DNA of 42,500 bases from contig NC_087383.1 of NCBI RefSeq assembly GCF_963675165.1, forward strand, positions 6,609,639 through 6,652,138, read 5' to 3'. Position numbers and translations under genes: made by a program. This document shows positions 1-42,500 of the stretch, one piece after another; positions within the stretch are counted from its first letter, which is position 1, and each line of letters begins with the position of its first letter. The notes beneath the pieces were generated by a model that did no database searches, was not told the DNA's origin, and worked only from the letters and a program-made list of their open reading frames with translations. The DNA comes from Halichondria panicea. Taxonomy: Eukaryota; Porifera; Demospongiae; Suberitida; Halichondriidae.

Positions 1-655
1 CCCTGAATACATACACAGACAGGCCACCAGATATTATGTACAGTACAAGCTCACCTTGCTGCCATTGTCCTGACCTTCCTGACCTGCCCTGGCCTGGGGC
101 GGCCAGGGACTCTAGTAGCTGCAAGATAAGTGTATAGCCCTGATCCGCAGAGTTACTTCAGCTCAATCACAGTCTAGTCTAGCTATAGTATCTATTTTGT
201 CAGCTCAAAAAGTATTTTGTCAAAGAGCTGACACCTGTACATGTACCCAGAAGCTTTGTTTACTTGAGTTTACAAGATACGCCCTTTTTTAGCTTGATCT
301 GATGTTATTTTTTTTATTAATGATCTTTACCTACACACCCAATATTTGCATAAAATGCATGATAGCAGTAAATTTGTTGAGGTCTCACCAAGAGAGTGTT
401 ATACATATTTACGGTATAATAATAGTGACCAAAATAGTCACCATTAGTCATCATGATTATAATTATCAAGAAATGCAGTGAACAAACATGCATGAAAGAA
501 ATGGAAATAATGGTTGTGATATATACGTAGGTCACTAGTAAGCTAATAAATTAAAGTTAGTACACTCTTGATCGAAGTCAAGCAGATTGTGTTCTTGTGT
601 GTACATCTCATACAGTTGAAGGTGTAGCTTCACCAGGAGGACACTAGTCTGCCTT
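1..655. other. Non-genic AT-rich stretch
   Basis: No exon with plausible splice sites, RNA gene or clear repeat was recognised. The short open frames here have no coding character. The sequence is AT-rich, with words such as ataattat that recur across the window. Confidence 0.5.
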
Positions 656-737
656 GTGCCTGTGGGTGTGGTATGTGTGGGTGGTGTGTGGGTGTGTGTG
701 TGTGGGTGGGTGGGTGGGGTGGGGTGTGTGGGTGTGA
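656..737. repeat. GT/G-rich simple-sequence tract
   Basis: Degenerate (GTGG)n/(GT)n sequence, read directly. It produces a His/Pro/Thr-rich open frame on the minus strand that I regard as an artefact. A similar tract lies at 1253-1360. Confidence 0.85.
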
Positions 738-900
738 TAAGGATTTTAGCTGTATATAATAATACAATGTGGGTATAGCTACGTATACTAAAATCAATCA
801 TTGATTCCTCCATCAAAAGGCACATACATTCTTTAGCATGAAATTAGACGATTACCGTACGTATAATTATAGTGGGAAATGATTGTTGAAATGTAACTAG

Positions 901-1023
901 CTAAAAAAAAAGGTCAACTGTTACTTCAATACCCTATAGCTGTTAGTATGTAAAATTGCCAGCTATGGACCCCAACTAGTACCTGCATGAATGCAGGGGG
1001 GATATCCCCCCTGTATGACACTC
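901..1023. mobile_element. Partial copy of the GTGTCATACAGGG MITE family
   Basis: Shares the blocks aaaaggtcaactgttacttc, ctgttagtat, ggatatccccc and cctgtatgacac with the more complete element at 8524-8687 and the partial copy at about 10045-10165. The left end is not defined. It is judged a decayed non-autonomous DNA element of the same family. Confidence 0.55.
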
Positions 1024-1146
1024 TATATCCTTGCTCTTTCTTCAAAAAAATATAAAATTTAGGCCCAAAAGCAATAAACATACTCATGACCTCTGACCTC
1101 AGTATTTCAGATAACAGAGGTCATGCCCATGTAACTATGTACTGAC

Positions 1147-1232
1147 CTCTTAATGATGCCATGACCCAGCAGTCTCAGGTCATTGTGAACAATCCCCTGA
1201 CAGTGCAGGTAACAGAGAGCCTGCTGCAGTGA
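1147..1232 (-). pseudogene. Protein-kinase catalytic-loop exon fragment
   Basis: Read on the minus strand, an acceptor (ctcacag) is followed by 20 codons giving SLQQALCYLHCQGIVHNDLR. This matches the alpha-E helix and catalytic loop (subdomain VIb) of protein kinases, with HND in place of the usual HRD; the putative catalytic Asp codon is 1179-1181. A consensus-like donor (AG|gtcagt) closes the 86-nt exon. The residues after the loop (LLGHGIIKR) do not resemble the expected asparagine-containing segment, so the piece is probably decayed or mis-spliced. No neighbouring kinase exon is clear, although kinase-like micro-exons occur at 11.4-12.9 kb. The identification rests on one motif, so the kinase subfamily cannot be named. 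Confidence 0.5.
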
Positions 1233-1252
1233 CTGTGAGTCCGTGCTGTGAG

Positions 1253-1360
1253 GTGTGTGGGGGTGTGTGTGGAGTGGGTGGGGTGAAGTGTGTTGGTTGT
1301 GTGGAGTGGGTGTATTGTGTGGGGTGTGTGGGTGTAGTGTGTGGGGTGTGTGGAGGGGAC
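1253..1360. repeat. GT-rich simple-sequence tract
   Basis: Degenerate GTGTGGGGTG-type repeats lie directly upstream of the kinase-like exon as read on the minus strand. They give spurious His/Thr/Pro frames in several phases. Confidence 0.85.
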
Positions 1361-1379
1361 ACATGCATGCACACATGAA

Positions 1380-1870
1380 GCTAAGAGGTCAGTTGCAGAC
1401 ACCACACACACTATCACCTACACCACGGAATACTATATAATTATATACAGTGGAGCATCAGAACCAAATTCTTGATTAACTGGATGACTTAAATTTGCGT
1501 AATTATGGGTTGCTGCTATGATGCAATATTGGGGCAGCTGCATGTAACACTACTATTAGCATAGCTGTGGTAAGCCAGAATCTTCCAAGTCTCCACAACC
1601 TCATAAGGATTCACTCGAAGGTCACCTGAAGCCATAGGGACACCTGAAGCCATAGGGACACGGATCACTACAGGTTAGCTATCAAAAATGTGCTTGTATT
1701 TTTAAGTGAAAATTGCATTCAATACTAAAATTCAAAGTGAAGATACAACACAACAAACACAATAAAAATTAATTCTACAGGACAACAATGACTAAGAGGT
1801 TTTTGTATACTATCTAGAGAGGAGGTACTGCAGGATCTCCTGGATAGCAGTGACCATGATTCTGAGTCAA
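1380..1870. other. Stretch without a supported gene; short 18-bp tandem duplication
   Basis: At about 1625-1662 the 18-bp word ggacacctgaagccatag is repeated in tandem. The minus strand is open from about 1672 to 1514 (including DLRVNPYEVVETWKILAY) but has no splice sites I trust. Nothing else was recognised. Confidence 0.35.
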
Positions 1871-2660
1871 CAAGCTATCATTGGGAACTGTACAAAGAAG
1901 TGCCTCTTATGCACACACACAGAGAAAGCTAAAAGCCAAACAGAATTGAATTGTAACAGGTGCATAGTGATTAGGATCAAATTGACCTAATTTCATAAGG
2001 GACATTTCATAAAGGAATTGTAGCCTTGGGAGTGCCTAAACATTAGCATTGGGAACAGATAATAACACTACAAAAAGTGTCTGTTATGCACACACAGAAA
2101 GCCAAACAGAATTTAAATTGCAACAGGGAACAAAATAAATAATTTGTGGCCTCTGGGAATTCTAAATACATTATCACTGGGAATACATTGGGAACAAAAA
2201 AGCATAAAGAATTGGAGGGTGCCTACTACAGACATTACATTGCAAGTAAAAACAATTATCTCACAGAAGCCTAAAACTACAACCACAAATTGAAGTGACC
2301 TTTGGCATGCCTAAAACATGACCCTACAAAAAGGTTATAGTTGCACCATAATAACACATAACCAATGTCCTATGCCAGTGGCACAACACATGACAATAAT
2401 AGAGAGAATCTGTACAGACTTTCCCCAGGTTATCAACAATCATTGAGAATAATACAAAAGCATGGATTGCAGGCCTAATACATTGGCATTGGGAACAGAC
2501 AATGTAAAAATAATTATCTCACAGAAGCCAAAAAGTACAACCACAATTGAAGTGACCTTTGGAATGCCTAAAACATGACAATTATAACTTTACACAAGTA
2601 AGAGGTAATAATGAGTTGCACACCATTATAATAACACAATGTCCTATAGGCCAGTGGCAC
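1870..2660. repeat. Diverged tandem/dispersed duplications
   Basis: The block acaattatctcacagaagcc followed by acaaccacaa, gaagtgacctttgg and gcctaaaacatgac occurs at about 2250-2325 and again at about 2508-2582. A second block (cattgggaac, then ttatgcacacac and gccaaacagaatt) occurs at about 1880-1955 and 2047-2115. Words such as cattgggaac recur several more times. The region is therefore built from old, imperfect copies. No gene is supported. Confidence 0.6.
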
Positions 2661-2718
2661 AACACAGTACAGACAAATTATAATTGGTTACTACACAACA
2701 ATTGTAAATTTGCCTAAG

Positions 2719-2876
<158 letters not shown>

Positions 2877-2942
2877 GAAACCTGCCCTTGGACTCCCACA
2901 ATGACCATTCTCGAGAGGCCTTCATCCAATCTGTAGGCCCAG

Positions 2943-4357
2943 CTGTATCCATCTCAAGTTCTCCCTTACCAGCATTTCTTTACCACTGAAATAATGGATA
3001 ACATAGTAGCCGAGACAAATTGATACGCTAGGCAAATGATGACCCCACTACAACATGATAAATGGACCCCACTCACGACTGCTGAGCTAAAGGCTTACAT
3101 GGGATTCTGCATTTCATGGGGATCGTGAAACTCCCAACGATTGAAAATGATTGGAGGAGAGACGTGCAATTCCACTACTCACCAATTGCATCGAAGATCT
3201 CACGCAATCGCTTTAGGGACATCCGACGATACCTCCATTTCACGGACAACACCACTCTCCCGACTCCAGGCACCCCAGGTAGCGATCGTTTGGCCAAAGT
3301 ACGCCCCCTCTTCAATAAGATCAACGAGCGCTGTTCTGCTGCATACAACTTAGGCCGTGAAGTTGCAGTAGACGAGGCAATGATAAAGTTTCAGGGTAGA
3401 TCTGCACTGAAACAGTACCTCCCAAATAAACCTGTGAAGAGAGGAATCAAGGTTTGGGTCCTAGCAGACGGGTACTTCCACATGCTACAAGTGTATACAG
3501 GGAGAGAAGCCACACCAGAGAAGCAACTGGGAGCACGAGTTGTGAAAGACCTCACAGCCTCGTTGAAGCACATGCAAGCACCACCACGTCTATTTTGACA
3601 ACTATTTCACGTCTGTCAAACTGTTAGAAGACTTGGAGAAGGATGGCATTTATGCTTGTGGTACAGCTCGCGCTGACCGCAGAGGCTTCCCCAAGGCTCT
3701 CAAGCAGCCAAAGCTGACAGAAAGTAATAAGCATAATAAAAAATTATAATTATTTACCTTTTCAGGGGGGAATACATGACTCTCCAGAAAGAAAAAGGTG
3801 ACGGTCTCAGCGACAATAGGGTTGTCTGTGTGATCTCCACAGCCTCTGACGCCACTTCGGTCATCTCTGTACAACGTACAGTCAAGACAGGCGAAAAAAT
3901 CTCCGTCCCGTGCCCACAGAGCATCGAGGACTATAATCGCTTCATAGGGGGTGTCGACAGAGGGGATCAGCTCAGAGGGTACTACAGATGCCCTACAAAA
4001 TTCCATAAGTTTTATATGTACATTTACTTCTTCCTAAAGGATATTTGCATTACGAACAGCTACATATTATATCGACAGTATTCACCCACCAACGCACTGA
4101 AAACCCTCCTCTCATTTCGTCACGAGTTGGCCAAGAAGCTAATTGGCGACTACTGCTCCAAAAAGAGCAAGACACCCTTGAAATCGCTAGGAATAGCTCA
4201 CTTCCCTCTTCACCACCAGGATGTACGCAGAGGTCGTTGCCATCTGTGTTATCAGAAAAACAAAAGGAAGGACACAGCATGGTTTTGCCTACAGTGCGAG
4301 AAGTGGTTTTGCCACACTGGCAACCCCTGTTTTATGCTATGGCATAAGAACATGTAA
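2943..4357 (+). pseudogene. piggyBac-family transposase gene, broken
   Basis: A DDE transposase of the piggyBac type (DDE_Tnp_1_7 fold), which in intact form cuts and pastes its own element at TTAA sites. Three frames carry consecutive parts. Frame A (about 2943-3110) has IVAETN then YARQ, separated by an in-frame TGA at 3021-3023 where the family usually has Arg. Frame B (3116-3598) holds the first catalytic Asp in VDEAMIKFQGR (3371-3373). Frame C (about 3585-3748) holds the second in YFDNYFTS (3597-3599). From 3767 the third appears in GGVDRGDQL (3956-3958), followed by a C-terminal cysteine-rich zinc-binding region (CHLC, CLQC, WFCH, C...WH) ending at a stop at 4355-4357. Frame changes fall near 3110 and 3585. 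A possible 42-nt intron, 3724-3765 (gtaata...ttttcag), would still need one extra base in the G-run after it. All catalytic residues survive, so inactivation looks fairly recent. Terminal repeats of the element were not located. Confidence 0.9.
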
Positions 4358-4358
4358 C

Positions 4359-4686
4359 TAGTTGTATAAAGCGTCAACTCCTATGAGTTTCTATCCTGCC
4401 TGTTGAACATGAGTAGAAATACTTAGTACTGACTGTAACACGTAACCAGTGTACATTTACTACTTTACAAGCTATCTATTATGTAGAGTAAGCGTACTAG
4501 CAGTTTAATACACAGCCACAAAGCTTACCTATGAAGTGCTGTGGCCGTCCGTTCCAAACCAGGAGATCCCGACAGAGAATGCTAGGCAGTTGCCTAAAAG
4601 TTAGTTGCATCTTTCTTTGCACGAGGAGAATGCTGAACAAGATAAATAATTGAATATCTAACCGTGTAGACTACACTCTAAAAACA
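4359..4686. repeat. 328-bp sequence following the transposase stop, copy 1 of 2
   Basis: Starts two bases after the piggyBac-like stop codon and matches 7682-8009 with only two visible substitutions. It is probably the 3' untranslated or terminal region of the mobile element. The copy at 7.7 kb would then be a second, truncated or deleted copy. A weak third similarity (gctgtggcc, ccaggagatcc, gatagag) lies at about 8173-8226. Confidence 0.9.
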
Positions 4687-4689
4687 ACA

Positions 4690-6160
4690 AATATAATCCA
4701 CTACAAGCCTTCCCTTAATTGTCAGAAAAGAGCTGCATATAAAGCTTAATCCGAAACGATATAAAAGTTTAATTAAACTGCGTTGTCCTATAAATTATTA
4801 ATCAATAGAACTGTTTCAAAAATCGTTTTGCGCACAAGGAAATTTGGGATTTCCGTAGCAGCAATTTTTATCAATTATGAACTTACAAAGTGGTAAATAT
4901 AAAGTCCCCGTTCCGTTTACGTAGTACGTGCATAATATACACTGATACAGCGCAAATTAAGCGCTAAAAAGGACGCTCAAGATAAGAGCTTTTTTCTGTT
5001 GTTAAAATTACTTTGGTCACCCATGCAGCTATAGTTGTCATGACATTTTGCAGCTTGCATTATAGCTACATGTAAGTTAGCTATAGCAATTATGCTAAGA
5101 TCAAAATAGTGCGGTGAATGGTGCGTTATATTTCTTTGTTAGATCTATGTAGAACTATAGGCTTATAGCTAAGCAAAATTTAGCTGGATATTATGTTACT
5201 AGAGGATTGTCGATTTGTATTCAAAAACACAGCACACTGCATTTGTAAAGTGCAATGGTATATAGCAACGGTACAGTAAAATACGCTTTTAATACAGTAC
5301 TTATCAAAATGGAAACACTTTAAACGTACTACGCAAACGGAATGGGATATTGACCGCTGTATACGTATATAGACAGATAACTGATAACTGCTAATGCTCT
5401 CTCCAACACGTGTCACTTTCAACATCATCCTGCAATATGTTTTTTCACATCAATTCTTACAACAATAATTAATTATAGTACCATCAAAAAAGTACGACCA
5501 CCATTTTGAAAGAACTTTAGATGTGAGAGGGAATTAGGCGTATTTTTGCGAATGGCGTGGTTTCCCTCTGGGCAGTTGGCGTTTCACAACTATAATGTAT
5601 ATACACGTGAAAAGCAATAGATCTAGTATGTACAATAATTATAAATCAATATATTAATGAAACATAGCATCAAGTATGTACAGCATATAGCTAAGTAACT
5701 AGTCTAGCTACGATACTCGAGGTGACTAGGATTGTCTCTTTGTTTATTTTTTTTGCAAAATGTATACTTGCAACGTGCAACGATAAATTGCAACGCTTTT
5801 AATACAGTGTAAACGTACTGGCGTACTACATAAACGGAACCGCTTACTGCATCTATACAATAATAGTGCAACGTACGCTATGACAAGTACAGTCGAAAAC
5901 GGCAGTGGTTCTTGGTCAGACATGCATGCAATGGAACTAAGCTTTATGTGTTAACGAATAGCTATAGCGCTCCGGACATTCACCGGGACCAGAGTAGTCT
6001 CACAGTAAAGAAGCCAGAACTCAAGCGTGGCTGTATAGTGCGCATTTGATGTATCAAGCTTCAAAATGAAACTGTATTTAGCTAGCTTCAATGTATGTGT
6101 ACAAGGTTTAATTTATACTTCTTAGCTTTTACCCAACTAAGCTTTTTACCATTTGAAAAT
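4690..6160. other. Non-genic stretch with repeated CGTACTACGNAAACGGAA ends
   Basis: An inverted pair, gttccgtttacgtagtacg near 4909-4927 and cgtactacgcaaacggaat near 5325-5343, brackets about 435 bp that may be a decayed MITE. A second right-end copy (gtactacataaacggaac) lies near 5824-5841, again preceded by cttttaatacagt. No coding exon was recognised in 4690-6160. Confidence 0.4.
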
Positions 6161-6836
6161 CTCCCTGTGTACTGTATGACACCTGGTACAATTGGTACAA
6201 TAATTATTATACAATAGCTGTGCAATTACATTGTAAAGATGCTCCCCTGTGTACTGTATGACACCTGGTACAATACAATAGCTGTGCAATTTCATTGTAC
6301 AGATGCTCCCTTGTGTACTGTACGACACCTGGTACAATACAATAGCTGTGCAATTACATTGTACAGATGCTCCCTTGTGTACTGTACGACACCTGGTACA
6401 ATACAATAGCTGTGAAATTACATTGTACAAATGCTCCCTTGTGTACTGTACGACACCTGGTACAATACAATAGCTGTGCAATTACATTGTACAGATGCTC
6501 CCTTGTGTACTGTACGACACCTGGTACAATACAATAGCTGTGCAATTACATTGTACAGATGCTCCCCTGTGTACTGTACGACACCTGGTACAATACAATA
6601 GCTGTGCAATTACATTGTACAGATGCTCCCTTGTGTACTGTACGACACCTTGTACAATACAATAGCTGTGCAATTACATTGTACAGATGCTTCCCCTGTG
6701 TACTGTATGACACCTGGTACAATTGGTACAATAATTATTATACAATAGCTGTGCAATTACATTGTACAGATGCTCCCTTGTGTACTGTATGACACCTGGT
6801 ACAATACAATAGCTGTGTAATTACATTGTACAGCAT
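6161..6836. repeat. 64-bp tandem repeat, about 10 units
   Basis: Units contain gtgtactgtacgacacctgg, tacaatacaatagctgtgc and aattacattgtacagatgc. Eight units are 64 bp. Two (the first, and the ninth at about 6687) are about 82 bp because of an insert with ggtacaataattattatac. Since 64 is not a multiple of 3, each strand stays open across all phases, giving a ladder of overlapping frames 64 bp apart that are not genes. Units are nearly identical, which suggests recent expansion or homogenisation. Confidence 0.97.
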
Positions 6837-7004
6837 TGTTCAGCATGTTGAGGGAAACTTACCTAGTTCCACAGTTTTGTCAAACAGCTCTCAAACCATG
6901 TCTAAACTCAACTTCTTTTCTTCTTTGCAAGAACAGCAAAAAAAATCTTTGTTGCTATGCAGCTGCAGCTGCACATCTGTTGTACTGCATGCCCTTATTT
7001 GGTA

Positions 7005-7200
7005 CTGAAAACAGCACACTGTGCTGATACCTGTTTCAGCACACCCCATTACATTTAGCACAGTCCATTTAGCACATTAATCGAACATCAAAATCACAAG
7101 CCATGAAAAAGCACACCAATACAACACGTAGGCTGTGCTATATGCCTACAAAACAGCACATGTAGTGTGCTGAATCACTGTTTAGCACACCACGGTGCTA
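7005..7200. repeat. TAGCACAC-rich stretch next to a MITE
   Basis: Carries many GTGCT/AGCAC words, including two 22-bp dyads with identical 12-base spacing: gtgct-N12-agcac at about 7020-7041 and about 7168-7189. The theme resumes after the MITE (tagcacacac near 7637; acagcacacc near 7660). The MITE therefore appears to have inserted into an older repeat. The style resembles the subterminal arrays of the CACTG elements further right. Confidence 0.5.
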
Positions 7201-7637
7201 ATATGTGACAGGCTCTGGGAAAACAGACCAATTGGAGCAGATCCTGGTATTGAGCAATAGCCAGATTTATAGACTACAGTGTATAATCTCATAATTTTTT
7301 TTTCTTGGATTATAGTTATCTACAGTCTTTATACTACCTCTCTGCAAAATCTGATGCTCTGAATCCACTGAATCCAACTCTTTCCACCAAAGCGCTTTGT
7401 CTAAGCAGCCACCATTACCTTACTTTTCCCAATTTAGCAATCTTTGAGTGGGCGTTTCTCAATACTGCTGTTTTACAACTTCGAGTTTCCAACGCGCATA
7501 ACTCAGGCATGGAACGAGATATGTGCAAACTAAGCACATCAATACGTAGGCAATTCTTTGCTCTATCATCTGGTATATAGATCGCAAAAATTATAGCTTG
7601 CGCCAATTGGTCTGTTTTCCCAGAGCCTGTCACATAT
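7201..7637. mobile_element. MITE with 35-bp perfect terminal inverted repeats
   Basis: The left end (7201-7235, atatgtgacaggctctggga and on) and the right end (7603-7637) are exact reverse complements. The internal open frames (for example 7305-7580) have no recognisable product, so the element is non-autonomous. The terminal ATAT/TA symmetry fits a TA target duplication as in Tc1/mariner-like elements, but the exact duplication boundary is ambiguous. Confidence 0.85.
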
Positions 7638-7681
7638 AGCACACACTCAGGGTCTAAAACAGCACACCTCTTTTCTCTGTG

Positions 7682-8009
7682 TAGTTGTATAAAGCGTCAA
7701 CTCCTATGAGTTTTTATCCTGCCTGTTGAACATGAGTAGAAATACTTAGTACTGACTGTAACACGTAACCAGTGTACATTTACTACTTTACAAGCTATCT
7801 ATTATGTAGAGTAAGCGTACTAGCAGTTTAATACACAGCCACAAAGCTTATCTATGAAGTGCTGTGGCCGTCCGTTCCAAACCAGGAGATCCCGACAGAG
7901 AATGCTAGGCAGTTGCCTAAAAGTTAGTTGCATCTTTCTTTGCACGAGGAGAATGCTGAACAAGATAAATAATTGAATATCTAACCGTGTAGACTACACT
8001 CTAAAAACA
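7682..8009. repeat. 328-bp sequence, copy 2 of 2
   Basis: Direct repeat of 4359-4686, differing visibly at two positions (tttt for tttc after gag; ttat for ttac in aagcttatc). Here it is not preceded by transposase coding sequence. Confidence 0.9.
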
Positions 8010-8523
8010 GGCTGTAACCTTACTTAGCTACTATTAAAGCATACTCTGCACACTCTGAGGCATCTAAGTAGGTATCTAAGTATAGTACATTAGCTAAGAA
8101 GGCTTATAAACGCTGCACAAGCTACAAGTACGATCGTTATACGCACAAAATCTTACCTCTAAAAGGATCCTTCGCTGTGGCCTTAGCTGGTTGACAATTC
8201 CGTTGGAGTCCAGGAGATCCTGATAGAGTAGCTACTGTAGACTAGCTAGCTGCAAAGTTGCCCAAAGAAAACTGCTACGGTTTCGAAGCTACGCACCTTT
8301 TTTTGCTAAGGGCTGAAAACTGGAAGTATACTTGTAAAAATGGTTCCGCGGTGGGCGGCACTACGTATGAAATCATAACCGCGGCTATTCGGATAAAGCC
8401 TCCATACACACAACAAGTTATTAGTTTTAAGAGTGACAGCGAATAAAGCTAAAAAACTTGACCTTACACACTGACCTTAGAGCTACACGCGACCTTTATT
8501 AGACTATGTATGGAAACAGAGAG
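8010..8523. other. Non-genic stretch
   Basis: Holds only the weak similarity to the 328-bp repeat near 8173-8226 and a short open frame without recognisable features. No gene is supported. Confidence 0.4.
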
Positions 8524-8687
8524 CAGGGTGTCATACAGGGGGGGAAAGGAGGATATCCCCCCTCGCTCCAATTTTCCCCCCCTTTCAATGATGACTGAGT
8601 GTCCATAGCTGGGTATTGAAATAACAGTTGAACTTTTTTTAACAACATTTTCTGGTTACTTTTCTTATTTCCCTGTATGACACCCTG
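8524..8687. mobile_element. 164-bp MITE with 17-bp terminal inverted repeats
   Basis: Ends are cagggtgtcatacaggg (8524-8540) and ccctgtatgacaccctg (8671-8687), exact reverse complements. The flanks gag/gag could be a target-site duplication. Relatives are at 901-1023 and about 10045-10165. Confidence 0.8.
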
Positions 8688-8885
8688 GAGAGATATACTG
8701 TGAGACTTTTTATACAAATTCATGACTTCCTACCAATCGAGGGCAAGTTGGTGACGCCCCAACTTGATTGTGTGCTTGACAGCAGTACTGTGTATATAAT
8801 TATGAAACCCTGCCCAATAGTTACACCTAACAAAATCAATTCTCTTTATCAGAGCACATCTAAATCAGCAGAGTTGTGTACCCAC

Positions 8886-9094
8886 CTTTCTTGATGATGA
8901 CTAGATTGAGCACACTCAGGTTGCTGTCCACTATGCAGCCTCTCACTGACTTGCGTTTCCTCTCTCCAGTGCGTTTGGGTCTGTAACAACTGTGCCCCTT
9001 CTTGAGGAGGAGCTTAACACGGCCATTAGTGAGGACACCTTATTTCATGAGGAAGCCCTGCTTGTCATTGCCACCGCTGATACGAACCACATAC

Positions 9095-9095
<1 letters not shown>
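8886..9095 (-). pseudogene. RPS6: Ribosomal protein S6 (eS6) internal exon with a premature stop
   Basis: The minus strand encodes GYVVRISGGNDKQGFLMK, a TAA stop (9040-9042), then [20 protein letters not shown] and on to [16 protein letters not shown] and VIIKKG. This is the very conserved middle of the 40S subunit protein S6. The family has Gln at the stop position and Pro where this copy has Leu (QGFPMKQGVL). The exon is 210 nt, phase 1 to phase 1, with an intact acceptor (cacag) and donor (G|gtgggt), and has no indel. Because splice signals are retained, it is a copy of genomic DNA rather than a processed retrocopy. Flanking S6 exons were not found in this window. The rest may lie outside, or only this exon was copied. 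Confidence 0.9.

Positions 9096-9096
<1 letters not shown>

Positions 9097-9127
<31 letters not shown>
9097..9127. repeat. (GT)n microsatellite at the S6 exon acceptor
   Basis: A run of about 15 GT units. On the minus strand it reads as a CA-run ending in the acceptor AG of the S6-like exon, in place of an ordinary polypyrimidine tract. Confidence 0.95.
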
Positions 9128-9129
<2 letters not shown>

Positions 9130-9428
9130 AATCTTACAGAGATGGAACTCATAAAGGTAGGGAGATTAGATCATGTGATTGGTATATCCTCAATATCGAC
9201 CTTTGAACCTATTCCTGGTATTAATTTTGGGACAACCATACTTATTTCCCGAGCCTTTGTCCTCCAGCCAGTTGTCATCACTTCGTTCAAAGCGTTTCTT
9301 TCCGCTTGTCATTTTTAATTAGTCCATCAAATGGCATTTGAAATGCTGAGCTGGTATTTGCTCCATAGTGTGTTCCTCAGTAGGGCTAGACCAACACCAC
9401 CTCACTCTTGCCCCGCTATACTCCACCC

Positions 9429-9580
9429 TCACTGGGTCTTCACCAGTTTCTTCAGTGTTCCATTGATGTCCCTGATGGCAAGACTTGTCCTCGCGAGACT
9501 TAGCCTCGAGACCACGCCGATTGAAAGTCCAATGCGGGTGAGAAGCACAAGAGGGTTATGATCGTCACACAGATTAACTA
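9429..9580 (-). CDS. Candidate terminal exon of a small secreted/membrane protein
   Basis: The minus strand opens after a plausible acceptor (ttttgtcag) in phase 1, with 49 codons and TGA at 9429-9431. The protein begins VNLCDDHNPLVLLTRIGLSI and ends DINGTLKKLVKTQ. The middle is hydrophobic. It can be joined in frame to the signal-peptide-like exon at 9634-9805 through a GT-AG intron of about 53 nt, giving a protein of about 108 residues. No family was recognised. A TCGAG palindromic word near 9505-9515 resembles other repeats in the window, so a chance open frame is possible. Confidence 0.3.
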
Positions 9581-9633
9581 CTGACAAAACAAGGAAGAAA
9601 GCTGTTCCATAGTTTTGATGATCCTTACCATAC

Positions 9634-9805
9634 ACACCCGCACAGAAAAAATAGTGAATGGCTGGTGAGGGAAAGCGATCGTTTGGCGATCCCTATAGGA
9701 GCTTCCGCAAGGTTCGGGAATTGTGGGATACTCCAGTAAATAGCTAGTGGCAGTAGATAATGTGGCAAAGAGCATCGCAGCGACTACAAGTGAGTGGTTA
9801 GTCAT
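9634..9805 (-). CDS. Candidate first exon encoding a signal peptide
   Basis: From the ATG at 9803-9805 the frame begins MTNHSLVVAAMLFATLSTAT, a good N-terminal signal sequence, followed by SYLLEYPTIPEPCGSSYRDR. The frame is also open further upstream. A phase-1 donor (T|gtatgg) at 9634/9633 would join the exon at 9429-9580; another GT (gtaagg) a few bases later would put a stop in frame. Product unknown, and both start and donor are tentative. Confidence 0.3.
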
Positions 9806-10044
9806 GATCGACAAGGAACTATTCAGTGGAGCTAGTGTATAGGATGCATGCTTTTGATGGGTGGCAGTCAATATCTGGTATAGCTTTTATTATACTAATC
9901 CAAAACTTCTGTGATAAATAATTATACTCATGTTTTGCACATGTATACGTTACTTCAATGTGTACGAGAAGTTGCCAGATGCGGATGGAGGAGTACAAAG
10001 TGACACTGTGGAGGATGCATGAGGAACTCATTGGACGGCTTGGG

Positions 10045-10165
10045 GGGTGTCATACAGGAGTGTGAAGTAGAGCGGGAAATAAGGCATGCTTTTAAAACTA
10101 ATCATGCTAAAAAAGGTCAACTCTTATTTCACTACACTGTTAGTATTGCCAGCTTCACATTCAGT
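10045..10165. mobile_element. Partial copy of the GTGTCATACAGG MITE family
   Basis: Has ggtgtcatacagg, a run aaaaaaggtcaactcttatt and ctgttagtattgccagct, in the same order as the copy at 901-1023. The right end is not preserved. Confidence 0.5.
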
Positions 10166-10523
10166 CATACAATCATAGATGATACAGTAATGACGTGACG
10201 TGGATGTGAAACGTTTCCAGATTCCATTATTCTGCTTGAATCTATAATTATCATACCCATGAAGCTTCTTATACAAACTAATATTAATTGTGAGTAATAG
10301 TTGACTTGAGCAAGTGTTCCTGTACACCATTATGCCTGCATTCATGTATACATTGTGGAATCTACATTTGCAATGATTGTATAATTATTGTGACGTAGGT
10401 ATGGTAGAATGCTTCCTATGGGAGTTGCGCTAATGAACTCTTGATCCAACAATTGTTGTGTTCAAATTTCTTATTAAATTTTCAAAACCACATTAATTAT
10501 AGCAAATCATTGAGAAAATGAAA

Positions 10524-10672
10524 TTACAAAAGTGTGTTCAGTTTGCAGTGCTCTTGCACACTATAGAGAGATAGTCCTCCCTCCATGCAGTGTGACAGCC
10601 AGCACCGTCGCGAGTATGTGGCACTGCATCGCTGGCCCCCCGCCCATTCGCCCATGGGACCATCTGGGATAT
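10524..10672 (-). CDS. Candidate Cys-rich terminal exon, unknown protein
   Basis: On the minus strand a good acceptor (ttgctgcag) leads into a 149-nt exon (phase 1) that ends at TAA (10524-10526). The peptide starts IPDGPMGEWAGGQRCSATYS and continues with RRCWLSH and CMEGG to a final LNTLL. Four Cys, two Trp and a high GC content relative to the surroundings suggest real coding sequence, perhaps an extracellular Cys-rich domain. The family is not recognised. No upstream exon was found with confidence. Confidence 0.35.
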
Positions 10673-11227
10673 CTGCAGCAAATGCATAATACATTAGTTT
10701 CAAGCAATTGTTGTTGTATAAACCACCTACCTATTGAGGCTATCGCAGTCCAGTTGATTAGAAGGTTCTGTTAGTTCCAGTTGGTTTGAAGGTTATGTTA
10801 AATCCAGGTGGTTAGAAATCGAGTATAGTTATACGTACTGTCTATACAGGGACAAAGCATCATGTGTGTATGTAGTACTAGGCACACCCACAGCTCACAT
10901 GAAGGTGTGGAAAGGTGGGTGTGGCCTTGCATTAGAGGCGTGGTCACATGTACATTGTAGGTATGGCCTGACCACTCCTCCTCCTGATCATTTTTCTCCT
11001 TCTTTCATGATTTATAACAACGAAAAAAGAAAAAAGAAATGAAAATATGAAGGGGCCCCCAATTAATGAGTTGATGATTGAATTATGACTGATGAGATGT
11101 AGTTGAGTGTAGTAGCTGTGGGTACAAGGGCAGAGGGTTAGAATACACACACACGATTGTATAGGACAATAATGTTGCAACTCATAATACACACACAACA
11201 CTATATTTATGGCTATAGGAGCATGTG

Positions 11228-11412
11228 CAGTGGAACCCCTCTATAACGAACACCTTTGCATGCATGGGGATCAATGTTTTGGCCTTTATACATCAGAGGT
11301 TGAGAGGTTGTTTTAATTGTAGTACACAAACTGTTATTTGGGACCTGAGTGCCTGGCCGTTATATAGCAATTGGCCTTTATTCGGAGGTGGTTGTTAACA
11401 GAGGATCCACTG
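11228..11412. mobile_element. Short pogo/Tigger-like MITE
   Basis: Starts cagtggaacccctctataac and ends acagaggatccactg. Such CAGTNGAACCYCTCTATAA ends are typical of pogo-like (Tc1/mariner superfamily) elements. It is 185 bp with no coding capacity. The right flank is TA; the left flank is TG, so the TA duplication is probably mutated. Confidence 0.65.
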
Positions 11413-11429
11413 TAATACATATATAATAT

Positions 11430-12945
11430 AGACACTCACTTTTTCTTAAGGAGGAGGACATTGTATTCCACCAATGCCAGTGATGTCATTGCCGATGAAG
11501 AGATGCTCCATACAGACTTGACTTAATTCAGTATAGTAGCAGTAGATACTCTGTATAGTGTTGTTTCCTCTAGTATTCTACAAATTCCGCCAGTGGTCTC
11601 CCAGAACATGTATTGTGATAATAACATTGTTAGGGCAGAGGTTAGGACACAGCATGTAATGTAATGCTCATGCAGTAATAATAATGATGCCTATTATTAT
11701 AATGCTGGATATAACTCCACCCTTGCAGTACAACCCAGGTGAGGAGTGCCAGTATCAGTCGCTGTCCGTCCACTGTCCCTGTATAGAAACAATTATACAC
11801 ATGCCTACTAGACTATGACCACTTAAGCCTCTCAATACTAACATTTAACACTATGTGTGTATACAGTTTATGCTACACAAGAGTAGCTAGGGGGAGGGGC
11901 TTAGTATCATGTGATACAAATCACACACATGCACTCACTCGTCTTTAAGGAGGAGGACGTTGTTTGTATTGAAATCCTTCCAGTGATATAGAGACTTGAC
12001 TTGAGTATAGCAGTAGGAGTATAGTAGATAGGCTTGCTGTTTCCTGTAATCTGGTGAGCATGGCAGAGAGGCATGCATGGGGACACATGCATGGGGGGGA
12101 GTGGGACTCAATACTAAAGGAGTCAGTCTCAGTCTCAGTACATGTCTAATAGTGTGTTTTTTCGAGTTAAAATTAATCAGCTCTGCATTGCTTGCTTGGA
12201 ATTCCAACAGTAGTCTGTATTGTAAAACACAATAGATTATTAGTGTAGAGGTGAGGAACACATAACATGGAATTCAGTACTAATACAATAATGCTCATGT
12301 CAGTCATAATTATTATAATGCTCAGTAACTTACAAACACACACACACAAGAGTAGCTAGGGGGAGGGGCATGTCATGTGATACAGATTATACACACTCAC
12401 TCGTCTTTAAGGAGGAGGAAGTTTGTTAATTCTGCCAGTACGTAGAGAGATGATCGCAGACTTAATTGTACTTGAGTAGTAGCAGTGCGTTGTATAGACT
12501 GGACGCTTCCTCTATTAGAGTTCCGTTAGTGGTCTCCGGCCGGCTCACAACATGTATTGTGACAAGAGGTGATTGGGGTCAGAGGTCAGGACACATGATT
12601 ATAGCATGCTAATTGGACACAATGCTCAGTAATGAACGTCATTATAATGCTCAGTAACTACATAATTGTAATGCTCAGTAAAATACAACTGCCATTCCAG
12701 CCTCCTATCCATGCAGGTGAGGAGTGCCAGTATGAGTCCTTGCATGTTCCTCCAGTGTCCCTGTAGGAACAATTGTACACATCAACCAGAGCAGCTCAGT
12801 ATAGTGTGTATTGATTGCATGAGAGGAGAGCAACACACACACACAACAGTAGCTAGGGGGAGGGGCTTAATGTCATGTGATATAGATTATACACACTCAC
12901 TTGTCCTTAAGGATGAGGATGTTGTTTTTTCGAGTGGCTGGAGAT
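11430..12945 (-). pseudogene. Four tandem copies of a kinase-like micro-exon unit (462-500 bp period)
   Basis: Exon-like ends followed by a gtgagt donor recur at 11440, 11939, 12401 and 12901 (last exon base). Minus-strand peptides just before the donors are EYNVLLLKKK, FNTNNVLLLKDE, ELTNFLLLKDE and TRKNNILILKDK. The NN-V/I-L-L/I pattern resembles the stretch just after the kinase catalytic Asp (HRDL-x-x-x-NIL). The copy at 12901-12937 has the cleanest acceptor (tctccag). A second exon-like block (acag|GGACA followed by atactggcactcctcacctg) recurs at about 11744-11782 and about 12718-12766. Several copies have stops or shifts in neighbouring sequence, so I read this as a tandemly duplicated, largely decayed gene fragment. 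Kinase identity is inferred from a very short motif. Confidence 0.45.
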
Positions 12946-13495
12946 AAATTGACTTGGGGACTTGAGTAGATAGCTTGTCTTAAAGATATTTTGTAGACTT
13001 AGACACTTGATTTTGCAGTTTTAACGTTTTTTGTGGTCCATTTTCAGTTCTGTAGAAATTAATAGCCTAACACACACAACTGCAGCCACAGTAATAGTAC
13101 AACACTCCTCACCAGTCACTCTATTCCAGGCACCATACATGTACGTGTAGCCTTCGAGAAGATTCGTTAGTGTTCCTGGCCGGCCACCTTATTGGCGAGT
13201 ATAGAAGAATCCAGAGTCTTGAGAACGGGCTTGAAATGTAGAGAAATTTCATGTGTCAGCTTTTTATAAGATTTTCCGCGCATGCGCTTTACAGATTATT
13301 ATTATTGCTGGCTCAGCAGCTTTCTGCAGAAAAGAAGGAGAGGCTGGATCGTGTACAATGCAACCACATTGAATAAGCAGTCAGAGACACTTTCTCCCGT
13401 CCATGTAGTCACACACATTTTGCTATGACCTTGTATAACCTGTTGTAGGGTTCATTGGACCTTTTTGGTAACTATAAATTCCTTTGTTTCTCTAT

Positions 13496-13823
13496 GAGGC
13501 CACTGTTAGTTGCATTTGTTTCAGATGAGAATACTAGCTCGACCCCAATGAAGGAGGGAGGGAGGCCTTCATTACTCATTATCCCATTATTATATTTTGG
13601 TCCTATTATTTTAACTGACGACAATACATAAAAGGACGGAGTATGAAAAAAAATAGTTTACGCACTGGCTTTTTGGTGCACTGCATGGCACATGGTAAAA
13701 TAATGCAATGTCAGCCAAAAAAAGGACTTTGACCTCAAATAATGGCTGACTTAATTGAGGAGGTGAGCAAAACGAGGAGGGAGGTTGATTTGAAACAAGT
13801 ATGCATGCAACTAACAGTGGCCT
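13496..13823. mobile_element. MITE with AGGCCACTGTTAGTTGCAT ends
   Basis: The left end (aggccactgttagttgcat, then tgtttca) pairs with the right end (tgaaacaa, then atgcaactaacagtggcct). The inverted repeats are about 28-33 bp with a small gap. The element is about 328 bp, AT-rich and has no recognisable product. Confidence 0.7.
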
Positions 13824-14175
13824 AAACATGATTATTACAGTCACAATGATGAGAGCCTTCATGTCTTCTTATACGTAGCGTCGGAGAGTTTGCTGCTTTT
13901 TGAAGAGGCAGTTGATTGATCTTTAGTGAGTATGATGCTAGACTTTCTGCAACTGCTTTTATATTATACACGGACATTAATAAAAGGGATCTCCCTGCAT
14001 GCACAGACAAATCTATGAAGACATGCACCTTAATATCAGCAGCCCTTGAGGCTCCTGAAGAACGAGGAAAAGAGTCCATACGTGTGTACCTCCCATGCAG
14101 ACACTATAATTTGTTTCATCTTCTATAATGAAGTGCATCAGTTGGTTAACCCATGCAGCCATCTACATCTATAAG

Positions 14176-14211
14176 TCGAGACCAGGCCGATTTTAATCGG
14201 CCTGGTCTCGA
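14176..14211. repeat. 36-bp palindrome, 16-bp perfect arms
   Basis: tcgagaccaggccgat and its exact reverse complement are separated by four bases (ttta). The sequence is a minimal version of the CCTCGATCCCAGGCC hairpin family also seen at about 24483, 25150, 36473, 37113, 37809 and 41632. Confidence 0.9.
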
Positions 14212-14214
14212 GGC

Positions 14215-15930
14215 TATACTATATAAGCCATGCATGCACCATCACAAATACACTGAGGTGCCTTTTCTTACTACTCAACATCCAAGTAATCTAATTCTTC
14301 ATTATAGTGATAGCTTCCAAGTAACCTGCTTCCAATAATTTCACCGTCAAGCTTTGTTGGGGAACTCAGAGAGATCATCTTTGTCGTGAATTCTTGTCGG
14401 ATAGATAAATATTTTGGTCACATTTTTGCTTATGTAATTAAATAGCTGGACCAGATTATGGTGCTGTTATAACACTTGCAGAGTGCTCTATATAGAACAA
14501 TCAATAACATGATCTTGGTTTTGACATCTACACTTTATATAATACATCTACACACAACTTTGTATATGCATGATTGTATAAGCATTCTCAGCACATTCCT
14601 AGCTTTTGTCATCGTATAACTATTGAGCATATTAATAGTACAAGCTTTGCAGTTTGTTGAGGAACTTAGATTCTCAAAAATTGTTGAGTGTCCTGAGGTA
14701 TTTCACATCCGTATCATCTTGTTTGCTTTTATCGGGACCTCATAGGCTATTTTTGGCTTTCTCCATCGAAACTTGACACTGTTACTAGCTATATAATCTT
14801 ATTTGTCGAGACAAAAAAGAGGTGTAATTTTGTATTAGTTTTGTATTGCTTTGCTTTGAATTTCAGGTACGGAAATAACTTTGATGCAGTATTACTCTTG
14901 GTTTGAACACAGTTTAGAGAATCCTTTTACGTCACTGTTTGCTCTTATAATTATATAGACTATAGCTAGTACTCGCGTTCCAGAAGTTTGAGTTGCACTG
15001 AGTGCATGCAATATTGTAGTGTGTAAAGAACGCTGGATGGTTATCGGGCTTTTCCTGTTTAACTTGTAACGTGCATGTGGTAGTGTCCGGTGCCTGAGAT
15101 AATTATGTTCGTTGGCGATCCTAGTTGTAGAAACTGGTAACATAAATGTATTAGCTATACTTGAGCACTCTTATAATTTATACCTACTTATTTTTTCATT
15201 CCAATTCGGAACGTTATATCTCATGGTTTTGCATGGGATATCGTCAATTGCTCAGCTGTTAGCGATTGTTCCTTCACATTGCTCTCACATTCAACAGTTA
15301 CAATGTCTATACGGGAATTTGTTCTTTTGAAAGCACTTTGAACTCTACTTCGGCATGCACGAGCACGTATAATGGGTTTCCTGTAATAAGCCTAACTGCT
15401 ATTTGCATAACAGGTTTGCGAGAAAATAAAGTGTACCACTCAGCATTATCACGGGAAATAGAAGTTATGCATATAATTATATACACATGCTAAAGGTTGC
15501 GAATTGGCAAGTTGTGTGAATTATTACTCTATATATATATTTTGTTTTTATTCGCATATCATAAAGGGAATAAGGTTAACTTCATAAGGTGTTCCAGTCA
15601 TTGATAGTTTCTAGGAGCTGAGTTTGACAGCTATGTCTAGTTCTGAAGCCATGTTGGATGGAGGAGAGAGTGTTTTGATTGGTTAGATGGTCATAATTAT
15701 GTTAATGTACACACACATTCTAACCTTTCCCCTGGCCCCACCTTAATGTCTCAAGCTGAAGCTAATTAGCTGTTGGCTCCCCCCCCTCATTGGCTGACAA
15801 GATGAGCATGCAGCATGAGGAGTGAGGACAGCTAATTACTAATCCTTTGTATAATATAATTATAGTTACGTAATTATAATTATACAATGTATATTATTTT
15901 TTATTGCTAGCTATTCATTTCCTGCTTATT
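14215..15930. other. AT-rich stretch without a supported gene
   Basis: Short frames exist on both strands (60-85 codons), but none has recognisable motifs, codon character or convincing splice sites. Nothing else was seen. Confidence 0.4.
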
Positions 15931-15937
15931 AAAACTA

Positions 15938-16341
15938 CAGTAGACTCTCGCTATTCCGAATCTTTGAAGTACGGCCACCTCGATATACCAGCCATTTGGC
16001 TTGGTAAGGAATGCTAGCTATATATATATGCATAATTATGTTTACTTAACAAAACTCACCCTAAAGTACGGCCACTCGCTATTCCGTTTATCGGCCAGTG
16101 CTGGCTGTTCCAAACAAGGTTTTCATTTATACTATACGATAATACGTGTTTTACGGCCGGATATGACGTTTTAGGTGTGGTTTAGCAAATGAAATTGGAT
16201 TATACTTCATTATCCTTCATTATCCTCGAGACAAGAACCGCAAAATTAGTTTTTAGGCCGCAGCTATTTCCTGAGCCACCTCGCCAAGCAGCATGGTGAC
16301 AGTGACGTCCCAAGCGTAACCGGATTAACGAGAGTCTACTG
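15938..16341. mobile_element. pogo-like MITE (CAGTAGACTCTCGCTATTCC), copy 1
   Basis: Ends cagtagactctcgctattcc and cgagagtctactg. It is 404 bp, flanked by TA on both sides (15936-15937, 16342-16343), as expected for Tc1/mariner/pogo insertion. Interior blocks (tacggccacctcgatatacc; gccagtgctggctgt) are shared with the copies at 38755-39187 and 40434-40876. Confidence 0.85.
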
Positions 16342-16547
16342 TAATTATAATGTCAATAATAAGTTAATAAAAGAACTACAAAAATAATAGTGCATAATTA
16401 TAGAAACATCGATTGAAAAAAATTTATTCTTGGTAAAACTCGAAACGTATTATAATTATTACACAATAATTTATTAATTAATGAAGCTACTTACAAACTA
16501 AATTGTGAGTAATAAGGTGAGTAGTAATACTATTGAGCAAGCTAGTG

Positions 16548-19500
16548 TTAACATTCCTGTACAACAATGTCATCTCCACACATGACAGACAGTGACACCT
16601 CCTGTACAATAAGAATAGATACAATAGAATAATCACATATACCCAACACAAGACAATAATATATGCATGTGTCTGGTAAGCATTTACATCACTAACACTA
16701 TAGTCTTGATTCTATACTCACTTGAGTCAAGTGCTGACAGATATCATCAGCTATCTTGTCTTTTATCAGTCCCAGTAACAACTCCAGTAGAGCTTTGTAA
16801 GTTGCTGTGTAAGGATTGTGTCTTTTCCAGATAGTCAAGCATTCAGTCATGGCTACTTGAGTTCCATTCTTATGGTACAACTCATTCACATCGGCCTGTT
16901 CTGCAGGAGTTAGTCCCATTGCATTCGCATAGATTTTTGACCCGTCGAAATATTCGGCAAGGTAAGAATTATCAGAGTCCCCTATTTCACTATTGAGCTG
17001 CTCGTCAGTCAGACTGTATCTGCTCACTAGATCTTGAAGTGTGACTCGATTAGCAGCTGGTCCTATAATTATAGGGCCCATAATTATACTAATAATTATA
17101 GCAATCAAAATAATAATTATAAGCGTTTATGTCCTATCACTTCAGTCTCTACCTCACAATGACAATACAATTGCATGGCACATCAATGCAGCTATTTGGA
17201 AAAAGTCAGCTTTAGTATAATTATTGAGTGTGTGCTGATGCATAAAAGCTAGCTTTATAAGTCCTTATATCCCGTTGCTATGTTGTTGCCAAGTGCAATA
17301 TAAAGCATATTGCACTGCTGAAAGTCATATTGCACTGACCGCAAAGTCATATTGCACTGACCTCAAAACGCCCCTCTGGCAATTAGACAGACAATTAAAT
17401 TAAAATTAAATTAATATGCATGAGAAATAACAAGTATCAAAGTATGTCCAGCCATGCAGGAATGAATGTTCAGCACTGCTGGAGTTTCTTTTTGCAACCA
17501 TGCAGGTTTTAAAATTGTCCAAGATTCATTTTGTGGAAGATTCTGTGTTCCTAGATCGACCTAGTCCTCGACATCGTGATGCATGTCAATTCTGCTTCAC
17601 CGTAGCACTAGAAGTGGCTCTTTTTGCTGGGGGCATGAGCTGTTTTGCAGCAGTGTAGAAGCGAGCTTTCTTGGCTTGGTTATGAGGCCGAGCGTAGACC
17701 AGCAGCTAATACCATGTATTCACTGAGTAGTGGGGTGGGGCTGTTTCTTTGCAGCAGTAAGTGAGGCGGGACTGTTTTGCAGCACCAGAAGTGGGGTGGG
17801 GCTGTTTTGCAGATTTCAGTTGAAACTCCAACAATTTTGTGTCAAGCCATTCGTCGGTCATGCCAATCTTACACGCTGCAGATACTGGCGTCTAGAAGAG
17901 AGAAGAGATGGAGCTGTGTCTAGAGTTGTCTCTGTCTTTTTTTGTGCTGTTTATATTGTGTTACTAGGACAGTGTTATGTTGCTATATGCCCTCGGGATA
18001 TAAACTAGTTATAACACGTGCACTCGGGCTGCATGGCATATATTGCACTCAGCCCTCGGGGCTGGCGCCCTCGTGCTTCAGTGCAATATATTCCATACAT
18101 CCCTCGTGCCCGTGTTATAACTATAACTTAATGTTTGATAATTAATTTTGCTGCATGCACAGGCAGAATCCAGAAAATCACAGAGAAATAGTGGGTAATG
18201 ATCGACATTTTTGCATTAAGCTGAGAGAGTATGTAAAAATCAATGATTTTTGTTCAAAAGGATCGATATAATTATAAATAATTGTATGTATCGCAAAAGT
18301 CCAAGTCTAAAATTAATGGCTCCATCAGCGGAGCCTTGCAGCTCTACCATGCATGCAATGGTAGCTTTTTATAGTGCAGAGCTAATAACTACTAAGTATA
18401 GAGTAGCAAAACTACCTCTGTGGACAAGTTTTGCTATTATGCACTCTTCTGAAAAGGCTGCAATGGCATTCCATATAAATAAAGGCATAACTCGAGAACG
18501 AAGCATTATTTTTCACATCCACGAAAAAAACATGGCTATATAGAAACTCTTATCCTTGAACTTCATTGATCCTTGAGCAGCTGAAGCAGACACACACACA
18601 GACACACTACCGGTATATACCTTGAATGCCCACTGAGGCAGAAATAATAATAACCCCTAAACCAAATAATAATAACTCCTAAACCTATTATAAACGTGCA
18701 TTGTTAAAATTAATGTACCACAAGTAATTTTAGTGAGATCTCACCACGGCTTGAGGGTAATTGTCTGACTTCCGTCCTCTCCTCAATAGTTATCAACGTG
18801 GCTCCGTCTAATAAATGATATAGGAGGGGAATACAGTCATTCACGAGAATTTGACTATAATTATAACCATGCATGTAATATCAGGTAAACAATAACAGTA
18901 TAGCAAATCAGTGCATGGGTTGCCACTTTCAGACGCCAAAGGGGATAAGCGGCAAAATGGTAATTTAGTGCTCACCTATTGTGCTTGGACTGGGTGAGGA
19001 TTCAGACTCATTAGGTTGTTGCGGCAACATGTTTTCACAAAATAACGTAGGAGCAACACCAGCCAAAACCTAATCATGAGACAAAAGTATATTTCAACAT
19101 AACAAACTTATGAGTCTGGAAACATGATACAATTTTGGTACATAATGCACATAACTTTCAATTAGTTTCCATGACTCACTAGAGGGTTCTTCCCAGAGAA
19201 GACACTGAGTGGATCCAGAATCAGTCTCAATGCTCTGCAAGTGCCGTCACCACTGTCCCTCCACACCCTCAGGGCATGCTCTAGACTACCACTGATTCCA
19301 TGTGTGCTCTTAGCAGCCCTAGAAACAACTGAACAAACAATGTCTGATAGTTCACGATTCTTGCTCCAACAAGATGAAAGAGCTGAGAGCAGTCCATCAG
19401 AGACTTTCTCGTCATGTGCTGGGTCACCTTCGTTGCATAGAGCTTGTAGAATATTCTCACCGAGATCAGCGTACACCTCAGATTGGAGCAGCTCACTCAC

Positions 19501-21374
19501 TGGTGCAACTTGTGTGCTGGTTGTGGATTTAACGAATTCCTTCTGACAAGAAATGCTTTTAGCAACAGATTTCATACTAAACAATGGAGCACCAGCGATG
19601 TCAGTGGAAGGTAACAACCGTTCGTCCGTGTCTATGTTGGGGCAAAACTCACGAGCAGCTTCAACCACTTTGTTGATAACAGTGGATCGTACATCGAGTA
19701 CATCTAACGAGACCTTAGGTGCTTGTAGTTGAATAGTGACACTCTTCATCTCCATCACCTCAACACGGACTCTGATTCCATCCTCAGTGACCCAACACAC
19801 ACCAGTCTTCCAGACCGAGCATTGACCTTGCAAGGCAGGATTGTCAGTGTCCACCACTGGAGCAAGACCAAGCGACAGAGACAGTCGAAGGAGAAGAACG
19901 TGAAGAAATCGAGGGTTGAAAAAATGGTCATTGTGTGCACAGGCCAGGGACCAGTTGAAACTGTACTGGAAATTAATAGTGGTAGCCATTGGTTCGCTGG
20001 AAGCTACCAATCGGATCAGTGCTGGACAGAAGATGAAGCCTCCAGAGACGGACACAGCAGTTGCAGGAAGATGCTTGTCGATAAGACTGAGCACTATTTT
20101 GTCTTCAATGGGAACGGCTAGCTCGAGATGAAACAAGTATCCAATGAGCATGTCAATGTTGAAATTGGGGAAGTGTTTAGCGAGATTTGATTTTAGAACA
20201 ACCCCAGTACTTGTGGAAAGCTCACAATGCTGTGTGAAATCTTCGGGAGCAAAAATGGTGCCATTTACTTCAGCCAAGAGTTTCGATTTGTCAATAACGA
20301 TAAAGCTCTTTTCTGGAAAGGAAGCATTGCAAAGGAAAAGAATATGACCTTTGTCACTGAGTTGAACACAGATCTCAACAAGTCGTGGAATGCTGGTAGG
20401 CACGAAAGAAAGAACTTTTTCATCTTTTCTAGAAACTCGATCCTTCATTTTCCCTTGAACTTCTTCCAGGGTTACAGCAATCTCACCCGAGTACTTGTCA
20501 AGAAGGTGGACAAGAAACATATGAGCATTGAGGCTCACAGACAACCGCTCTCGAATGGAAGCACAGCTAGTTCCAACAATATGCCTAAAACTCATCATGC
20601 CATCAGAACTTGAAAAGCGACAATCCATTGAAACAAAACCAGCAAGATCAAACATTGGAAACTTTTGAATGGCTCGTACTATAATTTTCTTCTTTTGCTC
20701 CGCTTGTGTGCTTGTCACGAGATCAGCATGACTACCTACCACAATGAGTGGTGCTTTGCCCTCCATATTGGCACACTGGTTGGCAACAATTCCCAACCAA
20801 TAGGAGACGGAGGTTGCTGTGATGGTGTCGTTATTCTGGAGACCGATTACCATGACAAAAACGGGTGGACACGTATCGACTGTATTCTTGATAATGGCAG
20901 CATGGCTGCTGTAGTAGACCTCTTGACCAGCAAAGTCATAGACCAACACATCTCCAAAGACACGACTCTTGAATAATTGAGGGATGATGCCGGCTGTTTT
21001 CTTGCTCACTCCATCGACTTCTTTAGGAGAGACGAAGATGTTGACTAGAGATGTGAATGCATTTGGCTCGTGTTCCATTGCTTTAATGAGAGTGCTCTTT
21101 CCTTCTCCACCATGACCGATAACAAGTATCTTCACTGGGTTTTTCAGGGGATCCTTTGAAAACACGTTACCAAGAGCTTTGCGATGATTGGTATAGACAT
21201 CTTCGGCAGTAGCTCCATGTTGCAACAAGAGTAGAATGATTTCCTTGTTCTTTGCAAGAAAGAGTGGTGTGTGTCCATCGTCATCTTTGATATTGGGATC
21301 ACAGCCAACAACGTCATTCAGAAGATATTCCACGATTTCGGTAACCCCATACTGGCAGGCAAGTAGAAGAACAT
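16548..21374 (-). CDS. ANK-Roc-COR-Death protein (ROCO family, DAPK-like tail), 3' part of gene
   Basis: Five exons splice by eye with GT-AG introns and matching phases: 19180-21374 (enters in phase 1), 18976-19069, 18745-18807, 16722-17062, 16548-16601 (TAA at 16548-16550). Exon 1 starts inside an ankyrin repeat (VLLLACQYGVTEIVEYLL; DDDGHTPLFLA). A Roc GTPase follows with P-loop GHGGEGKS, switch-II DFAGQE and a G4-like SHAD, then a COR-like region. The end of this exon (LEHALRVWRDSGDGTCRALR) is helical and Death-like. The 341-nt exon is a Death domain (LAEYFDGSKIYANAMGLTPA; CLTIWKRHNPYTATYKALLE). The last exon ends VSLSVMCGDDIVVQEC. ROCO proteins use Roc-COR as a GTP-regulated dimeric switch, and Death domains recruit partners in apoptosis or immune signalling. 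The order ANK-Roc-COR-Death equals that of DAPK1 without its kinase. The 5' end is missing here; distant exons may supply it. Confidence 0.88.
16722..17062 (-). CDS. Death-domain exon of the ROCO gene
   Basis: The acceptor is taattatag|GA and the donor CAA|gtgagt. It joins upstream exon 18745-18807 in phase 1 (SSR-G-PAANRV) and downstream exon 16548-16601 in phase 0. The peptide runs VTLQDLVSRYSLTDEQL to ICQHLTQ and has the six-helix Death-domain pattern, with the conserved Trp in LTIWKRHNPYTATY. It is separated from exon 18745-18807 by a 1.7-kb intron with repeat insertions, much longer than the two introns before it. Confidence 0.88.
17170..18007. other. Intron sequence with short direct repeats
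   Basis: Lies inside the intron between 17062 and 18745. catattgcactgac-type words repeat three times at about 17306-17362. ggggtggggctgttttgcag-type words repeat at about 17627-17815. The plus-strand frame 17730-18008 runs through these repeats and is not supported as a gene. Confidence 0.5.
18008..18121. repeat. Hairpin repeat with GTTATAACACGTGCACTCGGG ends
   Basis: The left arm (gttataacacgtgcactcgg... to atattgcact) pairs imperfectly with the right arm (agtgcaatatattcc... to cgtgttataac), about 42 bp each around a GC-rich loop. A partial copy lies near 29128-29152. Confidence 0.75.
18178..18655 (-). repeat. Interspersed repeat family R, copy 1
   Basis: Shares in order, with 22296-22735 (same orientation) and 28227-28700 (opposite): a tgggtaatgatcg block, caagtctaaaattaatggct, tggacaagttttgct, actcttctgaaaaggctgca, ataactcgagaacga, cttcattgatccttgagcag and an end near actaccggtatataccttg. 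It lies in an intron of the ROCO gene. The open frame 18250-18543 is repeat-derived. Confidence 0.8.
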
Positions 21375-21600
21375 CTGCAATGGATATGCATCAATAATCA
21401 TTGAGTATAATTATATATAGGGTGCCATTTGTGTCAAAATTAATACAAATTGCACGTACATCATAAATGAATACATATATATATATAAATACAAGTGGTG
21501 CATATGATATGCAGGTGCCCCATATGTAAATGCAGCATGTGCATATAGCAAATGAAGTGGTTGCATATACAAATGTAGCACGTACATTTGTATATGTACC
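21375..21600. other. Intron sequence upstream of the large ROCO exon
   Basis: Minus-strand acceptor tgcatatccattgcag ends at 21375. Beyond it lies simple (TA)n-rich sequence grading into the satellite. No further exon was seen. Confidence 0.6.
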
Positions 21601-22312
21601 TGATATATATAAATGCAGCAGTCGCATATATTATATGCAGCAGTTGCATATAATAATAAATGCAGCAGCGTCATATAATAAATGCAGCAGTCCCATATAA
21701 TATATGTATATCAGTCACATATAATAAATGCAGCAGTCCCATATAATATATGTAGCAGTCGCAGTTGCATATAATATATGCAGCAGTCGCATATAATAAA
21801 TGCAGCAGCCTCATATAATATATGTAGCAGTCGCATATATATAAATGCAGCAGTCCCATATAATAATTATATGCAGCAGTCGCATATAATAAATGTAGCA
21901 GCCTTATATAATATATGTAGCAGTCGCATATATAAATGCAGCAGTCCCATAATAATATATGTAGCAGTCACATAATTATAATAAATGCAGCAGTCCCATA
22001 TAATATATGTAGCAGTCGCATATAATAAATGCAGCAGTCCCATATAATATATGTAGCAGTCGCATATAATAAATGCAGCAGCCTCATATAATATATGTAG
22101 CAGTCGCATATATAAATGCAGCAGTCGCATATAATAAATGCAGCAGCCTCATATAATATATGTAGCAGTCGCATATATAAATGCAGCAGTCCCATATAAT
22201 ATATGTAGCAGTCACATATAATATATGCAGCAGTCGCATATATATAACATATGCAGCAGTCGCATATAATAAATGCAGTCCCAATAATAAATGTAATGAG
22301 TGGGTAATGATC
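21600..22312. repeat. 22-bp satellite (44-bp dimer), about 30 monomers
   Basis: Alternating monomers ataataaatgcagcagtccc and ataatatatgtagcagtcgc, repeated with small variations. Reading through gives Tyr/Ile/Cys/Leu-rich frames in several phases on the minus strand that are artefacts. The same repeat in opposite orientation lies at 23541-23745. Confidence 0.95.
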
Positions 22313-22735
22313 GTCCATAATTGTTAGGATCGATGCCCAAGTCCAAGTCTAAAATTAATGGCTATAGAGCCTAATTGCAGCAGAGCTCTCTTCTCACTCT
22401 TGCAGCTATCAATAGCTATAATATATAGCGTTCTATAGTGCATGCAGAGCTAACTACTATAAGTAGCAACACTCAGTCACCATGGACAAGTTTTTCTATG
22501 CACTCTTCTCAAAAGGCTGCAATGCATGTCATTGCAAGTAAGCAACACTTAGCATAACTCGAGAACGAATTGCAAATACACTAGAAAACATGACTAGAAG
22601 GCCTATAGAAACCCTTACTTGCACTTCATTGATTCTTGAGCAGCTGTAGCAGCTATAGTCGAGTCTACACACAAGACACATAAACACACTACCGTATACC
22701 CGTAATACCTCGCTTGAATGCGCATGCGCACCAAG
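22296..22735 (-). repeat. Interspersed repeat family R, copy 2
   Basis: Aligns with copy 1 (18178-18655) from gtgggtaatgatcg to the cacactaccgtatacc end, then runs into tgcgcatgcgcacc. It joins the satellite directly at its left end. Confidence 0.75.
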
Positions 22736-22740
22736 ACATA

Positions 22741-23560
22741 ATTATTATATGCGATTGCATTTATTATATGCATAGATTGAAAAGGAAGGGGATTGGAAAT
22801 GACCAGGCCTCCCTGTGTAAATGGTTGAAACACTCCACGTTATGATTTCGCGCTCGCGATTATTTTTGTTTTGACCGTACTCTGGTTGTATTTCAACTGT
22901 TTCTAGCTCTCCTATCCACTAGCGATCACTCAGAGGCTGGGAGGTTACTCTAGAGAAGTAAGTTTACACCACTGACACGCTCTAATTTGTCTAAGTCAGC
23001 TGTCTTTACTCTGTTTTTAGTTTTTGTTGAGTATAGCTTGAATTACTCCATGTTAACTTTTCTGTTTCCCTGCTGCGAAGCCTAAACAGCAAAAGACATT
23101 GCTTAACTTGGTTATTGTGTATCTAAGTACTATATAGAATGGTTTCATGCCATGGATAAGCTTTACTGTTCATAACCGTTTGCAGTATAGTCCTTCAAAC
23201 TGCTTTAGTATACTTTTAGACACACCACGGGCCTTGACCTATCACGACTTCATAGTAAGGGCTATTCCTTCTTTTATAGCATTTATTTGTTTAGTGATAG
23301 TGGTTGCGTTGCTTAGTCGACCTTTTAGAGCTATATTCTCTTTACTTTTTAGAATATTCAACACTAAAAGTGATCAATTTCACCATTTCTATGTACAACA
23401 CATTGTATGGCAGCCAACACAGGTATATATAATGAGCATGCTGACTATAAAATAATCCCTTTGTAGTTTTAGCCACGCCCTATAACGCGGAGTGTTTCAC
23501 ACAAAAATTTTCGTTTCCAATCCCCTTCCTTTTCAATCTATATGTTATATGCGACTGCTG
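22741..23560. mobile_element. Inverted-repeat unit between the two satellite arrays
   Basis: A perfect 28-bp inverted pair (atagattgaaaaggaagggg... at 22772-22799; reverse complement at 23514-23541). A second pair lies inside it (gaaacactccacgttat near 22827-22843; ataacgcggagtgtttc near 23485-23501). Satellite sequence continues outward on both sides, also in inverted orientation. The whole looks like one element or fold-back structure whose ends are satellite-like. Confidence 0.6.
23147..23455 (+). CDS. Possible small membrane-protein ORF, unknown
   Basis: A 102-codon frame with ATG at 23147 inside the inverted-repeat unit. The middle (FIAFICLVIVVALL) is a convincing hydrophobic span flanked by basic residues (SRPFRAIFSLLFRIF). 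Overall composition (Phe/Ile/Ser rich) is also what AT-rich non-coding DNA gives. No family or conserved motif was seen, and no transcription evidence is available. Confidence 0.2.
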   Translation: MPWISFTVHNRLQYSPSNCFSILLDTPRALTYHDFIVRAIPSFIAFICLVIVVALLSRPFRAIFSLLFRIFNTKSDQFHHFYVQHIVWQPTQVYIMSMLTIK

Positions 23561-23745
23561 CACATAATATTATTATAATTATGGGACTGCTGCATTTATT
23601 ATATGACGCTGCTGCATTTATTATATGAGGCTGCTGCATATATTATATGAGGCTGCTGCATTTATTATATGCGACTGCTGCATATATTACATGAGGCTGC
23701 TGCATTTATTATATGCGACTGCTGCATTTATTATATGCGACACGA
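23541..23745. repeat. 22-bp satellite, inverted orientation
   Basis: Monomers such as ttattatatgcgactgctgc are reverse complements of those at 21600-22312. About nine units. Frames across it mirror the artefactual frames of the left array. Confidence 0.95.
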
Positions 23746-23865
23746 GCCATGGAGAGAATCAGAACACAACAATCAGAGAGCCACAAACAGGGCCAGAGGG
23801 AGCAGACCTTTCAACATGACAGTTAACCTTTCCCAGCTCAAAATACAGACACCTTTTTTTTTTTA

Positions 23866-25145
23866 AACTAGTAACCCAGACCCCAGCTATCTTGACACTA
23901 TATAGAGAGCATCGATGGAACACTAACAGCTGAACAGTTTGAGAGAGAACTCAGAACCCACTAATGTTAGACAATGATCATTAAATTTTATTTTTATTCA
24001 CACCAAATATAATTCTATATAATATTATCACCATTACCTAGCAACTGACCACTTACAACTAGTAACCCAGACCCCAGCTATCTTGACACTATCATCATTA
24101 CCTAGCAACTGACCACCCCGGCCCACTAACTAGTAATTTTTTCCCAATTATGTCAATATTGTATGAAGGCACAAAGAGACTAAAGACACTTAATAAGTGT
24201 TCTCAATGTTCTCACGGTGACACGGTTCAGTCAGGATCTGCAGAAACTTCTCTGCGAGGTTGTATCGGCAGACGCCCTTTCAGTGAGGATTATAACGGGT
24301 CAATAATAGCTAGAAGATCGACCAAAGATTCCAACGTTCGGTCACAAAATTATTGACCGGGCAGAATTATCACGTGGCTTGTGTTCAATAAGCAGGAAAT
24401 GTCATGAAAAAAACAGATATCACGTGATTGATTGAAATAGCCATTTTTGTGATAAAACCAGTGCATGCATGTATCATGCTAAGCCTCGATTCCAGGCCGC
24501 ACTACACATCAGGGAAGTGGCCGGTGAAGGAGGCTAGCATATCATGCTACGATAGCTAGCTCTAGCAAACAAGCAAGAGACATGCTACTGTGGCTACTTT
24601 AGAGTCAGAATTAAGGACTGCACATTTCAACTTCTTGACTGACCACTTTGTGCTATATGTAGTCTGACATTTGTCACTTCACGTCTATTTGTGCACTAAC
24701 TAGACTATAAGCCACATAATTATATGATGTTCTATAAAGGTCCAGGACTTGGTCTATAATTATATAATTATGCTAAGAACTTTTCCTCTGGCTCTCCATG
24801 TTATAGCTTGATCTCTGAAAAGCATAGATTCCTATTATACCTATAATATAGCTATACTAATTATTATGATCCACATAATTATGATGTTCTATAATTATTA
24901 TAGTTACTTACAATGTCCAGGAGACTTGTTCTATAATTATATATGCTCAGGAGCTTCTTCCTCTGGCTCTTCATACATGCTCTTTATTAATAGCTTGATA
25001 TCTGAAAAGTAGATTCCTATATGATCCCAGTCACTGCATGTCCTCTCACTCAATAATTATAAGCGTCGTTGTTTAGCTGCCCTATATAAAACACCCTGAG
25101 GTTGTACTACGAAGATATTGGAGCCATTATCAAACGGTCACTACT
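23866..25145 (-). pseudogene. Decayed paralogue of the gene segment at 41880-42500
   Basis: Blocks shared in order with the right edge of the window include gttctcacggtgaca, aggatctgcagaaactt, tcggcagacgccctttt-like and ccctgaggttgtactacgaa. Within 24185-24282 the minus strand can be read as GVCRYNLAEKF, then LQILTEPCHRENIENTY and a stop. The exon equivalent to 42400-42467 (near 25040-25110) is degenerate, and the linker exon equivalent is present twice in damaged form (about 24760-24830 and 24945-25010). The short block agtaacccagaccccagcta is also duplicated (23869 and 24061). It is probably a duplicated, eroding gene piece. Confidence 0.5.
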
Positions 25146-25255
25146 CTTAGCCTCGTTCCCAGGCCTTTTTTTCTTGCCGTTGTTCATCCATAAATAGAAG
25201 GTAGCAAAAAGAATAGCAAAATAAGGCAGCATGCAAAAAAAGAAATTGGGGTACA

Positions 25256-26797
25256 CACTGTTAAAAATGGGGTGTTACGTAGCACACTAATTTTAGTAGG
25301 TAAATGTCAGTGGTGTGTTAATGAACACACTCGTGTGTTTGTCGTGCTCAACAACACACTTAGAGTGTAATAGAACACACTTGGGTGACACAACAGAATG
25401 GTGTGTTACTGAACACTCTGACATCCATACAGTGGTGTAAAGTAGCACACGATATATAAGATATTAAGAAGGTCTTTTTACTTTTCAGATACCAAAATTA
25501 ATATTTATGTTCCACTTAGTACAGTTAGATCACCAAGAGTGCTAAGTATGTGCAAGTGAAATAAGAGTTGAAATGCTGCAGTCCCTGCAAATGCGGGAAA
25601 CAACTTGCTATCACTCTCAAAGGAAGCTTTATACTTTGCAAACCCAGAAATCCAGGTCCTAAAAGTATGGCTATAGTATATAGAAGCCTGCAATGCATGT
25701 AGAATCTCTACATGCATGATATACTAGAGCTAAGTGGCTAAGTCCAGACCTTCTGTGTGCGCATGCGCATTGAGGCTAGAAGCACATGTAGTGTGCTTTA
25801 CTTAAAATCAACAAAAGAAGAACTGGAGAAGAACTCAATTTAGCTCTGTACTAACTGCACTGAGTATTTAGCTTTCCTGAAGAATATACACTACTGCAGC
25901 ACTTCATGGAGCTTCCAAAGGCCATTCATGTGGTAAGCTGGTGAAATACTATGTGTGATATGATCATATAAATAATATATAGCCTTTCTCACAACTCAGC
26001 CCAGAACTTGACCTCATTCTTGACTTGAGCACTGTTTGAGTATAGAAGTGACTATTCTCTGGGACATACTAACTGCTATAAATGTGCAGAAAGTATCCAG
26101 GTACGTGGAGTAATAGATATGCTTACCAGACATAATTGTATTTATTATTTAGGACTGACAAGATGAGATACAAGATGACTTCAATCAAAATGTGCTACTG
26201 CTGCTGTGCGCTCTTTCGTCAAAAAGGAAACATGTGATGTGCTGTCATTAACAGTAATGTGTTATGTAATAATCCGTATAACATTTAAATAGTCGTTCGT
26301 TGTATAATTATAGTCGTTCGTTGTATATATGTTTTTGATTTGTGTTAAATTAATGACTTGTACATTTCGTTGAAATTGCAACAGCATCAAGCTAGAAGTA
26401 ATCTTACCGTCCTGAAAATAACCAAGTTACGAGGTGCACATGCACTGTATGCATGTGCTAGACAACCATTATTAGTGTGCTTGAAGGCACTGTATGCATG
26501 TGCTAGACAACACATTTACCATTATTAGTGTGCTTGAAGGCACTGTATGCATGTGCTAGACAACACATTTACCATTATTAGTGTGCTTGAAGGCACTGTA
26601 TGCATGTGCTAGACAACACATTTACCATTATTAGTGTGCTTAAAGGCACCTATGCATGTGCTAGATAACACACTTGCCAATGTGTTCAGCAACACACAAC
26701 AGCTTATGTGTTACAAAACACCTTTAGGGGTGTCAAATTTAAAGTGTCATACCAACATGCCAAAAGTGTGTTCCAGAACACATCATTTTTAACAGTG
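25256..26797. mobile_element. Non-autonomous CACTG-type DNA transposon, element 1
   Basis: Ends CACTGTTAAAAAT and ATTTTTAACAGTG. Subterminal arrays on both sides consist of gtgtt-N4-aacac dyads (for example gtgttaatgaacac, gtgttactgaacac, gtgttcagcaacac, gtgttccagaacac). The interior has a 53-bp tandem repeat (about 26433-26670), the GCGCATGCGC word near 25758 and no transposase. CACTN ends plus subterminal repeats suggest the CMC (CACTA/EnSpm-like) group. The open frame 25505-25717 has no recognisable product. Confidence 0.75.
26433..26670. repeat. 53-bp tandem repeat inside element 1
   Basis: Units begin ggcactgtatgcatgtgcta, followed by gacaacacatttacc and attattagtgtgcttgaa. Three to four near-identical copies; the first lacks the acacatttacc part. 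Confidence 0.9.
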
Positions 26798-26829
26798 CAG
26801 TTAAGAAAAAGTATAAGGGCTTGGTTTAG

Positions 26830-27077
26830 GAAATGGCGTGATCCACAAGGATATTTATGAACGTGGGAGATATGTAGCCCACAATCGGGACGTAAGGTAT
26901 TCTACCACGCATTCAATAATAATAAGACTTGTACTGAGATACTGCATGCCAACAAGCTACTGCATGCAAAGTCAGGGAACTAGCGTGGCCAGCTCTGGTG
27001 ACAGTATAGCTACCTGCTAGATGATAATGATGACTAAGCTATTAGTTTAGATCTAAGACACAAGAATATAATTATTC
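26830..27077. other. Short non-genic stretch
   Basis: Contains a 60-codon frame (26838-27020) without recognisable features. Nothing else was seen. Confidence 0.3.
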
Positions 27078-27198
27078 TACAGGGTTTTGCATAATCTTTG
27101 CAATATCCACAAAAAAGCGTTTTGCGTTGAGCGTTCCTTATATGGTTATCTGTGGTCAACCATAAGTTGTAGATCTAAGTGCATGGCACTACTACTAC

Positions 27199-27524
27199 CA
27201 AGAGTTTATGATAGAGGAGAGAGTATCGAACGTAGGCATACACTGTACATCAGATGTATGCGGAGAGTAACGTGACTTCCTGTATCTGTCACAAGCTTGG
27301 AATTTGCACACTGACCAATCCAGTGTGGGTGATGTAATCTATCAAGAAAATAGATTACATTACCCACACTTGGATGAGTTGATAGATTACATCACCCACG
27401 CTTGGATTGGTCAGTGTGCAAATTCCAAGCTTGTGACAGATACAGGAAGTCACGTTACTCTCCGCATACATCTGATGTACAGTATGCCTACGTTCGATAC
27501 TCTCTCCTCTATCATAAACTCTTG
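27199..27524. repeat. Long hairpin: 147/146-bp inverted repeat with 33-bp loop
   Basis: The left arm 27199-27345 and right arm 27379-27524 are reverse complements apart from two or three small differences (a 2-bp indel near gcatacactgtac; one extra base near cca[a]gcgtggg). The 33-bp loop holds another inverted copy of the innermost 20 bp (tagattacattacccacact). Weaker complementarity extends outward: tacagggttttgca near 27080 with tgcaaaaccctgta near 27801-27814, and gagcgttccttata near 27129 with tataaggaacgctc near 27765. RNA read through it in either direction would fold into a long stem. Confidence 0.93.
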
Positions 27525-27822
27525 CTACTACTGTATTCTACAACAGTTGATGGATCAACTTGAAGATTCTCAGCAACACTTTGATAAGATAGTCCAAGCA
27601 GCTCTGTCTGATGCACTATTCTCTCCATCTTATATCCCAAATAATGCCTTGATATTTTTTCACAAGAAAAAAGCCATTTTGATTTTGACTGTTGCTTCCC
27701 AATCAGACTTGGCATTTCACCACAATATGTATATGACACCACAATGTGTAAACATTAGATATCCTATAAGGAACGCTCTACACCCTCTATTTCAAAGATT
27801 CTGCAAAACCCTGTATATATAA
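27304..27822 (+). pseudogene. 172-codon open frame over the hairpin right arm
   Basis: The first third runs through the hairpin loop and right arm. The rest includes HFDKIVQAALSDALFSPSYI and AILILTVASQSDLAFHHN and ends at TAA (27820-27822). The composition of the distal part looks protein-like, so the locus may be a captured or inverted gene fragment, but no family was recognised. The ATG is inside the hairpin left arm and is probably not a real start. Confidence 0.25.
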
Positions 27823-28226
27823 ACACACAATAATATTATAGACTCTAGCACTGCATACCCACGCTCATTTTCACCCTTCTACCGTCCTTCTACCCTCACA
27901 CGACTTCCCAATATAATTATACATGCTCTCCTTTTTGCTAACTCTATACCTCTATAAATGATTCCTCCAATTAATACTGTATTTTATTTTATTGAACAGT
28001 TTTAATTTTATCTTACCGTAATTATATTCCTCCATTCTTTCCGTGTTTTATTGAACAATTACAGCTAGTATAGAATGTTTTGTGAGCATCAAACATAATT
28101 CTATGTGAACTTTGCGAGGGTTGATCAATTCGTAATAATAAAATCGCAAAATATACTAGTAAATACACACGATCCTTACCAGAACGCAATAGTTAGATCG
28201 CAAAGGGTCAAATTTTCTGCTGCTTG

Positions 28227-28700
28227 AGCTTATTATGCCTCGGTGCGCATGTGCAAGCGAGGTATACGGTAGTGTATTTGTGTGTGTGTGTGTGTGTGTG
28301 TGTATAGATTGATACAGCTGCTCAAGGATGAATCAAGTGCAAGTAAGAGTTTCTATAATTATAGGCTTCTAGTCATGGATTTTAATTCGTGGATTTGCAA
28401 AATAATGCTTCGTTCTCGAGCCAGTTATGCCTAGTTTTGCTTGGAATGCCATTGCAGCCTTTTCAGAAGAGTGAGTAGCGAAACTTTTCCATGGAGTGTT
28501 GCTACTCTACTTAGTAGTTACTTAGCTCTGCACTAGAACGCTAGCTATTGTAGCTGCAACAGTGAGAAGAGAGCTGCAAGGCTCTACTGATGCAGCTATT
28601 AACCTTGGCTTGAACTTTTGGCATCGATCGTTTTTAACAACAATCATGGCCGATTATTACCCACTCTTTGAGTTTCCCTGTGATTCTGGATTCTGCATGC
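28227..28700 (+). repeat. Interspersed repeat family R, copy 3
   Basis: Begins with the palindromic gcctcggtgcgcatgtgcaa then gcgaggtatacggtagtgta and a (TG)n run (28281-28304). Blocks such as gctcaaggatgaatcaagtg, ttcgttctcgag, tgccattgcagccttttcag and atggagtgttgctactct follow. It is opposite in orientation to copies 1 and 2. The frame 28562-28858 is repeat-derived. Confidence 0.85.
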
Positions 28701-28859
28701 CTGCATGCAGCAAATTCAATGCAAGATTGTTCATCAAATTTATGTGTGTAAAAACGCTATTAGTAGGAATGTTATGTAGCTTTGGCACCTCTACCGAGGC
28801 ATCAGCACCCTCGGTGCTTTCATTCGCAAAGGTTTTTCACCAGCAAAATATTCTATAGA

Positions 28860-30205
28860 TTGAACGATTTAGATAAAGAACAGAAAAGGAGAGCCTGTGT
28901 AGGCTACTTCGACAGTATACTGCACAAAGCGTACCTTGACGCAGGATATTAATAATACCATGTGAAAGAGCCGCTCAATGTGCATGTGCTGGTACCTACA
29001 ACGTGCACACACAACGTGCAAACAATTATCACTATATACCGCTACCGTCATAATTTAAAATTTAAAGCTTAAATAATTTTTTAGCTCATTTTGGAGATAT
29101 AACTTGCAATTGCATATAATTATCCCTTGTGCCCATGTTATAACTATAACATAATAATATAATTATGCTAGAAGTATGCACTGGCTAGATCGACCATAAT
29201 AGACACTGGGTTAGGCCTCCATATAAATTATACTCTTGCAACACCAGGGCTTCATAGAGGGAGGGGCGCTCCCCCCCTGGCAATTGTATTGAAATATGGG
29301 CCATAACGCACTGTGTTACGGCCTGTTACACACCAACCAAACAAAGAGTGTTTTATAACAACAATAATGAGTTCTCTACGAAGCTACTTTAATTAAACTG
29401 CTATTCTTCTATATATAATACTCTTTCTGTTCCATACATCCACAATTTCTTCTTCGAAGTCACTATATCTGTATAAGTACAGAGGGCGATTCAGCGACCT
29501 TCATTTAGTGAGAAAGGCTTGTGTCGCTCAGGCTATGGCTTTTATCTATAGTGCCATTCAACCTAGGCAATTGGATTTCTGCATTTTTTATGACATTCCA
29601 CAATACTTAATAACTCTTAAGAATGAATAAAGATGCGATGTACGACAGTCTCTAAACACAACAATTTCGCAGATCCCCCAAGATACGGATAATCGCCGAG
29701 CCTCCCATTTTTGAAATGTTGATTTTCTCCCCCCTGTCAATTTTTTTCTGTATGAAGGCCTGAACAATGCTCTTCAAAGTACATCTATACACATGCAGTA
29801 AACATGCATGGCTGTTATTTTATCATAATTATAATGGGTGTTTATTCCAGTCCTGTCTTCTTTTCTCTGCTTCTTGACATTCCTCTTAGGCATTTTTTCA
29901 CATTTTCGAAACGTATAATACTTCTGTACTGAAGAAAGAAAGGGAATCGAACTAAAAAACTAATTTTGCTCTGTGAAACATTGTGAACGTATGATTGGCA
30001 GGAAAAGCATGAAAAGCGTAGAAACAAGAAATTCGTCGAGTGCAACTCCAATCCGTTACAACGTCATAAATATTGGCTGAGTCCAAGGTCTCTGGTTTTG
30101 AGATCCGAAGGCCTGAGGCTGTAGCATCCCAAGCATATTATAGCAAGGGTGTTATACTAAGGGCATATAACTGATTTAGAATAGTGCTAAGCATTAAGCA
30201 AGCTA
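28860..30205. other. Non-genic stretch with repeat relics
   Basis: Includes a relic of the hairpin family of 18008 (cccttgtgcccatgttataa near 29126) and a diverged cccccctgtcaattttttt-type block near 29730 resembling the 8524 MITE interior. No exon or RNA gene was recognised. Confidence 0.4.
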
Positions 30206-32619
30206 CATTGTAAAAACAAACGTGTTACCGTAACACACGTGTAGCGTGTCACATGTGTGCTAAATTGCTCTACGTATGTCATATCAGCACATTAGTAAGT
30301 ACATGAGTGCTATTTTAGCCCACTGGTACCACTTTAACCCATGTGTATGTGTGTTACACATGTGCTAATTGACCCAACGTGTGTTATATAAGCATAGTAG
30401 TAAACTACATGTGTGCTATTTCAGCACTGGTATTACAGCAATAGAATGTGGTATATTACGGTTTATAATCAAGTGTAGTGATAATTGTAGTGATATTTGA
30501 GCCATTTCTGAGAGTGAGTAGCATCACTAACTTGATTAGTAAATGATTATGGCATGTGAGCACTGATCTAAGTCAACATAGGATCATATCTAATTATAGA
30601 TATCTTGCTGACAGGTGGTACAGTCTTTATCCTTCATAAAAGAGCAAGAGAAGACCATTGAGTTCTCATTTATAAAGTATTTTGTTTGTTGGCTGTTTTA
30701 AATCTTTTTTTAGCTTTTCTATATAAAGCCCAGTGCAGAAGTTGCTCCGCGCATGCGCAGTTTCTAGTTGCTATAGCTCCTTCGCAGCTGGATTCTAGAA
30801 CAAAAGCAGAAGAGTCAAAAGCAGTCTAAAGGATACCACCAAGGACCAAGAGTTGTTTAAAAGCTGAAAGAGCTGAAAGAGCTGAAAGAGCTGAAAGAGG
30901 ATGGTGTCAAAGCAAGTGGTGAGTTTCTCCAGACAGTTGTTCTGGCTAGCTGTACACAACAGTACAAAAATAATAATACCTATATTTATACTTCGCAGCT
31001 GCAGCTTGTAGCCTATACTACTAAGATACTACTAGGAGACTACACTATAGAGTGTCTAAAATAAGGAGGGACCAGGAGTTATTTAAAAGCTGAAAGAGGA
31101 TTGTTTCATGACCAGACTCGACTGGAGTAAAGCAAGTGTTTTTCTAGGTGAGTTTCTCCAGGCAGTTGTTCTGGCTATAGCTGTTGACTGAAAATGATAA
31201 TACCTACCTGTTTGTATTAATGGCAGGCATTGACGGAAAAAGGCTATGGTATGACTTTGACGAGCTGTATATAGTTCCAACCCAGTGGACAGGCTTCAGC
31301 ACCTTGTTCATGTTCACACCCAACTGTACTTCGGCACTCAACTTGATATGGTAAATCATTCTATTTGTACTATAAAATTAGCAACCCATTCCATAGCAGT
31401 GCATATATCCGTTCCACGTGGCTATAATAAAATTAATTGTACAGCTCCAATGGTAGAACTATATTATACTTGCCAGCATTCCCTTTTGAATACGTTTGCT
31501 TAGCTGATTAGTTAGCATGTGTGTGTGAGCGACCATAACCAACCAACAAGCTCTAATGTATGCTGCTGCTGCTGATACACATTGGGTACAGATATATAAT
31601 AGATAGATCACAATTAGTCTTGGCTCTAACAGTAATATTCGAGGCAACCAGGTCACTGTAGCGTTGTTAGCTGCACCCTATTCTAAGAACTATAAACACT
31701 CTTTTAGAATATTCTAACAATTGTATAGCCTCGATTGCATGCCGCGCGTTGTAATTCTAACCTAAGTGCCAGAAAATATGTACCGTGTGAGGTGCAAAAT
31801 TTTGTGTTTTTCGAGGCCAAGTAAAAACTGCACCCACTGGTATTTCATTCTTGGTATGTGGTTTCCTGTCATTGAAACATTACAACTGCGAGCATCTATT
31901 CTGAGGGCTCTAGAGCCAAATAGCACTCGCGAAATGTTCTCGCTATACATGTGCGGTACTCGGTGCTCAAATTGAGCAAAGCAAAAATTGGGACTTGCCC
32001 CTTTATTGTAGGTAGTAGGGAGACACTGTGTGTAATTATCGTGTGCCTTTTATTTAAACAAAAGGTGGTGCGTATGTTTTGATAGCCCATAATTATGACA
32101 TAAACAACAATTGGAGTGGCATAGGCATCACATCAATATACGTATGGTGCATGGTCTTCATTTGTCTTCATTTCGATCCTTTGTAGGCATGGCTCCATCC
32201 TGAAATTTCATCACCGAAGACGATTGCCAAGAAGGCCGTACCTGCCTCTGTTGTAGCTTCTAACACTTTATAACGAAGAAGCAGACAATGGTACTATTAA
32301 TTTGCTGCAACAATACTCTGTACTCATGCAGGACATACTTTATGTTCCTGTACATTTTCAATCACTTTTTCTGCTGTTTCATCGAGTGTACGTATAATTT
32401 AATTGCACCTCCATTTATCTTTTCACAGTCACATGCCAACAACGTCACTATTAATAATTTATTGCATGCTACATACGTGCTGGTTTAACACAAAAATCAA
32501 TGACACGGGTGCTGTTTTAACATTGATATCAAGTAACACGTATGTATAGTGTGCTATTTTAGGAGACATTCGAACGACACGCTACCACGGGTTAAAATAA
32601 CACGTTTGTTTTTACAGTG
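30206..32619. mobile_element. Non-autonomous CACTG-type DNA transposon, element 2
   Basis: Ends CATTGTAAAAACAAACGTG (left, one mismatch from CACTG) and CACGTTTGTTTTTACAGTG (right), with TA flanks on both sides. Subterminal dyads have half-sites gtgyt/arcac at five-base spacing (gtgttaccgtaacac, gtgctatttcagcac, gtgctggtttaacac). The interior has a TATAAA (about 30722), a GCGCATGCGC word (about 30754), a 9-bp tandem gctgaaaga x4 (about 30864-30899) and an internal duplication (about 30840-30960 with 31060-31180). No transposase was recognised, and short frames (31285-31503 and others) lack motifs. Confidence 0.75.
30720..30770 (+). promoter_or_regulatory. TATA-like box plus NRF1-type palindrome in element 2
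   Basis: tatataaag lies about 30 bp upstream of ccgcgcatgcgcag. GCGCATGCGC is the core recognised by animal NRF1-type factors. Together they could be a small internal promoter, but there is no transcript evidence. Confidence 0.25.
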
Positions 32620-33240
32620 TAGGCTATAATTATTAACACATTTAAAGAAGACTCTGAAACCAAGAGTTTCTACAAGCCTCCTCAAGCAACGTTAAAGCTT
32701 TGCTCTGGCTAGTCTACATAAAAAAACTCACATTGAAGGCATGCAGTTTCGTTTTTTTTCTCTTCAGGGGAGGCCAGTGAAGGAGGCTATAACGTATCCT
32801 CGAGAAAATACGCCCAGCAGGAAGTCTAGGCTTATTAGAGTCCTAACTGGGCGTTTAATCGCGAACGGCGAGTTTTCATTCGAATATACGCCCACCCGCG
32901 GCCTCAAATCGAGGTTTACACTTCGCTCTATAACAAATCTTATTGTATTTTAATTTTAATACATAGTATGAACATTTTATTGACAACAATGTTATAAACT
33001 AATGCATGAATAATAATTATGATTAAAGCATGACAAGAGAATGAACATGAAGAAGTGAACTCTGACTCTATTCAATGCTTGTCGATGTCAGATGTAGCAG
33101 AAACTTCCCAAAGGATATGGTAGGACATATACTCCTATACAGAGTATATAGCTATCAGGTACTTCGTTTTAAAAAACCAAGGCAAGGTAACTTGCAAAAT
33201 TAGCCTGCATGTGTGATAACTTTCTTGGACTTTGTGTTTT
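32620..33240. other. Non-genic stretch
   Basis: A block near 32766-32900 (aggccagtgaaggaggctat, then tacgcccagca and gggcgtttaatcgcgaacgg) resembles parts of the CCAGGCC hairpin family. No exon was recognised. Confidence 0.4.
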
Positions 33241-33241
33241 C

Positions 33242-33245
<4 letters not shown>

Positions 33246-33281
<36 letters not shown>
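33246..33281. repeat. (CA)n microsatellite
   Basis: About 17 perfect CA units, read directly. Confidence 0.95.
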
Positions 33282-33286
<5 letters not shown>

Positions 33287-33296
33287 ATCAGCGTAT

Positions 33297-33820
33297 ATAC
33301 CTCGCTGTGCAAGCACACAGAGGCATCATAACTCAGTACAATGAATACTACGCTATAATTATATGCCTCAGGTGTGGATACGCAGCGAGGTATACAGTAG
33401 TGTGTTTGAGCGTGTGTCTGTGTAGAGTGATATATACAACTGCTCAATAAGTGTATAAGAATAAGAGGCTTCTAGACAGACTAAGTCATATTCAGTGGAT
33501 TTACAAAAATTAATAATGCTTCGACTAGTTTTGCTTAGTAATACATTGAAGGCTATGAATGATCTACGCCGTTCTTCTGTTCTGCTTTTCTCTGATTTGT
33601 CATGCCTAAAATTCACTGAATTTTATTGCAGACTGCAGACTCTAGCGTAGCAAACTTCGTTGAGTATAATTACATCTTCTTATTATATAGCTCTGCATTA
33701 GAACGCTATAGCGTTCTATATAGCTGCAAGAGTCATTATTGAATTTGCTGAGTGACATCAAACTTTCAGCATCCTTTTTAGCAACAATTAATCATTTCTC
33801 AACTATTTTTTCACAGCATG
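33297..33820 (+). repeat. Interspersed repeat family R, copy 4
   Basis: Has the tatacctcgctgtgcaagc/ cagcgaggtatacagtagtg ends, then ttcttagg-type blocks, aataatgcttcg and the ctctgcattagaacgctata block shared with other copies. It is followed immediately by copy 5. Confidence 0.7.
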
Positions 33821-33825
33821 TGTAT

Positions 33826-34190
33826 AATTATGCCTCGAGGCGTAGCCGCACGAGGGATACGGTAAAGCTGACTGTGTGTGTGTCTGTTCCAGCTGCAACT
33901 GCTCAACGGTTACTTGTAATTCAACAAAAACAATAGGCTTCTAGTCACGTTCTCATGGATTTTGATTCGTGGATTAGCAAACATTCTCGAGTTATGGCTA
34001 GTTTGACTCACATTGAAGGCTGTTGCAGTCTCTTCAGGAATCTTTCATAGCATCATCTGTTTGCACAAACTTTCTATTCGAGTTAGCATTGCACTAAAGC
34101 GCTAGCTTTTTGTTAGCTATACAAGAGTAAGAAAGAGCTGCTAAAGAAGCTAGCTATTTTAGTGATCATTATGGAACTTGCAGACACACC
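33826..34190 (+). repeat. Interspersed repeat family R, copy 5
   Basis: Starts attatgcctcgaggcgtagc, then cgagggatacggtaaagctg. It continues with ggcttctagtcacg, tttgattcgtggatt and gcactaaagcgctagc as in the other copies. Head-to-tail with copy 4. Confidence 0.7.
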
Positions 34191-34572
34191 CCTTCTTCCT
34201 GGATGTAATGTGCACGCTCAATACCACGTGTAAGAGAATCCATTTTGAACGACAGATCCTGGCAGAATCAATTTCTTTTTTGTTGAGGTCCTGGTAAGCC
34301 ACAAACCAACCTTTTCTGATAACTCTTTTTAGACTGCTTGTTATAGATAATAATTATTATTACTTTCTGTGATTGATTTCTGTCTTTCACAGACTACTGA
34401 CTATGCCTTTGACAAAGGTTTTCTCCCATTGTTTGGCTGCAGGCAATTTAAGACGATCACTATGCACTTTCTTGTGAAACAATCAAAACACATTGCAAAT
34501 TACTTATCTCTTCTATAACACTCTAGTAATACTTTTGAGCGAAAGCAAAAACATGGCGAGAGGCATTAGCAA

Positions 34573-34925
34573 GTGCACGCTTGCAACACTTGTTGTAACT
34601 GTATACATGTGTGTATAATAGGCTGCTAGTACAATATGGCTTCATTGGCGTTGGCGCTGCATTATCACCCGTGGTGTTCAGCACATGCACATAATTATAG
34701 AATGGGCAATACCAGCGAACAAAAATTCATCCAATGTGGGGCTCAAGCCCATGATCCTCAGATTAAGAGTCTGATGCTCTACCGACTGAACTTGTCTTAG
34801 TAGCAGATCCAGGAAAAAGAAAAGGGGGATTTCAAATTCACGAGCGCGCAGTACAAACATTTTTGGGAGTTACGCCCACTTCCGGTCACACGTTGTGCAG
34901 TAAGACTATAGGGAAATCCCATGCA
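34573..34925. repeat. Segmental duplication, copy A part 1 (SINE-like)
   Basis: From gtgcacgcttgcaacacttg to gggaaatcccatgca it matches 39439-39776 almost base for base, apart from small indels. Contains the tRNA-Lys-like sequence on the minus strand. The rest of copy A resumes at 36193 after element 3. Confidence 0.9.
34725..34799 (-). pseudogene. tRNA-Lys(CUU)-derived sequence, SINE head or pseudogene
   Basis: The minus strand reads gttcagtcggtagagcatca, then the anticodon arm gactcttaatctgag with CTT anticodon, then a T-arm gggcttgagcccc and cattggatgaa. D-, anticodon and T-arms match animal tRNA-Lys. The 5' acceptor strand (aagacaa) cannot pair with the 3' one (ttggatga), and the A-box is altered (aagttcagtcgg). 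It is therefore a tRNA-derived repeat head or a dead tRNA, not a working gene. Confidence 0.75.
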
Positions 34926-34940
34926 TTCTCAGCCAGGGTA

Positions 34941-36111
34941 CACTGTAAAAACTAGTGGGTCATTGTAACATACTAGTGGGTCATTTAAACTCATGAGCAG
35001 TGGGTCACACACGGGTCATATCCACAAAAGTGGGTTAAATAGTGATCCAATGGATGGTTATGTCGATTTTGACCCACTTTAAACGAAATAACCCGTATGT
35101 TAACTGAAGATGGGTAAGTTAAACCCAGTATACAAGAGTCATATTAACCTTCTCAGTGAGTTCATAATTATTACTCAGTATTGTGAGTCTAAATTACCCA
35201 CCCTAAAATAATTCCCCAGTCTATAAATTATCTATAATTATTTATAATCATGCATTTAGAGGCACTTATACAAACATGTCAGATGCACAAAGAAGAGTTG
35301 AAGACACTTTTTTTAAGAGGTAAGATACAGAATTTACTAGAACAGTATGCGGAGCACTACTTAACAACTACACTACTCTACACAGATAGACCTTTACTAC
35401 GGTACTGAATGCTAAGGAAACCAACCAAAGACAGGTTGAGTGCTGCTGAGATAAAAACTTTTAAAGGAAGACTCGGCAACCCTCGACCTCATCGTACTCT
35501 AAAAACCAGGTGATCCTATGCTCATGAATTGATTCAAAGATGTTAAATGTTATTTTTGTAGGGGGTTGACAGAAGAGAGCAATAATAAGTGACTAGATCT
35601 GAAAGTGAGTATATTAAATTAAAAGTGATTTACCCTCAAAAAGCTATTGTTTTATTGTATAGAAACCTTCTGGAGACATCCTCTGGATTGCTTGCAGTTA
35701 CGAAGTAAGTATGCAAAGTGCTATAGTTGTTGTAAAAATAACTGCTAATTCCACATCTCTAGGAGGAATGTCCCGGTTTGCTGGGCGTAGGAGAGAATTC
35801 CAAGGAGAACAATTACTTGAACAATTGCTGGTGACATTCCAACGTTGTATAATTGATTTACTATGTGCACTAAATGCTAATGCTGATTGTGTGCTGTTGA
35901 TTATGTATTAACAAATTTTCAAAGGTCAAAACAATCATACCTATGGGTAATTATGACTCACTTTATTGTTACTTTTAACCCAATCAATATGGTAACCCAT
36001 TGGTTAATTTAACACATTGGCAAAACAACCCATGAGTAGTGTGGGTCATTTGGTGAGACATTCAAATGACCCGCAACCGCGAGTCACTTTAACCCATTAG
36101 TTTTTACAGTG
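34941..36111. mobile_element. Non-autonomous CACTG-type DNA transposon, element 3
   Basis: Ends CACTGTAAAAACTAGTGGGT and ACCCATTAGTTTTTACAGTG, flanked by TA on both sides (34939-34940, 36112-36113). Subterminal dyads are gggty-N5-raycc-like (gggtcattgtaacat, gggtaagttaaaccc, gagtcactttaaccc). The duplicate locus at 39776/39777 lacks this element. No transposase was recognised; the frame 35711-35911 has no motif. Confidence 0.8.
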
Positions 36112-36192
36112 TATAAGTCCCATAATAGACCGGCCTGCGTAGAGCTATAGCTAGCTGCTATGAACAGTCAACTAACTACCTTAATATACGCG

Positions 36193-36470
36193 AACCCATT
36201 TGATACATCAAAACAACAGGTACAATAAATACAAAAAGCTAGGTAGTATAGTTACATGCAATAAAGCCAGCTAGCATTATAATTATAGTGCAAAGCTATA
36301 AAATTATCTACTTTAAGTAGAGAGCAACACTCCATGGACGAGTTTTGCTACTCTCTCTTCTGAAAGGCTGCGATGGCATTCCAAGTAAATAAACCTATCT
36401 ATAACTGCAAATCCGCAAAATTGCAATAAAAAAAACGCTACTATAGAAGCCTATATATTATTAGCCTCGA
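36193..36470. repeat. Segmental duplication, copy A part 2 (contains family R, partial)
   Basis: Matches 39777-40057: catttgatacatcaaaacaa, agctaggtagtatag, caacactccatggacgag, ttctgaaaggctgcgatgg, ctatagaagcctatatat. It ends where the 36471-37826 insertion starts. Confidence 0.9.
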
Positions 36471-37826
36471 TCCCAGGCCCATCCGTCTCCAATTGAACGC
36501 TAGGTCGCCTCCTCGGCCTGGTATTGATTGTATCTGGGCGTGACCGGAAACTGGTAAGTATCAAGAGGAATGCTATGTACTGTAACATCTTCAGTTCATC
36601 ACAGTTGGCTAAAAATACAGTGATATAATGACACTAGAAATTAATACTGTTATCTGCAGAGTGTACTGCACAGCAGTACTGCGTCCATAATAAATGCAGA
36701 TGTTTAGAAGCGAAGATCTCAAACAAGAGCTTCCAGAAAGACTTAATAAATACTGCGTTGGATATGCCTGCTAAGCCTTCAGGTGGCATAACAAAGATTG
36801 TGTGTTCACAGTGCATCAAGAGACAGTAGAATCCTGACGTCACTGGTCAGGATAGCAACCACAAGTGTTGAAAGAGCCATTCCACGTCAGTAGTTTTAGT
36901 GCAGGTATATAGTTCTATAAGATCGGCCCCTTGGGAAGGACACGAGTGGCACTGGGGTATCCTCTTTCAATGAGTTCACACCCATCAGCTAGGAAGAGTA
37001 CAACGGGGGTTGGAGGGGAAGGTTCCATTTTGCTCCTGTATACTAATAAGTAGAACTTAAATTCACCATTCCACTATACATTTTGTAATTCACAGTGATG
37101 GTCCACACAAAACTAGCCTCGATCCCAGGCCGCACTTCCTTGAAGGCCGGTGAAGGAGGCTAACACAACACCAGTGCCAGTACCGTAATGTCATATCTTG
37201 ATCCAGATACCAAGGATTGGGCTATAGGCTATAGTGTACAATTTCCAATGATGAAATGGTATTATTGATTTATATCGCTCACTTTGACAATACATCCCAG
37301 GCCCAGCCACTTGTAGACACCCCTGAGCATAGTATACAAGAGATCGATGGCCGGAGTCTGAGGATAGACTCTACCAAGTGTATCTGGCAATCAATGGTCT
37401 AATCAAGCGCTTGTATTAAATTGTGTAGTCGAGTCAATCAAAGGTAGCCACTGATAGCAGAAACTTGAGAACATAGGTCTGTTTTTTCACAAGAGTGATG
37501 ATCCTTCTTCCTTCGCACAAGACAGCTCCTCACACTCTATAGCTAAGCCTATATCTATGACAAACTAAACTTGCTAAAGAATATACCTATGACACGGAGT
37601 TCTTTGTGATTTAACGGTGATTTACGGAGTAAGTATGCTTACATACACTATTAGTGTTTCTATTCGCTCCACCTTGCTCAGGTATTTGCTCTTTTTGAGC
37701 GAATACCTGAGCAAACAGCAACCACAGCACATGCATGCCCAGATACACGCCCAGATACAATCAATACCAGGCCGAGGAGGCGACCTAGTATTCAATTGGA
37801 GACGGATTGGCCTGGGATCGAGGCTA
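36471..37826. mobile_element. 1.36-kb inverted-repeat insertion
   Basis: The left arm tattagcctcgatcccaggc... to tgtatctgggcgtg (about 36470-36543) pairs with the right arm (about 37744-37828), about 75-80 bp with few mismatches. The interior has a further CCTCGATCCCAGGCC block (37112-37165) and short frames but no transposase. The paralogous locus at 40050-40070 is continuous, which defines the insertion. The family is related to the blocks at 14176 and 41632. Confidence 0.85.
36915..37028 (-). CDS. Small ORF, possible exon, unknown
   Basis: 37 codons from ATG (37026-37028) to TAG (36915-36917): MEPSPPTPVVLFLADGCELI, then ERGYPSATRVLPKGPIL. An acceptor-like ag lies just upstream (tactagtatacag on the minus strand). 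Composition is strikingly protein-like for this AT-rich region. It lies within the 36471-37826 insertion, so it might be a captured host exon. No family was identified. Confidence 0.3.
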   Translation of the reverse strand: MEPSPPTPVVLFLADGCELIERGYPSATRVLPKGPIL

Positions 37827-38213
37827 ATATAAATTATTATAGAAACTCTTGTTTGCACTTCATTGATCCTTGAGCAGCTGTAGCAGTCTATATATACAAA
37901 CACAGACTATACCATAATTATACCTGTCAGAGCACAGTGGCGTTTCTAGGAAATGCAGCTAGTAAGGAGGGTGCAAGCTGAGAGCGAGCGCAAACAAATG
38001 TTTGATTGCTACTATAATAATTACATGCATGTATACAGGCTAGATACACTTGAATAACTCTTTGATCATCAGAACGTTCATCCTCTTTATATAATTAATA
38101 ATTATTATAGCTACCATCACATGGGTTTCCGTATACACTCATGTTTTAATTGTTATACACTAACAAGTTACTATAATAACGATGCAAAACAGTGACCAGT
38201 GCAGGCCCTATAC
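37827..38213. repeat. Segmental duplication, copy A part 3
   Basis: Matches 40058-40433 (attattatagaaactcttgt, cacagtggcgtttctaggaa, tagatacacttgaataactc, cagtgcaggccctatacc). It contains the end of a family R copy (cttcattgatccttgagcag). Confidence 0.9.
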
Positions 38214-38369
38214 CTCTTATCAAGGAATCGAGGCATATACTGTAGGTTAGCAAGGTGTTCAATAATACCGAGAAATGTACAACCTACTTAATTGTTAGTA
38301 TTTGACAACCCAGTACAGCATAATTATGCACAAAATAATAATTATTGTATTACTATACTAACTAATTAC

Positions 38370-38474
38370 CATTGACAGCCACATTGCATTTCATGATGAG
38401 GAACTTTATGATGTCCAGGTGCCCCTCTCTGACTGCCAGTCCCAGTGGAGTTAGTCCATCCCTGGTCACAGCTC
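38370..38474 (-). CDS. Ankyrin-repeat exon
   Basis: The minus strand has acceptor cactatag|GA, a 105-nt exon in phase 1 to phase 1 and donor G|gtaatt. The peptide AVTRDGLTPLGLAVREGHLD then IIKFLIMKCNVAVN matches one ankyrin repeat (DGxTPLxLAxxxGHLxIIxFLI). Both phases agree with joining to the linker exon 42276-42349 upstream and to the ROCO exon at 21374 downstream, which itself starts inside an ankyrin repeat. It is probably an upstream ankyrin exon of that gene or of a paralogue. Confidence 0.7.
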
Positions 38475-38617
38475 CTATAGTGGTGAGTATAATTATGTCA
38501 GGAATTAGCCTTGAATCCAGGCCGATTAAAATATGGCCTGCATGGCCATGGTATATATTACATGTGCAATCATTATAGGTGTTGCCCGTCCACGCCAATG
38601 TACTATCGTATAGCGCG

Positions 38618-38692
38618 AAATTTTCGAGGGGCTTAATTTTCGCGGATTTCGTGGGTTAGTAATCCTACACAAAAATTAAGTCCACGAAAATG
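38618..38692. repeat. Small hairpin repeat (TTTTCG...CGAAAA)
   Basis: tttcgaggggcttaattttc... pairs imperfectly with ...aaattaagtccacgaaaatg. Similar words (cgcaaaaattaa, cgcgaaattt) occur near 41168-41222. Confidence 0.55.
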
Positions 38693-38754
38693 TTTCTATT
38701 GAGAAGGTTTATTTGCACATTATAGTCTGAAACTATAGAAGAGGCTCTTATCTA

Positions 38755-39187
38755 CAGTAGACTCTCGCTATTCCGGCTCTCTGAAGTACGGCCACCTCGA
38801 TATACCGGCCATTTGGCTTGGCACGGAATGCTAGCTATAATATTATATTTACTGCACAAAACTCACCCTGAAGTACGGCCACTCCCTATTCCGTTTACCG
38901 GCCAGTGCTGGCTGTCCCAAACAAGGTTCAATGTAATTTTATACGAATATTACGGCCGGATATGGCGTTATGGGTGTGGTTTAGCAAATAAAATTGGATT
39001 ACATTTAAATAGAGAACAGAATGATTCCTTATCCTACATTATCCCTTAGACAAGAACCGCAAAAGTAGTCATTAGATTCGAGGTAAGGTCGTTTTTAAGC
39101 CGCGGCTATTTCCTGAGCTACAGCCACCTCGCTATTCCGGCCAAGCTGCATGGTCCCAAGGGTGATCAGATTAACAAGAGTCTACTG
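38755..39187. mobile_element. pogo-like MITE, copy 2
   Basis: Ends cagtagactctcgctattcc and caagagtctactg, flanked by TA. The interior matches copy 1 at 15938-16341. 433 bp, no coding capacity. Confidence 0.85.
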
Positions 39188-39188
39188 T

Positions 39189-39310
39189 ATACCTCTATAA
39201 TGGTCGTATGGTTGGGATGTTTGAACTTGGTTTCTGTACAGACCATGGGAAATCTTTGAATTTGTGTTTCCAACTTAACTACGACCATGCATACGACCAT
39301 TGTAGAGGTA
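39189..39310. repeat. 122-bp hairpin repeat abutting the pogo-like MITE
   Basis: tacctctataatggtcgtat at the left end and atacgaccattgtagaggta at the right are reverse complements except one base. It directly follows MITE copy 2. Confidence 0.8.
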
Positions 39311-39438
39311 GCCTCTTCTAACTTCAGAATGGTGTGCAAGCCTTCTCGACAATGGAATAGAGCTAGGGCATAAGCCACGGAGACAAAATATTTGAACTTA
39401 GTAAACGAACTATTATTATAGTTCACGGTATTATTATA

Positions 39439-40433
39439 GTGCACGCTTGCAACACTTGTTGTAACTGTATACATGTGTGTAATAGTCTGCTAGTACAATA
39501 TAGCTTCATTGGTATTGGCGCTGCAGTGGTGTTCAGCACATGCACATATAGAAGGGGCAATACCAGCGAACAAAAATTCATCCAATGTGGGGCTCAAACC
39601 CATGATCCTCAGATTAAGAGTCTGATGCTCTATACCGACTGAACTTGACTTAGTAGCAGATCCAAGAAAAAGAAAAGGGGGATTTCAAATTAACGAGCGC
39701 GCAGTACAAACATTTTTTTGGGAGTTACGCCCACTTCCGGTCACACGTTGTGTAAGACTATAGGGAAATCCCATGCAAACTCATTTGATACATCAAAACA
39801 ACAGGTACAACTAATACAAAAAGCTAGGTAGTATAGTTGCATGCAATAAAGCCAGCTAGCATTATAATTATAGTGCAGAGCTATATGAAATTATCTACTA
39901 AGTAGAGTAGCAACACTCCATGGACGAGTTTTGCTACTCACTCTTCTGAAAGGCTGCGATGGATTTCCAAGTAAATAAACCTATAATTATAGCTATAACT
40001 GCAAATCCGCAAATTGCAATCCAAAAAACGATACTATAGAAGCCTATATATAATTATTATAGAAACTCTTGTTTGCACTTCATTGATCCTTGAGCAGCTG
40101 TAGCAGTCTATACACACATGCACACAGTATACCATAATAATTATACCTCTCTGAGCACAGTGGTGTTTCTAGGAAATGCAGCTAGTAAGGAGGGTGCTGA
40201 GAGTGAGCGCAAAAAAAAATTTTGATTGCTACTCTAATAATTACATGCATGTATACAGGCTAGATACACTTGAATAACTCTTTGATCAACAGAACGTCCA
40301 TCCTCTTTATAATTAATAATTATTATAGCTACCATCACATGGGTTTCCGTATATACACTCATGTTTTAATTGTTATACACTAACAAGTTACTATAATAAC
40401 GATGCAAAACAGTGACCAGTGCAGGCCCTATAC
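39439..40433. repeat. Segmental duplication, copy B (uninterrupted)
   Basis: Continuous equivalent of 34573-34925, 36193-36470 and 37827-38213. Neither element 3 nor the 1.36-kb insertion is present. It ends at cagtgcaggccctatacc, where the composite MITE begins. Confidence 0.9.
39574..39654 (-). pseudogene. tRNA-Lys(CUU)-derived sequence, second copy
   Basis: As at 34725-34799, with ta inserted in the D-arm (agtcggtatagagcatcaga on the minus strand) and a T-arm change (gggtttgagcccc). The acceptor stem is again unpaired, so it is non-functional. Confidence 0.75.
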
Positions 40434-40876
40434 CAGTACGGCCACTCACTATTCCGTTTACCGGTCAGTGCTGGCTGTCCCAAACAAGGTTCAATGTAAT
40501 TTTATACGTATATTACGGCCGGATATGACGTTTTGGGTGTGGTTTAGCAAATAAAATTGGATTACACTTAAATAGAGAACAGAATGATTCATTATCCTAC
40601 ATTATCCTCGAGACAAGAACCGCAAAAGTAGTAATCCAATTTTATTTGTTAAACCACACCTAAAACGTCATATCCGCCGTAATATACGTATAAATTACAT
40701 TGAAAACCTTGTTTGGGACAGCCAGCACTGGCCGGTAAACGGAATAGCGAGTGGCCGTTCTTCAGGGTGAGTTTTGTGCAGTAAACATATTATAGCTAGC
40801 ATTCCGTGTCAAGCCAAATGGCCGGTATATCGAGGTGGCCGTACTTCAGAGAGCCGGAATAGCGAGAGTCTACTGT
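40434..40876. mobile_element. Composite pogo-like MITE, two partial copies head to head
   Basis: 40434-40627 matches the interior of copy 2 in forward orientation without its first about 115 bp. 40628-40876 matches the 5' part in reverse orientation and ends cgagagtctactg. The two halves form an inverted repeat of about 125 bp per arm around a loop of about 65 bp. Confidence 0.85.
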
Positions 40877-41630
40877 ACACAGCAGAACAAAATTACAGTG
40901 TGTTATTATAGCGTATAGCATATCAAATTGCTTAACTGTATATATGCATAGAAAGGTCAACACAATGAGCTATTCCCTATAATTATGGCAGTAGTCTATG
41001 GCCTACAAGTTACTATACACCCTAGAAGTGCTAACCCTCGACTGTTGACAGGAGAATAGAGTGTTCAGTTTTACAATAATAAAGAGACTGGTAAAGGATC
41101 ACTTTAGCTGCATGTAGATCTACCTCGAATAAAGGTCGCGTGTGGAGCTCATGCAAGTTCAAGCTATTCCGCAAAAATTAAATGCGCAAAAACTATTCTA
41201 ACCTTCATTTCGCGAAATTTCATTAATATACACTCATAAACTATACCCACTATACGGTATGAAGAGCAAGCCACAAGTATTGTTTAGTGTTAAGTGCCAT
41301 CAACACGCAGGAACATTTCACCCATATAATAAGGTGTCACACAAAGAGAAACTACATTTGCCCACAAGCATGCTACTAATAATTATACGTAAGAGCAAGC
41401 CACAAGTATTGTTACATGCAGAGGTATAAATAACAGTCGGTCGCAATTAGCTGACTATGTGATAGTGTCCTAGCATGCACAGAGTGAAAGTCAAAGGTCA
41501 TATAGTTATGATGAACATATGCGCACTCATAATTATATCAGCTATGTTGTTCATTGTAAGAACAGGCCTAGCTATGTAGCTATGTAGCAGAGTGACAAAC
41601 CGACTAATGGTAAGCTCTAACTAAACCCTA
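40877..41630. other. Non-genic stretch
   Basis: A 20-bp word (aagagcaagccacaagtatt) is present twice, near 41261 and 41391. No exon or RNA gene was recognised. Confidence 0.4.
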
Positions 41631-41879
41631 GCCTCGGTCCCAGGCCAATTTTTTTTAATAGAACGAAGTTGAAAAATACGGCCTGGTATTGATTGTATCT
41701 GGGCGTGACAGGAACCGGAACCGGAAACCAAAGCAGAGATTCTTCACACTTTGTTTCCTGTCATATTTCCCCGTATAAGTTTAACCCTTTCCCTGCTTTA
41801 ATTAAAAGTGAATATTTGCATATTTTGTTTAAAAAATTTATAACTCATGAACCGTATATTAAAAACACTTGTAACAAAG

Positions 41880-42140
41880 TTCCACAGGTAGAACCGGACC
41901 TGTCGCATCCATGGACTCATCATCATTGCCTAGCAACCAACCACCATCCCACAAATAACAATTGTTAACAAAAATTCACAATTATATACACAAACAATAT
42001 TGTATGACGTTACGAAGTGACTGAACATAATATGATATAAGTGTTCAGAATGTTCTCACGGTGACATGGCTCACTCAGGACTCAATCAGGATCTGCAGAA
42101 ACTTGTATTTGAGGTTCTATCGGCAGACGCCCTTTTCCCG
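41880..42140 (-). pseudogene. Decayed exon region, paralogous to 23866-24290
   Basis: The minus strand has GVCR, then a stop, where the copy near 24.2 kb reads GVCRYNLAEKF. Further stops follow (LIES stop). The block near 41885-41935 reads NDDESMDATGPVLPVELCY. It is therefore the damaged partner of that exon, while the upstream exons at 42276-42467 look intact. Confidence 0.4.
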
Positions 42141-42275
42141 GGAAATATTTTCTTCACCTACACACAGGTTTACAAGTTCAATGGTGGCTCATGATGTCCA
42201 CTGTTGTACTAACTAGCCTAAACAAACCTATAGTGAAGCTATCAAGACTACAAATGCTACTCTATAGTGACTTAC

Positions 42276-42349
42276 CAGGTTCAGGAAGATGGTCCACCTC
42301 AAGTGCGTCTTCCTCAGGATTCTCAGGCTCTTTCTTTTTAGTTTGACCT
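42276..42349 (-). CDS. Acidic linker exon
   Basis: The minus strand has acceptor cctttcag, 74 nt and donor G|gtaagt. The peptide is GQTKKKEPENPEEDALEVDH followed by LPEP. It enters in phase 2, matching the donor of 42400-42467, and leaves in phase 1, matching the ankyrin exon at 38474. A charged linker between a helical domain and ankyrin repeats is plausible. Confidence 0.6.
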
Positions 42350-42399
42350 CTGAAAGGAAGCTTCCTACCTAGCTATGATCTCAGTCACTGTCTTCTCAC

Positions 42400-42467
42400 T
42401 CTACAAGGCCATAAGCATCGATATTCTCCCTCTCTAGCTTCTCTAGAACCTCCCTGAGGTTGTACTA
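42400..42467 (-). CDS. Helical exon, possible death-fold tail
   Basis: On the minus strand, after a TAG that may be an acceptor (ttcgtag), the frame reads YNLREVLEKLERENIDAYGL then V, with donor GA|gtgaga (phase 2). The amphipathic LxxVLxxLERENI pattern resembles the final helix of death-fold (DED/Death) domains and the decayed exon at 24.2 kb (YNLAEKFLQIL...HRENI). The exact 5' border is uncertain, and the domain name is a guess. More of the gene probably lies beyond the window. Confidence 0.45.
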
Positions 42468-42500
42468 CGAAGATCTTGTAGCAATTATAAAACGGTCACT

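Follow-up and report, generated by a model that had tools for sequence, protein, structure and literature searches.

The window, i.e. the whole stretch of 42,500 nucleotides of Halichondria panicea DNA that was analysed, holds three CACTG-type elements, which are listed in Table 1 with the spaced inverted repeats (dyads) found near their ends. All three are bounded by CAYTGT(T)AAAAA and two of them have TA on both sides, as the initial annotation had stated; the third is flanked by CA, and one end of element 2 reads CATTG. The CACTGT(T)AAAAA ends are found in both orientations, which makes them terminal inverted repeats beginning with CACT(A/G). Each element recurs elsewhere in the genome: element 1 in at least 9 further full-length copies at 86-95% identity among at least 55 matching places (both counts being lower bounds), element 2 in 4 near-full copies at 92-99% and element 3 in 2 full copies at 98-99%. 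Element 3 also shares its ends, at 84-85% identity, with a 5.95-kb element (L073). Genome-wide, exact occurrences of CACTGTAAAAA number 349 + 335 and those of the reversed pattern 117 + 107. Among the 23 elements known from both ends, 21 have a 2-bp target duplication (14 TA, 6 TG and 1 CA) and two (E11 and L021) do not; in this count L009/L010, and perhaps also L020/L087/L088, each go back to a single insertion that was later duplicated. Places where CACTGTAAAAA is flanked by 'tcga' (L001 = L027, L004 = L028, L005, L007, L075, L076, L078 and L092) were rejected as termini since they resemble internal sequence of another repeat.

Table 1. Elements, dyads and repeats in window coordinates (dyads given as start-end of each site)
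Feature	Positions	Strand	Description
Element 1	25256..26797	+	1542 bp; CACTGTTAAAAA ends; CA/CA flanks
Element 1 left-end dyads, N4 spacer	25272..25416	+	25272-25285, 25315-25328, 25344-25357, 25365-25378, 25403-25416; at most 1 mismatch
53-bp tandem repeat in right end of element 1	26465..26680	+	four GTGCT-N4-AACAC, starts 26500, 26553, 26606, 26658
Element 1 right-end dyads, GTGTT-N4-AACAC	26682..26781	-	26682-26695, 26708-26721, 26768-26781
Element 2	30206..32619	+	2414 bp; ends CATTGTAAAAA and CACTGTAAAAA; TA/TA flanks
Element 2 left-end dyads, N5 spacer	30222..30427	+	30222-30236, 30307-30321, 30381-30395, 30413-30427; at most 1 mismatch
Element 2 right-end dyads, N5 spacer	32477..32603	-	32477-32491, 32509-32523, 32589-32603; at most 1 mismatch
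Element 3	34941..36111	+	1171 bp; CACTGTAAAAA ends; TA/TA flanks
Element 3 left-end GGGTY half-site array	34957..35126	+	N5 dyads 34978-34992, 35112-35126
Element 3 right-end first dyad, GGGTT-N5-GACTC	36081..36095	-	one mismatch; centre +24

Dyads were counted with the half-sites of the initial annotation, no more than one mismatch being allowed in the two arms together, and compared with dinucleotide shuffles. In the 200 + 130 bp of ends examined, element 1 shows 8 GTGTT dyads at N4 (at least six had been claimed) and none at N3 or N5, for a shuffled mean of 0.22 and with 8 reached in 0 of 400 shuffles. Six are also found at N6, but five or more of these overlap N4 sites, and the four sites of the 53-bp repeat lie beyond the counted ends. 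When the half-site is not given, perfect 5/5 pairing in element 1 reaches significance with all spacers taken together (2 of 300 shuffles). The 86% copies L121 and L122 keep all four N4 dyads of the first 130 bp, and a 72% sister (L123) keeps three of the four left dyads, the fourth being without one half-site. Between element 1 and this sister, identical positions amount to 36/40 in the arms, 11/16 in the spacers and 36/61 elsewhere, and none of the 4 indel columns falls inside a dyad.

In the case of element 2, 250 bp at each end hold 7 GTGYT dyads at N5, none at N4 or N6 and 2 at N7, the N5 count having a shuffled mean of 0.22 and being reached in 0 of 400 shuffles; perfect pairing without a given half-site yields 0.007 at N5 alone and 0.14 over all spacers, which is not significant. 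The GGGTY-N5 array described for element 3 stands as regards its half-sites, 14 of which are present against 2.3 expected, but just 3 N5 dyads are found in 250 + 200 bp, along with one at N7 and one at N11. These 3 dyads have a shuffled mean of 0.08 and are reached in 0 of 400 shuffles, while perfect 5/5 pairing without a given half-site finds no N5 dyad in this element; gggtcattgtaacat, which had been cited as an example, is a poor dyad. A related block at 7.0-7.2 kb does contain gtgct-N12-agcac twice (at 7021 and 7167) as reported, with one further dyad (N15) at 7135, and a CAYTGT(T)AAAAA end was looked for there and not found.

Comparison of element 3 with its longer relative L073 gives 26/30 identical positions in the arms, 7/15 in the spacers and 118/125 elsewhere, with 18 indel columns outside dyads, so that the arms are kept no better than the remaining sequence; dyads are few in both (3 in element 3 and 1 in L073). 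Between the right ends of elements 2 and 3, the same base is altered in 6 of 6 half-sites (T in element 2 and G in element 3, or A and C where the opposite strand is read), a change found at 4 of the 60 remaining A/T positions, in a comparison chosen after the alignment had been seen.

Across families, the half-site and spacer combinations are GTGTT-N4, GTGYT-N5, GGGTY-N5, GTGAY-N1 and GGTGT-N7. In every one of the 7 sets of ends compared, perfect half-sites outnumber those of all 400 shuffles, the half-sites being those of the initial annotation or picked by eye. Ends from the whole genome that carry a GKGTY...RACMC pair in the place of the first dyad have N5 in 44 of 47 cases and N1, N6 and N9 once each (47 ends from 55 rows, 8 rows being second readings, at N11, of N5 ends), and the spacer letters vary among sites that share one spacing. 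For the ends examined, the proposal of element-specific dyads is largely upheld: they exceed shuffled sequence in elements 1-3, their half-site and spacer differ among families, and their spacing is not free.

The centre of the first dyad, moreover, lies about 24 bp from the tip and tends to stay there whatever the half-site or spacer, a register that is absent from the initial annotation. This was stated as a prediction beforehand and then tried on 48 fresh ends, where the centre 24.0 ranked top of 63 half-step centres. The mean arm run at 24.0 was 2.25 in 24 ungapped clusters (next-best centre 1.42), 2.24 against 1.65 in 17 gapped clusters (0.75) and 2.50 against 1.64 in 14 gapped clusters (0.70), and the windowed mean was reached by 0 of 500 shuffles in both gapped clusterings. 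Single linkage at 0.65 leaves just 2 fresh clusters, in which 24 is not favoured. Four of the 'tcga'-flanked places, among the held-out ends, stayed in this test. In the ungapped test, three-centre windows score 3.17 at 24.5, 2.88 at 23.5 and 2.83 at 24.0, and because both neighbours outscore 24.0 the register can be placed only to within about one base. Genome-wide, GTG and CAC arms are centred at 24 in 59 ends and at 28, the one shifted centre compared, in none. The centre of the dyad is constant even where its left half-site begins at a different position (16, 17 or 19). A good +24 dyad is missing at several ends (L012R, L016L, L020L, L024b, L103 and L106), and no dyad within one mismatch occupies the register at the left end of element 3 (34957-34971) or of L073. 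Shared descent could explain part of the register.

Longer copies carry genes. L073 contains a putative CMC-like transposase gene with a second gene adjoining it, and genes were likewise read in L074. The first transposase exon of this element-3 family encodes two C2H2 zinc fingers above the Pfam cut-off, and nothing else exceeds it among single exons. A hand-joined reading of the L074 core matches PF13960 (DUF4218) at 29.4 bits (cut-off 27) and Plavaka below cut-off (E 0.007), and PF02992 (Transposase_21) has no match in the single exons or joined core. We take DUF4218 to belong to CACTA transposases, and the core motifs look EnSpm-like to us. Of the autonomous copy envisaged in the initial annotation, L073 offers a putative transposase gene and a candidate partner gene, but its transposase core holds a stop, which counts against an active copy. 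Two 10-kb elements (C7:3994790-4005144 and C7:6194764-6204789), whose ends belong to the set of 59 centred at 24, match the transposase core at E 3.1e-9 and 9.5e-9 (29% identity), and weak matches to the second gene are present as well (41%; E 0.012 and 0.013). Up to an E value of 1, the C-terminal exon of the second gene matches 32 places, often weakly, and several of these adjoin transposase matches. A supposed likeness of the product of this gene to SAM-domain-3-like proteins found no Pfam support. PF02992 itself matches 26 other places in the genome; 9 of them were searched as possible autonomous copies over about 5-10 kb on each side (at most 2 mismatches to CACTGTAAAAA), and at none of the 9 was a convincing CACTG-type end pair found that would belong to the locus itself. 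One of the 9 is adjoined by the CACTG element L009.

The 2-bp target duplications and the long element-3 copy with its two genes support the CACTA/CMC-type reading; Tc1/mariner elements, which target TA only, are ruled out by the TG and CA duplications. The spaced palindromes are probably landing pads for an element-encoded protein, and we consider it fairly likely, from these sequence comparisons, that the elements are animal-type CMC/EnSpm (CACTA) transposons and that a protein of their own attaches at the dyads. Elements 1-3 would be non-autonomous members of different families within one such group with CACTGTAAAAA ends, and longer relatives would supply the CMC-like transposase and the second gene product, one of which would bind the dyads, either dimerised or as a pair of monomers. 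An outermost site kept about 24 bp from the tip would let the bound protein place its catalytic domain on the tip, and dyads further inward would add binding strength. As families diverged, half-site and arm spacing may have changed together with the protein, so that each family would tend to mobilise its own copies; we infer both this specificity and the continued activity of any copy.

Since many families with nearly the same tip share one genome, it is a real question how a family recognises the copies that belong to it, to which a fixed register with a changeable half-site and spacer offers a concrete and testable answer. A bolder version, which we hold to be rather doubtful, is a modular end in which the +24 docking point accepts any half-site and spacing as an address against cross-mobilisation; two C2H2 fingers, forming a module fused to the transposase, would read this address. 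If true, transposase specificity could become predictable from finger and end sequence alone. The finger exon was found at two places only, both element-3-like, so that fingers in other families, and a linked change of fingers and half-sites, are conjecture. The parallel half-site change makes elements 2 and 3 a pair suited to tests of protein-site co-evolution.

Similar arrangements are known from plants. En/Spm, Tam1 and Tgm of maize, snapdragon and soybean likewise have CACTA-type tips and element-specific subterminal repeats, and encode a transposase and a DNA-binding protein where the sponge elements have a putative transposase gene and a second gene, with a presumed binder. Available portions of PMC2613891 already propose that CACTA repeats diverge from one subfamily to another and that the binding protein probably changes in step. 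Such family differences being published, the new part here is the fixed register with fixed spacers. Plant elements differ, however: the same portions describe a duplication of 3 bp for Tgmt and, for En-1, a direct repeat motif of 12 bp, whereas in the sponge elements the duplications measure 2 bp, the dyads are inverted and spaced, and the first of them lies near +24 in different families. According to the accessible text of PMC1636069 and PMC4298943, animal CACTA elements (SmTRC1, TRC relatives and Spongebob) share the 2-bp target duplications, but the tips shown there begin with CCC instead of CAC; the word 'subterminal' does not occur in the accessible text of PMC1636069. In Arabidopsis VANDAL elements, as far as the accessible text of PMC5735166 goes, each family has its own short motif in tandem repeats bound by a co-evolving element-encoded VANC protein. 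The sponge families also have a motif each, for which binding by an element protein would be the counterpart; VANC21 motifs, in contrast, share one orientation, lie in non-coding regions and serve anti-silencing, while here inverted dyads stand at a set distance from the tip. No title or opening of an abstract in the literature searched, which covers few subscription journals, mentions CACTA elements with dyads in a fixed register.

Which of the two proteins binds is the nearest point of choice. That it is the second protein and not the zinc-finger transposase is a form of the docking explanation that we regard as quite possible, if short of probable. Its gene sits beside that of the transposase in L073 and several exon matches adjoin transposase matches, and the separate protein TNPA, which binds the subterminal repeats of maize Spm (PMC2613891, in part), is a precedent; against this, the scanned exon readings of the second gene hold no Pfam DNA-binding domain, and the two C2H2 fingers are in the transposase exon.

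We think it unlikely that the +24 dyad was inherited from one ancestral end and is unconstrained today, its half-sites having drifted. The CACTGTAAAAA tip is indeed common to the ends (it was used to find them), GTG often stands at 17-19 or 19-21, and the arms of element 3 and L073 show no excess conservation. The constant centre with a shifting left half-site start, the better-kept arms between element 1 and its 72% sister, and the parallel change between elements 2 and 3 argue the other way.

Docking by an element protein may also be set against binding of a borrowed host transcription or silencing factor, e.g. a nuclear-receptor-like protein, which appears improbable. Dimeric transcription factors typically recognise short dyads with a spacer, and the GGGTC half-sites of element 3 fit, GGGTCA resembling, we believe, a nuclear receptor half-site. 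One host factor, however, would predict one site and no need for a register to the tip, and since half-sites and spacers vary by family while the distance of the first dyad stays constant, a single common host factor is less likely.

Finally, it is very improbable that the palindromes arose incidentally from GTGT/CACA-rich sequence or from duplication of the ends (slippage) and have no binding function, given the exact spacing relative to shuffles, the N5 predominance, the preference for centre 24 over 28 and the varying spacer letters at one spacing. The ends do duplicate, as follows from the 53-bp tandem repeat of element 1 and from C8:301753-305482, where the tip of element 2 is repeated in tandem.

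The three CACTG-type elements are real families. Their ends in the window agree with the initial annotation for all three, and genome-wide searches covering 131 Mb in 39 contigs recovered, as lower bounds, at least 9 further full-length copies of element 1 (86-95% identity), at least 4 further near-full copies of element 2 (92-99%) and, for element 3, at least 2 further copies at 98-99% together with partial copies and one longer copy. Between elements 1 and 2 lies a long foldback (window 27193-27530), whose arms measure 81 nt with 100% complementarity and 49 nt with 96%. Repeated matches to the terminal 45 bp of element 2, at a period of 54 bp, also occur in two arrays close to each other (C8:301753-302121 and C8:305011-305482), as if transposon tips had been amplified independently.

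Positions of the elements and of the outermost dyads (half-site, spacer, inverted half-site) at their ends; L-numbers are stretches fetched from the same genome
Feature	Position	Coordinates	Remarks
Element 1	25256-26797	window	
Element 2	30206-32619	window	
Element 3	34941-36111	window	
L073 element	78-6027	L073	5.95 kb; flanks TA/TA; element-3 ends
Element 1, outermost dyad	17-30	from tip	
Element 2 and L026, outermost dyad	17-31	from tip	
L009, outermost dyad	19-29	from tip	
L011, outermost dyad	16-32	from tip	

Dyads were counted with the half-sites of each family, allowing the two arms together no more than one mismatch, and compared with 400 dinucleotide-preserving shuffles. The earlier claim that the dyads are element-specific stands for element 1 (8 dyads with a spacer of four bases, N4; 0 at N3 and 0 at N5) and for element 2 (7 at N5; 0 at N4 and 0 at N6), while element 3 displays only 3 at N5; each count was matched in 0/400 shuffles, in a test that is not blind since the half-sites were taken from the initial annotation. 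In a blind perfect-pairing test element 1 was supported (2/300 shuffles over all spacers), element 2 was unsupported (0.14 over all spacers) and so was element 3, in which half-sites (14 vs 2.3 expected) are more enriched than dyads. A block at window 7021-7188 contains GTGCT/AGCAC dyads spaced by N12 and N15 and lacks a CAYTGT(T)AAAAA end; the adjoining 6837-7003 is 76% like the interior of the L009 element.

In two further families, with half-sites picked by eye, the dyads are GTGAY-N1 (L009 family, 9 dyads, plus 5 at N4) and GGTGT-N7 (L011 family, 6 dyads, plus 3 at N9 and 2 at N4). The L009 element, a CACTG element of 4981 bp with TG/TG flanks (L009:679-5659 and L010:621-5601), adjoins an open frame with a Transposase_21 match. 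Its two occurrences lie ~40 kb apart on contig C1 and are 99.98% identical; the region is probably duplicated, given two near-identical copies with the same flanks. Genome-wide, the pattern CACTGTAAAAA-N5-GKGTY-N{1,12}-RACMC, which pins the position of the left half-site, gave 55 matches and its reversed control 0. Eight of the 55, those at N11, read a second time an end that had matched at N5, leaving 47 ends. As to free variation of spacing, a check proposed at the outset, spacing proved restricted: 44/47 patterned ends have N5 and one each has N1, N6 and N9, the ends not being independent since many are copies of a few families; a binomial value for this split should accordingly not be read literally. 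The lone N6 end is, by position, an element-2 copy at C7:6703238 (92%).

In all 7 end sets, the outermost dyad of at least one end has its centre 23.5-24 bp away from the terminal C, in element 3 and L073 at right ends only. The prediction of this register was fixed before further ends were fetched. From 100 listed places, 44 already collected and 8 that were MITE pairs 118 bp apart were set aside and 48 fresh ends taken; scoring covered 63 centres in half-base steps between 17 and 48, the prediction having named 16 to 50. Ungapped clustering sorted these ends into 32 clusters, of which 24 did not resemble the 22 training ends, and in these 24 centre 24.0 was best, with a mean arm run of 2.25 (1.42 for the runner-up). 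The interval 23.5-24.5 averaged 2.83 vs 1.63 in single-base shuffles (0/300 as high), the adjacent intervals around 24.5 and 23.5 scoring above it (3.17 and 2.88). Because indel variants within one family can count as separate, the ends were re-clustered with gaps. Centre 24.0 was highest at 0.75 (17 clusters, 2.24 vs 1.65) and at 0.70 (14 clusters, 2.50 vs 1.64), the interval mean being matched in 0/500 shuffles in both tests; at 0.65 with single linkage 2 clusters were left, without preference for centre 24. Across the genome, 59 ends pair GTG at 19-21 with CAC at 27-29, copies of a few families making up many of them; with the arms centred at 28, the sole shifted centre tried, the count is 0. 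Several of the 31 ends inspected (22 training and 9 picked from the 48) lack a good dyad at 24. L012-L019, L021-L023 and L025 contain MITE families that are hairpin-like, 117-141 bp long and mostly TA-flanked, with CACTGTAAAAA-type ends.

Over 120 bp, the right ends of element 2 and element 3 form a gapless alignment. Within it, 6/6 half-sites of element 2 have one and the same base altered in element 3, T to G or, on the opposite strand, A to C, vs 4/60 other A/T positions, a parallel change spotted before testing and resting on one pair. Copies L121 and L122 of element 1 (86%) keep 4/4 compared left-end dyads at N4, and its sister L123 (72%) keeps 3/4, the fourth being without one half-site. 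Identity between element 1 and L123 is 36/40 in arms, 11/16 in spacers and 36/61 at other positions, all 4 indel columns lying outside dyads. Between element 3 and L073 (arms 26/30, spacers 7/15, other 118/125) the arms are no better kept than the rest.

The L073 element displays exon-like open stretches on both strands. Its minus-strand gene has a second, better preserved copy in L074, with two C2H2 fingers in the first exon; the core reading there, joined by hand, scores 29.4 bits with DUF4218, above the cut-off of 27, and matches Plavaka under cut-off (E 0.007), with no PF02992 match. L026 carries a relative of the plus-strand gene, next to a further CACTG end. With E up to 1, the genome has 41 places matching the transposase core and 32 matching the C-terminal exon of the second gene. 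Of the elements whose ends are among the 59 with arms centred at 24, two, at C7:3994790-4005144 and C7:6194764-6204789, enclose the core (E 3.1e-9 and 9.5e-9) and a weak second-gene match (E 0.012 and 0.013); a third, C12:5054189-5058845, has inside it just a weak match to the second gene (E 0.016). Within each 10-kb C7 element the two genes run in the same direction, those of L073 being divergent. The finger exon was found in element-3-like copies only. Core matches also lie in 636-643-aa open frames at C1:3042491, C5:2586045, C8:526674, C11:2502968, C11:2510770 and C1:2194648; five of the six score identically, and they are probably a recently spread transposase family. The 30 kb to either side of the C1:3042491 copy contain none of the CACTGTAAAAA places listed genome-wide.

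Judged from sequence, the simplest account is that the elements belong to an animal-type CMC/EnSpm group, in which an element-encoded protein is the putative binder of the dyads. Such a protein would dock on the spaced dyads, the first of them at a set place from the tip. Two papers bear on this: a proposal that CACTA subterminal repeats differ among subfamilies, with the binding protein changing in step (PMC2613891), and a report of motif-protein co-evolution for VANDAL/VANC (PMC5735166). In the literature searched, no precedent was found for a fixed register together with spacers that differ by family. Elsewhere in the window, a 723-aa open frame on the minus strand (19162-21333) gives matches to Roc/Ras, ankyrin and COR-B that are weak, none of them reaching its Pfam cut-off. 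On the plus strand, two open frames at 3116-4357, in different frames, both match DDE_Tnp_1_7 and presumably represent a broken piggyBac-like transposase gene.
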